From positions 1 through 63,183 of the forward strand of contig CAJTEM010000028.1 in assembly GCA_910575255.1 (NCBI GenBank): DNA of 63,183 bases, read 5' to 3'. The stretch is from Lachnospiraceae bacterium (GTDB lineage: Bacteria > Bacillota > Clostridia > Lachnospirales > Lachnospiraceae). How positions within the stretch are numbered: the first letter of the stretch is position 1; the number at the start of each line of letters is the position of its first letter. The translations under genes were made by a program, and so were the position numbers. This document shows positions 1 through 63,183 of this stretch, piece after piece. Below the pieces are notes generated by a model that saw nothing but the letters and a program-made list of their open reading frames with translations, had not been told where the DNA came from and did no database searches.

Positions 1-118
1 TTTTCGTACCAGATACAGAGAGATGTCCATCTTCCCGGCTCATTCATCTGAGATATGAAACTAAAAATTCCTTGAAAAATAAGGAAAAAAGACTTGACTA
101 AATAGGGAGGGGAATGTT

Positions 119-1552
119 ATGTCACCTGTAATGTTTATTATTATGCTGATTGCAGCTATTGTGCTTCTGACCGTGCTGACCTTGAAATTCAAGATGCATC
201 CGGTGATGACATTGTTTTTTACGGCAGTGTTCATTGGTCTGGCATCCGGAAAAACGCTGACGGGCACATTTGCGGATATAAAAAATTATTTCGGTTCTAC
301 CCTGGGAAGCATTGGGGTCATGATCATTTTCGGGGCAGTTATTGCATCCGGAATTTCGGATACAGGAGCGGCAACCAGTATTGTTAATTTTTTTATTAAA
401 TTGTTTAAGGGAAAACGGCTGGAGCTGGCGCCTGCCTTGACAGGATTTATTATGAGTATTCCGGTGTTTGGCGACATTGCCATTATTTTGAATGCGCCGA
501 TTTCCGCAATCCTTGCAAAGCGCAGAAAAATGAGTATGACACAGGTGGCGCCGTTTGTGAATCTGGGCCTGACATTGACTCATGGGCTGGTACCGCCGAC
601 ACCGGGGATTCTGGCAGTGGCAGCGCTTTTGCAGGCAGATATCGGAACGGTGATTCTGTGGGGATTGGTTTGCAGTGTATTTTCTTTTGCAGTCTGTTAT
701 TTTGGTCTGACGCCGGTCTACAGAAGAGGGGAATTCATTGAGCCGTTGGCAGATTATACAGAGGGGATTCATCCGGTAGATGAGAATGCCTCTGTGAATG
801 AGCTGTTGATTGAGGAAGACAATATTCCCGGTGCAGGATGGTCCTTTGTGCCGCTGCTTCTGCCGGCAGTGATGATTGCGGTCGGTTCCATCGGAAAGCT
901 GCTGGTGCAGGAAGGATCAGGATCCTATGTGTTTTTTAACACCATCGGAGATACCGTTCTGGCTCTGTTCTGTGGTATCGCAGCGTTGGGACTGCTGGTA
1001 TTTGGACGGAAAGAAAAGGTGGTGAGAAAGGCGAACGAGGCCACGGCAACCGAAGAGCTGTCCGCTCAAAGCGCCTGGACAGAGATCGTGTTCGGAAACT
1101 GGTGCGGACGGGCCCTGAAAATCGCCATCAGCGCACTGCTGATCACAGCCATGGGAGGCGCGATGGGAGGAATTCTGCGCGAAAATGAAGCCATCAGCGT
1201 GATCGGAAATATCATTGCCCGCACCAGCTTCCCAAGTCTGCTGATTCCGTTTCTTTTGGCCGCGATTCTGATGACAGTCTGCGGTTCCATGACAACAGCA
1301 TCCATGACGGCAGCCGCTCTGATGGTTGAACTGGTTCCTGTTTTAGGAATGAATCCGGTAGTGGCCAGCCTGGCCATCGGCGCCGGATCCATGGTAGGAT
1401 GGCATGTGAACAACAGCGGATTCTGGATCTTTACGTCCCTTTACGGCTTTAATACCAGGCAGGGACTGAAATATTTTACAACAACCAATGCGCTGGGCGG
1501 AATTGCGGCATTTGTATGCCTGGCAGTGCTGGTTCTGGTTGGTGTGGTATAA
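119..1552 (+). CDS. GntP-family gluconate/organic acid permease
   Basis: A 477-residue polytopic membrane protein with about 12 hydrophobic segments, resembling the GntP family of proton-coupled permeases for gluconate and related hydroxy-acids. Family-like segments are the early GFIMSIPVFGDIAIILNAPI stretch (residues ~117-136), the LTHGLVPPTPGILAVA loop (~155-170) and a late SMTTASMTAAALMVELVPVL segment. The ATG at 119 is preceded by a strong AGGGAGGGG ribosome site about 6 bases upstream. The gene stands alone: the next gene is convergent and no sugar-acid kinase or dehydratase lies beside it, so the substrate (gluconate, glycerate, fructuronate or similar) cannot be set. Family assignment is fairly safe; substrate is not. 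Confidence 0.88.
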   Translation: MSPVMFIIMLIAAIVLLTVLTLKFKMHPVMTLFFTAVFIGLASGKTLTGTFADIKNYFGSTLGSIGVMIIFGAVIASGISDTGAATSIVNFFIKLFKGKRLELAPALTGFIMSIPVFGDIAIILNAPISAILAKRRKMSMTQVAPFVNLGLTLTHGLVPPTPGILAVAALLQADIGTVILWGLVCSVFSFAVCYFGLTPVYRRGEFIEPLADYTEGIHPVDENASVNELLIEEDNIPGAGWSFVPLLLPAVMIAVGSIGKLLVQEGSGSYVFFNTIGDTVLALFCGIAALGLLVFGRKEKVVRKANEATATEELSAQSAWTEIVFGNWCGRALKIAISALLITAMGGAMGGILRENEAISVIGNIIARTSFPSLLIPFLLAAILMTVCGSMTTASMTAAALMVELVPVLGMNPVVASLAIGAGSMVGWHVNNSGFWIFTSLYGFNTRQGLKYFTTTNALGGIAAFVCLAVLVLVGVV

Positions 1553-1631
1553 TATAATAAGGGAAACGATTCCCGGCTTTTGGAAACCGCACTGATTGAC
1601 TATCTGCAAATACATGTGTCCGGCAGACAAT

Positions 1632-1665
1632 AAGCACCCCCCTGTCAAAATGCCCCCGGGTGCTT
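1632..1665 (-). terminator. Possible terminator between convergent genes
   Basis: An inverted repeat AAGCACCC (1632-1639) / GGGTGCTT (1658-1665) spans the stop codon of the minus-strand FAD dehydrogenase gene. The T-tract after it is weak, so termination is only likely. Confidence 0.35.
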
Positions 1666-3057
1666 GTCCAGAATACTCCTGGCCACAGAGAGACCGTTTG
1701 CGGATGCCTGCTGCAGTCCCCTGGTGACAGACGCTCCATCCCCGACAGCCCTCAGCCCCCGGACGCTGGTCTCGAAATCAGAGTTCACGACCACCTTATT
1801 GGAGTAGAATTTTACCTCCACGCCATAGAGCAGGGTTTCATCGCTGGCGATGCCTGGAGTGACCTTATCTAAGGCCAGCAGCATTTCCTGGATATCAACC
1901 ATGATCCGATGCGGAAGAACCAGGGACAAGTCGCCGGGAACCGCATCCTTTAAGGTGGGAACCAGGTTGTTGCGGCAAAGGCGTTCCTCTGTGGTACGGC
2001 GGCCCCTCTGGAAGTCACCGAAGGTCTGAACCAGGATCTTGCCGTCGCAGAGCATATTGCTGAGCCGGGCAATATATTTGCCATATTCAATGGGGGTCTT
2101 AAACGGCTTGGTAAAATTCTTGGAGACCAGCAGTGCGAAATTGGTATTGCTGGTCTTGTATTCTTTGGATTTGTAAGCATGGCCGTTGACAACAGCCAGC
2201 CCGTTCTCATAATATTCCGTAGCTACCTCGCCGGACGGGTTGGTACAGAAGGTGCGGACCTTGTCGTCAAAGGTGGGGGTATAATATACCAGCTTGGCTT
2301 CATAGAGATTCTCATTGAGGAACTTCATCACTTCATCCCGAACTTCCACCCGAACACCGATATCCACGGTGCCGACCTGAGTCTCAATCCCATGCTCATC
2401 GCAGATATGGCTGAACCAGTCAGAGCCCTCCCGGCCGATGGCGGCGACAATCTCCGGTGCGCAGAAGGTCTCGCCCTTGTCGGTCAGAACTCCCCAGACC
2501 TGATTCTCTTCAATCAGAATATCCTTTACCATGGTATTGAATTCGATATGCACACCCTGCTTTTGGAGATGCTCCTGCAGCCGGGTATAGATCTTGTAGC
2601 CTTCCTCTGTACCGAGATGGCGGATGGGACACTCGATCAGCTTGAGGTTGGCCTGGATGGCTTTGCGGCGGATCTCTTCGATCTCCTTTTGACGGTCAAC
2701 ACCATAGACATTGGTATCAGCGCCGAACTTCAGGTAAATATTATCCGATTCATGAATCAATTGCACTGCCTTGTCATAGCCTAAGATCTCCGGCAGGTTG
2801 CCTCCCACATCCGGGGACAGGGAAAGCTTTCCATCGGAAAATGCTCCGGCGCCGGCAAAGCCGGTGGTGATAGAACAGGGCTGGCAGCCCACACAGGTCT
2901 TGGTGGTCCGCTTGGGGCAGACACGCTTTTCAATCGGACGGCCTTTTTCGATCATCAGGATATTGAGAGACGGCTGCTTTTCGATCAGCTCGTAGGCACA
3001 GAAAATGCCGGAGGGGCCGGCGCCGATAATAATGACATCATAATTAGTGGTGCTCAT
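1645..3057 (-). CDS. FAD-dependent dehydrogenase (COG2509-like)
   Basis: A 470-residue flavoprotein of the NAD(P)/FAD-dependent oxidoreductase superfamily. The N-terminus carries the dinucleotide-binding GxGxxG (Gly12, Gly14, Gly17), and a second nucleotide-associated segment near the C-terminus reads RGLRAVGDGASVTRG. A cysteine cluster (Cys47, Cys55, Cys58, Cys61) follows the FAD motif, as in the widespread uncharacterised FAD-dependent dehydrogenases of Firmicutes; whether it binds metal or is redox-active is unknown. The length is normal for the family. It is transcribed alone from ATG 3057, behind an AGAAGG-type ribosome site, and runs toward the permease gene. Function beyond flavin-dependent oxidoreduction is not known. 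Confidence 0.9.
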   Translation of the reverse strand: MSTTNYDVIIIGAGPSGIFCAYELIEKQPSLNILMIEKGRPIEKRVCPKRTTKTCVGCQPCSITTGFAGAGAFSDGKLSLSPDVGGNLPEILGYDKAVQLIHESDNIYLKFGADTNVYGVDRQKEIEEIRRKAIQANLKLIECPIRHLGTEEGYKIYTRLQEHLQKQGVHIEFNTMVKDILIEENQVWGVLTDKGETFCAPEIVAAIGREGSDWFSHICDEHGIETQVGTVDIGVRVEVRDEVMKFLNENLYEAKLVYYTPTFDDKVRTFCTNPSGEVATEYYENGLAVVNGHAYKSKEYKTSNTNFALLVSKNFTKPFKTPIEYGKYIARLSNMLCDGKILVQTFGDFQRGRRTTEERLCRNNLVPTLKDAVPGDLSLVLPHRIMVDIQEMLLALDKVTPGIASDETLLYGVEVKFYSNKVVVNSDFETSVRGLRAVGDGASVTRGLQQASANGLSVARSILDKHPGAF

Positions 3058-3334
3058 GGGATCACTTCCTTCTATTATTATATATAACGGATTGCTATAA
3101 GAAGTTTAACATGCAGGGGCAGGAAATGCAAGGTTACTTTTCGCGGGGGCCGAAAGGTACGCTCTGGAACTTTACTCCATCCGGTGAAAATTAACAATGC
3201 AAGGGGAATGCAGTCAGGGAATTCTTTCAGGACTTCCCTTTTTTGTTTGGATATGATAAAATAAAAAGACTTCATGGAAATTCTGATCATAATCGTTCAG
3301 GCAGTTCGCCGGGAATTCCACGAGAATAAAAAGA

Positions 3335-3363
3335 TAGACGGATTCAGCGACATTTTGTATACT
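3335..3363 (+). promoter_or_regulatory. Candidate promoter of the Uma2 gene
   Basis: TAGACG (3335-3340), a 17-base spacer, then TATACT (3358-3363), 37 bases before the GTG start. The -35 matches 4 of 6 consensus positions and the -10 matches 5 of 6. In the 343-base gap from 3058 I see nothing else except a weak hairpin AGGGAA/TTCCCT followed by T residues near 3227-3260. Confidence 0.4.
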
Positions 3364-3400
3364 ATTTGAGTAGGGAGAGGATGGGAAGGAGGCTTGGACT

Positions 3401-3994
3401 GTGCATATGTATGAATTCGTCGGAGAGGAAGAGATCATGCGAAAGAATGAAGCATTGGCAAAAGAGGTTTATACAATAGAATATCTGGAGAATCTTCCAG
3501 AGCATGTTCGGGCAGAATTGATTGATGGACGGATTTATTTTATGGCCCCGCCGAAGATCGTTCATCAAAAGCTGGCAGGAGAATTATTTTTTCAATTGAG
3601 AAGCCATATTGAGGAGAGAAGAGGAGAATGCCAGGTATTGTTTTCTCCTGTTGGGGTAAAGTTGGAGTGCGATGATAAAACGTTGCTGGAACCAGATGTA
3701 ATTGTGGTGTGTGACAGGGAAAAGCTACATGAGGATGCCTGCTATGGAGCACCGGATTTGGTGATTGAGATTGTCTCGAAGTCAACGAAACATCGAGATT
3801 ATGGAATTAAGATGATGAAGTATCGTGCGGCGGGGGTAAAGGAGTATTGGATTGTGGATCCACAGAAAAGAGCGGTGTTCGTGTGCTGGTTTGAGGATGA
3901 AGGGGAGAACGGCTTGTATTCTTTCGAAGACAGGATTCCCTTCCATCTTTTTCCGGAGATAACGGTAAGGCTTAAGGATATGGAGGAAAGGTGA
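3401..3994 (+). CDS. Uma2 family endonuclease (PD-(D/E)XK fold)
   Basis: A 197-residue Uma2 (DUF820) protein, a restriction-endonuclease-like fold family with unknown targets. The family pattern is visible in order: ELIDGRIYFMAPP, VGVKLE, EPDVIVVCD, APDLVIEIVSKST and VKEYWIVDP. The acidic residues of EPDV and the IEIVSKST segment are the expected metal-binding core. GTG at 3401 is chosen because AAGGAGG ends 8 bases upstream; the in-frame ATG at 3407 is the alternative. A second, broken Uma2 gene lies at 44039-44593. Such genes occur in many copies in some Clostridia and cyanobacteria and are often linked to mobile DNA. The biological role is unknown. Confidence 0.85.
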   Translation: MHMYEFVGEEEIMRKNEALAKEVYTIEYLENLPEHVRAELIDGRIYFMAPPKIVHQKLAGELFFQLRSHIEERRGECQVLFSPVGVKLECDDKTLLEPDVIVVCDREKLHEDACYGAPDLVIEIVSKSTKHRDYGIKMMKYRAAGVKEYWIVDPQKRAVFVCWFEDEGENGLYSFEDRIPFHLFPEITVRLKDMEER

Positions 3995-4046
3995 AGGAGC
4001 GGGAAGATTGACAATACAGAGGCAGGAGAAAGAAAGGATCAGGAAT

Positions 4047-4631
4047 ATGTATATGATTGCAGGACTTGGAAATCCCACAAAGGAATATGATAGAACAAGG
4101 CACAATGTCGGGTTTGCTGTGATCGATGAGCTGGCGGATCGTTATGGGATTGATGTCAGTGAGAGGAAGCATCGGGCATTGTGCGGGAGAGGGGCGATCG
4201 AAGGGCAGAAGGTGCTGCTTGTGAAGCCGCAGACATTCATGAATCTCAGCGGGGAAAGCCTGCGTGCTTTAACGGATTATTATAAGGTGTTTCCGGAAGA
4301 GCTGATCGTTATTTATGATGATATCAGTCTTCCGCCCGGGCAGCTGAGGATTCGGTTGAAAGGGAGTGCCGGCGGGCATAATGGGATTAAGAATATCATT
4401 GCACACCTGGGAACCCAGGAATTTCCAAGGATTAAGGTGGGCGTGGGAGAGAAGCCGCCGCGGATGGATCTGAAGGACTATGTGCTCAGCCGGTTTTCAA
4501 AGGGAGAACAGGAGCTGATGGATGCAGCCTTCCGTGAGGCGGCACAGGCGGCAGTTATGATGATCTGTGACGGAGCAGACCGTGCGATGAATCATTTTAA
4601 TACGAAGAAGAAGGCGCAGGAGGATGCCTGA
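4047..4631 (+). CDS. pth: Peptidyl-tRNA hydrolase
   Basis: A 194-residue peptidyl-tRNA hydrolase, which frees tRNA from peptidyl-tRNAs that fall off stalled ribosomes. The N-terminal IAGLGNP motif (Asn9 is a substrate-binding residue) is followed by the catalytic histidine in RTRHNVGF (His19). Further family motifs are KPQTFMNLSGES, YDDISLPPG and GSAGGHNGIKNI. The open frame begins upstream at TTG 4008, but ATG 4047 has an AAGGATCAGGA ribosome site and gives the normal family length, so it is preferred. It lies 24 bases before mfd, the common pth-mfd arrangement of Clostridia, and probably shares its transcript. Confidence 0.97.
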   Translation: MYMIAGLGNPTKEYDRTRHNVGFAVIDELADRYGIDVSERKHRALCGRGAIEGQKVLLVKPQTFMNLSGESLRALTDYYKVFPEELIVIYDDISLPPGQLRIRLKGSAGGHNGIKNIIAHLGTQEFPRIKVGVGEKPPRMDLKDYVLSRFSKGEQELMDAAFREAAQAAVMMICDGADRAMNHFNTKKKAQEDA

Positions 4632-4655
4632 TGAAGCGAGGCAGGGAGGTAGGAT

Positions 4656-7600
4656 ATGGGCAGAGTGTTTGCCAATCCGTTGGCAGAACTGATTGAGTAC
4701 GAGGAGCTGAACCGACAGCTGGAGCAGGGAAAGGGGCCGGTTCAGGTCAGCGGCTGTATGGATTCTCAGAAGGTGCACCTGATTCAGGAAACAGTGCCTT
4801 CCAGGGCATGGAAGCTGGTAGTGACTTATGATGATACACGGGCACGGGAAATCTATGAAGACTTTGGATGCTTCCGGCAGGATGTGTGGCTGTATCCGGC
4901 AAAGGATCTGCTGTTCTACAGTGCGGATATTCACGGGAATCTGATGACACGTCAAAGGCTTCAGGTGCTGCGCCATCTGATGGAGGATCCGTCGGGAGTG
5001 GTTGTGACGACTCTGGACGGTCTGATGGATCGCCTGCTTCTGTCAGAGCAGCTGGAGAGTCAGACAGCAGTCTTAAAAAACGGCGAGGAGCTTGACCTGG
5101 AGAAGTGGAAGGAGCGTCTGGCCCGGATGGGGTATGAGAGAACCGGACAGGTGGACGAGATGGGGCAGTTCTCGATCCGCGGCGGGATCCTGGATATCTT
5201 TCCGCTGACCGAGGAGCAGCCGGTGCGGATTGAGCTGTGGGATACCGAAGTGGATTCTATCCGCACCTTTGACCTGGAGAGCCAGCGTTCCATAGAGCAG
5301 CTGGAGGAGATCGTCATCTATCCGGCATCCGAGATCGTCCTGACCGGGGAGCAGAGAAGAGAAGGAGCCGGACGGATCCGTAAGGAAGCCAGGGAGGCAG
5401 CAGGGAATCTGAGAAAGCAGATGAGAACAGAGGAGGCGTACCGTCTTGAGGGAATTGCCAGGGAGCTGGTGGAAGGCATTGAGGAGGGATGGAAGGTCAG
5501 CGGGATGGATTCCTGTCTGTCTTATTTCTGTGAGGAAACCGTGTCCTTTCTGGATTATTTCAGAGGAAATGACAGCATGATCATTCTGGATGAGCCGCCC
5601 CGCCTGTGGGAAAAGGGTGAGGCTGTAGAGGCAGAATTCCGGGAGAGTATGTCCCACCGTCTGGAGAAAGGATATCTTTTGCCGGGACAGACGGACCTTC
5701 TTTACACCGTGAAGGAACTGCTGGCCCGGGCTCAGCAGGGAAGCACCCTCTATCTCACCAGTCTGGAGCAGAAACTGCCGGGGATGACAGTGAACGGTCA
5801 GTACCGGCTCAGTGTCAAAAATGTTAACTCCTATCAAAACAGTTTTGAGCTGCTGATCAAGGATCTGCAGCGCTGGAAGCGTGAGAAATACCGGGTGATT
5901 CTCCTTTCTGGTTCCCGGACAAGAGCCAGCCGTCTGGCCGGTGACCTGAGGGAATACAGCTTAAGCGCATTCTGTCCGGACAATGAAGAGCGGCAGGTGC
6001 AGCCGGGAGAGATCGCGGTGGTTTACGGGAATCTGCACCGGGGTTTTGAATATCCACAGATTAAATTCGTAGTGATCACTGAGGGTGACATGTTTGGCGC
6101 GGAAAGGAAAAAGCGCAAACGCAAAAAGACTTCCTATGAGGGACAGAGGATTCAGAGTTTTACTGAGCTGTCAGTGGGAGATTATGTGGTACATGAGGAT
6201 CACGGACTTGGCATTTACCGGGGGATTGAGAAGATTGAGCGGGACAAGGTAATCAAGGATTATCTGAAGATTGAGTATGCGGACGGCGGGAATCTGTATT
6301 TGCCTGCGACACGGCTGGACGGAATCCAGAAGTATGCCGGAGCGGATGCCAAAGCGCCTAAGCTCAACAAGCTGGGAGGCGAACAGTGGAAGCGCACCCG
6401 CAGCCGGGTGAAGAGCGCGGTAAAGGAGATCGCGAAGGATCTCGTGGAGCTGTATGCGGCCAGGCAGGAGACTGCCGGATATCAATACGGCCCGGATACG
6501 GTGTGGCAGAAGGAATTTGAGGAGCTGTTTCCTTATGAAGAGACCGAGGATCAGGCAGAGGCTATTGAGGCGGCCAAGCGAGATATGGAGAGCCGGAAAA
6601 TCATGGATCGCCTGATCTGCGGAGATGTAGGCTATGGCAAGACAGAGATTGCGCTGCGGGCAGCATTTAAGGCAGTCCAGGAGAGTAAGCAGGTCGTCTA
6701 TCTGGTCCCCACGACCATTCTTGCCCAACAGCATTACAATACTTTTTTGCAGAGAATGAAGGATTTTCCGGTGCGGGTGGATCTGCTCTCCCGTTTCCGG
6801 ACCCCGGCGCAGGTGAAAAAGACGATTGCGGATCTGCAGAAGGGGCTGGTCGATGTGGTGATCGGAACCCACCGGGTATTGTCCAAGGATGTAAAGTTTA
6901 AGGATCTGGGACTGCTGATTATCGATGAAGAGCAGCGCTTCGGGGTGACGCACAAGGAAAAGATCAAAAAGCTCAAGGAAAATGTTGACGTGCTGACTCT
7001 GACGGCAACGCCCATTCCCCGGACCCTGCATATGAGCCTGGTAGGGATCCGGGACATGAGCGTACTTGAGGAGCCGCCGGTGGATCGTCTTCCCATCCAG
7101 ACCTATGTGATGGAATACAACGATGAGATGGTTCGTGAGGCGGTCACACGCGAGCTGGCCAGAAACGGCCAGGTGTACTATGTCTATAACCGGGTGAAGG
7201 GAATCGATGAAGTTGCGGCCCACATTCAGGAGCTGGCCAAAGATGCAGTAGTGGTCTACGCCCATGGACAGATGCAGGAGAGGCAGCTGGAAAAAATCAT
7301 GTTTGACTTTGTAAACGGAGAGATCGATGTGCTGGTATCCACGACTATCATCGAGACCGGGCTGGACATTCCTAATGCCAACACCATGATCATTCACGAC
7401 GCGGACCGGATGGGACTGTCCCAGCTCTATCAGCTGCGCGGCCGCGTGGGACGCTCTAACCGGACTTCTTATGCATTTTTGATGTATAAGCGGGATAAGC
7501 TTCTGCGGGAGGAGGCGGAGAAACGCCTGCAGGCCATCCGGGAATTCACGGAGCTTGGATCCGGCATAAGGATAGCCATGCGGGATCTGGAGATCCGCGG

Positions 7601-8189
7601 CGCCGGCAATGTGCTGGGAGCAGAGCAGCATGGCCACATGGAAGCCGTGGGCTATGATCTCTACTGCAAGCTGTTAAATCAGGCAGTGAAGGCCCTGCGG
7701 GGACAAAGAGCAGACGAGGAGGAGTTCGAGACTGTGGTGGAATGCGATATCGACGCCTACATTCCCTCAGCCTATATCCGGAACGAGTATCAGAAGCTTG
7801 ATATCTATAAACGCATTTCCAGCATTGAAAATGAGGAGGAGCATATGGATATGCAGGATGAGCTGATGGATCGCTTCGGAGACATCCCCAAACCGGTAGA
7901 CAACCTGCTGGTGGTAGCTTCCCTGAAAGCCCTGGCACACCGCGCATACGTGACCGAGGTCAAGGTGAACCGCCAGGAGGTACGGCTGAGCATGTACCAG
8001 AACGCGAAGCTTAATACCGCCGGCATTCCCGATATCATCCAGGACTACGCCGGTGCTCTGAAGTTCCAGATGGGAGAGCCGCCGTATTTCCATTACATTG
8101 ATCGGAAAAAGGTGCATAAAGACTGCGGGGCGATGATGGAGAAGGCGATGGAGCTGGTGGGGAGAATGGGGGAGCTGGCAGAAGTGTGA
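4656..8189 (+). CDS. mfd: Transcription-repair coupling factor Mfd
   Basis: A 1177-residue Mfd, the ATP-driven translocase that removes RNA polymerase stalled at DNA damage and recruits UvrA. The UvrB-like N-terminal module is followed by the CarD-like RNA-polymerase interaction domain from about residue 502 ([15 protein letters not shown]). The RecG-like motor follows, with Walker [10 protein letters not shown] near residue 656, DEEQRFG near 758, [11 protein letters not shown], and the RGRVGRSNR helicase motif. The C-terminal TRCF domain completes the protein. GGAGG precedes ATG 4656. Length and order are normal and the gene appears intact. A long antisense open frame (6171-7637) is a coding-frame shadow. 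Confidence 0.98.
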
Positions 8190-8239
8190 AAAGGATAAAG
8201 GATAGAAAAAGATAACGAGTTAATGGTTGATTGTGAAAG

Positions 8240-8274
8240 CAGGGGATGCCATGAAATGTGGTGCCCCTGTTTTT
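8240..8274 (+). terminator. Rho-independent terminator after mfd
   Basis: The stem CAGGGG (8240-8245) / CCCCTG (8264-8269), extended by inner pairs, is followed directly by TTTTT. It closes the pth-mfd transcript. Confidence 0.8.
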
Positions 8275-8445
8275 CAGTTAAAAAGGTTTCCTCCTTCTGG
8301 AATTTTTCCTTTTAGAGAGGACAGCGAAATCAGGACAGGCAGAACAAAATTGGAAAAATAATCCATTTAGTGCATTATTTAGAAGTAATGGTGCGAAGAA
8401 TCGATATAGACTATAAGCAGTACCGTATTTGGAAGGAGGATACTT

Positions 8446-8688
8446 ATGAAAGAACAGGAGTTACTATCAGCCAGAATTATGTTTTTTTGTAAAAAGAAGA
8501 GGATGACTTATTATAAGCTGGCGAGCCGGTCAGCGATCCCTTTGACAACCCTGATGCATATCATGAACAATTCCACGAAAAATCCCGGGATCTTCACAAT
8601 AATTAAAATCTGCAGCGGACTGGACATTACAATTATGGAATTTTTTGATTCCAAGGAATTTGAGAATATTGAGTTTGAGGTGGAATGA
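8446..8688 (+). CDS. Small XRE-type HTH transcriptional regulator
   Basis: An 80-residue protein that is almost entirely one Cro/C1-type helix-turn-helix domain. Residues ~7-62 match the XRE pattern: ARIMFFCKKKRMTYYKLA, SAIPLTTLMHIMNN and PGIFTIIKICSGLDITIMEFF. The short acidic tail (FENIEFEVE) is typical of tiny stand-alone clostridial regulators. AAGGAGG lies 8 bases before ATG 8446. In the upstream region CATTA/TAATG half-sites near 8372-8392 could be an operator, but this is weak. Target genes are unknown; the unknown genes directly downstream are possible ones. Confidence 0.8.
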   Translation: MKEQELLSARIMFFCKKKRMTYYKLASRSAIPLTTLMHIMNNSTKNPGIFTIIKICSGLDITIMEFFDSKEFENIEFEVE

Positions 8689-8714
8689 CGGGGACAGGAG
8701 AAGGAGGAAGGCAA

Positions 8715-9050
8715 ATGCGAAGCATTTTAAAGATGCCTTCCGACGACATGCCGCCGAACGAACGGAAGAGGGCACTACATTGTGATGCCAGAGTATGGAC
8801 AAAACTGGATCCGTGCGAAAGCGGAACCACGAAAAAGCGGAACCACGAAAAAGCGGAAGAAAGGGGAACGGTGACGGATGGAAGAGAGGGAAGTATTGTC
8901 AGCGGCGGTAGAGGCAAAGCAGAGGAAGCGGCGGCTGGCCAGGTATTCGGAGGCGGTAAGGGAGAGGGAGCAAAAAGTAGAATCATTCAATGGAAAAGAA
9001 AAGTATTCACAGGAAAAGGAGGAAAGATAAATGCAGCTGTATCAGTTTGA
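8715..9050 (+). CDS. Doubtful ORF, charged/low-complexity product
   Basis: An open frame of 111 codons from ATG 8715, with a strong AGGAGG ribosome site (about 8701-8706). The first ~40 residues (MRSILKMPSDDMPPNERKRA and on) look protein-like. The remainder is rich in Gly, Lys, Glu and Arg and overlaps both the next small ORF (8878-9030) and the start of the 9031 gene. A tandem repeat of GCGGAACCACGAAAAA lies at 8820-8855 and may have shifted the frame. It may be a real short leader gene, or the front half of a frameshifted gene whose rear half is the 8878 ORF. Confidence 0.3.
   Translation: MRSILKMPSDDMPPNERKRALHCDARVWTKLDPCESGTTKKRNHEKAEERGTVTDGREGSIVSGGRGKAEEAAAGQVFGGGKGEGAKSRIIQWKRKVFTGKGGKINAAVSV
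8878..9030 (+). CDS. Possible 50-residue coiled-coil peptide
   Basis: ATG 8878 begins a 50-codon frame that ends in TAA at 9028-9030, immediately before ATG 9031 of the next gene. The product is highly charged and likely helical (AAVEAKQRKRRLARYSEAV and on). AAAGGGG stands 11 bases upstream. Zero spacing to the next start suggests translational coupling. It overlaps the doubtful frame 8715-9050. I recognise no family. Confidence 0.4.
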   Translation: MEEREVLSAAVEAKQRKRRLARYSEAVREREQKVESFNGKEKYSQEKEER

Positions 9051-9570
9051 GAAAATTTATGGTCAGATGGAAAGGGAGTTCGGAAAAATCAAAAAGGGCG
9101 AGGAAGAGGATCATGGCATGACACTTTTCTGTCTGGAAAGCAATGCGTTAAAAATTCATCGAAAATATCCTTTGTCAAACAGCAGAAGACTGCGGGAGGC
9201 TATCGCCCTTGTATTATTTGACATTAAGGCAAGATATACAGGGGAAGAGATTAATCTGGAACATTTCAGGAATGAGGATAACATACGGCTTGAGCAGGCA
9301 TTGCTGATGGCATTTGATCCGTTTACGAATGAAGAGGTGCAGGTGATTATGGCAGGGAATGAAAAAGGGGACCTGAAGGATCCGGAATTTCTTCGCAATT
9401 ATTATTCGGAGCCGGTTATTTGCCTGCTCCGTATCAAGAATTCTATTGATTCGTGGGAAAAGAGAATGGGAGCTAACGGATATTTTGATTTTGTAGAAAG
9501 TTATATGGGAGCTGAGATTACAGGAGACGAGATGAAATTTTCGGTGTTTATGGGGACATTGGATAGCTAA
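9031..9570 (+). CDS. Hypothetical protein, 179 residues
   Basis: A soluble 179-residue protein I do not recognise. It has no signal peptide, membrane segment or known catalytic motif. It is rich in acidic residues and predicted helices; the stretch SNSRRLREAIALVLFDIKAR (residues ~50-69) looks like a core helix and the C-terminus MKFSVFMGTLDS like a terminal strand. GGAGG (9018-9023 region) sits about 8 bases before ATG 9031, and the start follows the upstream stop with no gap. A strong terminator closes the unit at 9606. With the XRE regulator upstream it may form a small accessory operon. Function unknown. Confidence 0.75.
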   Translation: MQLYQFEKIYGQMEREFGKIKKGEEEDHGMTLFCLESNALKIHRKYPLSNSRRLREAIALVLFDIKARYTGEEINLEHFRNEDNIRLEQALLMAFDPFTNEEVQVIMAGNEKGDLKDPEFLRNYYSEPVICLLRIKNSIDSWEKRMGANGYFDFVESYMGAEITGDEMKFSVFMGTLDS

Positions 9571-9605
9571 TAGTCTGGGCAATATTGATTTGCCAGGCTG
9601 CGGGG

Positions 9606-9637
9606 GCTGCCGCAGGGGAATTGCGGCAGCTTTTGTT
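9606..9637 (+). terminator. Strong rho-independent terminator
   Basis: A perfect 9-bp stem GCTGCCGCA (9606-9614) / TGCGGCAGC (9622-9630) with a 7-base loop is followed by TTTTGTTT. It ends the transcript of the 9031 gene. Confidence 0.9.
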
Positions 9638-9738
9638 TACCCGGCATCTCCTGTTTCACCTCCCCGAAAATGAATTTACTGTTAATTCTTCGTGCAAAAT
9701 ATTGTATTTTTTGTGCAGATAGCATATACTGTAATCAT

Positions 9739-9905
9739 TAGTACAGCCTTGCATAAAGTCCGGTGAATTCGGCACTCGCTATTTCCGTCCTCTGCACGCC
9801 CCACTTTGCAGGAGATTTAGCCCTCATTCAGTCAACGTAGCCCACTACGCCTCCCTCATTCGGACTAAATCTCCCACAAATTGTGACGCACATCTGACGG
9901 AAAGC
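9739..9905. repeat. Imperfect palindromic repeat element
   Basis: This element fills most of the 408-base gap before the antitoxin gene. Nested arms can be read. Outer arms begin near 9778 (GCTATTTCCGTC) and end at 9905 (GACGGAAAGC). Next are inner arms GGAGATTTAG (9811-9820) and CTAAATCTCC. The centre is a small CGTAG-CCCA-CTACG hairpin. Inside it, CCCTCATTC occurs twice as a direct repeat. The left edge from TAGTACA at 9739 resembles the sequence at 16549-16597, matching about 34 of 48 positions. This looks like a dispersed non-coding repeat (MITE- or REP-like) or a structured RNA; it has no coding capacity. Confidence 0.6.
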
Positions 9906-9996
9906 AATTTTCAGACATGCTCTAGCAGGAAATACCGCAGGGATATCCCATTATGCCCTGAGCACAAGGGCAGGAGTAATGAAAGGAGATGGTTAT

Positions 9997-10275
9997 ATGG
10001 CTGGCTCTACTACAAATATCAGCATCCGCATGGATTCAGACCTGAAAGCGCAGGCTGACAGGCTGTTCGGAGAACTTGGCATGAATCTGACAACGGCATT
10101 CAATATTTTTGTCCGACAATCTCTCCGTGAGGGGCGGATTCCCTTTGACATTACGCTCAATCAGCCCAACAGTGAAACGGTTGCCGCCATGCTGGAGGCA
10201 GAAAGGATTGCGAAAGACCCGGCAGTAAAGGGGGATACCGAACGGCATGTACGTTCCGTGAGAAGGGAGAGCTAA
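9997..10275 (+). CDS. RelB/DinJ-family antitoxin without a toxin
   Basis: A 92-residue RelB/DinJ-type antitoxin. The N-terminal ribbon-helix-helix DNA-binding segment reads TTNISIRMDSDLKAQAD, followed by the family motif MNLTTAFNIFVRQSLREGRI (residues ~28-47) and a flexible C-terminal toxin-binding tail. ATG 9997 is preferred over 9979 because AAAGGAG (9982-9988) sits at the right distance. Usually a YafQ/RelE toxin gene overlaps or directly follows. Here the next gene, 87 bases downstream, is a nuclease-domain protein, so the antitoxin is an orphan or has acquired a different partner. An imperfect palindrome lies just upstream. Confidence 0.88.
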   Translation: MAGSTTNISIRMDSDLKAQADRLFGELGMNLTTAFNIFVRQSLREGRIPFDITLNQPNSETVAAMLEAERIAKDPAVKGDTERHVRSVRRES

Positions 10276-10361
10276 ATCTCCTCTGCTCAATTGCTGGCAG
10301 CAGGACAGAGAGTTATTCGTTGTCCACATAAAAGGGTGGAAGAAAGTGGAGTTTGCGTAAA

Positions 10362-11861
10362 ATGTTTGATAAGGCTGCAATTCAAGCTGTTGTAAATGAA
10401 TATAGATTATCCGTTATCCAGTCAGAATCAGAGGTTCGTTCAAAGTTCCTTGTACAGTTATCAGAAGCTTTAGGCTACCCGTCTCAACTGAGAGGGGAAG
10501 AGTTCCCTGTATACGGACATGGAGGAGGAAAAGCGCTTGGAGCGAAAAATGCGGACTTCATATTTTTCTCTGACAAATTTTTTGGAGAACACAGAACCAA
10601 TACACAAAAGAATAAAGATTGGGTTCGAGATCATAGTCTTTTAATTATGGAAGCGAAGAAGCCAGGCAAGATGTCAAAAGATTTGGGACAGGTTCAGTTC
10701 TATACAATGTGGACAAGAGCAGTGGCGTACATTGAAACGGACGGGGAAGATTTCAAAGGATATTTTGTTAATCTGATATCTTCAGACTTGGAAGTGATAG
10801 ATGCCAAGGTTGATGAATTAGCAAATAAGCCTGAGATATGGAATTTTTCTTATGAGAATCTTCTTTCTGTAAAACAAAAAGGCTACAGTGCGAAAAACTT
10901 TGATCCAAGGCTAATCGATACAGAAAATAATCTTTGCGAGATTATTACAGAGGATTCTGAGCTTCATATTCCAGAGGAAACTCTTGCCTATATCAGAAGC
11001 TGCCTGGGAAGAAACGCCGAAGGACTGACTAATGTGCAGATGGTCAGCCGTTTCTTAAATACAACAGATTCGATGCTTAGGAATGATATGCGTTATGGCA
11101 TACCTTCTTATATGATCAATGTTCCCAGAAATATATATAAAGCAAAACTATATGTTGACAATGTGATTTTTCCTTTAATTACCGGAGAAGTTACAGAGTT
11201 CTACCGCAATGATTTGGCACGGTATTTATTTGACAGTGAGTATATTGTTGCTGAGGCAATCTATAATAAGGAGAAGTTAATTAATTTTGAAATAGGATAT
11301 CACATTTTGGACAGAAGTGTATCGGAAAGACTGGGTCACTTTGAATTAGTCAAAAAATGTCTGGATGCCGATGTTGTAAGAGTTACCGTAGAGAATGAGT
11401 CCGGATTACAAATGATCTTTTCATCCGGACATCCAGGAAAAATGTGGAGGAGCAGACGACACGTTAACACAATGTTTGAATTCTGGTTGTCAGGAATGAA
11501 AAAATTAAAGGCTATTGAAGAATATTATGAAATAGAATTTGAACTGCAGATGGTATCGGATCCCATTGAACTAAATGAATTATACGAAGCGATTGACATT
11601 GTATATGATGGAATCATGCTGCAGGAGAATTGTGAAATAACATTGCCAGGTGATCTGTCCGATGAAGATATTGAAATTAAAGATCCCGTGTTAGTAGAGG
11701 AGGGAAGGGCGATACCTCTTAAGGACAGAGTCATACAGGGTTTTGTGTTCAGACCATATCGAAGCGCATGGTTACCAGGTAAGGTGAGATTTGCAGGAAA
11801 AACCAGAAATGATATTGTTCGAATTCCAGGATGCTGCGAGTATAAGATCGTGGAAGAGTGA
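10362..11861 (+). CDS. HsdR-N-type PD-(D/E)XK nuclease-domain protein
   Basis: A 499-residue protein whose first ~180 residues match the N-terminal nuclease domain of type I restriction R subunits. SESEVRSKFLVQLSEALGYP is followed by a PD-(D/E)XK core, Asp65 in KNADFIFF and Glu97-x-Lys99 in LLIMEAKKPG, then LGQVQFYTMW, the conserved downstream Q-containing region. No helicase motor follows, and no hsdM or hsdS gene is nearby, so this is not a normal type I system. Residues ~190-499 are unrecognised. ATG 10362 is preferred over TTG 10353. Function is probably DNA cleavage or binding, perhaps in defence; this is inference. Confidence 0.75.
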   Translation: MFDKAAIQAVVNEYRLSVIQSESEVRSKFLVQLSEALGYPSQLRGEEFPVYGHGGGKALGAKNADFIFFSDKFFGEHRTNTQKNKDWVRDHSLLIMEAKKPGKMSKDLGQVQFYTMWTRAVAYIETDGEDFKGYFVNLISSDLEVIDAKVDELANKPEIWNFSYENLLSVKQKGYSAKNFDPRLIDTENNLCEIITEDSELHIPEETLAYIRSCLGRNAEGLTNVQMVSRFLNTTDSMLRNDMRYGIPSYMINVPRNIYKAKLYVDNVIFPLITGEVTEFYRNDLARYLFDSEYIVAEAIYNKEKLINFEIGYHILDRSVSERLGHFELVKKCLDADVVRVTVENESGLQMIFSSGHPGKMWRSRRHVNTMFEFWLSGMKKLKAIEEYYEIEFELQMVSDPIELNELYEAIDIVYDGIMLQENCEITLPGDLSDEDIEIKDPVLVEEGRAIPLKDRVIQGFVFRPYRSAWLPGKVRFAGKTRNDIVRIPGCCEYKIVEE

Positions 11862-11958
11862 TTCGGATAGCAATCGGAGATCGTCAGGCTGCTGCAGCAT
11901 CCAGAAAGAAGCTTACAATACGAGGCTCATTTTGCCGGCTTTGGGCAGGGGAGGCCAG

Positions 11959-12020
11959 GCCGGCAGGGAACCGCTTTAGAAGCCTTTTGTTTCTGTTTTC
12001 GCAAGCGGTTTGCTGCCGGC
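11959..12020. terminator. Long hairpin between convergent genes
   Basis: GCCGGCA-ggg-AACCGCTT (11959-11976) pairs with AAGCGGTT-tgc-TGCCGGC (12003-12020): 15 pairs around a 3x3 internal loop, with a 26-base loop. It lies between two convergent genes and could serve as a bidirectional terminator, but no clear T-run follows on either strand. Confidence 0.45.
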
Positions 12021-12027
12021 ATTCCTC

Positions 12028-12966
12028 TCATTTAGGAAGCTTGCTGTGGGTGATTCTGGAAATTCCGTGGTCTGTGACATTTAAAACGATTATAAAGTCA
12101 TTATCAGAGATCACATCCTCGATTAAAGTGCATTGCTTCTGACCGGTAACACTTCCGTCTTTATAGTTAAAATCCGCAAGAGCGCCGCAGATAAAGTCGG
12201 CAATCCTGTTTGTTCCGTCATAGAACAGGTTATTCTGAATATCTGACAAGTATACATCCTGAACCATGCGTTCCCGATCCGCAGACAGCTGATTTGCACA
12301 GATACAGTGAGAAAGAATGTGATAGAATTCGGTATAAATCTCATCCTTCCAGTCTGTAATATTATCCCGATCAGAAAGCCAGCTGAACATTCCGACATTA
12401 TCCTTTTCCTTAAGCAATAAATACCGTAAATATGAGGCCAGAAAGCAGATGGTGATAACTCTTCCGAACAAAGAATAGTTGAAGGATTTTTGGAGGGTTT
12501 CGTTCTGAAGAGACCTCAGCTTTTTATTCATAGTCTGATAGCTGTCAGCATTGACAGGAGTCGTGATCTGCCAGCGTTCGGTCATATCAATATAGCCGCC
12601 AAGCAGAGAATCCAAAAAGGATTTGCTTTTCCACCTGTCTAATATATTAGGCTTTTCCAGAATAAAGCTGATGCTGAAGAAATAGCCCTGCCTGGAAAAC
12701 TGGCAGAAGGCATCAGAGACGTGGCGGCAATTCTTCAAATCAGTTTTCTGCATGCCGGAAACCACGTGATTCCAGTCGTTAAAATCAAGGATGTAGGGGT
12801 AGAGGACAAAAGAGATGACATCATTGGCTTTGTGCTTGTCACCGATGCAGTAATCACTGCACAGGAACCATTTGGTTACGTCAGGGTATCTGTGCAGGAA
12901 GGCGCGGAAATGGGTGATGGTTGATTTGTTGATGGTTTTGTCCAGGCAGGTGAATGTTTTGTCCAT
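12028..12966 (-). CDS. Hypothetical protein, 312 residues
   Basis: A 312-residue soluble protein that I do not recognise. There is no signal peptide. A moderately hydrophobic helix (GRVITICFLASYLRYLLL, residues ~168-185) may be buried rather than membrane-spanning. Cys and Trp content is notable. The N-terminus includes FLHRYPDVTKWFLCSDYCIG, which could be an aspartate-bearing catalytic or nucleotide-binding strand, but I cannot name a family. An AGGAG ribosome site precedes ATG 12966. The gene is monocistronic, convergent with the nuclease-domain gene and divergent from the polysaccharide locus. A defence or stress role is conceivable from position only. Confidence 0.7.
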   Translation of the reverse strand: MDKTFTCLDKTINKSTITHFRAFLHRYPDVTKWFLCSDYCIGDKHKANDVISFVLYPYILDFNDWNHVVSGMQKTDLKNCRHVSDAFCQFSRQGYFFSISFILEKPNILDRWKSKSFLDSLLGGYIDMTERWQITTPVNADSYQTMNKKLRSLQNETLQKSFNYSLFGRVITICFLASYLRYLLLKEKDNVGMFSWLSDRDNITDWKDEIYTEFYHILSHCICANQLSADRERMVQDVYLSDIQNNLFYDGTNRIADFICGALADFNYKDGSVTGQKQCTLIEDVISDNDFIIVLNVTDHGISRITHSKLPK

Positions 12967-13173
12967 AGTTTGGGACTCCTGAGATTTTGTGGTGGTTTTG
13001 AGGCTGGTTGTTACCGGGGATGGTTATTATTGTAGCATGGGGCTGGAGATTCGGCAAGTTCAACGCTGTATCAGGTTTTTCTTTTAGAGAAGACCATTCT
13101 GATAATAGAGGAAGGATATTACATTTTTAATAAATTATTAATACATTTCCTTTTCTTTTCGAGAAGGCGTGAG

Positions 13174-13202
13174 TTGCGCTATCGTATTTTTGATGATATA
13201 CT
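13174..13202 (+). promoter_or_regulatory. Candidate promoter of the plus-strand glycan genes
   Basis: TTGCGC (13174-13179), an exact 17-base spacer, and TATACT (13197-13202). It lies 100 bases before the glycosylphosphotransferase start, in the 335-base gap 12967-13301. The untranslated leader shows no obvious riboswitch. Confidence 0.55.
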
Positions 13203-13301
13203 TTAGTGAGGTTAACGGCAGATGCCGACTTCGGACGCATCACAAAAATCAGTTGTCTACTGAGGGTAAGATACCTTGTGAAAAGAATTTGAGGGATTGA
13301 A

Positions 13302-14642
13302 ATGAAATCTTTTGAACGATACAAGAGATTAATAAAGCTGGGATTCTCCAGTATGTCTGCGGCAATGCTGATTATCACATATGGCATGGTCTGGATTAAT
13401 TATTATAATAAGGTCATTTTGGCGCCCTTTTATCGAAAGGGCAACTGGATGATGATATTTATTTACGGCGTGCTTCTGATCTTTTTCATGAAGATGTACG
13501 GTGGCTTTAAGGTTGGATTCCTGAAAAAGGGGAATTTGATCTATTCCCAGATACTGGCTGTTGTTTTTACAAATACGATTACATATTTTCAGATAGCAGT
13601 ACAGGATAAAAAGTTTACCACACCCTTACCATTAATCCTGCTTCTGATAGCAGATGCGGTTTTAATCAGCTGTTGGACCGTTTTTTTCCAATGGTTTTAC
13701 TGTAAGATATTTCCTCCCAGGAAGATGTTGCTGATTTCCGGCGAGCATTCCGACTATCATTTGATGGAAAAGATGAATGCGCGTGAGGATAAGTATGAGA
13801 TCTGCAAAATTATCAGTTATCGGGTCGGCATGGAAAAGCTGATAAAGGAAATGGCAAAATATGACGGAGTTATTGTCGGAGATATGCCGTCCCACGAAAG
13901 GAATCTCATTATTAAATACTGCTTCGGAGAGCATATCCGGACTTACAGCGTACCAAAGATTTCGGATATTCTGCTTCGCAGCTCCGTGGATTTGAATTTG
14001 TTTGATTCGCCGCTGCTCTTGTCCCGCAATAATCCGGGACTGAGCATTGAGCAGGAATTTGTGAAGCGCATTGTGGATATTGTGGGTTCTCTGATTGCGA
14101 TCGTGGTATCTGTCCCGTTTTTCCTGATAATCGGATTGTGTATTAAATTGACGGATAAGGGACCGGTATTTTATAAACAAGTCCGTCTTACCAGGGACGG
14201 CAGGGAATTCGAGATATACAAATTCCGCACCATGGTTCAGGATGCCGAGCAGGACGGGATTCCACGCCTGGCGGCAGAGGGGGATGACAGGATTCTTCCG
14301 GTCGGCCGTCTGCTTCGGGCGACTCGTCTGGATGAGCTTCCTCAGATCTATAATATTTTAAAAGGGGAAATGTCTATCGTGGGCCCCCGGCCGGAAAGAC
14401 CGGAATTTGCCGAGGAGCTGACAAAAGAGATTCCCGAGTTTCCATACCGCTTGCAGGTGAAGGCTGGCCTGACCGGATATGCTCAGGTTTACGGGAAGTA
14501 TAATACGACAGCATATGATAAGCTGAAGCTGGATTTGACTTATATTCGGAATTATTCCCTTCTTCTTGACCTGAAGCTGATTATTATGACGCCAAAGATC
14601 ATGCTTTTGAAGGAGAGCACAGAAGGGGTGAAGAAGCAGTAA
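13302..14642 (+). CDS. Polyprenyl glycosylphosphotransferase (initiating sugar transferase)
   Basis: A 446-residue membrane enzyme that starts polysaccharide assembly by moving a sugar-1-phosphate from a nucleotide sugar to undecaprenyl phosphate. The N-terminal half has about four membrane segments and a cytoplasmic nucleotide-fold-like region. The C-terminal catalytic module (residues ~250-440) has the membrane helix before it and motifs YKFRTMVQDAEQ, TRLDELPQIYNIL, GPRPERPEF and KAGLTGYAQVYGKYNT, typical of the Bac_transf/WbaP-CpsE family. GAGGG precedes ATG 13302. It heads a three-gene plus-strand operon with two GT2 enzymes. The sugar (galactose, glucose or other) cannot be told. The frame stays open for 30 Lys-rich codons beyond the TAA. 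Confidence 0.93.
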   Translation: MKSFERYKRLIKLGFSSMSAAMLIITYGMVWINYYNKVILAPFYRKGNWMMIFIYGVLLIFFMKMYGGFKVGFLKKGNLIYSQILAVVFTNTITYFQIAVQDKKFTTPLPLILLLIADAVLISCWTVFFQWFYCKIFPPRKMLLISGEHSDYHLMEKMNAREDKYEICKIISYRVGMEKLIKEMAKYDGVIVGDMPSHERNLIIKYCFGEHIRTYSVPKISDILLRSSVDLNLFDSPLLLSRNNPGLSIEQEFVKRIVDIVGSLIAIVVSVPFFLIIGLCIKLTDKGPVFYKQVRLTRDGREFEIYKFRTMVQDAEQDGIPRLAAEGDDRILPVGRLLRATRLDELPQIYNILKGEMSIVGPRPERPEFAEELTKEIPEFPYRLQVKAGLTGYAQVYGKYNTTAYDKLKLDLTYIRNYSLLLDLKLIIMTPKIMLLKESTEGVKKQ

Positions 14643-14770
14643 AAAGCGATAAAGAAGCATCAGATAAGTGGGAAAAGGCAGAAAAAGCAGCAAGAATCAA
14701 AGAAGCATCAAAAAAGCATCAAAAAAGCGAAATAACAGCAAAGAACAGCAGAAAACGACAAAAGAGCAGC
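14643..14770 (+). repeat. Purine-rich low-complexity spacer
   Basis: A spacer of about 130 bases built of A and G with recurring AAGCATCAAAA and AAAGCAGCAA units. Read on from the preceding gene past its TAA, it would encode a Lys/Gln/Ser tail of 30 codons. It may be a slippage-prone region or a decayed C-terminus; I see no independent gene. Confidence 0.5.
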
Positions 14771-14783
14771 AGAGGGGACAGGC

Positions 14784-15584
14784 ATGCCGAAAATATCGAT
14801 CATTATGGGGGTTTTTAACGGAGAGCAGCAGATGGATCAGGCGATTGAGTCCGTCTGCTGCCAGACCTTTCAGGATTGGGAATTGATTATCTGTGATGAT
14901 GCTTCCTCGGACGGCACCTATCAGCGGCTGCTTTGGTGGTCCGGCAAGGATCCGCGGATTGTCGTACTCCATAACAACAGGAATCTGAGGCTGGCCAGAA
15001 CCTTGAATGTCTGCCTGGATCATGCGAAGGGAGAGTATATAGCCAGGATGGATGACGATGATGTCAGCTATCCGAGGCGTCTGGAGAAGCAGGCAGCATT
15101 TTTAGATAATCATAAGGAATTCGGATTTGTTTCCAGCCTGGTAGACTGTTATGACGGTACACAGATTGTAAAGAACCGTTTTTACCGTGTTGCAGAGCCA
15201 GGAAAAAAGGATTTCCTACGAGGAACGCAGTTTGTGCATCCGGCAACGATGTTCAGGAAGGAATGTCTGAAAGCTGTCGGAGGATACCGGATAGCCAGGG
15301 AGACTGTGCGGACGGAGGATTATGATCTGTTTATGCGGCTGTATGCCCGTGGATACCGGGGATATAATATCCAGGAGCCATTGCTGAGATATTTTGTTAA
15401 TCCGGAGGCTATGCAGCAGAAACGGCTTTATCGCTACCGAATCAATGAGGCAGTTGTGCGCTGGAAGGGGTTTAAGGCCATGGGACTGATGCCGGGTGCC
15501 TTCCCTTATGTGGTGCGGCCGTTGATCGTCGGCCTGATTCCCCAGCGGCTTATATGGAATCTGGTATATAAAAAGAAGGGATAG
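14784..15584 (+). CDS. Family 2 glycosyltransferase
   Basis: A 266-residue GT-A fold GT2 enzyme. The N-terminal strand KISIIMGVFNGEQQMDQAI and the nucleotide-binding LIICDDASSDGTYQ are typical. The metal-binding motif is YIARMDDDDVSYP (residues ~74-86), and GTQFVHPATMFRKE and RTEDYDLFMRLYARG give the later acceptor/catalytic region. It is expected to add one sugar to the lipid-linked chain on the cytoplasmic side. AGAGGGG precedes ATG 14784. It follows the initiating transferase after the purine-rich spacer and is followed after 4 bases by a second GT2. Donor and acceptor are unknown. Confidence 0.92.
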   Translation: MPKISIIMGVFNGEQQMDQAIESVCCQTFQDWELIICDDASSDGTYQRLLWWSGKDPRIVVLHNNRNLRLARTLNVCLDHAKGEYIARMDDDDVSYPRRLEKQAAFLDNHKEFGFVSSLVDCYDGTQIVKNRFYRVAEPGKKDFLRGTQFVHPATMFRKECLKAVGGYRIARETVRTEDYDLFMRLYARGYRGYNIQEPLLRYFVNPEAMQQKRLYRYRINEAVVRWKGFKAMGLMPGAFPYVVRPLIVGLIPQRLIWNLVYKKKG

Positions 15585-15588
15585 GGAT

Positions 15589-16503
15589 ATGATCGGTATT
15601 GTCATTCTGAATTATAACAGCTGGGAAGACAGTAAGGGATGTATCGAAAGCATCTGCAAGGACAGGCCGGGGGCTCCGTTCAGAATCTATCTGGTGGATA
15701 ATGCATCCCCTGTCCGGCCGTCAGAGGCGGTAATGGATTACTGCAAAAGGCAGCAGGTGGTATTGCTTGAGGCTAAGGAGAACAGGGGCTATGCGGCAGG
15801 GAATAATATCGGGATTGCTGAGGCGATGAAGGACTCCTGTGATGCCATATTGATCAGCAATAGTGATGTGAGATTCTATCCTCATAGTATTGACAATATG
15901 TATCAATGTCTTCAGCAGGATCCCCGGATCGGGATTGTGGGGCCTAAGATTCATCTTCCGAATGGCCGGACACAGAGAGAATGTATGATGATGCGGACCG
16001 GGATGCGGGAGAAGTATATGCTGAGAACCCGATTACATGTCTTAGCCCCGGCAAATAATGAACGATACTGGGGAAGGCAGCATGACTATGAGAGGGAAAC
16101 ATTTTTCGTATATGCGGTTCTGGGATGCTGCTTTATGATAAAAGGGGAGTGTGCCAAGGAGGTAATGCCTTTTGATGAGCATACGTTTCTGTACGAGGAG
16201 GAGCTGATTTTAGGGATCCGGATGGCAGAAAAAAAGTGGTCGACCATCTATTATCCGAAAAGTGAGATCCTTCATAAGCATGAAGCGACAACAGGGGGAA
16301 TCGGGAGGAATCCGTTTGCCTATACCTGTCAGGTATGCAGTGAGATTTATTATTGCAGGCATTATCTGCAGGCGGACAAAAGGGAGATTTTGCCCTTATA
16401 TGGCTACAGAACCTTACTGTATCTGTGCAGATGCCTGTGGAATCCGGCATTTCGCAGGAAATGGGGGGAGTATGTGGAGAGGACGAGGAAGGAGCTTGGC
16501 TGA
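15589..16503 (+). CDS. Family 2 glycosyltransferase (rhamnosyltransferase-like)
   Basis: A 304-residue GT2 protein of the group often annotated as rhamnosyl- or WcaA-like transferases. The start MIGIVILNYNSWEDS, the LVDNASPV nucleotide segment, the ENRGYAAGNNIGI signature (residues ~64-76) and LISNSDVRF, which replaces a plain DxD, are characteristic. FLYEEELILGIRMAEK is the usual late acidic motif. It starts 4 bases after the preceding GT2 stop, behind GGGATAGGG, and is the last gene of the plus-strand operon. No terminator is evident after it. The sugar specificity is not readable from the sequence. Confidence 0.92.
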   Translation: MIGIVILNYNSWEDSKGCIESICKDRPGAPFRIYLVDNASPVRPSEAVMDYCKRQQVVLLEAKENRGYAAGNNIGIAEAMKDSCDAILISNSDVRFYPHSIDNMYQCLQQDPRIGIVGPKIHLPNGRTQRECMMMRTGMREKYMLRTRLHVLAPANNERYWGRQHDYERETFFVYAVLGCCFMIKGECAKEVMPFDEHTFLYEEELILGIRMAEKKWSTIYYPKSEILHKHEATTGGIGRNPFAYTCQVCSEIYYCRHYLQADKREILPLYGYRTLLYLCRCLWNPAFRRKWGEYVERTRKELG

Positions 16504-16548
16504 CGGGAAGTTGTCCTTGAATTCTATCTGGAATTATTCATGGAGTTC

Positions 16549-16600
16549 TAGTACATCGTTGCATTAATTCTCGAGTAATCGGTACTTGCTGCTTACGCCA
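16549..16600 (+). repeat. Relative of the 9739 repeat edge
   Basis: From TAGTACATCGTTGCAT at 16549, the sequence matches the left edge of the 9739-9905 element at about 34 of 48 aligned positions without gaps, ending in CGGTACTTGCT versus CGGCACTCGCT. It lies about 50 bases upstream of a toxin remnant. The palindromic part of the other copy is not seen here. Confidence 0.4.
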
Positions 16601-16653
16601 TTGCTGCGTTGTTATGAGATTTCAAAATAACGAAAGAGAGGGCTTCTGAGTGT

Positions 16654-16782
16654 ATGATTTTGAATTTGGGGAAATCTGAAAAGGTTATGGTTTCTGTCAA
16701 AACAAAAGAATGCCTCTACCAGATACGGGATGATACGGTCTATGTAGAATATATTCTCGACTGCCGTAGGAATTACAGTTGA
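16654..16782 (+). pseudogene. RelE/ParE toxin C-terminal remnant
   Basis: A 42-codon frame whose end, YQIRDDTVYVEYILDCRRNY, matches the last strand and tail of RelE/ParE-type toxins. The N-terminal two thirds of such a toxin are absent, so this is a remnant or an internal start of one. It is the only candidate in the 440-base gap 16504-16943. Its presence just beside the composition change at about 16.7 kb marks a recombination boundary. Confidence 0.4.
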
Positions 16783-16836
16783 CTCACACATTAACTGCTT
16801 AAATCTTTTTGCATGATAATGGCATATCTATACCAA

Positions 16837-16865
16837 GGAAAGAAGGGAGCCGGCCTCTTCTTTCC
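16837..16865. terminator. Inverted repeat at the end of the first glycan operon
   Basis: GGAAAGAAG (16837-16845) / CTTCTTTCC (16857-16865) enclose GGAGCCGGCCT. It lies downstream of the last minus-strand gene and could terminate that operon, though the following T-run is poor on the minus strand. Confidence 0.4.
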
Positions 16866-16943
16866 TTGATTTTCCGTAGCCTTTTACATATTTTCGGCTT
16901 TCCTCTTGATAAGATAGCTATACACTTGACTTTTGTTTATATA

Positions 16944-17258
16944 TTAAAAGAAAAGAGTGGAAGAACTGATCTTCAGTTTATTTTGCCAGTCCTCTTTTAC
17001 TTGTAATAATTGCTTTTCACAAAAAAGTCTCATATTTTCTCTATAATCATCCTGAATATTAACTATGTTGGGTTCGAAACGTATATTGCAAAAAGTCTCA
17101 TATTCTTTTGACTTATATCCATACAGTTCACCTATGGATATCTGCATTTTGTTTTTCCATTCTATTAATAGCGGATTAGATGATGTCACTTGATTTTTTA
17201 TAAGCATCTCTATTTGCTCGATTAATAGTATTAAATCGAGATATCTTTTTTCATCCAT
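16944..17258 (-). CDS. Hypothetical protein, 104 residues
   Basis: A small, soluble, mostly helical protein. The segment IEWKNKMQISIGELYGYKSK followed by EYETFCNIRF (residues ~32-61) resembles a helical domain found at the N-terminus of some uncharacterised, possibly defence-related proteins, but here nothing follows it, so it may be a fragment. GGAG sits 9 bases before ATG 17258. It lies 36 bases after the GtrA gene at the end of the glycan operon, in AT-rich DNA like its neighbours. Function unknown. Confidence 0.5.
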   Translation of the reverse strand: MDEKRYLDLILLIEQIEMLIKNQVTSSNPLLIEWKNKMQISIGELYGYKSKEYETFCNIRFEPNIVNIQDDYRENMRLFCEKQLLQVKEDWQNKLKISSSTLFF

Positions 17259-17294
17259 AAATTAAATTCTCCAATTTTTAATATTTCAACCAAG

Positions 17295-17693
17295 CTATAG
17301 TTCATTATTGCCATATTCAAAATAGATCTTTTTGGATATAAAATTCCACATCATTACGATCCCAGTAGAGATCACTTTTGAAAATACATAAAACACACCT
17401 AATCGTTGGGTTAATAAAACTAATATTATCTGATTTATAATTAATCCAATAATACTCAATCCAAAAAAAGAAAAAATATTTTTAATCTTAGAGTGATTAT
17501 TCTTTTGAAGAAAAACATAGTGAATGCTCAATAAATAGTTTATAATTAAGGAAACAGAGAAAGAAAAAATATTAGAAATGTAATATGGAATTTTCACAAT
17601 CTCTGTTAATAAAGCCAGCAATATAAAATCCAATCCTGTCGTTAAGCCGCCAACAATAGAAAAGTGTATAATCTGCTTAAGTATTCTTTCCAT
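17295..17693 (-). CDS. GtrA-like membrane protein
   Basis: A 132-residue protein with four membrane helices, of the GtrA/DPMS family. GtrA proteins are thought to help move undecaprenyl-phosphate-linked sugars across the membrane for attachment on the outer face. The N-terminal IIHFSIVGGLTTGLDFILLA segment and the last helix with FSKVISTGIVMMWNFISKK match the family layout, and length is normal. Its ATG follows the TAG of the GHMP kinase gene directly, so the two are tightly coupled. In the same operon a GtrB/DPM1-like GT2 (22952) and a 614-residue membrane protein (23764) could supply the other two parts of a tri-component system. Confidence 0.88.
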   Translation of the reverse strand: MERILKQIIHFSIVGGLTTGLDFILLALLTEIVKIPYYISNIFSFSVSLIINYLLSIHYVFLQKNNHSKIKNIFSFFGLSIIGLIINQIILVLLTQRLGVFYVFSKVISTGIVMMWNFISKKIYFEYGNNEL

Positions 17694-18719
17694 CTATTTT
17701 TCACCGGAATTTTTTAACATTAGTTGGTTTTGATCCCAACTCTCATGTTCGTAATAAATAACTTTAGTTCCCTCTGTTTCGAATTGAAATGGAATGTGTA
17801 TAAGGTTTTGTAATTCAGCAAGAACGGAATTTCTTTTTTCTGGTTGAACATAAAATAATAGAAACCCGCCACCACCAGCTCCTAGAATTTTCCCCCCTAA
17901 TGCACCAGCAGATATAGCTTTTTTATATAAACTATCTATTGACTCAGTACTTACATTGCTGGAAATTCCTCTTTTTAATTTCCAGGTATAATCCAGAAGT
18001 TTACCGAATTCATCTAAAGATTTTTGAGAAGTAAGAATACTTTCAGCCTCATCAACTAAAAGCAACATTTCTTTTAAATCCTTTTCCTTATCTTTAATCT
18101 TTTCCTTCATGGATATTTGTATTTGAAAAGAATACCTGGATATCCCTGTAAAAAATAACAAAAGATTTCGATTTAATTCCTGCTTCCTTGCCGGAGACAT
18201 AATTATAGGATTTACATAATATCCATCCGAATTGAAATTAATTCTGTTAAATCCGCCGAAAGAAGCTGCTATTTGATCTTGGATTCCTCCAGCTTCATTA
18301 CACAATACCCTTTCAACATGAATTGCTTCATCTGCTAATTCCTTTTTGCTTGCATGTTCACCCTTTAAAACATGAAAAGAATTTATCATGCCTACTGCAA
18401 AAGAACTGCTGGTGCCTAAACCACTTCTTGCTGGAAGGTCAGCATCGTACGATAAGCGAATCTCATGCATATCCATAAACATCATAGTATTCCTTATTAA
18501 AGGATGCTCAATTTCGTCCAAAGAATTAGGCAGTTCTATCTTAGAATAGGTAAAATGATTCGAATAATCAAAAAATCGTGGAAGATGCCTGGTGCTAATA
18601 TAACAATATTTATCAAAAGTAGTTGAAATAACACTTCCCCCATATTTATTATAAAACTCAAAAAAGTCCGTTCCACCACCGAAAAAAGACATTCGGAATG
18701 GTGTTCGTGTAATGATCAT
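17694..18719 (-). CDS. GHMP kinase, HddA-like (heptose-7-phosphate kinase)
   Basis: A 341-residue GHMP-superfamily sugar kinase resembling HddA, which phosphorylates D-glycero-D-manno-heptose 7-phosphate at C1 on the way to GDP-heptose. The N-terminus MIITRTPFRMSFFGGGTDF, the ATP-binding LPARSGLGTSSSFAVG (residues 95-110) and the late GGKILGAGGGGFLLFY motif are clear. No gmhA, gmhB or hddC gene is in the window, so either these are elsewhere or the kinase acts on another sugar such as fucose. It lies between the Gmd-like dehydratase and GtrA genes. Family confident, substrate open. Confidence 0.82.
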   Translation of the reverse strand: MIITRTPFRMSFFGGGTDFFEFYNKYGGSVISTTFDKYCYISTRHLPRFFDYSNHFTYSKIELPNSLDEIEHPLIRNTMMFMDMHEIRLSYDADLPARSGLGTSSSFAVGMINSFHVLKGEHASKKELADEAIHVERVLCNEAGGIQDQIAASFGGFNRINFNSDGYYVNPIIMSPARKQELNRNLLLFFTGISRYSFQIQISMKEKIKDKEKDLKEMLLLVDEAESILTSQKSLDEFGKLLDYTWKLKRGISSNVSTESIDSLYKKAISAGALGGKILGAGGGGFLLFYVQPEKRNSVLAELQNLIHIPFQFETEGTKVIYYEHESWDQNQLMLKNSGEK

Positions 18720-18728
18720 GTTTTACTC

Positions 18729-19763
18729 CTATCGTGTAAGAAATTCTTTACCAGTTTCTACCCTTTTACGCCAATACTCTAAAAGATCTCTCATTGTTTG
18801 TTCGTAAGGGATATTTGGTTCCCATCCTGTGTGAGACTTGAATTTACGGCAATCTGGTATCTGTAAATCAGCATCTATTGGCCGTAACCGTTCAGTTTCT
18901 TCTTCTATAGTTATGGAATCTCTCATTGGTGACATATCAATTAAAGTATGAAGTGTATCCTTAACAAGACAAGTGTAGGTTCCTCCAATATTATAATATT
19001 CTCCTGCAATAGGATTTTTTGTTACTAACATATAGTAGGCCCGAACAGCGTCTCTCACATCTGCATACGTCCGTAATGATTCTAAATTTCCCACCTTTAC
19101 GACTGGAGGGATCTTTCCTTTTTCAATCATTGCTATTTGTTTCGCAAAGGTGGATTCGTGAAACACATCTCCTCTTCTTGGTCCTGTATGTGTAAACATT
19201 CTTGTTGTAACAACAGTCATTCCATATGCTTCTGCATAATAACGTCCTAATAAATCTGTTCCTACTTTAGAAATAGCATAAGGTGATGCAGGGTGAAAAG
19301 AGCATTCTTCATGAATTCCTGTTTTAGGCTTTTTTTCAGCAGGAATTTTTCCAAACACTTCTGAAGAAGCACATATATGAATTACCGGAGAATAACTATT
19401 GTCTTGCTCTGTTTCCAACCTGACTGCTTCCAGTAATCTGCATGTTCCTAAAATATTTATATTCAATGTATCAATCGGAGCATTAAAACTGGTTAGGGGA
19501 TAACTTTGTGCCGCAAGATGAAAAATATAATCTGGCTTAATTTGCCGGATGATTTTAATTAATGACACCTCATCACTTAAATCCGCATAATCAAAAAATA
19601 ACCGCTCCTTTTTATTTACTCTATCCAATAAATGCTCTACATTGTCTAATGGACTCCTCCACCGACAAACACCGTAAATGTCCCAATTTGTTTCTTTTAT
19701 AAGAAAATCGGCCAAATGCGAACCGACCATTCCGGTAATTCCGGTAATAAGTGCTTTGATCAT
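18729..19763 (-). CDS. GDP-mannose 4,6-dehydratase-like SDR
   Basis: A 344-residue extended short-chain dehydrogenase. The Rossmann motif is ITGITGMVGSHL (Gly8, Gly11, Gly14). The catalytic set is SSE in CASSEVFG (residues 133-135; Glu135 is the dehydratase glutamate) and Tyr162-xxx-Lys166 in SPYAISKVGTD. The NTRR-like cofactor loop and the RMFTHTGPRRGD segment fit the GDP-mannose dehydratase group, including enzymes that act on GDP-heptose. The product would be a GDP-4-keto-6-deoxy sugar. Gene neighbours (ColD-like, Fcl-like, HddA-like) support a GDP-deoxysugar route. It is 9 bases from the kinase gene. Confidence 0.85.
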   Translation of the reverse strand: MIKALITGITGMVGSHLADFLIKETNWDIYGVCRWRSPLDNVEHLLDRVNKKERLFFDYADLSDEVSLIKIIRQIKPDYIFHLAAQSYPLTSFNAPIDTLNINILGTCRLLEAVRLETEQDNSYSPVIHICASSEVFGKIPAEKKPKTGIHEECSFHPASPYAISKVGTDLLGRYYAEAYGMTVVTTRMFTHTGPRRGDVFHESTFAKQIAMIEKGKIPPVVKVGNLESLRTYADVRDAVRAYYMLVTKNPIAGEYYNIGGTYTCLVKDTLHTLIDMSPMRDSITIEEETERLRPIDADLQIPDCRKFKSHTGWEPNIPYEQTMRDLLEYWRKRVETGKEFLTR

Positions 19764-19820
19764 TGCTTCCTCCCTATAGTATGTACTTTCGAAATATCCA
19801 GTATAATCATAAGAATCGAA

Positions 19821-20801
19821 TTAATCACTTGCAGGGTTTTTACGATACCAATCCATAGTTTTTTTGATTCCATCTTCTAAAGATGTAGAAGCCTTAAAAC
19901 CTAAAATGCGCTCTGCTTTTTCGACGGAGAGCCTTTTATAAGGAATCATCATTGGCATATCGGTATTATAAATAATTTCTGCATCTTCATAATTTCCGCA
20001 TCTCAAAATTATTTTCAATGCTTCCTTTATTGTTACATTTTTCCCAGATGCAAGATTAAACACTTCGTATCCTTTTGCCTTTTTTAGGGCTAATATGATT
20101 CCTTCAATAAGATCATCTATGTAAATAAAGTCTTTATAATCATTTCCGTCTCCCCAAACTTCAAAAGGATTCATCCTTTCTACAGTTTTGCGAATTAATG
20201 CTGGCATTACATGAGATTTTTTTTGTTCAAAATTGTCATATGGTCCATATAAATTATCAATTCGCAAAACAGTGATATCCATAGCTTTTAATTTTTCTGC
20301 GTACATGCGGCATACAACTTCGATAAAGCGTCTGCTCCATCCGCCAGTAAAGTATTTTTCAAATGGGTCTTCAGTAAAACCGTCTTCCTCTTTTAAAAGC
20401 TCTTTCTTGAAAGGATAAACCATACCACTGCTAATATATATACATTTTTTTACACCATTTAAATATGCCGCCTCTAAAACCCGCAAATTCAAAATCACAG
20501 TGTCGGTGACTAATTGCATCGGATTTGCAAGCATCCCCTGTGCCCCTGAAACAAAAGCAGCAGTCATAATAATATAATCTATGTCTTTGGTTACTAGCTG
20601 ACAATCCTCTTTATTAATTAAATCGGCATGTATATACGAAACTCCATTAACTGGAAAACGTGGTTCCTTGCTGTGATAAGTGGCACTGACAATTGCATTT
20701 TCTTTTACTAGCCTTTGTGTAATATTTGTTCCAATAAAGCCACTGCCACCAGTAACCAATACTTTCTTGCCAACTAACGAAAAAATCTCTTTATTGACCA
20801 T
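19821..20801 (-). CDS. SDR epimerase/reductase lacking the usual YxxxK
   Basis: A 326-residue extended SDR with Rossmann motif VTGGSGFIGTN (Gly18, Gly21, Gly24) and the serine strand YISSGMVYPFK (residues ~122-132). Where the catalytic Tyr-xxx-Lys is expected, the sequence reads TGGWSRRFIEVV, with Trp155 and Phe159. NLYGPYDNFEQKKSHVMPAL and WGDGNDYKDFIYIDDL strongly resemble GDP-fucose synthase. It may still bind a nucleotide sugar but catalyse only part of the usual epimerase/reductase cycle. It sits between the Gmd-like and ColD-like genes. Activity unknown. Confidence 0.8.
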   Translation of the reverse strand: MVNKEIFSLVGKKVLVTGGSGFIGTNITQRLVKENAIVSATYHSKEPRFPVNGVSYIHADLINKEDCQLVTKDIDYIIMTAAFVSGAQGMLANPMQLVTDTVILNLRVLEAAYLNGVKKCIYISSGMVYPFKKELLKEEDGFTEDPFEKYFTGGWSRRFIEVVCRMYAEKLKAMDITVLRIDNLYGPYDNFEQKKSHVMPALIRKTVERMNPFEVWGDGNDYKDFIYIDDLIEGIILALKKAKGYEVFNLASGKNVTIKEALKIILRCGNYEDAEIIYNTDMPMMIPYKRLSVEKAERILGFKASTSLEDGIKKTMDWYRKNPASD

Positions 20802-20834
20802 AATAAGATTCCTTTCATGTATTATCCTGATTAT

Positions 20835-22001
20835 CTAAATGCTATTTAGTAAATTGCAAAGAGCCAATATCTTATCTTCTGATAAATCTGGATAATTTCC
20901 TGTATATAACCCGTATTGATGGATGAATTCCGCATTTTTTAAAGTACTTGGATCAAAATCAGTTAATTGTTTCAGAACGAATGGTTGACGGGCAAGATTC
21001 CCTCCTCCAGCCGTGCCGCGACGAAATTCTACTGCATTATCAAGTAATTTGTTTGTTAGCTTTTGAAACAGTTCTGGATCTTGATTTCTTAATAAAATAA
21101 CAAATGCGTAATTGACAGAACCAGTCGTACAAAAATCTGTGTAGTATTTTGAAGAATCAAGGTTCTTTAAAAACAATTCAAAATTTTTCTCACGGATAGA
21201 ATTGTTCTTATCTAAACGTTTCAATTGATTTATACCTATTACAGCATTTAACTCGGTACTTCTCATGTTATAACCAGGAACAACAAATAAAAATTCTGGC
21301 CGAAGCTGTGGATATTCCGAACAAACCGCTTTTTTCATATCCTCATCTGTGCTTTCCCGGATCATTCCGTGGCTTCTGTATAGACGGCAATATTCATAAA
21401 ATCGATCATCGTCAGTGCAAATAATCCCGCCTTCAATTGTGCTCATATGATGAGCGTAATAAAATGAAAAATTGGATGCTAATCCAAAAGAGCCACATTT
21501 TTTACCATTGAACGAAGCACCATGAGATTCACAGACATCTTCAATTAGCGGAATATTTCTCTTTTGCAATTCATCCACTAATTTTTTCGTCAAACCGTTA
21601 AAGCCAAGTACGTGTGTTAAAAATACGGCTTTTGTCTTCGGGGTAATATGGTCGAGAATGGTATCATCATTCATGGCTAAATTATTCATATTAACATCAA
21701 CAAAAACGGGAGTGTGTCCTGCGGCAAAAACAGATGAAATATCACTGCTCCAGGCAATCGGGGGAACAATGATCTCTCCAATACCATAAAGATCTCGGAT
21801 TACTGACATAGTAATAAAATTAGCGGACGCGCCAGAATTCACAAAAACACTATGTTTTACCCCTAACCATTCACTCCATTGATCTTCGAATTCCTGTACT
21901 TTAGGCCCTTGTGTAAAACGATCTGTTGTTTTTAAAAAATCAATCAGAGCATCTACATCCTCTTTTATAATATTATTATTCATCAATGGTATATTTATCA
22001 T
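20835..22001 (-). CDS. ColD-like PLP-dependent 3-dehydratase
   Basis: A 388-residue protein of the DegT/DnrJ/EryC1/StrS fold. In sugar aminotransferases a lysine binds PLP after the FSFYPS strand; here the strand reads NFSFYYAHHMSTIEGG with His184-His185, the substitution known in ColD (GDP-4-keto-6-deoxymannose 3-dehydratase) and in CDP-sugar 3-dehydrases. The PLP phosphate region NSGASAN (residues 55-61), IEDVCESHGA and VPGYNMRSTELNAVIG agree. It should therefore remove the 3-hydroxyl of a GDP-4-keto-6-deoxy sugar, with glutamate, rather than add an amino group. The Gmd-like and Fcl-like genes on either side complete a GDP-colitose-type pathway. Confidence 0.85.
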   Translation of the reverse strand: MINIPLMNNNIIKEDVDALIDFLKTTDRFTQGPKVQEFEDQWSEWLGVKHSVFVNSGASANFITMSVIRDLYGIGEIIVPPIAWSSDISSVFAAGHTPVFVDVNMNNLAMNDDTILDHITPKTKAVFLTHVLGFNGLTKKLVDELQKRNIPLIEDVCESHGASFNGKKCGSFGLASNFSFYYAHHMSTIEGGIICTDDDRFYEYCRLYRSHGMIRESTDEDMKKAVCSEYPQLRPEFLFVVPGYNMRSTELNAVIGINQLKRLDKNNSIREKNFELFLKNLDSSKYYTDFCTTGSVNYAFVILLRNQDPELFQKLTNKLLDNAVEFRRGTAGGGNLARQPFVLKQLTDFDPSTLKNAEFIHQYGLYTGNYPDLSEDKILALCNLLNSI

Positions 22002-22007
22002 ACAATC

Positions 22008-22940
22008 TTACCTTCCTTCAATGTTATTCAAAAACCATAAATATTCTCGTTGCAGCCCTGTATCCAGATCTGTTTTTGGTTTCCAACCTAAGTTTAGGAT
22101 TTTACTGCTATCTAATAATCTTTTGGGCATACCATCTGGTTTTGACTTGTCGAAAATAATTTCACCATTATAGCCAACTACCTGTTTTATTCTTTTTGCC
22201 AATTCACTGATAGAAGTTGTTTTTCCCATACCGATATTTATTGTTCCTGGACCATCATATTTTTGCATGACAAATAAGCAAGCTTCTGCGGCATCATCAA
22301 TATATAAAAACTCACGCTCTGCTTTTCCACTTCCCCATATTTCGACATAAGGTAGCTTATTCTTTTTGGCATTATGAAAACGCTGCAATAAAGCAGGTAT
22401 TACATGATTATTTTTCTCATTAAAATTGTCATTTGGTCCATATACATTAGCAGGTATACAACTAATAAAAGAATCACCATATTGTCCCATATAATAATCG
22501 CATATCCTTACCCCGGCAATTTTGGCAATGGCGTATCCTTCATTTGTTGGTTCTGGCAATCCCGTCAGCAAATAATCTTCCTTTACTGGTTGTGCAGATT
22601 CCCTTGGGTAAATACAAGAAGAACCCAAATAAAGAAGTTTTTTTACACCTGTTTTATGCGCCGAAAATAAAATATTGCAGGTTATTAATAAATTTTCCAT
22701 AGCAAAGTCTGCCATATATCGGCTATTGGCGCTAATGCCTCCTACTTTAGCTGCCGCCACATATACATAATCAGGTTTTTCTTTTTCGAAAAAATTCAAA
22801 GTGGCTTGCCCGTCTGTTAGATCTAATTCTTTATGTGCAGCGGTTATGATATTACAATAGCCTGCCTTACGGAGCGTCCGGATAATTGCAGAACCAAATA
22901 ATCCTGTGTGACCGGCAACATATATTTTGTCTTGAAGCAT
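22008..22940 (-). CDS. GDP-L-fucose synthase/ColC-like epimerase-reductase
   Basis: A 310-residue SDR very close in pattern to Fcl/WcaG. Motifs are VAGHTGLFGSA near the N-terminus, LGSSCIYPRES, EPTNEGYAIAKIAG (catalytic Tyr and Lys), NVYGPNDNFNEKNNHVIPAL and WGSGKAEREFLYIDD. Fcl makes GDP-L-fucose from GDP-4-keto-6-deoxymannose; ColC carries out the matching 5-epimerisation and 4-reduction for GDP-L-colitose. Beside a ColD-like gene the second role is plausible. ATG 22940 is chosen because AGGGGG ends 7 bases upstream; GTG 22946 is possible. It is 6 bases from the ColD-like gene. Confidence 0.88.
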   Translation of the reverse strand: MLQDKIYVAGHTGLFGSAIIRTLRKAGYCNIITAAHKELDLTDGQATLNFFEKEKPDYVYVAAAKVGGISANSRYMADFAMENLLITCNILFSAHKTGVKKLLYLGSSCIYPRESAQPVKEDYLLTGLPEPTNEGYAIAKIAGVRICDYYMGQYGDSFISCIPANVYGPNDNFNEKNNHVIPALLQRFHNAKKNKLPYVEIWGSGKAEREFLYIDDAAEACLFVMQKYDGPGTINIGMGKTTSISELAKRIKQVVGYNGEIIFDKSKPDGMPKRLLDSSKILNLGWKPKTDLDTGLQREYLWFLNNIEGR

Positions 22941-22951
22941 TAACACACCCC

Positions 22952-23731
22952 CTATTGATTAACAGATTTATTATGCTGTTTTTCACGATAATGAGTATTT
23001 TTTATCATTGTCGATTTTTTTGCGAATCTCCATCTGATTGCTGGTCTTAAATATTCAAAATTTGCCCAAAATGAGTTTACACTTTGGTCATTTTCTGGCA
23101 TGCGGCAAATGGCTGGTACTTCGTGGAATTTGATTCCCAACCGTAAAGGGATAACAACTTTTTCAACATTGACAGGATGTTTCAATTCCTGAAAATTTAT
23201 GGACTGATACAGAGATGTAGGTGCCAAATGATTACCCCATGTAAAATCTGTTAATGGTGCCAAATAAAGAATTTTTAAAAATAGTTGTGAACACCAATTC
23301 CATATCATCTTTATTTTATTATAGCGAACAAAACCACCGCCCTTAAGCCAACGAGAACCTGATATGATATCACCAGGATATTTTTTAGCTAAAGCAATCA
23401 TTTCTGGCAGTTTTTCCGGTGCAGTGTCTAAATCTGGAGTAACCATACAAACATGACTGCCTTTTGCAGACATAAATCCATCTCGTATCGCACCTCCAAA
23501 ATATGGTTGCTTTTGCCATAATATTTTCAAGGGGATTCCAGCCGCAGCTGCTATCTTTTGCCCTGTTTTAATACTATCTAAACTTTCTTTTCTTGTTTTA
23601 TCACAAACAACAGCTATAAATTCTTCTATATCACAGTGATTATTCATTTCTAAAATCATTGTGATTGCCGCAACAAAAGAATCTGTTTCGGTCAATGTAG
23701 GCAATATAATACTTAGTGAATTAAACTTCAT
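22952..23731 (-). CDS. GtrB/DPM1-like GT2 (polyprenyl-phosphate glycosyltransferase)
   Basis: A 259-residue GT2 of the dolichyl-phosphate mannose synthase/GtrB type, which loads a sugar onto undecaprenyl phosphate. The pattern SIILPTLTETDSF, GGAIRDGFMSAKG, VTPDLDTAPEKLPEMI (the metal motif, DLD) and IISGSRWLKGGG matches DPM1-like enzymes, without the C-terminal membrane helices found in longer GtrB proteins. The tail is basic (HYREKQHNKS). With GtrA at 17295 and the multi-spanning protein at 23764 it may form a tri-component system. The intervening genes make a GDP-linked deoxysugar, the likely donor. The substrate is inferred from context only. Confidence 0.8.
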   Translation of the reverse strand: MKFNSLSIILPTLTETDSFVAAITMILEMNNHCDIEEFIAVVCDKTRKESLDSIKTGQKIAAAAGIPLKILWQKQPYFGGAIRDGFMSAKGSHVCMVTPDLDTAPEKLPEMIALAKKYPGDIISGSRWLKGGGFVRYNKIKMIWNWCSQLFLKILYLAPLTDFTWGNHLAPTSLYQSINFQELKHPVNVEKVVIPLRLGIKFHEVPAICRMPENDQSVNSFWANFEYLRPAIRWRFAKKSTMIKNTHYREKQHNKSVNQ

Positions 23732-23763
23732 TTGTAAACACCATCTTTCATATTGATTTGATA

Positions 23764-25608
23764 CTAATCTTGAAATATAACTCCTCGGATTTTTAATTGC
23801 TTTTTATAAAATTTAAGGCCAGGACCGCTGAATGTTATTGTGTTTATCCGAGGAGCGTTTTCATTAGAAAAGGTATTGATTACAGTTTCTTTATCATAAG
23901 GAAGTGAATTAATACAAAGTCCATTTACTAAATTTTCCGGTACAATTCGGCCGGTACGTTCTGTTCCATCCATATACCTGATTTTTATATTAACAGGATC
24001 TATTTTCCAAAATATCTTTGCTAATTTTCCGAGCCAATTTAATTCAAAATCAACAAAGATTTCTGAAAAATCTTCTACACCTATTGTAGAATCATTCTTA
24101 ACAATTGCAGTTGCTTCCGCAACTGAGTTTTTATCCTCTTTGTTATTTCCCTTTCTTAATAAAAACCAATTTGTTGTTTCATCATATTCAATAACTTCAT
24201 AATTTTGTATTACATTTTTCCAGGAAGCCGGTGTCTCCAATAATGGAATACGATTATCTATTGTCCAGAAATTTAGTATTATGTATTGAGGCGCTATTTT
24301 GCTCTCAAAGAAATCTGCTAATATTTTATCTAATTCCGGAGTATACGCCATGAAAGGATGAACCGTTGGTAATGGTATATAGGTCATATTATATTGAGCT
24401 AAATATGCTGCTTCTGAAGAAAATGTTGTTACACTTTCTTTCCCAATAATTTCGACAAATCTTTCAGGTACAGGGTGTAAACCGTCATATGCATTTTTCC
24501 TGTTCATTATTTGCTCAACCCTGAATGGAATTTGGCTGATTTTATCCTTGGTATATAAAACAGGGTTTGTGAAAGGATCATAACAAAGTATAGGAATTAT
24601 CAAAACAAAGGTAGTCATTATAACTATAGCCTTTGAAAAAAAATCTTTTACTTTCATAATTCTGGCGATTTCTTCAAAATCTAAAGCTAAGAGTGTAATA
24701 GAGAATATCGATATTACACCTGATATAGCATTATATAAATGAGCATCTGCCCGGACGAATCCATGCTTATAATAAGTAAATAATGCGGGGGTAAACCATA
24801 ATAATAAGAATGCATTATTAAACCCTTTTTTAAGAAATAGACTCAGCATAATACCAAGATAAAAGGCAATTAATGCAATACCCCATACAATATACATATT
24901 TAAGTTTGATAAAGACATAGCTACATTATAACCAGAAGAAATATACGCAGCTGTTTTCATATACATCCAAAGCGAATGTATCGAAGGATTATAGAGAATA
25001 AAAAAAACGATTGACAATGGAATTATTGATACCAATAAAATGTTGGGATACCATTTTTTTAACCTAAAATATTGAGTAATCACATATAAAAAAATCGTTA
25101 GGTAAACAGCGATAGCAACAGAAAATTTAATAAAAAATAAACTTGTTGACAAGATTATTTCAAAAGCCAACGCATATTTATTATTTTCTCGCCATAAAAC
25201 GATTAAGGCTAAAAAGGCGCAATAACATACGTAGTAGTCTGCGGAACTGGATAATTTTGAAAACAATACCATTAATAGGTTTATAATTATAATGGAGTAA
25301 CTTATTTTATATTTCTTTAACAAAAGAATCCAGAAATATAATTGGCTTACAAAAAGCATAAAATAGAAAGCAAATCCTATAACAATATTATTTTTTATCA
25401 TCATAGGAAAAGACAAAAAGCCCAGAGGACCATATGTAAAATATAATTCACTGCCAAATTTATATGTAGAAATCCCAAATTGATTTAATACATATATTCC
25501 CGTATGATCAGCACTATTCCCAAAACCAGAATAGACAAATGGAAAAGAAAGCATCCCATATATAATTGTTAATATAATAAGCTTATATTTATAATTTATA
25601 TTTTTCAT
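23764..25608 (-). CDS. Multi-spanning membrane protein, possible GT-C glycosyltransferase
   Basis: A 614-residue protein with roughly 10-11 hydrophobic helices in the first ~360 residues and a large soluble C-terminal part of ~250 residues. The layout (early short loop with charged residues SADHTG after the first helix, then many helices, then an outer-face domain) is that of GT-C glycosyltransferases or GtrC-like proteins, which use polyprenyl-phosphate sugars outside the cell. I see no polymerase signature and no exact family. It directly follows the coiled-coil methyltransferase gene and precedes the DPM1/GtrB-like GT2 gene in the operon. Role inferred from topology and context. Confidence 0.65.
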   Translation of the reverse strand: MKNINYKYKLIILTIIYGMLSFPFVYSGFGNSADHTGIYVLNQFGISTYKFGSELYFTYGPLGFLSFPMMIKNNIVIGFAFYFMLFVSQLYFWILLLKKYKISYSIIIINLLMVLFSKLSSSADYYVCYCAFLALIVLWRENNKYALAFEIILSTSLFFIKFSVAIAVYLTIFLYVITQYFRLKKWYPNILLVSIIPLSIVFFILYNPSIHSLWMYMKTAAYISSGYNVAMSLSNLNMYIVWGIALIAFYLGIMLSLFLKKGFNNAFLLLWFTPALFTYYKHGFVRADAHLYNAISGVISIFSITLLALDFEEIARIMKVKDFFSKAIVIMTTFVLIIPILCYDPFTNPVLYTKDKISQIPFRVEQIMNRKNAYDGLHPVPERFVEIIGKESVTTFSSEAAYLAQYNMTYIPLPTVHPFMAYTPELDKILADFFESKIAPQYIILNFWTIDNRIPLLETPASWKNVIQNYEVIEYDETTNWFLLRKGNNKEDKNSVAEATAIVKNDSTIGVEDFSEIFVDFELNWLGKLAKIFWKIDPVNIKIRYMDGTERTGRIVPENLVNGLCINSLPYDKETVINTFSNENAPRINTITFSGPGLKFYKKQLKIRGVIFQD

Positions 25609-25627
25609 AATATAGTAAATCCAATCT

Positions 25628-27139
25628 CTATTTATTTGCTTTCCCTTTAAAATAATCTATAAGTTTTCTTATAGGGGAGCTAATCTTCCATGTCGTGGAA
25701 TTTATGAGTTCTTTGTATTTTTCTTTTTCCATAATCAATTCTTTTTGTATCAGCTCATAATTAGTTGTTAATTTAGAATAATCTTTCTCGATCGCTTTTG
25801 ATTTTGCATGATCAATCGCCAATTGTTTATAATTGTTTTCTAATTGTAAATAGGCTTGTTCTATCGTATTGACTTCGGTAACCTTTTGGCAAATGTGTTC
25901 TACAACACTCTTGGTATTCTCTAATTCATGAGAAAACTTAGCAGTTAAAGCGTCTTTTTCATTTTCAAGTTTCTTTACTGACGATCTCAAAAGATTACAT
26001 TCGTTTGCTTTTTGCTGAAATACATTTAGGATTTGATTTAAAGTTTCTAAAAATTTCAGATCGTTTATTGGCACTATCCACGCTTTAATATTAATAACTC
26101 CAAAAAAATCCCTGCCAATTTCTATATAATATTGAGGATCTGTTGTACAAAAAATATCTTGGACAGAACACCTGACACCATTTATCGGATAAGTATTAAC
26201 TTTTGTCCCATTAGCATATATTTCTAAATCCTTGACGATACAGGCATTGTCTTCTATGGGATCAAATCGTATAACGTTTACGCCCATTTTAGGGATTTCA
26301 AAATTATAATGATAGTATTCATTAACAAAATATTTTTTAGATATACAGTTCGATTCTGACAATAACTCAGAAGACTCTGCAAAATACATTTTAGAAAGTC
26401 TTTCCTCAACATTAGGTAAAATAACCTGTTTTGATATATTATTCTTTTTCACATAATCACTTTTCTGGGCGGTAAGAATAAACTGATAAACCTCACCAAA
26501 GGGACGCTGTTTTAAACAATCTATAAATAGGCTATTCAGTGATTGATTGTAACATTTTTGTTCAGTTGTTAACGTAGGGCACATAACGGCATCCTGAAGA
26601 ATAATATCCAGACCAGCCCTTTTCATAAACAGATCTAAATCTTCTTCTCCAAAAAAGCGTATATGGGTATCATCTAACAATCCTACGGAAGAATACCTCC
26701 AACGATTATCGTACATACTCATAATGATATCGTTATGCGTTACATTGGGGATGGATATTAATATTTTGCCATCATCTTTGAGCAGTAATGTCGAATTTTT
26801 TAATACAGATTCTGGATCGAATAAATGTTCAAGCACATCTGCAAAAATTATAAAATCAAATTTCTGATTACTATATTTCGTTAACCATTTATTTTCTGAC
26901 AAATCTGTGCATATCCCATCTTCTGCAAACTGTATGGCCTGTTTATATGACTCTTCATCGCATTCAATGATATAAACATTTGCTCCGATGACCTCTGTCA
27001 TATATCTTGTCATATACCCTGTTGAACATCCGCATTCAAGTACAAATGCGCCAGGAGATATTTGCGCCAAAATTTTCCCCTGAGATCCTTGATTTTTGAC
27101 AATCATATCCATCGGTATATCATATTTTGATATTCCCAT
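25628..27139 (-). CDS. SAM methyltransferase with C-terminal coiled coil
   Basis: A 503-residue protein. Residues ~20-180 form a class I SAM-dependent methyltransferase: FVLECGCSTGYMTRYM (motif I), a following acidic strand, FDFIIFADVLEHLFDP and ILISIPNVTH. A middle region (~230-355) looks beta-rich and may bind carbohydrate. Residues ~365-480 are a long heptad-type coiled coil, and the protein ends in STTWKISSPIRKLIDYF, a tail motif common in glycan-cluster proteins. In WbdD of E. coli O9a a chain-capping methyltransferase joined to a coiled coil sets chain length; a similar job is possible here, next to an ABC exporter. Confidence 0.8.
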   Translation of the reverse strand: MGISKYDIPMDMIVKNQGSQGKILAQISPGAFVLECGCSTGYMTRYMTEVIGANVYIIECDEESYKQAIQFAEDGICTDLSENKWLTKYSNQKFDFIIFADVLEHLFDPESVLKNSTLLLKDDGKILISIPNVTHNDIIMSMYDNRWRYSSVGLLDDTHIRFFGEEDLDLFMKRAGLDIILQDAVMCPTLTTEQKCYNQSLNSLFIDCLKQRPFGEVYQFILTAQKSDYVKKNNISKQVILPNVEERLSKMYFAESSELLSESNCISKKYFVNEYYHYNFEIPKMGVNVIRFDPIEDNACIVKDLEIYANGTKVNTYPINGVRCSVQDIFCTTDPQYYIEIGRDFFGVINIKAWIVPINDLKFLETLNQILNVFQQKANECNLLRSSVKKLENEKDALTAKFSHELENTKSVVEHICQKVTEVNTIEQAYLQLENNYKQLAIDHAKSKAIEKDYSKLTTNYELIQKELIMEKEKYKELINSTTWKISSPIRKLIDYFKGKANK

Positions 27140-27271
27140 GTTTTCTCCTTTTTGACTTTACTATACATTTAACGAAACAATTCAATTGATGTTGAATCCA
27201 GAATTCATGATAATAATTCCACTGTGCTTGTTCCTTTTTGGCCAAATCTTTTTATGCCTCTGTGTCACCTT

Positions 27272-27994
27272 TTATAATGATGGTAAACCCACAACACAAG
27301 CACCCTGGGAAGAAATCATGCAGCCAAAAGCACGCTCCAAACAATATGGCAACCCATTCCAGTCTCTGGGAGAGTATGGAGGGAAGTCATGTGCAGTAAA
27401 AGCACATTTCTTTATTGGGGTAAGATATAAAGGTCTGATTGCAAAAATAGAACCAGCAATAAATTCATAGCTTCTGATAGGAAGTCGAAGTTTATACATC
27501 AAAGAATTTAGTGCATTTAAATCCAAATCTAAAGAAATATTATCACTGCCAGTAATTAAAACCTCTTGTGCACCAATCATTGCAATGTGGTGATGACGGC
27601 TGATAATTCTCAAAATATGTTCTACTCTTGCAGGAGAGCCAAGTATTGCCTTTAATAAATAATTTCTCCAAAGATTTCCGCTTAAATCAATGCCATTCAA
27701 GGAATACTCTATCGGAATGTCCTTTTTAGTATGGATTTTAAATAATACATCATAATCCTCAACAGGAAAGCTATTCAAAAACTTTATAAAAGGATAAATA
27801 TCCCAGCCGATATTCTCAGTTATAATAACATGCGCCTTCGGATAATATTTTCGGAGCGTAGGCAAAAACGCTTTGTTTTCTCTTGGCATTGTCACAAAAA
27901 GGTCAAAATGATGAGCAGATAGATTTGTTAAATATTTATGGATTTCCTCAAACAAATCAATATAATATAAATGTAAACATACGGCAATCTTCAT
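27272..27994 (-). CDS. RgpF-family single module
   Basis: A 240-residue protein matching the second half of rhamnan-synthesis RgpF-type proteins: KIAVCLHLYYIDLFEEI, LFVTMPREN, ENIGWDIYPFIKFLN, YDVLFKIHTKKD and the late FIAGSIFAIRPLY. The full-length neighbour at 28011 has an equivalent module in its C-terminal half, so this gene carries one module only. The start has ATG 27994, 16 bases after the 28011 gene ends. The frame is intact to its stop, so it is a short form rather than evident decay. The 131-base gap 27140-27271 after it holds nothing I recognise. Likely a glycosyltransferase in cell-wall polysaccharide assembly. Confidence 0.75.
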   Translation of the reverse strand: MKIAVCLHLYYIDLFEEIHKYLTNLSAHHFDLFVTMPRENKAFLPTLRKYYPKAHVIITENIGWDIYPFIKFLNSFPVEDYDVLFKIHTKKDIPIEYSLNGIDLSGNLWRNYLLKAILGSPARVEHILRIISRHHHIAMIGAQEVLITGSDNISLDLDLNALNSLMYKLRLPIRSYEFIAGSIFAIRPLYLTPIKKCAFTAHDFPPYSPRDWNGLPYCLERAFGCMISSQGACVVGLPSL

Positions 27995-28010
27995 TTTTCC
28001 CTCGATTTGA

Positions 28011-29837
28011 TTATATTTTTTCTTTGTTTTTGCTGAACAAATATTTAACAGGCCTTGGCAAATGTTTATAAATATAAGCCCTTAACGCATAATTCAATCC
28101 TGTGTGAATAACCGTAACATTATTTTTCGCTTCCTCCAACTCAGTATGAACTTCTTTTAATTTAAGTCGAGTTTCTTCTAATTTTATATTTCTGTCACGA
28201 TACAGGTAGGAAACATTTGTTAAATGGATCTCTGCGTCTTCTATATCGGAAACCCATCCGATCAAGTATCCTGCATGCTGAGCAACAAAAGGATATGCAC
28301 GTTCTATTATATGAATTAAAGAACCGTCGAGAGGAAGCGGTTCCTCTGGAAAATCCTCATATTTCCAATCCATATCAATCAATAGTTTCATACATTCAGG
28401 GCGAAACCAAAACATAGCGCCAGCTGGAAATATCGGCGGAACATCCTGAGCAATTGGTAAATCAATTTGTGCGCGATGAAGAAACTCTTTTGTTTCCAGG
28501 AAATTAGGCCCCCATTCATCACCATATAATTTTTGAAAGCTCCCATATAACAGATTAATGGGTTCCAAAATTCCAAGACGTGGATTCTTTTCAAACGTAT
28601 AAATAATATTATTTATATATTCTTTCGTTTTTACCAAAGCATCTTGATTATGAAATCCAAACTCTTTCCCCAGAATTCCCGGTCTAAGAAAGGAGCTTTT
28701 TTTATCATGAAGAATGCATGCATAATCATAGTTTAGAATAAAGTCTTTACAGGCAACCAAAAAGGCGGATTCGGCACGGCCACGGGCGTTAATAAGATTT
28801 ACTTTAGCATTGTGAATTTGATAATAATCAATATTTTTTTGAATTTCGCTTATCAAAGATTCTTTGGGTGTGGTAATATAAATATCTATATAGTCCGGAA
28901 TTCCCCGCATATATTGAAAACAATGCTCTAATAAATCCTCATAATACACATGAAAACAGATAGCAACCTTAGGCGGGTTCTCTAATTTACCAATCTCATA
29001 ATCAGAGGGAAGAAAGAAGTTAAAATGCAAACAGTTTTTTATATGAGCGTAATGTTGTGTTGCCAGTAAATCATCAAGAATATCATTTACATTATATAAG
29101 TGATGCTCTTTTATATAATCAAATACACGTTTAGAAGCATTCCCCCTATGATAATCTAAAAATCGAATATACTCAGTACAAAAAGCTTTCCTTTTTATTA
29201 ACGGACATTTTTGATTAATTACCAGATAATCTGGTGCTTCAATTGTTGAATCAATAAAATCCGTAGTGTTTGGGCAATACACGTCATAAGAATAATTTCG
29301 ATCTGCAAAAAACTTAGTAAACGGAATTTCATGCTTGTCAATACATTCCTCTCGGGAATAAACAGGACATAAATTATCCCACCAGGAATTCCAGTCCTCA
29401 GATAAGAATATCCTTTTACGGAAAACCATAAAATAGGAGAGTATCCAGGTTCCTGTATAACCTGCCTCATTCAGGGGCCATTCGGTGATTCCCCAAAAAT
29501 CCACAGATGATTTGTCCATTTTTTTGAACATTTCGGAAAAAGGATAAACAGGACCATAGCAGGAACAGTTTGCCAAGATAATTTCATCATATTTATCCAA
29601 ACCCCCTTCTGCATCCAATCCTGTCTTATAGGCCCAGAAATCGACTCCTATATTTTCTCGGACAATAACAGATATCCCCATTTTTTGTATAGTATCTTTT
29701 CCTGCAGATGTTATTTTCCCGTTTACCACAACATATATTTTTTCTGCGATTTCTTTCAATCCAGCCAGGTATGTAAGAACATAATTACGAACAATTCCTT
29801 CCTTTTCCCAGAAGACATAGATTGCTAAACGGTTCAT
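28011..29837 (-). CDS. RgpF-like rhamnan synthesis protein
   Basis: A 608-residue protein of the RgpF family (rhamnan/wall polysaccharide synthesis). Two modules are visible. The N-terminal one has LAIYVFWEKEGIVRNYVLTY, RENIGVDFWAYK and FWGITEWP; the second starts near residue 290 with KVAICFHVYYEDLL and includes CILHDKKSS and PAGAMFWFRPECM. A C-terminal helix-rich tail (LEETRLKLKEVHTELEEAK) resembles a coiled coil, ending in a basic patch. RgpF is thought to act in forming or decorating rhamnose-glucose polymers; the donor here is unknown. It lies between an SDR gene and the one-module paralogue. Confidence 0.85.
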   Translation of the reverse strand: MNRLAIYVFWEKEGIVRNYVLTYLAGLKEIAEKIYVVVNGKITSAGKDTIQKMGISVIVRENIGVDFWAYKTGLDAEGGLDKYDEIILANCSCYGPVYPFSEMFKKMDKSSVDFWGITEWPLNEAGYTGTWILSYFMVFRKRIFLSEDWNSWWDNLCPVYSREECIDKHEIPFTKFFADRNYSYDVYCPNTTDFIDSTIEAPDYLVINQKCPLIKRKAFCTEYIRFLDYHRGNASKRVFDYIKEHHLYNVNDILDDLLATQHYAHIKNCLHFNFFLPSDYEIGKLENPPKVAICFHVYYEDLLEHCFQYMRGIPDYIDIYITTPKESLISEIQKNIDYYQIHNAKVNLINARGRAESAFLVACKDFILNYDYACILHDKKSSFLRPGILGKEFGFHNQDALVKTKEYINNIIYTFEKNPRLGILEPINLLYGSFQKLYGDEWGPNFLETKEFLHRAQIDLPIAQDVPPIFPAGAMFWFRPECMKLLIDMDWKYEDFPEEPLPLDGSLIHIIERAYPFVAQHAGYLIGWVSDIEDAEIHLTNVSYLYRDRNIKLEETRLKLKEVHTELEEAKNNVTVIHTGLNYALRAYIYKHLPRPVKYLFSKNKEKI

Positions 29838-29850
29838 ACCAACTCCTCCA

Positions 29851-30711
29851 CTATTTTATTCCATTTCTGGCAGTCATGATTTTTTTGATTTTTGTGTCAT
29901 TTCCTATAATGACAGGAGAGTCATACTCCCTGGTAGGAAATGCCCCGTATTGAGGTCTTATCCCCATATTTCTCTCCTTAATGAATTCTTCTATTTTATC
30001 TCCTAGTCGTGTAGCCTTTCCACTACAGCAATCAATAACTCCATCTACCTCTTTTTGAGAAATAATTGCCGTTAACTGTTCACATAATTCTGAAATATGG
30101 ATATAATCATATTGTTCATCACCATTAGTAAAAGGAAATGATTTTTTTCCTTCCTTTTCCCAACAGATAATTTTGCTCATCAAAGAATGATTCTTTTCAT
30201 CATCACCATAGACTGTAAAGGGGCGAATCCATTGTAAACATACATTTTTATCATGGATATATATCTCCAATGCTCTTTTTAAAGTCAGCTTAGATAGACA
30301 ATATAAATTTTCTGGTACAATGATACTATCAGGCTCTGTTTTACCATTTACTTTGCCATATTCTCTAAAAGATCCGGCTATAACTATATGAGCAACACCA
30401 TGATCAATCAGATTTTTTAAAAAGTTAAAATGCATGGGAAGATCTTCTAAATGTGTTGTTTTATTATGTTCAAAGCCATCTCTCCATGCTAGATGAACAC
30501 AAATATCCGGAGCATTAAAAGTTTGATATAGTTTTTCATTTTTGCTGACTTTAGTTAAATCACAGGGAATAAAAAATATCTCCTTGTTTAAATTTGTATT
30601 TAATATATCAGTAGCAATGACTTGAAACTGCGCTAATTGAATAAGATGATTTGCGAAATGACTGCCAATATAGCCATTAGCGCCTGTAATTAATACTTTA
30701 TTTATCATCAA
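29851..30711 (-). CDS. NAD-dependent epimerase/dehydratase (SDR)
   Basis: A 286-residue short extended SDR. The Rossmann motif is ITGANGYIGSHF near the N-terminus. AGSFREYGKVNG and LYCLSKLTLKRAL (Tyr-xxx-Lys) form the catalytic part, and WIRPFTVYGDDEKNHSL is the usual nucleotide-sugar loop. It is shorter than average, with a reduced C-terminal domain, as in CDP-abequose/paratose-type reductases. It probably reduces or epimerises a nucleotide sugar. The ATG overlaps the stop of the preceding GT2 gene by 4 bases, which suggests coupling. The product is not identifiable. Confidence 0.85.
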   Translation of the reverse strand: MMINKVLITGANGYIGSHFANHLIQLAQFQVIATDILNTNLNKEIFFIPCDLTKVSKNEKLYQTFNAPDICVHLAWRDGFEHNKTTHLEDLPMHFNFLKNLIDHGVAHIVIAGSFREYGKVNGKTEPDSIIVPENLYCLSKLTLKRALEIYIHDKNVCLQWIRPFTVYGDDEKNHSLMSKIICWEKEGKKSFPFTNGDEQYDYIHISELCEQLTAIISQKEVDGVIDCCSGKATRLGDKIEEFIKERNMGIRPQYGAFPTREYDSPVIIGNDTKIKKIMTARNGIK

Positions 30712-31748
30712 TGTAAACCAACCCTCTTTAAAAGTTTAAAACACCAGTTATAAATTTCCCAAAATCGGCTAACCTCATGGTATTTTTTCTCGTTTAAAAG
30801 TTTCAATGATATTTTTCCATAAAATTTCATAAAAGGATTTCTATTTTTAGTCAATCTCAAAAAAGATTGTGATTCCATAAAATCCGGAAAAAGCTCAAAT
30901 ACACGTTCCATGAAGGCGGAAAGGAGTCTTTCTCTCTCATATATATTATCTATTTCCCGTATTGGGTACATGGCGATAGCAAGAATCTGGTGATAAAACA
31001 AAGTATCCTTTAATAACTGTTGGTTGTATGCACTCTCTGTCCCCATACGTTCAAGAGCAAGTTTTACCGCATCCAAAATCACAAATCTGCTTTCGTTGAA
31101 TCGACCATTTTGAATCGAACCATTTCTCTGGAAATAATGATAATATGGAGTGCGAATAATGGTTATTTTACGGGCACGACTCAAAATAACTGGCGTAACG
31201 CAAACGTCTTCATTATTCATCCCCACAGGAAATTCCAAGCCATCATAAAGATTCCTTCGTATTAGCTTATTCCATGAAGCTGGCATTACCCAAGTGTCAA
31301 GAATCTGGCAATATAATGAGCTCGATTCACCCGAGGAACAAAACACCCGCTTTTGCGGCGTGCCGTCCTCATAATCCATAAAAATATCGCAGACCACAAC
31401 ATCAGAATTTTCTTGATGAGCTTTGCTGAGCATATCTCTGTATATACCAGGTTCAATATAATCATCTGAATCAAGAAAAATCACAAAATCGCCTTTAGCT
31501 TTCGTAAGTCCATAATTTTTCACATCAGAGAGTCCGCCATTTTGCTTCTTATAATATTGAAATACATTTGGATTCTCTTCTATGTATCGAAGGATGATTT
31601 CTTCTGAATGGTCAGGGGAACCATCGTTAATTATCAAAACCTCCATTCGATTGTCAATTGCCTTTAAAACCGAATCCAGACATTTAGAAAGATATTTTTC
31701 TGTTTTATACACAGGGATAATAATGGATAACTCTTTTCTACAGTCCAA
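30708..31748 (-). CDS. Family 2 glycosyltransferase
   Basis: A 346-residue GT2 of the common capsular type. LSIIIPVYKTEKYLSKCLDS, VLIINDGSPDHSEEI, NGGLSDVKNYGLTKAKGDFV and the metal motif FLDSDDYIEPG (residues ~89-99) are textbook. EDVCVTPVILSRA is the later acidic motif. The C-terminal ~120 residues form an accessory helical region. It overlaps the upstream GT2 gene by 11 bases and the downstream SDR gene by 4, so translation is tightly linked. It adds a sugar to the growing chain on the cytoplasmic side; donor unknown. Confidence 0.93.
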   Translation of the reverse strand: MDCRKELSIIIPVYKTEKYLSKCLDSVLKAIDNRMEVLIINDGSPDHSEEIILRYIEENPNVFQYYKKQNGGLSDVKNYGLTKAKGDFVIFLDSDDYIEPGIYRDMLSKAHQENSDVVVCDIFMDYEDGTPQKRVFCSSGESSSLYCQILDTWVMPASWNKLIRRNLYDGLEFPVGMNNEDVCVTPVILSRARKITIIRTPYYHYFQRNGSIQNGRFNESRFVILDAVKLALERMGTESAYNQQLLKDTLFYHQILAIAMYPIREIDNIYERERLLSAFMERVFELFPDFMESQSFLRLTKNRNPFMKFYGKISLKLLNEKKYHEVSRFWEIYNWCFKLLKRVGLH

Positions 31749-32682
31749 ACCGAATTCGCTCTCTTTCTCTACGATCTAGCATTTTCTTCTTTGTTTCATC
31801 AGAAATCGGATAGTGTTCCAAGGCATAATTTTGAATGCGTATGATTTCTTCATATTCCTTTTTGTGTGTTGTAGACAGAGTCATCCCCTGTGACTGCATA
31901 CGATGGTAGTTCAAAGACTGGCTATTATAAACAATTTTCCCCAATTCCAGTATCCGCATATAGATATACCAATCTCCAGCCAGTCTGAATTCTTTTGCTT
32001 TTTCAAAAAAATCCTGGTAATTTCCATTTCGAAAGACTACACTGGACACATTTGCTATCGTATTATTGATGCACATGGTCTCTGTAATTTCCGTAATACC
32101 GTTCCGAATGTAGTTATCATCCCATTTGCCACAGTTCGTCTGGTCAATCCATGGTCTCAAATCTCCCATTAATATATTGTTTTTTTCATCCATAGTTAAT
32201 GATTCGCAATAGGAAATGACCGTTCCTGGATCTTCAAATCCTTTTATCACTGTTTCCAGAAACAAAGGGCTGCAGCTGTCATCTGCTTCTGCTATCCATA
32301 TATAATCACCGCTTGCCTCGGTAAACGCCTTTTGCCATTGGGCAAAAACACTACCACTGTTCTTTTCATTACAGATCAAACGAATAGGGAATTCTGTATT
32401 TATATGTTTTATCTTTTGGCGAATAACTTCTACGCTGTTGTCTGTGGAACAGTCATCAAGGATAATCAGTTCATGAATTGGATAGCTCTGAAAAAGTACT
32501 GAATCAATTCGTTCTATTAAGTATTGTTCATAATTGTAATTAGGTATTATAACGGATATTTTATACGGATTTGAAATCATCAACTTTTCTACAATATTAG
32601 AGTAAGTATCGGTTTTGGCTCCTGTTCTTTTGCCCATCCTTTGTTTCATCCATTTACGAATTGAACATCTCACTTTTATCAC
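31738..32682 (-). CDS. Family 2 glycosyltransferase
   Basis: A 314-residue GT2. After a basic N-terminal leader come KISVIIPNYNYEQYLIERID, LIILDDCSTDNSVEVI, the metal motif WIAEADDSCSP and later GDWYIYMRILELGK. The frame is open up to 32748, inside the ABC ATPase gene, but GTG 32682 has AAGGTG six bases upstream and follows the ATPase stop, so it is the better start; ATG 32580, just before the GT fold, is also possible. It lies between the exporter ATPase and the next GT2 in the operon. Donor unknown. Confidence 0.9.
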   Translation of the reverse strand: MIKVRCSIRKWMKQRMGKRTGAKTDTYSNIVEKLMISNPYKISVIIPNYNYEQYLIERIDSVLFQSYPIHELIILDDCSTDNSVEVIRQKIKHINTEFPIRLICNEKNSGSVFAQWQKAFTEASGDYIWIAEADDSCSPLFLETVIKGFEDPGTVISYCESLTMDEKNNILMGDLRPWIDQTNCGKWDDNYIRNGITEITETMCINNTIANVSSVVFRNGNYQDFFEKAKEFRLAGDWYIYMRILELGKIVYNSQSLNYHRMQSQGMTLSTTHKKEYEEIIRIQNYALEHYPISDETKKKMLDRRERERIRFGL

Positions 32683-32692
32683 TTTATTCACC

Positions 32693-33430
32693 TTAATGCT
32701 GATTCCAATATTCTCGATAAGCTTCACAAACAACCGCTGCTGTATCAACCATTTTTATCTTATGATCTTCCAGCCAAACAACCCTTTCACACATTTGTTC
32801 TATCTGCGCAATGGAATGAGAGACAAATAATACTGTAGTGCCTCCGCTCATTAATTCGAGCATCCGATCTTTGCTTTTATTTTGAAAACCGGCATCCCCC
32901 ACAGCTAGAATTTCATCTACGATTAGTATTTCTGGCCTGACTACCGTAGCAATTGAAAATGCAAGTCTCATCAACATGCCAGAGGAATAGTTTCTAATTG
33001 GCATTTCAATAAAATCTTTTAGTTCCGAGAAATCCAAAATTTCATCATATTTACTATCTAAAAACTCTTTACTATACCCAAGAATAGCGCCATTTAAATA
33101 AACATTTTCTCGTCCGCTCAATTCCTGGTCAAATCCAGAACCAAGCTCTAACATTGGAACAATGTTTCCATACGTATTTACTTTACCAGCAGTTGGTTTT
33201 AAAACACCTGCAATTATTTTAAGTAATGTACTTTTTCCTGCGCCATTTTTCCCGACAATTCCCATTACTTCACCTTTGTTTACAGTGAAACTCACATCGT
33301 CAAGAACTGTTAATTCTTCATATATTAATTTTTTCCTTAATATGGCTACCACATATTCTTTTAAACTCATTACTTTATCATTTGCCATGCGAAAACGCAT
33401 TGTCACATGCTCGACATCTATCATTTTCAA
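32693..33430 (-). CDS. Polysaccharide ABC exporter ATPase, short Wzt
   Basis: A 245-residue ATP-binding protein of the Wzt/TagH/KpsT class. Walker A GKNGAGKSTLL begins at Gly60; the signature is NYSSGMLMRLAFSIA, Walker B is ILIVDEILAVGD, and the switch histidine lies in TVLFVSHSIAQI. It has no extra C-terminal carbohydrate-binding domain, unlike the second ATPase at 57525. It pairs with the permease gene 9 bases upstream (33440-34855). Together they export an undecaprenyl-linked glycan. It ends just before the GT2 gene. Confidence 0.95.
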   Translation of the reverse strand: MKMIDVEHVTMRFRMANDKVMSLKEYVVAILRKKLIYEELTVLDDVSFTVNKGEVMGIVGKNGAGKSTLLKIIAGVLKPTAGKVNTYGNIVPMLELGSGFDQELSGRENVYLNGAILGYSKEFLDSKYDEILDFSELKDFIEMPIRNYSSGMLMRLAFSIATVVRPEILIVDEILAVGDAGFQNKSKDRMLELMSGGTTVLFVSHSIAQIEQMCERVVWLEDHKIKMVDTAAVVCEAYREYWNQH

Positions 33431-33439
33431 AATACACTC

Positions 33440-34855
33440 CTAAATATAAAGAACGAATTTATCCTGACTCTTTTTAAACACAATGCTACCAACAATACAA
33501 ATAAAGAGGGCAGATACCAAACAGTAAAAATATCTGCGAGGTTCCGGCGACACTCCGTCAATTAAAACAGTTCTTACAAATTTGATAAAATGGTATAAAG
33601 GGTTCAGTTTTAAAATAATCCGATACTGTTCTGGAATAATTGTGTCCGGATAAAATAATGGTGTAGCATACATCCAAATCAGGGTAGCAATTCCCCATAA
33701 ATACTGAGTGTCTCGAAAAAAAACCATCGCTGATGCAAGAAGCATGGATAATCCGATACAGAACAGCAGTAAACAAAATATAGCAAATGGAAGCAGTAAA
33801 ATTGCCAACGTGATTTTCTCTCCCGTTATGATTGTTACAATCAATAATGGAATAATAGAAATCAGAAGGTTAACCGAGCTGGATAATACCTTTGTAATCG
33901 GATAAATGTACTTGGGCATATATACTTTTGTAATTAGAGGAGCATTAGCAAGAACAGAAATCAATCCTTGTCCAACTGCTTCCTGAAAAAAACTGAATAG
34001 AATCGTCCCGGACAACAAGTACACCGGGAAATTCTTAATATCAGATTTGAATAAATTCGAAAAAACAAAGTACTGAACAAGCATTGTCAAGAGCGGATTT
34101 AAAAAACTCCAAAGATAACCTAATACAGAACGCTTATATTTTATTTTGAAGTCCCGCACAACTAATTGTCGTATTAAAAAACCGTATTTTTTCCAGACTC
34201 CTTCCATATACATTGGAAGTGTATATTTTCCCCGGGATTCCCGATATATAGTGATTACCACATATATCAATAACACTCCGCCTAATGCGGCAACCAACAT
34301 CCAATAGCTCTGTCCAAACCAGCTATATAATTTTCCGCAAAATTGAAAAGTAAACTGGACATCTTTTAATTCATTATTCATCCGTGCCGGTGCAACTCCG
34401 TTTTCCGGTTCGGAATAGCATATTGTCGGAGCCTGTCCTTCCGGACATGTTGATTCAACGCGGAAAATAAACAGTTTATCTTTTACACCAAATAATTCTT
34501 TATCAAATTTCCAAGTGAACATTCCATAATCAACCAAATCATATACGGGAACTGCTATTTGATTCAAAGACTGATGACTTTCTCCATCTAATAATGAAAA
34601 TTCTAATGTTCCCGTATTTTCCCGACCATAGGTTCCGGTCATAATTGATATTTGATCCAATGTATCAGAAGAAGAATAGAACGATTGCTCCAAAACATTT
34701 CCTGCTGAGAGTTCTGGAAACATGCCCTTAACAGGTTGAATATTACTTTCAATGAGAGAGTACTGGATCTGCTCTCCACCTATTAAAAAAAAGGCAACTG
34801 CTATGATTACATATGTTAAAAAAAATATCGAAAATTGTTTGGTGCGTTTTTTCAT
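33440..34855 (-). CDS. Polysaccharide ABC exporter permease (Wzm) with extracytoplasmic insert
   Basis: A 471-residue protein. The C-terminal ~260 residues are a normal Wzm/TagG permease: RDFKIKYKRSVLGYLWSFLN, six membrane segments and IWMYATPLFYPDTIIPEQYR. The N-terminal ~210 residues are extra: one membrane helix (FFLTYVIIAVAFFLIGG), then ~150 beta-rich soluble residues with Cys141 and Cys150 area (ESTCPEGQAPTICYSEP), then a second helix (MLVAALGGVLLIYVVITI). That insert should lie outside the cytoplasm. Usual Wzm proteins have ~260 residues. It is the first gene of the minus-strand operon and is paired with a Wzt lacking a C-terminal domain. Confidence 0.88.
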   Translation of the reverse strand: MKKRTKQFSIFFLTYVIIAVAFFLIGGEQIQYSLIESNIQPVKGMFPELSAGNVLEQSFYSSSDTLDQISIMTGTYGRENTGTLEFSLLDGESHQSLNQIAVPVYDLVDYGMFTWKFDKELFGVKDKLFIFRVESTCPEGQAPTICYSEPENGVAPARMNNELKDVQFTFQFCGKLYSWFGQSYWMLVAALGGVLLIYVVITIYRESRGKYTLPMYMEGVWKKYGFLIRQLVVRDFKIKYKRSVLGYLWSFLNPLLTMLVQYFVFSNLFKSDIKNFPVYLLSGTILFSFFQEAVGQGLISVLANAPLITKVYMPKYIYPITKVLSSSVNLLISIIPLLIVTIITGEKITLAILLLPFAIFCLLLFCIGLSMLLASAMVFFRDTQYLWGIATLIWMYATPLFYPDTIIPEQYRIILKLNPLYHFIKFVRTVLIDGVSPEPRRYFYCLVSALFICIVGSIVFKKSQDKFVLYI

Positions 34856-35038
34856 TACCAGGAACCTCTATTTTCATTATGGGGAAAGCTGGTATCTCTA
34901 TTTTAAAAATGTATAACTTAGATACACAAATTCCTCTTCTTATAATTTCCCTTACAAGAAGTAGCCAGGAAATCGGCACTTTTACAGAACATAAGTACCT
35001 GTATTTGCACACAAGAATGGGTATTTCCGAAACCTGCC

Positions 35039-35067
35039 TTGATAAAAAAATGGCCTTATGCTAAGAT
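35039..35067 (+). promoter_or_regulatory. Candidate promoter of the AAA-ATPase-like gene
   Basis: TTGATA (35039-35044), 17-base spacer, TAAGAT (35062-35067). It lies in the 318-base divergent region between the exporter operon and the AAA-ATPase-like gene. I found no convincing promoter on the minus strand there. Confidence 0.4.
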
Positions 35068-35173
35068 AAAAATATAGGTCATATCAGAATTTTGAGGAAA
35101 TGTCGATGTAATCTTTTTCCGCACTGGGGTTGTTCCGATCAGGACAGAAGAAAGGAAGGAGGCTTACGCCAGG

Positions 35174-36883
35174 GTGAAAATTTTGAAAAAGCTCCCGGTC
35201 GGTATTGAGGATTTTGAAGAAATCCGCAGGGAGAATTTCTACTATGTGGATAAAACGGGGTTGATAGCAGAGCTGCTAAAGAATTGGACGAAAGTAAACC
35301 TGTTTACACGCCCGCGAAGATTTGGTAAATCTCTTAACATGAGTATGCTGCGATACTTTTTTGAATATGGTTGTGACAGCCGCCTTTTTGATGATTTGGA
35401 GATCGCATCAGAGACCGAACTATGTAAAAAATATATGGGGAAATTCCCGGTGATTTCCATCAGCCTTAAAGATGTCAGCGCTTCCGATTATAAAGGTGCA
35501 CGGGATATGCTGTGTTCGATTATCGGAAGCGAAGCATTGCGTTTCCAATATATATTGGAAAGTGCAAAGCTGTCCGAGTTGGAAAAAAAGCAATATGCAC
35601 AATTGACTTATGTAGGGGATGTAGGACAGACGGGCTTTATTATGACAGATAATGTACTGGAAAACAGTCTTATTACCTTATCTGCGATACTTAGAAAGCA
35701 TTATGGGCAAAAGGTGCTCCTGTTTGTGGATGAATATGATGTTCCTTTGGATAAAGCTCAGCAGTTTGGATATTATGAAGATATGCTTAACCTGATCCGG
35801 AAAATATTCAGCCGGACTTTAAAAAGTAATGATAATCTTCATTTTGCCGTGCTAACCGGGTGCCTGAGAATTGCAAAAGAAAGCATTTTTACCGGTTTAA
35901 ATAATTTCAGCGTGTTCTCGATTACCAATGTGCAGTACGACGAATATTTTGGATTTTCGGACATCGATGTCCGAAGGCTTCTGGTATATTATGATTGTGA
36001 AGAAAAGTATCAATCCGTGAAGGAATGGTACGACGGATACCATTTTGGCAATGCAGACGTATATTGTCCCTGGGATGTGATAAATTATGTAAATTTGATA
36101 CGGTCAGAACCCGGAGCAATTCCTCAGGCCTTTTGGATCAATACAAGCGGAAATGATATTATAAAGCATTTTCTCAAAATGGCAAAATTCAGAACCCGGA
36201 AGGAAATTGAAGAACTGATTGCGGGGGAGAGTGTGGTTAAGAAGATAAATCAGGAACTGACCTATCGGGATTTATATAAAAAGGTGGATAATATTTGGAG
36301 TGTGCTTTTCACGACCGGATACCTGACTCAGCGGGGGAAATTTGATGATGGGAGTTTTCGGCTGACCATACCGAATCTTGAGATCAGAAAAATTTTCACG
36401 GAACAGATAGAGGAATGGTTTCAGGATGAAGTGCGAAGGGACACATCCCAATTAGAAGAGTTTTGTGCCGCATTTATGGGAGCGGATGCAGAAAGCATTG
36501 AATCGTACCTGGATATGTATTTGCAGAAAACCATCAGCATTCGGGATACCAGTGTACAGAAAGGAAAAAAGGAGAGTTTTTATCATGGTATACTTTTAGG
36601 GCTTTTAAGTTACCGTGAAGACTGGGATATTAATTCCAATGCAGAGTCCGGGCAGGGCTTCAGCGATATTCTTGTGGAGATCGAGGAAAAACAAATAGGC
36701 ATTGTGATTGAAATAAGGTATTCCCATAACGGGAATCTGGATTTTAGTTGTGCGGAAGCCTTAAAACAGATTAAAGCTAAGGACTATGTATCGAGATTAA
36801 AATTGGACGGGATGACTACGATTCTTAAGTATGGAATCGCTTGCTGGAAAAAGAAGTGTAAAGTGCAGCTTGACGATAAGTGA
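35174..36883 (+). CDS. AAA-ATPase-like protein with PD-(D/E)XK domain
   Basis: A 569-residue member of the AAA-ATPase-like (DUF1703-type) family common in gut Clostridia and Bacteroidetes. The N-terminus KKLPVGIEDFEEIRRENFYY is a family signature. The Walker A variant is RPRRFGKS (residues 46-53), and Walker B is VLLFVDEYD (Asp187-Glu188). The C-terminal PD-(D/E)XK nuclease domain has Asp498, Glu513 and, where a catalytic lysine is usual, Arg515 (VIEIRYSH). The gene starts at GTG 35174, 11 bases after AAGGAGG. Family function is unknown; the Arg may weaken nuclease activity. A broken paralogue follows after 24 bases. Confidence 0.88.
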   Translation: MKILKKLPVGIEDFEEIRRENFYYVDKTGLIAELLKNWTKVNLFTRPRRFGKSLNMSMLRYFFEYGCDSRLFDDLEIASETELCKKYMGKFPVISISLKDVSASDYKGARDMLCSIIGSEALRFQYILESAKLSELEKKQYAQLTYVGDVGQTGFIMTDNVLENSLITLSAILRKHYGQKVLLFVDEYDVPLDKAQQFGYYEDMLNLIRKIFSRTLKSNDNLHFAVLTGCLRIAKESIFTGLNNFSVFSITNVQYDEYFGFSDIDVRRLLVYYDCEEKYQSVKEWYDGYHFGNADVYCPWDVINYVNLIRSEPGAIPQAFWINTSGNDIIKHFLKMAKFRTRKEIEELIAGESVVKKINQELTYRDLYKKVDNIWSVLFTTGYLTQRGKFDDGSFRLTIPNLEIRKIFTEQIEEWFQDEVRRDTSQLEEFCAAFMGADAESIESYLDMYLQKTISIRDTSVQKGKKESFYHGILLGLLSYREDWDINSNAESGQGFSDILVEIEEKQIGIVIEIRYSHNGNLDFSCAEALKQIKAKDYVSRLKLDGMTTILKYGIACWKKKCKVQLDDK

Positions 36884-36907
36884 CAGGAAAGCAGAGGAGG
36901 GGAAGTC

Positions 36908-37822
36908 TTGGTTCCTGTAAAAATCCCGGTAGGGCGTTCCGGATTTGCGGATATCCGGAAAAATGGTTATTATTTTATCGATAAGAGTCCGCTGATAGCC
37001 GAACTGCTAAAAACGGATGCAACTCAGGTAACATTGATCACGCGTCCCAGACGGTCTGGAAAGACTCTTGGCATGTATATGCTTCTGGGAAAATACCAGT
37101 GACAATTCGATTATCCGTACGTTTCTTGACCATACAAGCTTTGATGTCAATGATAAGTTTGAAGCCTTGCTGGCAGGCGGAACCTCAGGAAAACGATAGA
37201 AGAAAATCTTACCTATGACTGAATAGAATCGTCAGAACAGAATCTGTGGAGCCTGCTGTATCTGACCGGGTATTTGACCAAAGCACGGGAGGATATCGAC
37301 GCAAATGCCGGCCTGGATACCAGGCAGTATGCATTGCGGATTCCTAACCGCGAGATCATGGGGATTTTCCGCAAAAGTGTCCGGAACTGGTTTACGGAAA
37401 AGTCATTCATGGACGACAGGCAGGAATTATTTTCCGCCTTATGGAATGCCGATGAGAACAAGCTGACTACCCTTTTGTCGGATCTGCTCTTTGATACCAT
37501 CAGTTATTTTGACTATCAGGAAAGCTTTTATCATGCCTTTATTACCGGATTAGTTTCCAATGCCGGATATGTGGTGGAATCCAACTATGAAAATGGTCTG
37601 GGAAGATCGGATCTTGTGATCAAAGACAGAAAGAACCGCCGGGCGATCGTAATTGAGGCCAAGGCGGCTGAGTCGAAAGGTATGATGCAACGGGAATGTC
37701 TCGATGCCCTGAGGCAGATTGAAAAAAGGCAATATGCTGAAAAGGTGGAGCGCTCCGGGTTTAAGACGGTGATCCGGCAGGGGATGGCGTTTTGGAAGAA
37801 GAGATGTTTGGTGAAAATCTAA
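36908..37822 (+). pseudogene. Broken AAA-ATPase-like paralogue
   Basis: A wrecked copy of the gene before it. The front piece (36908-37102) has PVKIPVGRSGFADIRKNGYY and Walker A RPRRSGKT, then stops. A middle piece with NSIIRTFLDHTSFDVND is out of frame and carries stops (about 37090-37230). The rear piece (37274-37822) keeps the C-terminal PD-(D/E)XK part with RSDLVIKD and VIEAKAAES, intact Glu-Ala-Lys. About 200 codons between Walker A and the middle piece are missing. It is not expected to make a working protein, though the rear piece may be translated from ATG 37364 or others. Confidence 0.85.
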
Positions 37823-37899
37823 ATACATCGGATTATTATGTGAATTGGGCAGACATTGTCTGCTCAATTTACGTCAATTTAGGTAAGCAACACGTCCGA

Positions 37900-37928
37900 T
37901 TGTAATTTGTATAAAAAGATGATATAAT
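37900..37928 (+). promoter_or_regulatory. Promoter of the HD-phosphohydrolase module
   Basis: TTGTAA (37900-37905), exactly 17 bases, then TATAAT (37923-37928), a perfect -10. It predicts a leader of about 235 bases before ATG 38170. It is the best promoter match in the window. Confidence 0.65.
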
Positions 37929-38039
37929 AGATAACACTATCCGGGTACATGTAACATATAATTTAAGTGGAAAATAGAACTATTTTAAGTAAATGTTTTC
38001 TTTTTGGGGATAAATTGTCTGAAAGCAAATGCATTTACT

Positions 38040-38065
38040 GTTTAAAATATATAGGTTCTTTAAAC
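38040..38065 (+). other. Leader hairpin in the HD module
   Basis: GTTTAAA (38040-38046) / TTTAAAC (38059-38065) with a 12-base loop lies in the AT-rich leader. A second TATAAT follows at 38070 without a good -35. It could be an operator or a leader structure; the rest of 37929-38169 shows no gene. Confidence 0.35.
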
Positions 38066-38169
38066 GTTTTATAATAAATGAAGCGTTGATTTTATCCTAC
38101 TGTAGATAAAGGCCGCAATTATGCAGTTACGGCTTAAATGTCAAATATAAACAAGAAGGAGTGGTGGAG

Positions 38170-38529
38170 ATGTGCTTTTACATTGGAATTGAAGACTTAG
38201 CAGCAAATGCAATGATTGAGATGCTGAAAAAGGGTGGACGGCGATTTCTTACTTACAGCGAAATTGAAATGTATGGGGCAGAGGTAGTTCAGATTTTAAA
38301 GGAGAACGGAGAAAAGGCTGTTCTCATTTTATCAAGAGAAAATACGAATGCATTTTTCAGAAATTACTCTGAGTTTTTTGAAGAAAGCGAACAAAACGGA
38401 AAAAGGGGCATTAAATTAAGGGAAAATAAAGAAATAGAGGATTTGATCCAACAGTTTAGAGGATATTTGGCTTTGGATGTATTACTGGCATTTATGAATC
38501 AACGATCGGTACAAGTATTAGGGGCATAG
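38170..38529 (+). CDS. Small hypothetical protein paired with HD hydrolase
   Basis: A 119-residue soluble protein that I do not recognise. It begins MCFYIGIEDLAANAMIEMLK and has a central strand KAVLILSRENTNAFF, then an acidic, helical C-terminal half. GTG 38161 is in frame, but ATG 38170 has AGGAG 8 bases upstream, so it is preferred. Its TAG (38527-38529) is 2 bases before the ATG of the HD-domain gene, so the two are translated together, and a single promoter at 37900 serves both. The conserved coupling suggests a partner, regulator or antitoxin for the hydrolase; no homologue is known to me. Confidence 0.78.
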   Translation: MCFYIGIEDLAANAMIEMLKKGGRRFLTYSEIEMYGAEVVQILKENGEKAVLILSRENTNAFFRNYSEFFEESEQNGKRGIKLRENKEIEDLIQQFRGYLALDVLLAFMNQRSVQVLGA

Positions 38530-38531
38530 TC

Positions 38532-40160
38532 ATGAAAGACTGCAAAAGAGTTAAAGACCCTATTTATGGCTACATTAAGATTCCTGTTACCTATATGACA
38601 AACATTGTTGATACAGCTGTATTTCAACGGTTGCGTCGAGTTATACAGACCAGCTATTCTCCGCTTTATTCCTCCGCAGTACACAATCGTTTTGTCCACT
38701 CAATGGGAGTCTTCTATCTGGGGGAATTAACAGTTAATCAACTGATAAAAGAAGTGCATCAAAAAGTCAATTCGCCTATGGACTTAGAAGGGATTGGAGA
38801 ATTATTTAAGCTTGCATGCTTATTACATGATGTAGGCCATGCTCCATTTTCCCATACAGGTGAAGGATTTTACCTTGGAAAAGATCATGATTATACACAA
38901 TTACATAGCAAACTGATAGAAGCTATTGGAAATGAGAATTTTTCAAAAGACATTCCAGATGATTCAAGTTCTGCGGCAGCGCCTCATGAGATTATGAGTG
39001 CAATAATTGGTATTTTAGAATTTGAGATTTTTTTTGATAGCATGGAGCAGAAAGAGTTTTTTGCCCGTTGTATTACGGGATACAAATATTCAGAAGAAAC
39101 AACAGAAAATAATATAAAGAATTGCTTTATATCAATGCTCAATTCTAAAGTGATAGATGTAGATAAATTGGATTACCTTATTCGGGATGCGTATATTACG
39201 GGTTTTGATACGGTCAATATTGATTTTGAACGTCTTCTTTCTTCCCTTACAATATCAAAAGATAACGGAAAGTATAGAATAGCATATTATAAGAATGCTA
39301 TCAGTGTTATCGAGAATGTAGTTTATGCTCATGATGCGGAAAGGAAATGGATTCAGACACATCCTGTTGTGCTCTATGAAGCATATATCCTCCAACATAT
39401 TATTGGTTATCTAAGTGAAAAAATAGATGATAACGAAAAGAAGCTGTTTTCATTGGAGTCATTAAGTAAAAAGGGGCAGCAGTTTAAAAATGGTTTATCT
39501 ATTTCCCTGTTGTGTGATGACGATATTATCTATTTAATGAAGAATTCTTTCCATAGCCAATTATGTGAAGAATTTTTTGAACGAAGAATACGAAGGCACC
39601 CTGTTTGGAAATCAGAAGCTGAATATAAAGCATTCGTATTAGATATGGCTTCAGGAGGATGTTTATTAGAAAAATTTGAACAGGCCATGAGTGTTACAGC
39701 AAAATATCTAATCAAAAGTACTGATTCCTGGGTAATAGATGATTCTTTGATTGCCAAACTGGAAAAGGAAAAAGAAACTTTAATCTCTACTGATATGGAT
39801 CCAGAAACAAAAAAGGTTCAATTAGAGAATAAAGAGATGATTTTAAAAGTAGTGCATTCTTTGGAAGGTTACGCAAACGAAAAGGGGATTGGCTGTAATT
39901 TCGTTATATTGATGGCATCGCAATTTAACAGTGGCTTTGGAAAACCTGATTTCTCGGCAACAAATATTGTTTTTCAAACGAAAGATGGAGAAAAAATTGC
40001 TGCTGTAGGGAAAATAGTATCCGCGATAGAGGCAAAGGAGAGAGATAGAGACAACTTCTTTTATCTTTTTTATAAGCGGAAAGATAATTTTGATATAGAT
40101 AAAGATGACATAGACAATCAAGAGATCTGTAAGAAACTATTTAAGGATGTTGTTTTTTAA
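38532..40160 (+). CDS. HD-domain phosphohydrolase (SAMHD1/dGTPase-like)
   Basis: A 542-residue HD-domain protein of the dNTPase-like branch. The start KDPIYGYIKIP with FQRLRRVIQTSYSPLYSSAV is typical of SAMHD1-like bacterial proteins. Metal ligands are His56 (RFVHSMGV), His99-Asp100 (CLLHDVGHAPFSHTGE) and the aspartates at 211-214 (IDVDKLDYLIRD). The residues after ~300 are unlike housekeeping dGTPases and unrecognised. Such enzymes hydrolyse dNTPs or nucleotide signals. It is translated 2 bases after the small upstream gene, in an island between two glycan operons with mobile DNA nearby, which fits an antiviral or stress role; that is inference. Confidence 0.85.
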   Translation: MKDCKRVKDPIYGYIKIPVTYMTNIVDTAVFQRLRRVIQTSYSPLYSSAVHNRFVHSMGVFYLGELTVNQLIKEVHQKVNSPMDLEGIGELFKLACLLHDVGHAPFSHTGEGFYLGKDHDYTQLHSKLIEAIGNENFSKDIPDDSSSAAAPHEIMSAIIGILEFEIFFDSMEQKEFFARCITGYKYSEETTENNIKNCFISMLNSKVIDVDKLDYLIRDAYITGFDTVNIDFERLLSSLTISKDNGKYRIAYYKNAISVIENVVYAHDAERKWIQTHPVVLYEAYILQHIIGYLSEKIDDNEKKLFSLESLSKKGQQFKNGLSISLLCDDDIIYLMKNSFHSQLCEEFFERRIRRHPVWKSEAEYKAFVLDMASGGCLLEKFEQAMSVTAKYLIKSTDSWVIDDSLIAKLEKEKETLISTDMDPETKKVQLENKEMILKVVHSLEGYANEKGIGCNFVILMASQFNSGFGKPDFSATNIVFQTKDGEKIAAVGKIVSAIEAKERDRDNFFYLFYKRKDNFDIDKDDIDNQEICKKLFKDVVF

Positions 40161-40161
40161 A

Positions 40162-40179
40162 AAATATTCAAGAATATTT
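40162..40179 (+). terminator. Weak AT-rich hairpin after HD gene
   Basis: AAATATT (40162-40168), loop CAAG, AATATTT (40173-40179), just past the stop, followed by CTCTC. A poor terminator at best; the region to 40299 has nothing else. Confidence 0.3.
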
Positions 40180-40299
40180 CTCTCAGATAGCATTGAATAA
40201 TTCTCCTTCCATTCATTGAACATAATAGAAATAACTACCCCGGTGCAAGCACTCAAGCACTGTGAGCATTTTACTTTATTCATAGTTAACAGATATATG

Positions 40300-41159
40300 C
40301 TACCTTGCCCCGGAGCAGTTAGCTTTTACCTCCGGATTCCATGGGGCCAGTTTAGCCAGGGCGCTGTCAGCCATTTTTGTACCAGGCAGACGCTCCAGCA
40401 GATATTTCAGATATTTATAGATGTTCAGACCATGTGCCCTTGCCATCTCAACCATAGTATATACGGTTACGCTGGCTTCAGCCCCTTTAGGGGTGTCGCT
40501 GAACAGCCAGTTCTTGCGCCCCACTGTAAACGGACGGATTGAATTCTCGGAAAGGCTGCACCTGCCATCCTCCAGATATATCATGAACTGCTCCTTATGG
40601 TTTTGGGCATAGTTCACCGCCTTCTCAAAGCGGATCCCTTTTTCGGGCACCTGCGATGAGGCCCATGCCCAGAAAGCATCCAGTACGGGCTTTTCTTTCT
40701 GGAGCCGGTATTCCTTCCTCTGGTCAGAGGTGTGCCCTTTCTCCCGCGACAGCCGTTCATATTTGAACAGTTTGTTACAGTACTGGACTTCCTGGGCCAC
40801 CGGGGTGCTGTAATCCAGCTCCTTCCCTTTGGGGACTGCCTCCACAAAGTACCTCCGCAGATGTGCCCAACAGCAGCAGCGCCTGATGCCCGGCAGGTTG
40901 TCATATCCTTTGGTAGCAGTCCGTTTCAAGGTATCCGCTGAAACTTCCCAGGAATTCCATGGCATTGAATTTTGTCCTGGTCTCCGTGTATTTATAGAGG
41001 ATGATCACGGGCAGCTGTGCCTCCTGCTCGGCTTCATCAAACAGGTTCAGCTGCCCGGCGACCGTTTTGGATTTTCCGCTGGAAGTGCCGAACAGTTTCC
41101 GGGTCAGGTATTCCACCTGCTCACGCAGGCTGGAGATTGTGACGTTACATTCTTCGTAA
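40300..41159 (-). pseudogene. Decayed IS66 transposase (tnpC) relic
   Basis: A minus-strand IS66 transposase remnant. The front part (about 41159-40910) reads TISSLREQVEYLTRKLFGTS, the usual leucine-zipper region, then jumps from QLNLFDEAEQEA straight to YKYTETRTKFNAMEFL, so about 190-200 codons with the zinc ribbon and first catalytic aspartate are lost. Near 40910 the frame shifts by one base (CCAAAGG for CCAGGG). The rear part (40965-40300) keeps CCCWAHLRRYF, SLSENSIRPFTVGRKNWLF and GAEASVTVYTMVEMA. It cannot be active. Its 5' end stops at the boundary of the plus-strand IS66 copy. Confidence 0.85.
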
Positions 41160-41234
41160 GTAAGAAATAATCTGTATCTGTAAATTCATTTTTAATTTTG
41201 CTACAATAGTTCCAAATTTATGGAGGTATTGTAT

Positions 41235-41576
41235 ATGGCTGAAAATGAACTATCCAAAGCAGAACTCTGGATAAAACGTATCCAGGATTTTTACTCAAGT
41301 GGATTATCACGGAAAGCGTGGTGCTAGGAGCATCAAATCTCACTGTCAACCTTTAGCTACTGGCTGAAAAAACAAACAGAGCCTACGGAAACGGAATCCG
41401 AACTGGAACCTGTTTTTGCGAGACTGCCCTCGCAACGGGAACTCTCCTGCGACCTGTCAGCGAGCCATGCCCCCGTGATAATCCACCTGACAGGAAGTGT
41501 CTGGATTGAGATCGGCGCCGGATGTCCTGGAGAGCTTTTGGCCTCCCTGCTCCATGCACTGAAAACCTATGCTTGA
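41235..41576 (+). pseudogene. tnpA: IS66 accessory protein TnpA, amber-interrupted
   Basis: A 113-codon tnpA frame with one in-frame TAG at 41325-41327. It reads ELSKAELWIKRIQDFYSSG and SRKAWC, then the stop, then EHQISLSTFSYWLKKQ and so on to TGA 41574-41576. Everything else is intact, including a GGAGG ribosome site before ATG 41235 and overlap with tnpB. The sequence TGC-TAG-GAG becomes TGC-CAG-GAG (Cys-Gln-Glu) by one C-to-T change. TnpA of IS66 is a small DNA-binding accessory protein. Confidence 0.85.
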
Positions 41577-41922
41577 TCTGACAGGCACAACAACCGTTTA
41601 TCTTGCATGCGGAGTGACAGACCTGCGCAAAAGCTACCAGGGGCTGGCGGCCATCATAAAACTGAAATTCCATCTCGATCCGTATTCACGCTGTATGTTT
41701 GCCTTCTGTAATCGCAGACGTACATCCATCAAGATTCTTCAATGGGATGGTTCCGGCTTCTGGATCTTAATGAAACGTCTGGACCGAGATTCCTTTCATT
41801 GGCCTGATACGCCGGACGAACTGAAAAAAGTCACACTAAAAGAAATCCATTGGCTTTGTGACGGGTTGTCTCTAGAACCCAAAGGCGCTTTCAGGGAACG
41901 TCATCCAAAGATTGTTTTATAG
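41569..41922 (+). CDS. tnpB: IS66 accessory protein TnpB
   Basis: A 117-residue IS66 TnpB (Orf2-like). Family motifs are VYLACGVTDLRKSYQGLAA, LDPYSRCMFAFCNRRRTSIK, ILQWDGSGFWILMKRLDRDS and FHWP. Complete and of normal length. Its ATG overlaps the last codons of tnpA, giving translational coupling. Function in transposition is accessory and poorly defined. The gap to tnpC holds a hairpin. Confidence 0.93.
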   Translation: MLDLTGTTTVYLACGVTDLRKSYQGLAAIIKLKFHLDPYSRCMFAFCNRRRTSIKILQWDGSGFWILMKRLDRDSFHWPDTPDELKKVTLKEIHWLCDGLSLEPKGAFRERHPKIVL

Positions 41923-41962
41923 CGGCTGTGCGGACAGAGGCCTGTCAACCCTCATAAAGCTG

Positions 41963-41989
41963 AAAAACCATGGATTTTCCATGGTTTTT
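41963..41989 (+). terminator. Palindromic hairpin between tnpB and tnpC
   Basis: A perfect palindrome, AAAAACCATGGA - TTT - TCCATGGTTTTT (12-bp stem). It may terminate or attenuate transcription from tnpAB into the transposase gene. Confidence 0.55.
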
Positions 41990-42078
41990 CCTCTGTTTTT
42001 GCGAAGCGTTTTTCTCGAAAACAGCCGAAGGATGTGGTATACTCTTTTTAGACAAAAAACGCCAGGGAGTATCAGAGA

Positions 42079-43740
42079 ATGGAACCGCTTTTTTCAGAGA
42101 AACAGCTGCAGAACATGAGCAAAGAGAATATCATCGAGCTGATGCAGGCCATGCAGGCCTATCAGAAAAAACAGGAGGATAAAATCCGGCTTTTGGAAGA
42201 AAAGACGAAAGAATTGGAGTTTATGAATGCCATGCTTTCCGACCGTCTGACCCTGGCACAGAGGAAAAAGTTTGGCCCCTCCAGTGAAAAATACGCGGAT
42301 GGGTATACCCAGATGAGCCTGTTTAATGAAGCGGAAGCACAATCGGGCCCAAATGAGGCAGAATGGGAAGGGGAAGAAATCCATCCAAAGTCCTATAAAC
42401 GCAAAAGGCCAGCCGGTAAGAAAGAAGAGGACCTCTCCGCTTTTGAGACTACAGAAGTGATCCGGAATAAACTGGAGGGAGAGGAGCTGTTTTGTCCCGG
42501 CTGCGGCACAAGATATAAAACGGCGTTTAAGGAGACGGTGAAATACTTAAAATTTATCCCTGCCCATTTTGAAGTGACAGAAGAAATCACTTATGTTTAC
42601 AGCTGCCCGAAATGCGGAACGATGAGACGTCCAGAGAAGGCTCCGGGATTATTAAAGGGAAGCATTGCGACGCCATCCCTGGTTGCGGGGATCATGAATG
42701 CCAAGTATGTAAATGGGATGCCACTGGCACGACAGGAGAGGGAATTTGCAAGATATGACTTCAACCTGTCAACAAAGACGATGTCAAACTGGATCATCCT
42801 ATGTACACAGAAGTACCTGCAGCCAGTTTATGACCTTATGAAAGAGGAGTTTCTTAGAAGCAGATATATCCATTGTGATGAAACGCGGGTGCAGGTGATT
42901 GATGAGCCGGATCAGAAAGGCTCCACTCAAAACTGGATGTGGGTATATCTTACAGATGAGTACAGCGGCTCACCGAGGATGGTCCTGTTCCAGTATGAGA
43001 GGACCCGCGGAGGATACCATCCGCGGGAGTTTCTGGGGGACGGGTTCCGGGGTTACCTGACATGTGACGGATACCAGGCGTACTATGGTCTCCCGGAACC
43101 CATCAGGGTAACAGGGTGCATGGCTCACGCCCGGAGGCGCTTTGAGGAAGCGCTGACCCCCTTGAAGAAAGAGTTCAGCAAAGAACAGCTGAAAGAGACC
43201 ACGGCATACCAGGCGATGGAACAGATCGGAATGCTTTATAAAATCGAAGATCGGATCCGCGAGAAGAACGTGGAAGAAAAATACAGGGAGCGTCAGAAGC
43301 AGTCGAAGCCGCTTTTGGATGCCTTTTTTGAGTGGCTGCATTCCCTGGAGGATGCGGTAAACCGGTCATCCAGGATAGGAGAAGCAGTCTTATACACAAT
43401 CAACCAGGAGAAGTATTTAAGGAGATACCTGGAAGACGGGCATCTAAGCATCGATAATACAGCGGCGGAACGAGCCATAAAAAACTTTGCGATTGGCCGT
43501 CGCAATTGGCTTTTTGCCAAAAGCATAAAAGGGGCAGAGGCCAACGCAACGGTATACAGCATAACAGAGACGGCAATCCTGAATGGACTTAAGCCCTATC
43601 ATTACCTGACCTATCTGCTGGAACAGATGAAAGGGTTGGGTCCATTCCCAACCAGAGAAGATATCCTTCCATTATTACCCTGGTCGGAATCCATACCAGT
43701 GAGCTACCGTACAAAACAGTCAAAAGATGCATCCACTTAG
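42079..43740 (+). CDS. tnpC: IS66 family transposase TnpC
   Basis: A 553-residue IS66 transposase. The N-terminal coiled coil leads to LAQRKKFGPSSEKYADG. A zinc-binding region follows: CPGCGTRYK and CPKCGTMRRP. The DDE catalytic residues are in YIHCDETRVQVIDEP (first Asp), YLTCDGYQAYYGLP (second Asp), and SIDNTAAERAIKNFAIGRRN (Glu). The C-terminal helix KGAEANATVYSITETA and the LTYLLEQM tail are typical. Length is normal and the frame is intact, so the enzyme could be active. A CCACTTAG/CTAAGTGG hairpin covers its stop codon. Confidence 0.97.
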   Translation: MEPLFSEKQLQNMSKENIIELMQAMQAYQKKQEDKIRLLEEKTKELEFMNAMLSDRLTLAQRKKFGPSSEKYADGYTQMSLFNEAEAQSGPNEAEWEGEEIHPKSYKRKRPAGKKEEDLSAFETTEVIRNKLEGEELFCPGCGTRYKTAFKETVKYLKFIPAHFEVTEEITYVYSCPKCGTMRRPEKAPGLLKGSIATPSLVAGIMNAKYVNGMPLARQEREFARYDFNLSTKTMSNWIILCTQKYLQPVYDLMKEEFLRSRYIHCDETRVQVIDEPDQKGSTQNWMWVYLTDEYSGSPRMVLFQYERTRGGYHPREFLGDGFRGYLTCDGYQAYYGLPEPIRVTGCMAHARRRFEEALTPLKKEFSKEQLKETTAYQAMEQIGMLYKIEDRIREKNVEEKYRERQKQSKPLLDAFFEWLHSLEDAVNRSSRIGEAVLYTINQEKYLRRYLEDGHLSIDNTAAERAIKNFAIGRRNWLFAKSIKGAEANATVYSITETAILNGLKPYHYLTYLLEQMKGLGPFPTREDILPLLPWSESIPVSYRTKQSKDAST

Positions 43741-43765
43741 TATAAACTGCTAAGTGGATTTTTGT
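43733..43765 (+). terminator. Terminator of tnpC
   Basis: CCACTTAG (43733-43740) / CTAAGTGG (43750-43757), 9-base loop, followed by ATTTTTGTTG. It includes the tnpC stop codon. Confidence 0.7.
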
Positions 43766-43989
43766 TGTCAAAGTACAGTGGAACATTATCCTGAAAGTCA
43801 TTACGATTGAATAATATTTTATCAGATATGAAATGTTCTGAACAGGTACGGATTATTTCCTACTTACTCTACTATTATGGGGTAACAAATGGGGCTATTC
43901 AATCCGCCCAACATTTAAGCGCTTACTTTTGAAAGAGGAAAGCCAGAGATATGCAAAAGACTGCGGGAAATCAGGGAAAGAATGGGTCT

Positions 43990-44032
43990 CATCAGAAAAG
44001 CCTCCTGGAATGTTCAGGAGGCTTTTCTGATG
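43990..44032. terminator. Bidirectional terminator with 18-bp perfect stem
   Basis: CATCAGAAAAGCCTCCTG (43990-44007) pairs perfectly with its complement at 44015-44032 around a 7-base loop. AAAA/TTTT inside the stem gives a T-rich exit on both strands. It lies just past the stop of the minus-strand Uma2 pseudogene. The rest of 43805-43989 shows no gene. Confidence 0.7.
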
Positions 44033-44038
44033 GGCGGA

Positions 44039-44593
44039 TCACAGCCCAAGCTCTGTGAAGTCAATCCATAGATCGTCATAGATGCCGACCTTGATCTTGT
44101 CCCGGAAAGAATATTGCCGGACATTAAAAGAATTCTGCTCAAAGAAATATACTAGGACTGTCTGAGCTATGGGATCAACAATCCAGTATTCACGGACGCC
44201 ATAATTTTTATAATAATACAGCTTACGGATGTAATCATCAGATGGGTTACTGGGCGATATGATTTCAATGATGAAATCGGGAGCTCCATTACATCGTTTA
44301 CCGTCCAGTTTATCCTTATCACAGACAATCATAATATCCGGCTGAACAATCGTAAGCGGATGGTCAGAGAGTTTTACATCAAAGGGAGCCGGAAATACCT
44401 AGCAATTGTCATCTTTTTTTCTGAGGTAGGAACGGATAGAGACCAGAAGTTCCGTAAGGATTGTTTGGTGAATTTGGGATGGGCTGGCCGTATAATAAAT
44501 CTGCCCATCAAATACTTCTGCTCTTATATTATCCGGGAGATTTTCATATTGTTCTAGAGTAATGAGTTTTTGCCGGGCTTGCGATACTGACAT
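44039..44593 (-). pseudogene. Uma2 endonuclease gene with one amber codon
   Basis: A 184-codon Uma2 frame with a single in-frame stop, TAG, at 44399-44401. It reads ITLEQYENLPDNIRAEVFDG, then SYLRKKDDNC, then the stop, then VFPAPFDVKLSDHPLTIVQP, DIMIVCDKDK, APDFIIEIISPSNPSDD and VREYWIVDP. Both halves are otherwise complete, with an AAGGA ribosome site before ATG 44593. The context TGC-TAG-GTA is one C-to-T change from TGC-CAG-GTA (Cys-Gln-Val), which suits the family (CxVFPAPFDV). Without the stop it would be a full second Uma2 protein. Confidence 0.85.
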
Positions 44594-44772
44594 AGTGATA
44601 CTTCCTTTCCGGGTGGTTATATCCTTTTACGTTTACTTTTCAGTAATTTGAGAGCAGTTGTCAACAGAACTTAAACATCTAAAGTAATGCATCAGTCTTC
44701 TTGATTTCCCGTATCCATCAGATCATCTACTTTTTTGTTAAATATCATATCATGAATTATCTCCTTTTTCAA

Positions 44773-46521
44773 TTACATCTTCCTTTCCCTATCAAGCTCC
44801 CGCATCAAGTTATTTCCACAAGGCAGGTCCAGTTTTTCTTTAATAGACATTTTTAGCTCTGATTCTATATCCTTTGCTATTAAATCGTTTTCAGCACATA
44901 CTGAGATGTATATTTTTATTTTGGGTTCGGTTCCGGAAGGGCGAACTACTACAGAGCAATTTCCTTCCAGTATGAATTTTAATACATTGGATTTTGGCAA
45001 GCTCTCCAATCCTTCTAAATAATCAAGACATTTAATCACACGTCGTTTGCCCAGTTCTTGAACAGAATTCCGAAGCATTTGCATAATATATTGCGATTTT
45101 TGGAGACCAGCTATTCCATTAAGCGGATAAGAATATAATGTGTCCAGATAGTATCCATATTTTGTATATAATTCTTGTAATTTATCCCAGAGTGTAATCC
45201 CTTTCGATTGATAATAGGCAAACATTTCACAAATCAAAAACACTGCATTTACAGCATCTTTGTCTCTTACATAAGTTCCGCTTAAATATCCGCAACTTTC
45301 CTCAAATCCGAAAATATAATTTACATCTTCTTTTTTAGACTCCAGAAGACCAATTTGTTCTCCAATAAATTTAAAACCTGTTAGTACATTAATAGTTTTT
45401 ACACCATAATGTTCTGCTATCTGCTCAGCCATATCGGTTGTTACAATTGTTTTTATCATTACTGGGCATTCCGGCATCGTACCATTTTCTTTTCGTTTAT
45501 TGCAGATGTATTCTAAAAGAAGCAATCCTGTCTCATTGCCAGAAAGAAGAACATATTCCTTGTTTTTCTTTTTTACAACAACGCCAACACGGTCACAGTC
45601 AGGATCCGTAGCCAGAAACAGATCGGCATTATATTTTTTTGCATACTCTATTCCCAGACTCATTGCTTCTTTGGTCTCTGGATTGGGATATGAGCAGGTA
45701 GGAAAATTTCCATTTGGATATTTTTGTTCTTCTACCACAATAATATTAGTATAATTACACTCTTTCAGTACTCGTAACACAGGTTTTAAGCCCGTTCCAT
45801 TAAGCGGTGAATATATGATAGAAGAATCCCGGTTAACGAATTCGATAGATGTCAGCATACTTTGTTCTTTTATTTTTTCGATAAACTTTGTAAAAATCAT
45901 TGGAGGGACATATTGAATTTTTCCTAGTTTAAAAGACTCATAAAAATCTGTCTGCTTAATATCATAAAAGATATCAGTGCTTTCGATTTCCGCTGTAATT
46001 TCTTGGGCTTCTTTTGCTGTAATCTGACATCCGTCAGAATTATATACTTTATATCCATTATATTCAGAGGAATTATGGGATGCAGTAATCATAATACCAG
46101 CAATACACTGCAATTCTCTGACTGCAAAAGAAAGGCAGGGTGTTGGCATTAACTCATCATATAAATATACCCCGAATCCATTTGCCGCAAATACTTCAGA
46201 AGTAATTTTTGCAAATAAATCTGATTTAATTCTGGAGTCATAACTGACAGCAATTCTGTAATTTTCCCGCGGGTTATATCTTTTTATATAGTTTGCCAAT
46301 CCCTGAGAAGCTTTTGCTATTGTATAAATATTTACTCTGTTGGGACCAGCACCAATTATACCTCGTAATCCTCCGGTTCCAAATTCCAGATTTCGAAAAA
46401 AGGCATCTTCTATAAGTTCTGCATTATCAGAAATAGATGACAATTCCTTTTGGATATCTTTATCGTCTGTTGTCATTTTCTGCCAACGTTTATATTCCTG
46501 GCTGATTTTTTCATTTATCAT
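44773..46521 (-). CDS. Phosphoglucomutase/phosphomannomutase
   Basis: A 582-residue alpha-D-phosphohexomutase, similar in length to PgcA of Bacillus. The phosphoserine loop is GIMITASHNSSEYNGYKVY with Ser148; the metal loop is TDPDCDRVG (Asp306, Asp308, Asp310); the sugar-binding FEESCG motif and the C-terminal phosphate loop RPSGTEPKIK are present. It converts glucose-6-P/glucose-1-P or mannose-6-P/mannose-1-P. Next to ManA, a cupin PMI and ManC, mannose-1-phosphate for GDP-mannose is the likely product. It is the last gene of the second minus-strand glycan operon. Separation of the two substrates is not possible from sequence alone. Confidence 0.9.
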   Translation of the reverse strand: MINEKISQEYKRWQKMTTDDKDIQKELSSISDNAELIEDAFFRNLEFGTGGLRGIIGAGPNRVNIYTIAKASQGLANYIKRYNPRENYRIAVSYDSRIKSDLFAKITSEVFAANGFGVYLYDELMPTPCLSFAVRELQCIAGIMITASHNSSEYNGYKVYNSDGCQITAKEAQEITAEIESTDIFYDIKQTDFYESFKLGKIQYVPPMIFTKFIEKIKEQSMLTSIEFVNRDSSIIYSPLNGTGLKPVLRVLKECNYTNIIVVEEQKYPNGNFPTCSYPNPETKEAMSLGIEYAKKYNADLFLATDPDCDRVGVVVKKKNKEYVLLSGNETGLLLLEYICNKRKENGTMPECPVMIKTIVTTDMAEQIAEHYGVKTINVLTGFKFIGEQIGLLESKKEDVNYIFGFEESCGYLSGTYVRDKDAVNAVFLICEMFAYYQSKGITLWDKLQELYTKYGYYLDTLYSYPLNGIAGLQKSQYIMQMLRNSVQELGKRRVIKCLDYLEGLESLPKSNVLKFILEGNCSVVVRPSGTEPKIKIYISVCAENDLIAKDIESELKMSIKEKLDLPCGNNLMRELDRERKM

Positions 46522-46539
46522 TTTGCTATTTTAGTCCTC

Positions 46540-47553
46540 TTAACATTTTACATTTAGGAATCGTGCTTTTCCATGAAACTTCAGTGGTATAGAATTAGCA
46601 GGAATAAAGAAACAATCCCCTTTAAAAATTTTCAGATGATCCCCATCTTCCATAAACAGAATACCACATCCATCGAGACATAAGAACACCTGAAAAGAAT
46701 TTTCTGAGGTTGGAAATTTTGCCAGCTCTCGTACAGATTCCGTGTTGAGTATATATCGCTCAACCTGAAAATATTTACAATGGCATAGTTTTTCAGACAT
46801 GCCACCCTTTTTGTAATGAAGCAGTTTCAGTGGTTGCTGTGGTTTGAAACTTTGTTTTAAATTTGCCACATCTAATGCCTTATTAATGTGAAGTGGCCGA
46901 GGATTTCCGTCCATTCCTTTGCGATTATAGTCATAAAGACGGTAGGTAAGATTTGAATTTTCCTGGATTTCGGCAATTAATATTCCGGCTCCGATTGCGT
47001 GAACCATTCCTGCTTTAATAAAGAAAACATCATCCTTTTTTACTTTGATTTTTTGAAGATGTTTTTCTATAGTGCCATTTAGCAGGTTATTACGAAGGCA
47101 TTCTTTTGTCATATCATGATTAAAACCATAAATCAGTTGAGAACCCGGTTTGGCCTCAAGTACATACCACATTTCCATTTTTCCTAACTGCCCATGTTCG
47201 TTTTTTTTCGCATAGTCATCGTTTGGATGTACCTGAACTGATAAGTTATCCTTGGCATCGATAAACTTAATCAAAATTGGTAAGCTCCCTTTGTTTTTCG
47301 AATGCATTCCCAGATATTCCGGATGCTCAGACAGTAATTGTGACAGACTTTTTCCTTGATGCATTCCACTTGCGACGAAACTAGGCCCATCTGTATGCGT
47401 TGAACATTCCCAGGTTTCGGCCAGGGGGGTCATTGCAATTTCTTTATTAAATTTGGTTTGAAGGCGGCTGCCTCCCCATAAGTAATCCTTTCCTGTTGGA
47501 GATAATAAAAATGGCTTAATCCTCCAATTTATATTTAATTTTGTCATGAACAT
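46540..47553 (-). CDS. manA: Mannose-6-phosphate isomerase, class I
   Basis: A 337-residue zinc-dependent type I phosphomannose isomerase of the short Firmicutes form. KPFLLSPTGKDYLWGGSRL, LAETWECSTHTDGPS, KFIDAKDNLSVQVHPNDDYA and GKMEMWYVLEAKPGSQL are family motifs; the His/Glu zinc ligands are in VQVHP and MEMWY. It interconverts fructose-6-P and mannose-6-P, feeding GDP-mannose. ATG 47553 follows AAAAGG; ATG 47547 is also possible. The start lies 38 bases inside the preceding cupin gene, so the two are coupled. Confidence 0.93.
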   Translation of the reverse strand: MFMTKLNINWRIKPFLLSPTGKDYLWGGSRLQTKFNKEIAMTPLAETWECSTHTDGPSFVASGMHQGKSLSQLLSEHPEYLGMHSKNKGSLPILIKFIDAKDNLSVQVHPNDDYAKKNEHGQLGKMEMWYVLEAKPGSQLIYGFNHDMTKECLRNNLLNGTIEKHLQKIKVKKDDVFFIKAGMVHAIGAGILIAEIQENSNLTYRLYDYNRKGMDGNPRPLHINKALDVANLKQSFKPQQPLKLLHYKKGGMSEKLCHCKYFQVERYILNTESVRELAKFPTSENSFQVFLCLDGCGILFMEDGDHLKIFKGDCFFIPANSIPLKFHGKARFLNVKC

Positions 47554-47926
47554 CAATCCTTTTACCCATTTGTATTTCTACCATTTGCATTTGGGTTTTG
47601 GCAATAATAGTATGCTTACATTGGGCTTCTATACTAATAACATCACCAGAGGTTACTCTTTCTTTCAATCCATCTACAATGACATTACCACTACCCGAAA
47701 GAATGACCCAAATCTCATTGCGATAGTCATGGCTATGATAGCACATCTGGCACTCGGGATTTAAAGTGATTTTGATAGTCATACTTTCAGTATCCAGATC
47801 TAATACCTGAAAAGTTCCCCAGGATTTTTTTTGATATTGTATTGGCGGTTTTAAGGTGCGTGCATATGCAGTTTTATTTGCAGGCAATCTCTTATCTTCG
47901 TTTTTCGGATAAAAAGTAACACTCAT
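47516..47926 (-). CDS. Cupin, C-terminal domain of type II phosphomannose isomerase
   Basis: A 136-residue single cupin domain matching the C-terminal isomerase half of bifunctional ManC/AlgA enzymes: KSWGTFQVLDL, ITLNPECQMCYHSHDYRNEI, WVILSGSGNVIVDG and ISIEAQCKHTI. The His-x-His and Glu of HSHDYRNEIW are the metal ligands. Here it is a separate gene, while the guanylyltransferase half lies at 50289. With ManA it would give two unrelated isomerases for the same step, or this cupin may have a different or regulatory role. It overlaps the manA start. Confidence 0.85.
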   Translation of the reverse strand: MSVTFYPKNEDKRLPANKTAYARTLKPPIQYQKKSWGTFQVLDLDTESMTIKITLNPECQMCYHSHDYRNEIWVILSGSGNVIVDGLKERVTSGDVISIEAQCKHTIIAKTQMQMVEIQMGKRIDVHDKIKYKLED

Positions 47927-47970
47927 AAATTTATCTCCAAAATATTTAGAATTTTAAGGAAATGCTTTAA

Positions 47971-48939
47971 TCAATGTTTCCCTAACATCATTTCAAGACC
48001 GTCTTCCAAAGAAATATACTTTCTTGGCCCGATGACGGCATGTATTTTTGTGGTGTCAGGACAACGCCTTTTATGGTCACCTTCACGTTCAGGCAGGAAA
48101 ATAAATTTGGGGGTAAGCTGCATTTTTTCCATGATTAAAGTTCCCAATTCTAAAATAGAAATTTCATGGTCATTACCAATATTAAAAATTTCGTTTTTAG
48201 TGGAAGATAATGCCAATTCAATGGTATTATTTACATTATCAGTTACATAACAAAAAGATCTCATATGTTCTCCGTTCCCGTATACTGATAAAGGATATTC
48301 TCCCTCAGAGAGTCTTTTTATAAATTCAGGAATTACCTGTCCATATTTTGTTCCGATCATTTTGGGGCCATAGACATTAAATAAACGTAATGTAATCCAT
48401 TCTAAACCTAATTCTTCACTGATCAATTTCACATAAAATTCACCGATTAATTTGGCAGCAGCATAACTATCACGAATATGGGATGTTACAACATAAGTAA
48501 TATCCGTTTCTTTCGATGGCAGAGACAGGGGTTCGCCGTATACTTCAGATGATGAGGCATATATTATTTTTGTATGAAAAGTATTTTGGCGCCTTTTTGC
48601 TTCTCTTAAAGCGAGCATTAAATTGTACGTGATATTAGCATTGGTTTCTAATACTGTTGCCGGAATATCGTAAAAATATTGAGTACCATTTATTGCAGCA
48701 TAATGAAAAATATATTCTGGTTCATTTGTAAGAAGCAAATCTGCCATTTGGCCAATATTTTCATATTTAGACATATCAATATTAAAAAACAGATTATTTT
48801 CATCCAATAATTCTTTGATATTACTGTATTTTCCCCGAAACAGATTATCCCAAATTGCAATATTAAAACCCCTTTGAATGAGTTCTTTTGACAAATAAGA
48901 ACCTATAAATCCAGCACCACCTGTTATTATTGCGTTCAT
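47971..48939 (-). CDS. NAD-dependent nucleotide-sugar epimerase/dehydratase
   Basis: A 322-residue extended SDR. ITGGAGFIGSYLSKEL opens the Rossmann fold; IYASSSEVYGEPL and YAAAKLIGEFY supply Ser, Glu and Tyr-xxx-Lys; RLFNVYGPKMIGTKYGQVIP and YGNGEHMRSFCYVTDN are nucleotide-sugar loops. The frame opens at 48960, but AAGGAG just upstream favours ATG 48939. The type (UDP-GlcNAc/GlcA 4-epimerase or dehydratase-like) is not settled. It lies after the WecC-like dehydrogenase gene, and may act on UDP-ManNAcA or a related uronic acid. Confidence 0.87.
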   Translation of the reverse strand: MNAIITGGAGFIGSYLSKELIQRGFNIAIWDNLFRGKYSNIKELLDENNLFFNIDMSKYENIGQMADLLLTNEPEYIFHYAAINGTQYFYDIPATVLETNANITYNLMLALREAKRRQNTFHTKIIYASSSEVYGEPLSLPSKETDITYVVTSHIRDSYAAAKLIGEFYVKLISEELGLEWITLRLFNVYGPKMIGTKYGQVIPEFIKRLSEGEYPLSVYGNGEHMRSFCYVTDNVNNTIELALSSTKNEIFNIGNDHEISILELGTLIMEKMQLTPKFIFLPEREGDHKRRCPDTTKIHAVIGPRKYISLEDGLEMMLGKH

Positions 48940-48963
48940 ATTTCTTAGCTCCTTTTTCATAAT

Positions 48964-50268
48964 TTAGTCGATATACATATTACCTAATGTATAGATATTG
49001 ATATCCGTTTCATTTTTTAAGTTTGTACAGATATCCCAGGTATCTAAAATAGAAAAATTATTTTTGGAATTTAAAATTTCAGGTTTCTTTTCAATGTCAG
49101 CATATTTTCTGTTGTTATTTAGAACCAGCAAGAGTAAAGCTTGATCACATGCATTATACAGACTTTCAAAATAGGTTCCTAAATTTAGAGCAGTAATTTC
49201 TTCCGGTATGGCAACAAAGTCATGGAGATGTAATACATACCCCAGTTGCTTCAGCTTTCTTGCTATATAAATGGAACTGGATCCTCTTAAGTCAGAAGTT
49301 TCTGGAATTCCTTTAAAGGTTAATCCTGAAAGAGCCACTATTTTTTTTCCATCTCCAGAACCGATTTTTTTCTCAACCCATTCAACAACCATGTTCTCTA
49401 AAGATTCATTAAACTTACGTCCAAACATTATAAATTCCTTACTGGGACAATTTTCCATATTATTAGTAAGGATATAAGCGTCTTTTTCCAGGCAGGGGCC
49501 AGCAACAAAACCGGGAAGGCAAATGTTTGATCGGGAATATCCCTGGTTCGCATGTTTAATCACATCCATACCATTAACTCCAAACATCTGTGCGGCCCTG
49601 CAAAAAGCATTGCCAATGGCAAACGTCATATCCCTGTATGTATTACAATATAATTTTACCAATTCAGCTTCTTCTAAACTGTCGACAGGGATAACATAAG
49701 GTGTTATTTTCCTGAACAGATTTTGAGCAATATTAAGCGCTGTTTCATTATTACCGCTGATAATCTGTGGCAAATGAGTCAGTTCTTCCACAGCCTTTCC
49801 TTCCACAGTACGCTCCGGACACATAGATACAAGCAAATCATCCTCTGGACATCCTGATATCTCTGCTAAATAAGGTAATACAATATTTCTGGTTGTTCCA
49901 ACAGATACAGTGCTTCGTAAAATAATTAATTCATTTCCGGAATATATTCCTTTTAGGGATTTCAAGGCAGTTCGGATATATTCAAAATCCGGCTGTTTTT
50001 TATTATTTTTAAGCGGTGTGCCGACAGTGATAATGAAGGCATCAAATTTTAAATTTTGTGGGAAACTATTTACGCAGAAAAAATTTTTATTATTAACTTT
50101 TCTGATAATTGCATTTAAACCAGGTTCAAAAAAATGTGCTTTGTTCTCTGACAGGCATTGCTTTATGTGAGGATTGATTTCAGTACCATATACTTCAATG
50201 CCTTTGTCAGATGCCGCTATTGCTAAAGTCAGTCCAACATATCCTAATCCCAAAATACCAATTCTCAT
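48964..50268 (-). CDS. UDP-N-acetylmannosamine dehydrogenase-type enzyme (WecC-like)
   Basis: A 434-residue UDP-glucose/GDP-mannose dehydrogenase family member. GILGLGYVGL (N-terminal NAD site), TVGTPL, CPERTVEGKAVEEL and the catalytic PGFVAGPCLEKDAY with Cys259 are clear. The ERTVEGKA pattern groups it with WecC/WbpA-like enzymes that oxidise UDP-N-acetylhexosamines. Beside the WecB-like epimerase it should convert UDP-ManNAc to UDP-ManNAcA. AGGAG precedes ATG 50268. Substrate assignment rests on the motif and neighbour. Confidence 0.9.
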   Translation of the reverse strand: MRIGILGLGYVGLTLAIAASDKGIEVYGTEINPHIKQCLSENKAHFFEPGLNAIIRKVNNKNFFCVNSFPQNLKFDAFIITVGTPLKNNKKQPDFEYIRTALKSLKGIYSGNELIILRSTVSVGTTRNIVLPYLAEISGCPEDDLLVSMCPERTVEGKAVEELTHLPQIISGNNETALNIAQNLFRKITPYVIPVDSLEEAELVKLYCNTYRDMTFAIGNAFCRAAQMFGVNGMDVIKHANQGYSRSNICLPGFVAGPCLEKDAYILTNNMENCPSKEFIMFGRKFNESLENMVVEWVEKKIGSGDGKKIVALSGLTFKGIPETSDLRGSSSIYIARKLKQLGYVLHLHDFVAIPEEITALNLGTYFESLYNACDQALLLLVLNNNRKYADIEKKPEILNSKNNFSILDTWDICTNLKNETDINIYTLGNMYID

Positions 50269-50288
50269 ATTATTTCTCCTTAATATTT

Positions 50289-51359
50289 TTATATTAAATT
50301 ATTTCTGTTGCAAATTTTCAAAGTTTCTAATACCTTTTTGATTTCGGAAGTGCTATCTTTTGCGCAAATTAGGATAGCATCGTTTGTGTCAACAACGACC
50401 GTATTTTCCATACCTACCATGGCTATTAACCTATTGCTGCCCAATATGACATTATTTTGTGTAGAAATAGTAATAACATCACCTTCTACGACGTTTCCCT
50501 CATCATTGCTTTTTTTTATTCTGGAAACGGCAAGCCAGGAACCCACATCGTCCCACCCAAATGTTCCAGGAACCACAAAAATGTCATTGGCTTTTTCCAT
50601 AATTCCATAATCAATAGAGACAGAATCCATTAAAGAAAATTCTTTTTCCAGCACATCTTGTTCATTTTTTTCAGCTATTGCATTTCGTATATTTTGTAGA
50701 TGAATATAGGTTTCAGGTAATAATTCAGCAAACCTTTTCATAATGGAAGAGATCTTCCAAACAAAAGTTCCACTATTCCACAAATACTCTTCGGAAGACA
50801 GGTATTCTTTTGCATTAGCCAGACGGGGCTTCTCTACAAACCTTTCTACACAAAAGGCTCGTCCTTCTGTAACTTTTGAATTGAATTTAATATATCCATA
50901 ACCTGTCTCCGGATAATCGGGAGTGATTCCAATGGTAACTAAGTTGTCATGATGAGCCGCCACTTCACAAGCATCTTTAAGAGCATTAATATATAAATCA
51001 GAAAATTTTATTAAATGATCAGACGGTAATACAATCATCAATGCATCATCATACTTATTTAAAATATATAAAGCACCTAAGCCGATACACGGAGCTGTAT
51101 TACGACCAACAGGTTCACAAAGTATATTTTCTTTTGGGATATCTGGAAGCTGCTCTAAAACTAAGGTTTTATAATTTTTATTTGTAACAATGTAAATGTC
51201 TTCATTAGGAACTAAGGCGGATATTCTGGCTTTGGTTAACTGAATCATGCTTAGCTCGTTATCTGCCAAGTGCAAAAATTGTTTGGGAGTATTTGTCCTG
51301 CTCTTGGGCCAGAAACGTTCGCCTTTCCCACCAGCCATGATTAATGCAGTTATTTTCAT
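50289..51359 (-). CDS. manC: Mannose-1-phosphate guanylyltransferase
   Basis: A 356-residue GDP-mannose pyrophosphorylase. The signature MAGGKGERFWPKSRTNTPKQ is complete, with LPSDH, GYGYIKF, FVEKPRLANAKEYL and WNSGTFVWK. There is no fused isomerase domain; the matching cupin is a separate gene at 47516. It makes GDP-mannose for mannose or for GDP-deoxysugars. ATG 51359 is preferred because GGAGG lies 6 bases upstream; the ATG at 51371 overlaps that ribosome site. Confidence 0.95.
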   Translation of the reverse strand: MKITALIMAGGKGERFWPKSRTNTPKQFLHLADNELSMIQLTKARISALVPNEDIYIVTNKNYKTLVLEQLPDIPKENILCEPVGRNTAPCIGLGALYILNKYDDALMIVLPSDHLIKFSDLYINALKDACEVAAHHDNLVTIGITPDYPETGYGYIKFNSKVTEGRAFCVERFVEKPRLANAKEYLSSEEYLWNSGTFVWKISSIMKRFAELLPETYIHLQNIRNAIAEKNEQDVLEKEFSLMDSVSIDYGIMEKANDIFVVPGTFGWDDVGSWLAVSRIKKSNDEGNVVEGDVITISTQNNVILGSNRLIAMVGMENTVVVDTNDAILICAKDSTSEIKKVLETLKICNRNNLI

Positions 51360-51401
51360 ATGACCCTCCATATTGTATATGGATTACCAGTAATAAGTGA
51401 A

Positions 51402-52493
51402 TTATGTTAATAGTATTTGTGCTATTTTTTCGCTTGCATTACCGTTTCCATACAAATTAGTTTTTTGGGATATTCTTGCATATTTATTTTTGTCATCCAG
51501 TAATGTTTTACATCCATGATATACTGACTCAGAATCAGTTCCCACCAGACGAAGAATGCCGGTGTTTAATCCTTCTGGACGTTCAGTGCTGTTTCTCATA
51601 ATTAATACAGGCTTCCCTAAAGATGGCGCTTCTTCTTGAATGCCTCCGGAGTCTGTAAGAATAAAATAGGATCTTGCCATAAAATTGTGAAAGCTAACGA
51701 CATCTAAGGGATTTATCAGGTGAATCCTTTCACAATTTTGAAATATCTTATTTGCAATGGTGAGAACTTTCGGGTTTGGATGTATGGGATAAATTATTTT
51801 TACATCAGGATACTCGTCCAAAATTTTCCGGATTCCTTTAAACATATTTTCCATAGGTTTGCCGACATTTTCTCTGCGGTGGGCAGTCATTAATATGAGA
51901 CGGCTTCCTGCAGACCATTGCAATTCCTTATGTTTATAATTAGCTTTAATTGTAAAATTTAACGTATCTATAACAGTATTGCCAGTTACATAAATTTGTT
52001 CGGGTTTTTTACCTTCTTTGATAAGATTTCGTTGTGCTAATTCAGTAGGAGCAAAATCATATTGTGAGATAAGGCTGACTGCGCTTCGGTTGAACTCTTC
52101 TGGAAAAGGAGAATAAATTTCTCCGGTTCTTAAACCAGCTTCTACATGACCAACAGGAATTTTCAAATAGAAACAGGCTAATGCAGAAGAAAACGCAGTA
52201 GACGTATCTCCATGAACCAAAACGATATCAGGAAGTTCACTTTTTAAAATAATTTCTATTTTTTGTAAAATGTTAACTGTTATATCAAATAAACTTTGAT
52301 TTGGTTTCATGATTTTTAAATCATAATCTGGTACAATATGAAAAATATCCAATATTTCATTCAGCATATCTCCATGCTGTCCGGTTATACATACTTTAAC
52401 GCACCCACCCAAGCTTTTTAGCGCATGTATAACAGGACACATTTTTATGGCTTCTGGTCTTGTGCCAAAAACAACTAAAATTTTTCTCATCAT
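51402..52493 (-). CDS. wecB: UDP-N-acetylglucosamine 2-epimerase (non-hydrolysing)
   Basis: A 363-residue WecB/MnaA-type epimerase making UDP-ManNAc from UDP-GlcNAc. ILVVFGTRPEAIKMCPVI, VHGDTSTAFSSALACFYLKI, GHVEAGLRTGEIYSPFPEE, VTGNTVIDTL, TAHRRENVG and LTDSGGIQEEAPSLGKPVL are all present, so the active site (His in AHRREN, Glu in EAGL and GGIQEE) is intact. It is adjacent to manC, with the WecC-like gene beyond. The product may also serve teichoic acid linkage units. Confidence 0.95.
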   Translation of the reverse strand: MMRKILVVFGTRPEAIKMCPVIHALKSLGGCVKVCITGQHGDMLNEILDIFHIVPDYDLKIMKPNQSLFDITVNILQKIEIILKSELPDIVLVHGDTSTAFSSALACFYLKIPVGHVEAGLRTGEIYSPFPEEFNRSAVSLISQYDFAPTELAQRNLIKEGKKPEQIYVTGNTVIDTLNFTIKANYKHKELQWSAGSRLILMTAHRRENVGKPMENMFKGIRKILDEYPDVKIIYPIHPNPKVLTIANKIFQNCERIHLINPLDVVSFHNFMARSYFILTDSGGIQEEAPSLGKPVLIMRNSTERPEGLNTGILRLVGTDSESVYHGCKTLLDDKNKYARISQKTNLYGNGNASEKIAQILLT

Positions 52494-52523
52494 TATTTTT
52501 TAATCCATAAGATAATCTAACGG

Positions 52524-53759
52524 TTACCTTTTAGTAATGTATTCGTATATTTCCTTCTTTTTTTGAATGATTTTATTTAAATCGTGATTTCTTTTGGCAA
52601 AATCATATGCATGTTGAGACAGCTTTTCTACTTTGGTCCAGTTGTTTTTTAAATCAATTATTGCTTCATAGAATTCTTTTGGATCGTCTCTGATCATAAT
52701 ATTAATTTCGTCCGTAAGACCAGAACCTTGCGCGCCTTTTGTAGTGCTTAGTATTGCTTTTCCATGACATATGGATTCTATTATTTTGATACGGGTACCA
52801 CTTCCGGATAAAATCGGAACAATCAACAAATCCGTTTTCCATAATAATTTTTCTATCGACTCTACCCATCCGTGTACAAAAATATTCTGGTTATTATGGA
52901 TGGATAGAATTTTTGGGGTTGGTTTTTTTCCTGCAATATGTATTTCTATATCCTGAAAATCATCAGATGAAAACAATGGCAGAACACGATCAATAAACCA
53001 CTCCATCCCCTCTAAGTTCGGAAACCAATCGAATCCTCCTAACCATAAAAGATGAAATTTTTCTTTTTTTACCGGTGGCATAAAAGGGGGAATTTCAAAT
53101 GGCATAGGTAAAAACACCTTTTTGCAATCAGTAAAATCATCGACCATATCCATATCTTCCTGGGAAATAAAGGACATGGCATTATATTTTAACTTGTTTT
53201 TTATTTCGATTTCATAAGTGTTTTTTCTGCTTATGTTTGCAATTGTATTAATTATCATATTTTTCCACTTTTGATGTCTTTCATGAATCCAAAAGGGAAA
53301 TAAATTTCCTTCAATATTTTGTGAACATAATAGAGAAGGTATATGTGGAAAGGTTTTTTTGATATAACAGGTGTGAAGGTTATGAGTTTCAATTATGTCT
53401 ATATTGTATCTTTTAATAATTTCTTTGGCGTATTTGACTCCTTCTTTTGTATAAAAGCTGCAATCCATAAGGGGCATTCCATGGATAATATGAAACAAAT
53501 AATGTTTGATTTTTTCTAATTTGTTCATATTAAAAGGCTGCTTGAGATTAAAGACAAAATGAAAAGATTTAAAATATTTTTCATATTCTTTTTCATATTT
53601 TGGTAAAGCCTCAAGATCTTCAGCGGTTCCGTGTGCTATTAAATGTAGGTCATACTCCTTTGCTAGGGGAAGAATAGTATTAGCCCGATACATATTTCCT
53701 CCAGAATCAGGTGGAAATATTGGGGAGACAGTAACAATTAAAATTTGCTTTTTTTGCAT
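52524..53759 (-). CDS. Family 4-type glycosyltransferase (GT-B)
   Basis: A 411-residue GT-B enzyme. The N-terminal VSPIFPPDSGGNMYRANTIL is a typical acceptor-side strand, and the C-terminal half has LLWLGGFDWFPNLEGMEWFI, HIAGKKPTPKIL, VHGWVESIEKLLWKTDLLI and PILSGSGTRIKIIESICHGK (the donor-binding Glu region). It transfers a sugar from a nucleotide donor during repeat-unit assembly. It lies between the acetyltransferase and the UDP-GlcNAc epimerase gene. Donor could be UDP-ManNAcA or GDP-mannose; not determinable here. Confidence 0.9.
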   Translation of the reverse strand: MQKKQILIVTVSPIFPPDSGGNMYRANTILPLAKEYDLHLIAHGTAEDLEALPKYEKEYEKYFKSFHFVFNLKQPFNMNKLEKIKHYLFHIIHGMPLMDCSFYTKEGVKYAKEIIKRYNIDIIETHNLHTCYIKKTFPHIPSLLCSQNIEGNLFPFWIHERHQKWKNMIINTIANISRKNTYEIEIKNKLKYNAMSFISQEDMDMVDDFTDCKKVFLPMPFEIPPFMPPVKKEKFHLLWLGGFDWFPNLEGMEWFIDRVLPLFSSDDFQDIEIHIAGKKPTPKILSIHNNQNIFVHGWVESIEKLLWKTDLLIVPILSGSGTRIKIIESICHGKAILSTTKGAQGSGLTDEINIMIRDDPKEFYEAIIDLKNNWTKVEKLSQHAYDFAKRNHDLNKIIQKKKEIYEYITKR

Positions 53760-53786
53760 ACAGGAAAAATCCTCCTTTGTGCCGTA

Positions 53787-54416
53787 TTAAGAATTATAGT
53801 TTTGGTTTTTGAAATAATCCGAATCATCAACTACGTCTGTATCAAAGTATGGTTTGAAATTAGAGACATACTTTAATTCACAAGTTCTTTCTGCTATTTT
53901 TTTTGCAGGGACACCACCCACTACTGTGTATGGAGGAACATCTTTTGTTACAACAGCGCCTGCTGCTATTACGGCACCTGTTCCAATTGTTATGCCAGGA
54001 AGAATAAAACTCCTTGCGCCAATCCAGACATTATCCTGTATAATTATTTCTTTAGCCTGAATTTTGAAATACGCGTCGTTATAATCATGCTGTGTTGTTA
54101 AAATAGCTGTTTCAAAGGATATGTTGACATTATTTCCTATATAGATACCATGTCTGCCATCAAAATAGCATTTTCTGTTAATTACACAATTATCACCTAT
54201 ATGTATAATACACTGGTGATGATAGCCAGTAACGAATAGCCCCATTGCAATATTAGAATCCTTTCCAATTTGCATTTTTGTGAAATGCCTGTAATAGAAA
54301 TGGCGTAAACGGTAGCTTGGTATATTAGCAATAAAATGATTACCTATATAATATTTAAGAGCCATTAGCCAATAATAAAACTTGCATTGTAATAGGAATG
54401 CTTTGATTTTTTTCAT
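53787..54416 (-). CDS. Hexapeptide-repeat O-acetyltransferase
   Basis: A 209-residue left-handed beta-helix acyltransferase of the maltose/xenobiotic acetyltransferase group. Hexapeptide turns run from about residue 50 to 180: [66 protein letters not shown] and the closing [11 protein letters not shown]. The catalytic His is probably in TTQHDYND. It likely adds acetyl from acetyl-CoA to a sugar of the glycan. It sits between the GT fusion and the GT4 gene. Confidence 0.93.
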
Positions 54417-54428
54417 ACCATAATCCTT

Positions 54429-56333
54429 CTAATAATAATATTCAAATAGGGTAGGATCGATTTCCTCCCACTTTTTTTTACAATATAACTCATTTCGCTT
54501 CATAAGTTCTTTATGATGTTTGCTTCCGCTTTTAGTTGTTTGATGCGGCAAATGTTTAATAAGCATATATGGCGTATAAGCTGTTTCGTAACCTAAATTG
54601 CGAATTTTAAATGACAGGTCAGTATCTTCGAAGCAAGTGGGATCATAGAATTCATCAAAACCCTTAATAATATCAAACACACTCCTCTTCATGAGCAGTC
54701 CGCTGGTAGCTAGTAAACCAATGTCTGTTCTATATAGCATATCTGGTTCTATGCCGCGATCCGGAAGATAATCAACTATTAATGCAGATAATTTTTCCGG
54801 ATAAAACCATCCTGCATTCCAGGCCACAGCACCGATGCCGACATGTTTGGCCATAATATTTATAGCAGTATCCATCCAGTGATCACCGATAATCCATTGA
54901 TCGCTATCTAAAAAGTAAATATATTCCCCGTTTGAGTATTTAACTCCTAAATTTCGACCAGAGGAACAGCCATTTTTATTATTTTTTACAATTTTTACAG
55001 ATTTATTATTTTGATATTTTTCCAGCAATAATTCATAAGATCCATCTGTGCTGTCATTGTCAACTACGATGATTTCGTAATCATAGGTATTGAACTGCAA
55101 AAGAGTATCTACACATCTGAAAATTACAGATTTATTATTTCGGTTAAGTATGATAACACTTATACTTATTTTGTTCTCTTTGCGTGGAAATAGATCCAAT
55201 ATTCTATTGCATAATTTATAATAATTATAATTAATGCTAAAGCCGTCAGGTACTAAGTTATCACTGTCAAAGGATTGAAATTTAGCGCATATAGCATCAA
55301 TAGAATTACAATATATAATATTAGGAAATAAAGCACAGTCGGACTCTGTGGTAATGACTGTTTTTTGCATAGCAGTATGCCGGTATACCATTCGCTTGCA
55401 ATCAAGCGGATCTGATGAGTTTTTTATGGGAAGAAAAATAAAATCGGCATATTTATAATACATGGGCAGATCTTTTTTATATTTATGGCCAATAAAATAA
55501 ATATTTGAACTATAGGAGGTTTTCTCTTTTGGTGTATGCCCAAGGACATAAAATTCATACTGAGATTGCTTTCTTGCAACATTATTCAGACATTGAAAAT
55601 CGATATCTTTACCCTCTACAAGAATGATTTTAGTAGGGTTTTTCTTCTCGTTTATATCAGGAGGTTTTGGATAGGATAAATTAGGCTCAAACAGAGCATT
55701 ATCTACCCAACATTCATCCTCTTTTTTAATATTATTCAGAAAAACCATTTTTAATTTGTGGGACGATCCGAATTCTATATACTTTCCAAATTTTACATTA
55801 TTTTCTGAAAAAATAAATAAAGCATCGTTATTAATTAGTGAGACAATATCCCGCATTTTTGTTGTCTTTAAATTTATTTTTTTAGAAACGGGTTCTGCAA
55901 TAGAAGGGAAATTTCCGTTTTCTAAAAAAGCATAATACACATCAAACCCCATTTCATTAAATGCTTTGGCGATTTCTGCAATTATTGTATTTCCAAGGCA
56001 TCCGGAATAAGAAAGTTCATCAAAAATCCAGACTTGTTGGCTGTTTTTTTTAATAATGGATGAACTATGGTTAGCTATAGTCATTTCTAAAAGGTCAAGA
56101 TTTCTTTTTAATGGTTCTAAATTGTCAAAAACACATAATGGCTTACAATTACATTTCTGTTTGAAAAATTTGGATAATAACCATTTGAGAAAGTCAATTT
56201 TTTCTGCAATATTTCCATGAATAATTTGAATATTAATTCTTTTTATAGCGAGCCCCAATCGATATCCTTTTCCGATCTGTGTTTCAGAAGTCAACCTTTT
56301 TGTTTCGGAAAAGATTTGTTTTTCCTGTTCCAT
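54429..56333 (-). CDS. Two-domain glycosyltransferase with C-terminal GT2
   Basis: A 634-residue protein. The C-terminal ~240 residues are a GT2 domain: ISISVIILNRNNKSVIFRCV, IIVVDNDSTDGSYELL, GCSSGRNLGVKYSNGEYIYF and LDSDQWI (metal motif). The first ~390 residues look like part of a GT-B fold: FDELSYSGCLGNTIIAEIAK and the later YKYADFIFLPIKNSSDPLDC; its completeness is uncertain. A frame extends to TTG 56351, but GGGAGAGG is well placed for ATG 56333. The joint suggests two linked glycosylation steps or a targeting role for the N-terminal part. Substrates unknown. Confidence 0.82.
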   Translation of the reverse strand: MEQEKQIFSETKRLTSETQIGKGYRLGLAIKRINIQIIHGNIAEKIDFLKWLLSKFFKQKCNCKPLCVFDNLEPLKRNLDLLEMTIANHSSSIIKKNSQQVWIFDELSYSGCLGNTIIAEIAKAFNEMGFDVYYAFLENGNFPSIAEPVSKKINLKTTKMRDIVSLINNDALFIFSENNVKFGKYIEFGSSHKLKMVFLNNIKKEDECWVDNALFEPNLSYPKPPDINEKKNPTKIILVEGKDIDFQCLNNVARKQSQYEFYVLGHTPKEKTSYSSNIYFIGHKYKKDLPMYYKYADFIFLPIKNSSDPLDCKRMVYRHTAMQKTVITTESDCALFPNIIYCNSIDAICAKFQSFDSDNLVPDGFSINYNYYKLCNRILDLFPRKENKISISVIILNRNNKSVIFRCVDTLLQFNTYDYEIIVVDNDSTDGSYELLLEKYQNNKSVKIVKNNKNGCSSGRNLGVKYSNGEYIYFLDSDQWIIGDHWMDTAINIMAKHVGIGAVAWNAGWFYPEKLSALIVDYLPDRGIEPDMLYRTDIGLLATSGLLMKRSVFDIIKGFDEFYDPTCFEDTDLSFKIRNLGYETAYTPYMLIKHLPHQTTKSGSKHHKELMKRNELYCKKKWEEIDPTLFEYYY

Positions 56334-56390
56334 TTTCTTAACCTCTCCCAATTTATGTTAATGTATGATAAGAGCTATTTTATCTGTATA

Positions 56391-57500
56391 CTAATTTGAT
56401 CTTTGTGAGAAAAGTGAGTGGGTGAAAAAATATTTGAAGCTTTTCTTTGGTGGGATTTCATTTTGTTTAATTCTTTCTTCTTCCATTTTTTTGAATTCTT
56501 TTAAAGCTTTTTGTAATTCTTCTATTTCAGCCTGATATTTTTCATTTTCTGCATGAAGTAATATACATCTCTCTTTCAGATCACTATTTTCATTTTCTAT
56601 ATTTTCCAGTTTATCTTTCAGAATTTGATTTTTTTGGTCTTTTTGATCATTTTCTGCATGGAGAGTATTAATAACATCGCTGGCATAATTTAAGCGATTT
56701 TGTAATTCAAATACACTTGTTTTTAATTCCGTTACACCTATATTCTTTTGCATGAAATCTAGCTTCATTGTTTCTTCTTCCCCTGTTTTGAAGATAAATC
56801 CGATAAGAGCATTACTATTTTTATCTATAATGTTATTCGTAATATTTTCCTTATATAAAAAATCTTTTTTTAGGGCAACATTCATGATATACTCAGTAAA
56901 CTTAGTGCCAACATAAAAGCAATCGACATATTTAAAACCTTCTTGTTTAAATCGATTGATATAATCTGTCCGTAAAAATTCTCTTCCCCAAATCCAGGAA
57001 TCAGTGCTATCCATTTGATGGCGATATAAAAGATAGGGAATAGAGATAGCATTAGGAACAATGAATATAAAATACTTGGTTTGTATTGTTTTTAAATTTC
57101 GTATAATTTCATCTAATTCCCCGTCATTAAAGTGTTCAAGAACACCACAATTCCATACAATATCATATTTTTTATCAATATGCAGATCAAATAGATCCTG
57201 GCATATATAGTTTCCTTGAACACTATGCTTTGAAAACATTTTTTTTGCAAAGTCTAAAGATTTTGGACTAAAGTCAAGGAGTGTGACATCAATTCCCTGC
57301 TTTGCAAATAAAGTTGATAAATGCCCGCTTCCAGAGCCTAATTCGATGGCAGAGATATTTTCTGATTGATTACATAAACATTGGATTATGGAGATTAAGG
57401 TATCAGCTATTTCTTCTTCAGAGTCTGTTATCTCTTCCAAATAAGTTTCAGCTACATAATCCCATGTTTCTACTTTGGAGGTGTGTTTTTGATTTATCAT
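56391..57500 (-). CDS. SAM methyltransferase with C-terminal coiled coil
   Basis: A 369-residue protein. Residues ~40-190 are a class I methyltransferase: SAIELGSGSGHLSTLFAKQG (motif I), VTLLDFSPKSLDFA, YDIVWNCGVLEHFNDGELD. After a short link, residues ~260-345 form a coiled coil rich in Glu, Lys, Gln and Asn, followed by a basic C-terminal tail (KKSFKYFFTHSLFSQRSN), possibly membrane-binding. It lies 24 bases after the Wzt gene that has a C-terminal domain. That pairing recalls O-antigen systems where a terminal methyl is read by Wzt, so it may cap the chain. Substrate and acceptor unknown. Confidence 0.8.
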   Translation of the reverse strand: MINQKHTSKVETWDYVAETYLEEITDSEEEIADTLISIIQCLCNQSENISAIELGSGSGHLSTLFAKQGIDVTLLDFSPKSLDFAKKMFSKHSVQGNYICQDLFDLHIDKKYDIVWNCGVLEHFNDGELDEIIRNLKTIQTKYFIFIVPNAISIPYLLYRHQMDSTDSWIWGREFLRTDYINRFKQEGFKYVDCFYVGTKFTEYIMNVALKKDFLYKENITNNIIDKNSNALIGFIFKTGEEETMKLDFMQKNIGVTELKTSVFELQNRLNYASDVINTLHAENDQKDQKNQILKDKLENIENENSDLKERCILLHAENEKYQAEIEELQKALKEFKKMEEERIKQNEIPPKKSFKYFFTHSLFSQRSN

Positions 57501-57524
57501 AAGGTCTCCTAAACTATAAAAATA

Positions 57525-58772
57525 TTAATATATCTTTCCATCAACAATCCATTTTGTATCCAAATTACAAATCCCCTGTCTTTGCTTATCACAAATAAGT
57601 TTGAATTGTTTGACATTTTTTATTTCCTCGTAAACTTCATTTGTTTCTGAGATCATGCCAACATCAATATAGTAAATGCCGGATAATAATTCTAATTTTT
57701 CAATAATAACGGATGCAATACCCTGATCTGATACAGTGGCAGTTATGTTTTTTTCTATTACCATATGGGTTCCGAAGCAATGAATGCCATCACTTCGATA
57801 TATTGCGATGCCAAAATTGACATTAAGATTTTTGATCAGGCTTTTATACTTTAAAAGAATTTCAATACGGGAACCGGTGCTGTAGGTACTACATTCCTTT
57901 CCGATTTCGTTTCTTAAAATTACATCTGTAAAGTAAATCTTTTTATTTCCCCAGCTGACTGCTTTGGGATCATAAAATGACGGAACTATAATTTGTACAT
58001 TTCTATTTGTACTCTTTTCAGAGTATTGAAAAGATTTTTGTTCGATTTCTTGCTGATAGTGCATATGCACATCTCTGCATATGCCATCTTCGCGTATATT
58101 GCCATTTTCCAGCCAGATAGTTCTATCACATATTTGCTCAATTTGTCCAAGAGAATGAGATACGATGACAATTGTAGTTCCCTCAGATTTGATTTCTTTT
58201 AATTTTTCCATGCATTTTTGCTGAAACCCCAAATCACCAACAGCTAAAATTTCATCAATTAGTAAGATATCAGCATCTACATTAATAGCAACTGAAAATG
58301 CTAAACGCATATACATTCCGGAAGAATATGTTCTTACGGGATTGTCTATAAACTCTTCGATTTCAGAAAATTCGATAATTTTTTCCAGGCGGGACGAAAT
58401 TTCACGTTTAGATAAGCCAAAAATAGATGCATTCGTATAAATATTTTCTTTTCCACTTAAATCAGGGTGAAAACCGGCACCTAATTCAATAAGGCTTGAT
58501 ACTCTTCCGTGCATTGAAACCGTTCCTTTGTTGGGGTATATAATTTTTGCTAAAAGTTTTAATGTGGTACTTTTTCCACATCCATTTTTTCCAATTATTC
58601 CAATAGACTCCCCTTTTTTTACACAAAAACTAAGGTCATTTAGCACTACCCGCTCTTCATAGCGATTTCTGTCTTTAAACAAAATTCGCTCTTTTAATCC
58701 CCACCCTTTGTCGGAATATATTTTGAATTTTTTTGAAATATGCTGTAATTCTATAGCGTTTGGATTTTCCAT
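57525..58772 (-). CDS. Polysaccharide ABC exporter ATPase, Wzt with C-terminal domain
   Basis: A 415-residue Wzt. The ATPase half has Walker A GKNGCGKSTTL (residues 61-71), RTYSSGMYMRLAFSVAI, ILLIDEILAVGD and VIVSHSLGQIEQI. Residues ~245-415 form an extra beta-rich domain beginning near VQIIVPSFYDPKAVSWG and containing EILLKYKSLIKNLNVNFGIA, the kind of Wzt C-terminal domain that binds the end of the glycan in E. coli O9a and similar systems. It pairs with the permease at 58817. The 245-residue Wzt at 32693 lacks this domain. Confidence 0.95.
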   Translation of the reverse strand: MENPNAIELQHISKKFKIYSDKGWGLKERILFKDRNRYEERVVLNDLSFCVKKGESIGIIGKNGCGKSTTLKLLAKIIYPNKGTVSMHGRVSSLIELGAGFHPDLSGKENIYTNASIFGLSKREISSRLEKIIEFSEIEEFIDNPVRTYSSGMYMRLAFSVAINVDADILLIDEILAVGDLGFQQKCMEKLKEIKSEGTTIVIVSHSLGQIEQICDRTIWLENGNIREDGICRDVHMHYQQEIEQKSFQYSEKSTNRNVQIIVPSFYDPKAVSWGNKKIYFTDVILRNEIGKECSTYSTGSRIEILLKYKSLIKNLNVNFGIAIYRSDGIHCFGTHMVIEKNITATVSDQGIASVIIEKLELLSGIYYIDVGMISETNEVYEEIKNVKQFKLICDKQRQGICNLDTKWIVDGKIY

Positions 58773-58816
58773 TATATCTATTGTCCCTCTCAGTTCCCTA
58801 TAGCATATCTAATGAG

Positions 58817-59590
58817 TCACATTTCTTCTGCGAATCCTTTTTTTAACTTATTAAATAATATAAAACCTAATATTAAGCTGACTACACCTGTAATGGATGC
58901 TCCAATTAGTGTATTTAAAGAAGGTATCCTTTTGTAGAATAGAATATCTCTATATGCAATAATAATAGGAGTCATTGGATTTAGATTGAATAGCGGTTTG
59001 TATTGTTCCGGAACCATTTCCTGAGTATATAATATTGGAGTAAGGTACATCCAAGCCATTGAAAGATTGTTTAAAATATGTTCTAAATCTCTGAAATATA
59101 CAGTTATGGCAGAAGCAACAAAAGAAAACCCTAATGCCAGAATATATTCAATCAACATAATAAGTGGTAAAAATAATAAGGCGGCAGGATTGATTCCGTG
59201 ATTAGTAACAATAATAGCAACGAAAATAACAATGAATGAAAATAACATATTAATAAATGAACTGGTTACATATGCAACAGGAAGAACCTCACGTGGAAAA
59301 AAAATTTTTTTAACTAAGTCTTGCTGCTGTAATATAACAGTAGAACCGCTGGTAATGCAGGAACTAAAAAAAATCCATGGAACTAATGCAACAAAGAGAA
59401 ACATAGAAAAATTATCTATTCCCATTTTTACAATAATTGAAAAAACGATACTATACACAATAAGCTGTAGCAGAGGATTGACGAATGTCCATAAAAAACC
59501 TAAAACAGAACCCTTATAACGTCCTCTCAGATCTTTTCTAACTAAACTGACAATCATTTCTCTGTAATTATAGATATCTTTTATGATCAT
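58817..59590 (-). CDS. Polysaccharide ABC exporter permease (Wzm)
   Basis: A 257-residue Wzm/TagG-type permease with six membrane helices. Family segments are VRKDLRGRYKGSVLGFLWTF, VNPLLQLIVYSIVFSIIV, FFPREVLPVAYVTSSFINML, ITVYFRDLEHILNNL and MYLTPILYTQEMVPEQYKPL. The frame opens at 59614, but ATG 59590 has GGAG 9 bases upstream. It overlaps the end of the GT gene by 23 bases. With the ATPase gene 44 bases downstream it forms the second exporter. Normal length, without the extracytoplasmic insert of the first permease. Confidence 0.94.
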   Translation of the reverse strand: MIIKDIYNYREMIVSLVRKDLRGRYKGSVLGFLWTFVNPLLQLIVYSIVFSIIVKMGIDNFSMFLFVALVPWIFFSSCITSGSTVILQQQDLVKKIFFPREVLPVAYVTSSFINMLFSFIVIFVAIIVTNHGINPAALLFLPLIMLIEYILALGFSFVASAITVYFRDLEHILNNLSMAWMYLTPILYTQEMVPEQYKPLFNLNPMTPIIIAYRDILFYKRIPSLNTLIGASITGVVSLILGFILFNKLKKGFAEEM

Positions 59591-60719
59591 TTTTCGTATC
59601 TCCATAATCAGCAATCAGTGAAAGTATCAGATCACTTCTTTGCTTCCAATTGTTTTTATTAAAAAAGGTTTTGATCTCCTCCTGAGTGGAAAAGGGAGAG
59701 GATAAATTTTTTTGATGACATAAAAATAAAAATTCATTTTTTGTTTTGTATGTATATATGAAATTTTTGTATTTTTTCAATTCAAGACTGTCTACAGCAA
59801 TTACAGGTTTATTCATGGCTAAATATTCGTAAATTTTAACTGGATCAATTGTGTCCAGAAATGAACTGTTCTTAAATGGGTATAGACAAACATCAAAACA
59901 CTGGATCCATTCTGATACCTGATCCTTCGGAATAGTCCCATAATAATGAACATTAGAAATGCTGATTTTTTCAATTAATACAGGACCAACTAAAACAATT
60001 TCACATTCAGGTAAGGCAATGGCCAAACTACGAATCAATTCCAGATCAAACCAATGTCCGATTGTGCCAATATAGCCAAACCGACGTTTCTTTGTTGGAG
60101 GGAGAGGTGGCTTGCGGATTGGTAAGGGCGTTTTCTGTTCAAAACAGGTTCCGTTTGGCACTTGATGAACATAAGGATGGCGTGCGTATAAATCTTGATA
60201 AAAAGCTGTCGATGTTACAAAAATTATGTTCGCATTTTTCTCAAGCCTTGTTCGCATTCGTATCAAAAAATGTTTAACAGAGCTATTTTGTTCCAACGCA
60301 ACATTGTCATCCATCTTGTCATAAACCAATATTGGGGAACATGAATCATTGCCTGAAAATATCCGGCTGTTTCTCACCAAACGATAACACCCCTCGTATC
60401 CAATCCACACAAGATCTGCATGGGAGAGCAATTTTCTCAGCTGCAGCCGCTCAAACCAGGTATTAATATGAAGTTTGTCATAGTATTGAAGCCGGATATG
60501 GGCGGCAAACAGCCCGTTAGGGCGGAAAATATGGAGCCGTGGATTTACATCATATTGGTAAGAGTGAAAATCCCAGTCTCTCTTTTTCAGGCACCGCATT
60601 CCTGTTATGGTTGGATCGATGTACCAGACCTCATGATATCTGGAGATTTCCTCAGCGAGACATTGGGGACGCTGTTTAATGTCTGAGTAGGGGATAGGAG
60701 CAAAATATATTATTTTCAT
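59568..60719 (-). CDS. Glycosyltransferase, TuaH-like GT-B
   Basis: A 383-residue GT-B fold enzyme. IIYFAPIPYSDIKQRPQCLA, LVWIGYEGCYRLV, YDKMDDNVALEQNS, RRFGYIGTIGHWFDLELIRS and YPFKNSSFLDTIDPVKIYEY (donor Glu region) are recognisable; the layout resembles teichuronic acid glycosyltransferase TuaH. It is the first gene of the minus-strand operon 60719 to 44773. No clear minus-strand promoter was found in the 429-base gap 60720-61148, which also holds a relic and a terminator. Donor unknown. Confidence 0.85.
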   Translation of the reverse strand: MKIIYFAPIPYSDIKQRPQCLAEEISRYHEVWYIDPTITGMRCLKKRDWDFHSYQYDVNPRLHIFRPNGLFAAHIRLQYYDKLHINTWFERLQLRKLLSHADLVWIGYEGCYRLVRNSRIFSGNDSCSPILVYDKMDDNVALEQNSSVKHFLIRMRTRLEKNANIIFVTSTAFYQDLYARHPYVHQVPNGTCFEQKTPLPIRKPPLPPTKKRRFGYIGTIGHWFDLELIRSLAIALPECEIVLVGPVLIEKISISNVHYYGTIPKDQVSEWIQCFDVCLYPFKNSSFLDTIDPVKIYEYLAMNKPVIAVDSLELKKYKNFIYTYKTKNEFLFLCHQKNLSSPFSTQEEIKTFFNKNNWKQRSDLILSLIADYGDTKNDHKRYL

Positions 60720-60908
60720 GGTTAGCTATACTTTTTTGTGGTCGATAAAAAGGGACAAAAGAGGTAGTTTTCACGGAATTAGTTTCTTATATTTTCCCTT
60801 ATAGGAAGTGGTACAAAAAGCGGCATAAAATAAGGGTTTTTAGGGGGATGGAATTGAGGAGCGGGAGATTATAGGTTATAATATATAAAAACATAAAGGG
60901 GGTAATCA

Positions 60909-61037
60909 ATGAAAAGACCGTTGCCGATCGGCGTTGATAATTTTGAAAAGATGATCAAAGGGTATCGGAAGATTGATTGTTATGGGGTTGCATTCTTTCG
61001 GAAGAACTGTGAGGTGCGGTTGAGGGAGGCGCTGTAA
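60909..61037 (+). pseudogene. 42-codon deletion relic of an AAA-ATPase-like gene
   Basis: A short frame joins the beginning and the end of an AAA-ATPase-like/PDDEXK gene: [18 protein letters not shown] (family start; compare the start of the 35174 gene) passes directly into [17 protein letters not shown] (family end; compare the end of the 37274 piece, MAFWKKRCLVKI). More than 450 codons between them are gone, with the frame kept. AAAGGGGG precedes ATG 60909. It may make a 42-residue peptide, but more likely is a scar of a deletion. Confidence 0.75.
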
Positions 61038-61074
61038 GGTTAATAAAAGGGAGAAAAGTATTTTTCTATAAAAA

Positions 61075-61098
61075 AACAAGGGGTTTTTGCCCCCTGTT
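61075..61098 (-). terminator. Terminator of the RelA/SpoT operon
   Basis: On the minus strand AACA-G-GGGG and CCCC-T-TGTT form a hairpin with an AAAAA loop region, followed by TTTTTTTATAG. It lies 51 bases past the last gene of the minus-strand operon. Confidence 0.75.
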
Positions 61099-61148
61099 AT
61101 ATGTTTTTTGTTTTCCTATTATGTTGCCATTATTCCCGCCGAATATAG

Positions 61149-61667
61149 TTATGTAAGAATCTTTCCCACCTCAAAAGAATATAACATTGCTTCCAGGCAC
61201 TGTTTATCAATGTTTCTATACTTCAAGTGGTAATTAATGTGTTTTAAATACTTTAAAAATTGTTCCTCCTGCTTGGCATCCAAAGGGGATGTCTCATCTG
61301 GCATTAATAACTCATGAGCTATGTATGTAGTCAGAAAACCTTCATTGGCAAAAACCAGTCTGGCATTCGTAGAATCATGCCGAACCTGTAATGGCTTCCT
61401 CCTTAATATCCAAAAGACCTGATAAGCAACAATTTTAGAAAGGTTAATATGCTCGATTTTATGAAAGGTTTTTAGGCGATAAACATCTGTAAAATAATCC
61501 ATCAGCACCTGGTGCAAAATATCATGGTTAATTAGAAGGTCTGCCTGTTGTCCCCGTTCGTTAATATATTCCTGCATCTTATCGTATAAGTATTTAAAAC
61601 GATCTGATATAGTTTCTCTTCCAAAATATTCTACAATCTCATCATAGCTGAATGTTGTCTTTTCCAT
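61149..61667 (-). CDS. Hypothetical third gene of the RelA/SpoT operon
   Basis: A 172-residue soluble, mainly helical protein. It begins MEKTTFSYDEIVEYFGRE and later has DLLINHDILHQVLMDYFTDV, FLTTYIAHELLMP and YHLKYRNIDKQCLEAML. No catalytic motif is seen. The frame opens at 61703, but GGAGG (61675-61680 area) selects ATG 61667. It overlaps the upstream 85-residue gene by 26 bases, so translation is coupled. As part of an operon led by an alarmone-synthetase-like gene it could be an antitoxin or adaptor; this is inference. I do not recognise the family. Confidence 0.72.
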   Translation of the reverse strand: MEKTTFSYDEIVEYFGRETISDRFKYLYDKMQEYINERGQQADLLINHDILHQVLMDYFTDVYRLKTFHKIEHINLSKIVAYQVFWILRRKPLQVRHDSTNARLVFANEGFLTTYIAHELLMPDETSPLDAKQEEQFLKYLKHINYHLKYRNIDKQCLEAMLYSFEVGKILT

Positions 61668-61899
61668 CTTCTTCCTCCAGCATATTAAGAATCTTCTTAC
61701 CATTAGAAGATTTTAGAAAAAAGAAATATGATATATAATCATTTTCCTCTAAAGTGCCTGTGAATCTGTTGAACTTATTGGGGAGAAGATCCATGGATAA
61801 TTCCCCGCTGTCTATCTTTTCCAACAGGCGAAAAGCGCCTTCTTCAGCCTTGACAGAATTCAAAACCTTGTTTTTGGCAGGAAAATTGTTCATAATCAT
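61642..61899 (-). CDS. Small hypothetical protein in RelA/SpoT operon
   Basis: An 85-residue protein: NNFPAKNKVLNSVKAEEGAF at the start, a middle FNRFTGTLEENDYISYFFFL and a Lys/Glu-rich end. No family is known to me. GGAGGAG lies 6 bases before ATG 61899. It starts 17 bases after the synthetase gene ends and overlaps the next gene by 26 bases. Small size and coupling suit an antitoxin, immunity protein or regulator, but nothing in the sequence proves it. Confidence 0.68.
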   Translation of the reverse strand: MIMNNFPAKNKVLNSVKAEEGAFRLLEKIDSGELSMDLLPNKFNRFTGTLEENDYISYFFFLKSSNGKKILNMLEEEDGKDNIQL

Positions 61900-61916
61900 T
61901 TCGTTCTCCTCCTTAA

Positions 61917-62840
61917 TCAGAATAATAATTTGAGTTTTTCTTTTAGTTCCAGTCCATCTGTATTTGCATCTTCAACAGTATCCCATTCTGTATTTTCAGT
62001 ATTTTCCGGGGTACCTTGCTCAAAATCTGACTTCTCATAAAAAGAAATCAACCGATCCGCAGCAATTGCCAAACTACTTAGGACACTGGCATATTCCTGC
62101 TTCTTTTTATTATTCTGATCATATGGGTATTTAATACGGTGGTCAAATTCCAGCCAGCCTTCTTCAAAAAGGGTTCTTACCTGTATTTCGAAATATATTG
62201 TCTCATAACGTATGATATAATGGATTGACCGGTAATGTGACTTGGAATAATCGATCTTTAAATGAGCATCTACATAAATATCCCTGTCCTCGTGAGAAGT
62301 TACATATACAACAGGTTCTTCTGCGTGGTAGCTGTTCTCCAGACCCTTTCTTTTTGCTGTAGCTTCTTCAAGATACCTGTCATAGTTTTCTATAATATCC
62401 TTCGGAGCATGCACGTACCGCTCTGGTATATTGCGGAATATTTTGAGCAGACTGTCATGGACGTCTCTCCAATCACGCTTATCCAGGATAATAATCCTTA
62501 CCCCTATTAAATCCGTGATAATTTTATTATAATTACTCTCATCGATCTCTTTATATTTATCTGGCTTGTTATTCACATTACGGATGATTTTTTCGATAAG
62601 ATGGTCGGCATCTTTTATACGGCACCGAATTGAGTGGACTGTTCCTGCAAGCTCTTCATTTAATATGGAAAGTATGGTTGCTTTCAGTTTTTCCAGAGAT
62701 GGAATCGTGTTTTGATAATTTTGATAAATTTTTCCTAATTCGCTTTTCGAGATAGGACAATTATCGATATTTTTCTGCTTTATATTTAGCTCTTTTTGAA
62801 TCCTTTTTAAGTCGAATTCCCTACCCACTTCAAATGCCAT
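61917..62840 (-). CDS. RelA/SpoT-domain nucleotide pyrophosphokinase-like protein
   Basis: A 307-residue protein with a RelA/SpoT synthetase domain. From ATG 62840, the order is IRCRIKDADHLIEKI (residues ~71-85; the Arg-Lys basic strip), DLIGVRIIILDKRDW (~110), SKSHYRSIHYIIRYE (~199-213), FEIQVRTLFEEGWLEFDHRI (~217-236) with the catalytic Glu in EIQVRT. No hydrolase (HD) domain is present. It may make (p)ppGpp or (p)ppApp, or pyrophosphorylate another target, as toxic small alarmone synthetases do. AGGGG is best placed for ATG 62840; ATG 62843 and TTG 62882 are alternatives. It leads a three-gene operon. Confidence 0.88.
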   Translation of the reverse strand: MAFEVGREFDLKRIQKELNIKQKNIDNCPISKSELGKIYQNYQNTIPSLEKLKATILSILNEELAGTVHSIRCRIKDADHLIEKIIRNVNNKPDKYKEIDESNYNKIITDLIGVRIIILDKRDWRDVHDSLLKIFRNIPERYVHAPKDIIENYDRYLEEATAKRKGLENSYHAEEPVVYVTSHEDRDIYVDAHLKIDYSKSHYRSIHYIIRYETIYFEIQVRTLFEEGWLEFDHRIKYPYDQNNKKKQEYASVLSSLAIAADRLISFYEKSDFEQGTPENTENTEWDTVEDANTDGLELKEKLKLLF

Positions 62841-62959
62841 CATCTTTCCCCTGTATATAACATTATTCATCCTACAATCCAAACGCTAATGGATTTGCAC
62901 ACGGTTAACTTGCAAACAGTTGCAGATATTCTTATGCTTGCTACTATCGTTCTGCGTCT

Positions 62960-62988
62960 ATATTACTATTAATCAATGCTATTTGCAA
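62960..62988 (-). promoter_or_regulatory. Candidate promoter of the RelA/SpoT operon
   Basis: On the minus strand TTGCAA (62983-62988), 17 bases, TAATAT (62960-62965), about 120 bases before the start. TTGCA occurs four times between 62895 and 62988 and may mark operator sites. In the rest of the 301-base end region I see no gene. Confidence 0.4.
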
Positions 62989-63118
62989 CCAATTTTTTCT
63001 ATAATATTGCGTTTGCTGCATTTTGCTGCATTGTGTTTACTGTGCCATAAAACCCTCTCAGTCCCGCCGTTGTTTTGCATCCTCCGATAGATATAATAAG
63101 TTGAAAAGCCTTTATTCA

Positions 63119-63140
63119 TCCGCATTAGCGGACTTTTTTT
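63119..63140 (+). terminator. Hairpin with T-run near window end
   Basis: TCCGC (63119-63123), loop ATTA, GCGGA (63128-63132), then CTTTTTTT. It points along the plus strand, but no plus-strand gene lies before it inside the window. Confidence 0.5.
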
Positions 63141-63183
63141 ATGTCAATACTTTTGAACTTTTTTGTTGTCTTTTATTGCGTTT

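What the first reader, a model, noticed from the sequence alone, without database searches (positions are those of the whole stretch)
17295..25608. Possible tri-component system for an outer-face dideoxysugar
The operon holds a GtrA-like protein (17295), a DPM1/GtrB-like GT2 (22952) and a 614-residue multi-spanning protein with GT-C-like layout (23764). Between them lie five sugar genes: HddA-like kinase, Gmd-like dehydratase, a degenerate SDR, a ColD-like 3-dehydratase and an Fcl-like reductase. Known tri-component systems (GtrABC of phages, lipoteichoic/wall glycan decoration in Firmicutes) usually load glucose or GlcNAc. Here the enclosed pathway suggests that a GDP-derived 3,6-dideoxy sugar is put on undecaprenyl phosphate and added outside. 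That combination would be new to me in Clostridia.
Basis: partly seen in the sequence, partly recalled or inferred. Interest (0 to 1): 0.8.

Follow-up and report, generated by a model that had tools for sequence, protein, structure and literature searches.

The report
Outer-face dideoxyheptose glycosylation gene set
A bacterial gene cluster appears to make an unusual seven-carbon dideoxy sugar, load it on a membrane lipid and attach it outside the cell to a surface sugar chain: a known strategy, but with an unexpected sugar and an unclassified transferase family.

Summary
All eight genes are real and lie head to tail in one minus-strand operon. The three-component reading holds: 23764 folds as a GT-C glycosyltransferase (AF2 pLDDT 83.5, pTM 0.87; the 29 top-Z solved matches are all GT-C enzymes), 22952 is a DPM1/GtrB-type GT2 without membrane helices of its own, and 17295 is GtrA. 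The main correction is the sugar. The "Gmd-like" gene matches GDP-D-glycero-D-manno-heptose 4,6-dehydratase far better than GDP-mannose dehydratases. In 7 of 7 close relatives it lies within 4 kb of phosphoheptose isomerase. The one strong relative of the ColD-like 3-dehydratase in 392 sampled order genomes also lies among heptose genes. The remaining GDP-heptose genes are on another contig of this genome. The predicted product is a GDP-3,6-dideoxyheptose (a Campylobacter jejuni capsule sugar), not colitose, probably made without the cupin epimerase C. jejuni uses. Two relatives repeat heptose genes plus this GT2 with other GT-Cs (GtrII, YfhO). The 23764 family (54 loci found) has no Pfam model in the 43 members scanned. 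No enzyme was tested; sugar loading and outside transfer are inferred. New variant of a known kind.

The parts
17295..17693 (-). GtrA/DPMS transmembrane-domain protein (132 aa): putative polyprenyl-P-sugar flippase or the membrane half of a split DPM synthase
   Evidence: PF04138 84 bits, cut-off 26.1
17694..18719 (-). HddA-type heptose-7-phosphate kinase family (GHMP kinase, 341 aa)
   Evidence: NF049969 153.5 bits, cut-off 600, so well below; best solved matches 'putative sugar kinase' 4usm E 5.7e-41 and heptose-phosphate kinases 4n3o, 3k85
18729..19763 (-). GDP-D-glycero-D-manno-heptose 4,6-dehydratase-like (344 aa)
   Evidence: 7us5 E 1.3e-109, 370 bits; 1db3 GDP-mannose 4,6-dehydratase 133 bits; gmhA nearby in 7 of 7 close relatives
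19821..20801 (-). Extended SDR with degenerate active site (YxxxK reads GxxxR); role unknown, perhaps epimerase or partner subunit
   Evidence: PF01370; alignment A4
20835..22001 (-). ColD-type PLP-dependent C3-dehydratase (388 aa), His184 where aminotransferases have Lys
   Evidence: 2gms E 1.8e-56, with the His of ColD conserved in the alignment; His184 located
22008..22946 (-). GFS/ColC-type C5-epimerase and C4-reductase (312 aa) with intact Cys111/His181 dyad and Tyr138/Lys142
   Evidence: NF047922 434 bits, cut-off 500; motif positions; residue roles from PMC7949155 passages
22952..23731 (-). DPM1/GtrB-type GT2 (259 aa), predicted polyprenyl-phosphate sugar synthase; no hydrophobic membrane segment of its own
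   Evidence: PF00535 34.3 bits; 5mlz dolichol-P-mannose synthase E 4.3e-5; no segment by hydropathy
23764..25608 (-). GT-C glycosyltransferase (614 aa): GT-C core residues 1-489 and a C-terminal beta-sandwich 490-614
25628..27139 (-). SAM methyltransferase (503 aa), operon neighbour
   Evidence: PF13489 69.4 bits
27272..27994 (-). RgpF-like protein, C-terminal part of the family, operon neighbour
   Evidence: PF05045 86.2 bits
28011..29837 (-). Rhamnan synthesis protein F family, operon neighbour (backbone glycan)
   Evidence: PF05045 471 bits
29851..30711 (-). SDR, operon neighbour
   Evidence: PF01370 103 bits
30708..32748 (-). Two GT2 glycosyltransferases, probably of the backbone glycan (30708-31748 and 31738-32748)
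   Evidence: PF00535 112.8 and 94.5 bits
32693..34855 (-). ABC exporter, probably of the backbone glycan: ATPase (32693-33430) and permease (33440-34855)
   Evidence: PF00005 82 bits, PF01061 67.4 bits

Best explanation
The cluster makes GDP-3,6-dideoxyheptose and uses it in a three-component outer-face glycosylation system. Steps: (1) GmhA, HddA, HddB and HddC, encoded on contig C6 (with the window's own HddA-like kinase), make GDP-D-glycero-D-manno-heptose. (2) 18729 removes water to give the 4-keto-6-deoxyheptose. (3) 20835 removes the C3 hydroxyl with PLP, as ColD does. (4) 22008, whose epimerase dyad is intact, inverts C5 and reduces C4, as ColC does, giving a GDP-3,6-dideoxy-L-heptose (xylo by analogy with colitose; stereochemistry is a guess). 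(5) 22952 with GtrA 17295 moves the sugar onto polyprenyl phosphate and GtrA helps it cross. (6) The GT-C 23764 adds it outside to the glycan exported by the operon's ABC transporter. Shown here: gene content, families, motifs, predicted fold, gene neighbourhoods. Inferred: every reaction, the link of donor to GT-C, the acceptor.
For: Dehydratase much closer to the heptose enzyme than to mannose enzymes. gmhA in 7 of 7 clusters of its 79-82% identical relatives, fused hddC-gmhB in 5 of 7 (one cut by the contig end), kinase in 6 of 7. The only other ColD-like gene at E 1e-70 in 392 order genomes lies with hddA, hddC-gmhB and gmhA. The genome has a gmhA-hddA-hddB-hddC set at C6 and no Gmd over the family cut-off. 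C/H dyad intact in 22008 with no cupin match in the window, and likewise in the GFS-like gene of L113; the two GFS-like genes of L048, which has a cupin, lack the Cys, and relatives L022, L023, L025 with cupins have RmlD-type reductases. GT-C fold. The same GT2 is near the heptose genes in two relatives, with GtrA and GtrII in one and YfhO in the other.
Against: No complete eight-gene set in the other sampled genomes. gmhA, hddB and hddC are not in this operon, so supply is in trans. The window kinase (153 of 600 bits) scores lower than the C6 kinase (288 of 600) to the HddA model, so its substrate could differ; 22008 is also below its cut-off. 19821 has no assigned step. GtrA lies at the far end of the gene set, with five genes between it and the GT2. 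The closest Lachnospiraceae relatives of the GT-C (L050, L052, L091, L097) have no match to the GT2 or GtrA profiles at E 1e-10 in the held flanks; L097 has two weak GT2 matches of about 20 bits. Only 8 of 54 GT-C loci have a GT2 just upstream. Campylobacter epimerases and reductases of this pathway also act on mannose forms in vitro, so homology does not fix the sugar.
Confidence: 0.55

Rival explanations
1. Colitose (or another GDP-mannose-derived 3,6-dideoxyhexose) is the sugar; the three-component part is unchanged.
For: ColD-type 3-dehydratase and GFS/ColC-type enzyme are the two later colitose enzymes. GDP_Man_Dehyd Pfam match for 18729. Campylobacter heptose epimerases and reductases accept mannose forms in vitro.
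Against: 18729 scores 370 bits to the heptose dehydratase and 133 to a GDP-mannose dehydratase; no protein in the genome passes the Gmd cut-off (best 162 of 415 bits; assembly 96.7% complete); HddA-type kinase in the operon; gmhA linkage in 7 of 7 relatives.
Confidence: 0.15
2. The dideoxyheptose is built into the backbone in the cytoplasm by an ordinary GT2 of the operon, while GT2 22952, GtrA and the GT-C add a different, common sugar (glucose, GlcNAc or galactose).
For: Gram-positive systems listed in PMC8035078 Table 1 add Gal, Glc, GlcNAc or unknown sugars. The operon has two more GT2 genes. In the four other genomes with this GT2 no close relative of the heptose dehydratase was found beside it.
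Against: GT2 and GT-C genes are contiguous with the sugar genes here, and the GT2 is near the heptose genes again in G375 and G363; an overlap of 2 among 391 other genomes with 7 and 6 carriers has P 0.004 if genomes were independent.
Confidence: 0.2
3. A 6-deoxyheptose (3-OH kept) or an amino sugar is the product because 20835 acts otherwise than ColD.
For: DegT family includes many aminotransferases; no strong ColD-like gene lies in the stretches fetched around the seven close relatives of the dehydratase (one weak match of 115 bits in L023).
Against: His184 aligns to the ColD histidine that replaces the aminotransferase lysine, and ColD structures are the best solved matches (195 bits against 112 for perosamine synthetase).
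Confidence: 0.07
4. The cluster is decayed or silent: the degenerate SDR and missing gmhA/hddC mark a broken pathway.
For: 19821 lacks the SDR Tyr and Lys; no gmhA, hddB or hddC in the operon.
Against: All ORFs are intact with tight spacing; gmhA, hddB, hddC are present at C6; the Azospirillum SDR next to its heptose-type dehydratase also lacks the Tyr.
Confidence: 0.05

Closest known systems
Multi-component transmembrane glycosylation systems of Gram-positives (GacIJKL of Streptococcus pyogenes, CsdA/CflA/CsdB of Lactococcus lactis; PMC8035078)
   Same: Polyprenyl-P sugar synthase, GtrA or Wzx flippase, GT-C, decorating an ABC-exported rhamnose-type glycan; GacI is a GT-A enzyme that works with a separate membrane protein, as 22952 seems to
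   Different: Table 1 of that review lists only Gal, Glc, GlcNAc or unknown sugars; the GT-C here has no Pfam match, as some listed there, and no PMT-2, YfhO or Scs3p match
GDP-3,6-dideoxyheptose pathway of Campylobacter jejuni HS:5/HS:11 (PMC10440746)
   Same: GDP-heptose 4,6-dehydratase, ColD-type PLP C3-dehydratase, C4-reductase, hddA
   Different: C. jejuni uses a separate C5-epimerase; here no cupin was found and the reductase keeps the GFS Cys/His epimerase dyad; loading on a lipid and addition outside (inferred) are not part of that pathway
GDP-colitose pathway (Gmd, ColD, ColC)
   Same: ColD- and ColC-type enzymes
   Different: heptose-type dehydratase in place of Gmd; heptose supply genes
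Three-component pentofuranose systems, GT136 (PMC11127046)
   Same: Lipid-P sugar, flippase and GT-C decorating an already made chain with an unusual sugar
   Different: UbiA-type synthase and MATE flippase there; GT2 and GtrA here
AftA mycobacterial arabinosyltransferase (8if8)
   Different: No sequence-level relation found; donor is a pentofuranose lipid (recalled)

Membership tests
Three-component (multi-component) transmembrane glycosylation system | GT-A-fold GT2 related to DPM1/GtrB | tested here: met
   PF00535 above cut-off; 5mlz E 4.3e-5; DLD and GSRWxxGGG motifs, the motif assignment being recalled
Three-component (multi-component) transmembrane glycosylation system | GtrA-type flippase | tested here: met
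   PF04138 84 bits against 26.1; flippase activity not tested
Three-component (multi-component) transmembrane glycosylation system | GT-C fold transferase | tested here: met
   predicted model and fold comparison
Three-component (multi-component) transmembrane glycosylation system | DxD or modified DxD in an extracellular loop of the GT-C | tested here: inconclusive
   Asp34 nearly invariant in 43 sequences just after helix 1, but no DxD there (SADHT) in the window protein
Three-component (multi-component) transmembrane glycosylation system | Sugar transferred outside from a polyprenyl-P donor | not testable with these tools
   needs biochemistry
Canonical GtrB | C-terminal transmembrane helices on the GT2 (recalled) | tested here: not met
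   no hydrophobic segment in 22952 by hydropathy
GDP-3,6-dideoxyheptose pathway | GDP-heptose supply: gmhA, hddA, hddB/gmhB, hddC | tested here: met
   all four at G000:C6 by best NCBIfam match; scores below the equivalog cut-offs (HddC 180 of 300, HddA 288 of 600, GmhA 143 of 276), HddB over the GmhB subfamily cut-off (151 of 149.6)
GDP-3,6-dideoxyheptose pathway | GDP-heptose 4,6-dehydratase | tested here: met
   7us5 E 1.3e-109; activity not tested
GDP-3,6-dideoxyheptose pathway | PLP C3-dehydratase with His in place of Lys | tested here: met
GDP-3,6-dideoxyheptose pathway | separate cupin C5-epimerase, as in C. jejuni | tested here: not met
   no window ORF matched a three-sequence cupin profile at E 1e-10; rest of the genome not searched for one
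GDP-3,6-dideoxyheptose pathway | C4-reductase of the GFS kind | tested here: met
   NF047922 434 bits of 500; Ser, Tyr and Lys present
GDP-colitose pathway | GDP-mannose 4,6-dehydratase (Gmd) | tested here: not met
   no protein of the genome over the TIGR01472 cut-off; best 162 of 415 bits, the window's own 18729; assembly 96.7% complete
Known Pfam GT-C families (PMT_2, GtrII, YfhO and others) | sequence match to the family model | tested here: not met
   window protein 0 families at E 0.05; 1 of 43 members hits PMT_2 at E 0.0041
O-antigen polymerase or flippase | Wzy or Wzx fold | tested here: inconclusive
   no such chain among the 50 rows shown in each; absence is not proof

The most novel reading that the evidence does not exclude
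A Lachnospiraceae bacterium decorates an ABC-exported RgpF-type surface glycan, on the outer face, with a 3,6-dideoxy-L-heptose carried on polyprenyl phosphate. It combines a C. jejuni-like heptose pathway shortened by a bifunctional ColC-like epimerase/reductase, a split DPM-type synthase (soluble GT2 plus GtrA) specific for GDP-deoxyheptose, and a GT-C from a broad, unclassified family. The heptose-loading module is a cassette that meets different GT-Cs (GtrII, YfhO, this one) in different bacteria.
Probability: 0.45. Interest if true: 0.72.

Novelty: new variant of a known kind. Interest (0 to 1): 0.6.

Why it matters
In the papers found here, deoxyheptoses are sugars of Gram-negative bacteria such as Campylobacter, Burkholderia and Yersinia (listings). 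A Lachnospiraceae lineage making a dideoxyheptose and displaying it through a lipid-linked three-component route would extend both fields: it gives a new donor class (polyprenyl-P-deoxyheptose), a GT-C family to classify, and a defined gene set for making and testing the sugar. It also gives a simple rule to test: an intact GFS Cys/His dyad where the cupin epimerase is missing.

Tried and rejected
Single-sequence search for the GT-C in genome contigs found no relative (19 candidate stretches), nor did 60 relatives; it took a four-sequence alignment to reach 54 loci. The same alignment in viral contigs gave none. Three marginal GT-C hits at E about 0.008 were not counted as relatives. Promoter scan: 93 sites against 91.4 expected, so uninformative. 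ColD-like and GT2 searches in plasmids gave no match at the limits used. No Wzx or Wzy chain appears among the rows shown for 23764; a missing row is not proof, so this is left as inconclusive. The colitose reading is kept as a rival, not as best. The second structure job was not used.
Full report
OBSERVATION. The eight ORFs are present as described, on the minus strand, with neighbour gaps of 0, 9, 57, 33, 6, 5 and 32 nt. They continue upstream into a methyltransferase, two RgpF-family proteins, an SDR, two GT2s and an ABC exporter: 16 ORFs from 34855 down to 17295, with one gap of 132 nt and some overlaps. The genome is 5.1 Mb in 106 contigs, 96.7% complete. G270, of the same family, has a contig of the same length (125,643 bases) as the record of 'Lachnospiraceae bacterium G11', so I place the genome in Lachnospiraceae by inference.

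THE SUGAR IS PROBABLY A HEPTOSE. 18729 matches GDP-D-glycero-D-manno-heptose 4,6-dehydratase 7us5 at 370 bits, a GDP-6-deoxy-D-lyxo-4-hexulose reductase at 187 bits and GDP-mannose 4,6-dehydratase 1db3 at 133 bits. In 392 genomes of the order, 9 (own included) have a match at E 1e-60; seven others are 79-82% identical and one 39%. In the stretches fetched around those seven, gmhA is present within 4 kb in 7 of 7, the window-type kinase in 6 of 7 (the seventh contig ends), and a fused hddC-gmhB in 5 of 7, one of them cut by the contig end (three of the gmhA genes checked against NCBIfam). For L024 the dehydratase is placed, because my ORF filter dropped it. The window operon lacks gmhA, hddB and hddC, but contig C6 has hddC, hddA, hddB and gmhA in a row; their scores stay below the equivalog cut-offs, only hddB passing a subfamily cut-off. 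The C6 kinase scores 288 and the window kinase 153 bits to the HddA model (cut-off 600). No protein of the genome passes the Gmd cut-off.

THE DEOXYGENATION AND THE LAST STEPS. 20835 is ColD-like (195 bits to 2gms; the next family, perosamine synthetase, 112), with His184 at the ColD histidine; PMC8987622 passages describe the substitution and the catalytic histidine. Its only relative at E 1e-70 in 392 order genomes, 57% identical in G261, lies in an operon with hddA, a GFS-like gene, fused hddC-gmhB, gmhA and a split transketolase. PMC10440746 (abstract, introduction, two of three parts of the results, and passages) shows that C. jejuni makes 3,6-dideoxyheptoses with a 4,6-dehydratase, a ColD-type C3-dehydratase, a separate C5-epimerase and a C4-reductase. 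Here no window ORF matches a cupin profile built from three relatives, while 22008 keeps the GFS Cys/His dyad (Cys111, His181) and Ser, Tyr138, Lys142. PMC7949155 passages state that this dyad does the C3/C5 epimerisation in GFS and that the C. jejuni reductases DdahC and MlghC, which follow cupin epimerases, have T/H or Y/R instead. The same pattern shows in alignment A4: the GFS-like gene of L113 (no cupin match) keeps Cys and His, while both GFS-like genes of L048 (cupin match) lack the Cys. The simplest reading is a ColC-like bifunctional last enzyme, hence an L-sugar. 19821 remains unassigned: YxxxK reads GxxxR; a 34% identical SDR stands next to the dehydratase of Azospirillum with V in the Tyr place.

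LINK OF SUGAR AND SYSTEM. The GT2 subfamily of 22952 occurs in 7 of 392 order genomes, own included. In 3 of 7 it is within a few genes of the heptose dehydratase: here, in G375 (HddA, dehydratase, FAD oxidoreductase, reductase, GT2, GtrA, cupin, gmhA, GtrII) and in G363 (hddC-gmhB, HddA, dehydratase, FAD oxidoreductase, cupin, reductase, GT2, gmhA, YfhO). Of the other four, three have other SDR genes beside or near the GT2 and one has none. A GtrA is in the cluster in 3 of 7: directly beside the GT2 in G375 and G331, with five genes between here. An overlap of 2 among the 391 other genomes has P 0.004 under independence, which related genomes do not strictly satisfy. For the GT-C family, a GT2 lies upstream with a gap of at most 1.7 kb in 8 of 54 loci (in five it overlaps the GT-C start by 4 nt), and a GtrA precedes it in 1 of 54. 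These GT2s score only 39-75 bits to my seven-sequence profile, and not all loci hold full flanks. In Rhizobium tumorigenes a GtrA gene lies upstream with one gene between, with UbiA-, FAD- and SDR-type genes. The four closest Lachnospiraceae loci (L050, L052, L091, L097) have no profile match at E 1e-10 in the held flanks; L097 has two weak GT2 matches. So the GT-C is not tied to this sugar; the loading module is, in part.

MECHANISM AND CONFIDENCE. Likely steps are given in Best explanation. Rough odds: GT-C 0.93; GT2 plus GtrA making a lipid-P sugar 0.85; heptose rather than hexose 0.85; C3-deoxy 0.85; that this sugar is the one loaded 0.75. The product is about 0.43 if they were independent; I give 0.55 to the main statement because the steps support each other. 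The acceptor (ABC-exported RgpF-type glycan) is inferred from operon membership.

KNOWN OR NEW. PMC8035078 (section 8 and passages) lists Gram-positive systems that add Gal, Glc, GlcNAc or unknown sugars and describes GacI working with a separate membrane protein, much as 22952 lacks helices of its own. PMC11127046 (outline, abstract and passages) describes pentofuranose three-component systems. A search of the held library for deoxyheptose terms gave 19 papers, none with a Gram-positive organism in its title (listing only); other searches (listings and openings of abstracts, capped at 8 to 20 rows) showed no heptose three-component system. Most subscription papers are missing from that library, so this is not proof of novelty. 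I file it as a new variant of a known kind.

Noticed in passing
G000:C6 (L021, L115): The genome's hddC-hddA-hddB-gmhA set is followed by a weakly PMT_2-like membrane protein, a glucose-1-phosphate cytidylyltransferase (390 bits, over cut-off), an SDR that may be a CDP-glucose 4,6-dehydratase, a ColD/RfbH-like protein and a GT2-like protein with two hydrophobic segments: perhaps a second dideoxysugar three-component system.
   Followed up: partly
window 19821-20801: SDR with GGWSRR where the YxxxK motif should be; a 34% identical SDR lies next to the heptose-type dehydratase on an Azospirillum plasmid, with V in the Tyr place.
   Followed up: partly
L023, L025, L047, L048; also L042: An FAD-dependent amine-oxidase-like gene recurs near this GT2 subfamily (4 of 6 other loci by my profile; three by Pfam), and an NAD(P)/FAD-dependent oxidoreductase is annotated next to GtrA in Rhizobium tumorigenes; its role is unknown.
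   Followed up: no
L113 (G261): Operon joining a split transketolase, two large ORFs of about 500 aa, HddA, GFS-like, ColD-like, fused HddC-GmhB and GmhA: possibly a branched or extended dideoxyheptose.
   Followed up: no
L063, L068, L071, L079: In these Cephaloticoccus and Lacunisphaera loci the GT-C family occurs in head-to-tail runs of four to six paralogs.
   Followed up: no
G000:C32 (L117): A second glycan-type cluster of the same genome with GtrA, three large multi-spanning proteins and an ABC exporter that looks, by eye, like the window's.
   Followed up: no
L041 (MT837038.1): A record deposited as unverified 'Bacteriophage sp.' from faeces carries a full-length relative of the GT-C (25% identity); probably bacterial DNA.
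   Followed up: no
window 44773-60719: A further run of minus-strand ORFs, not annotated by families here, with a second ABC-exporter-like pair (57525, 58817) matched in L024 at 43% and 55%.
   Followed up: no
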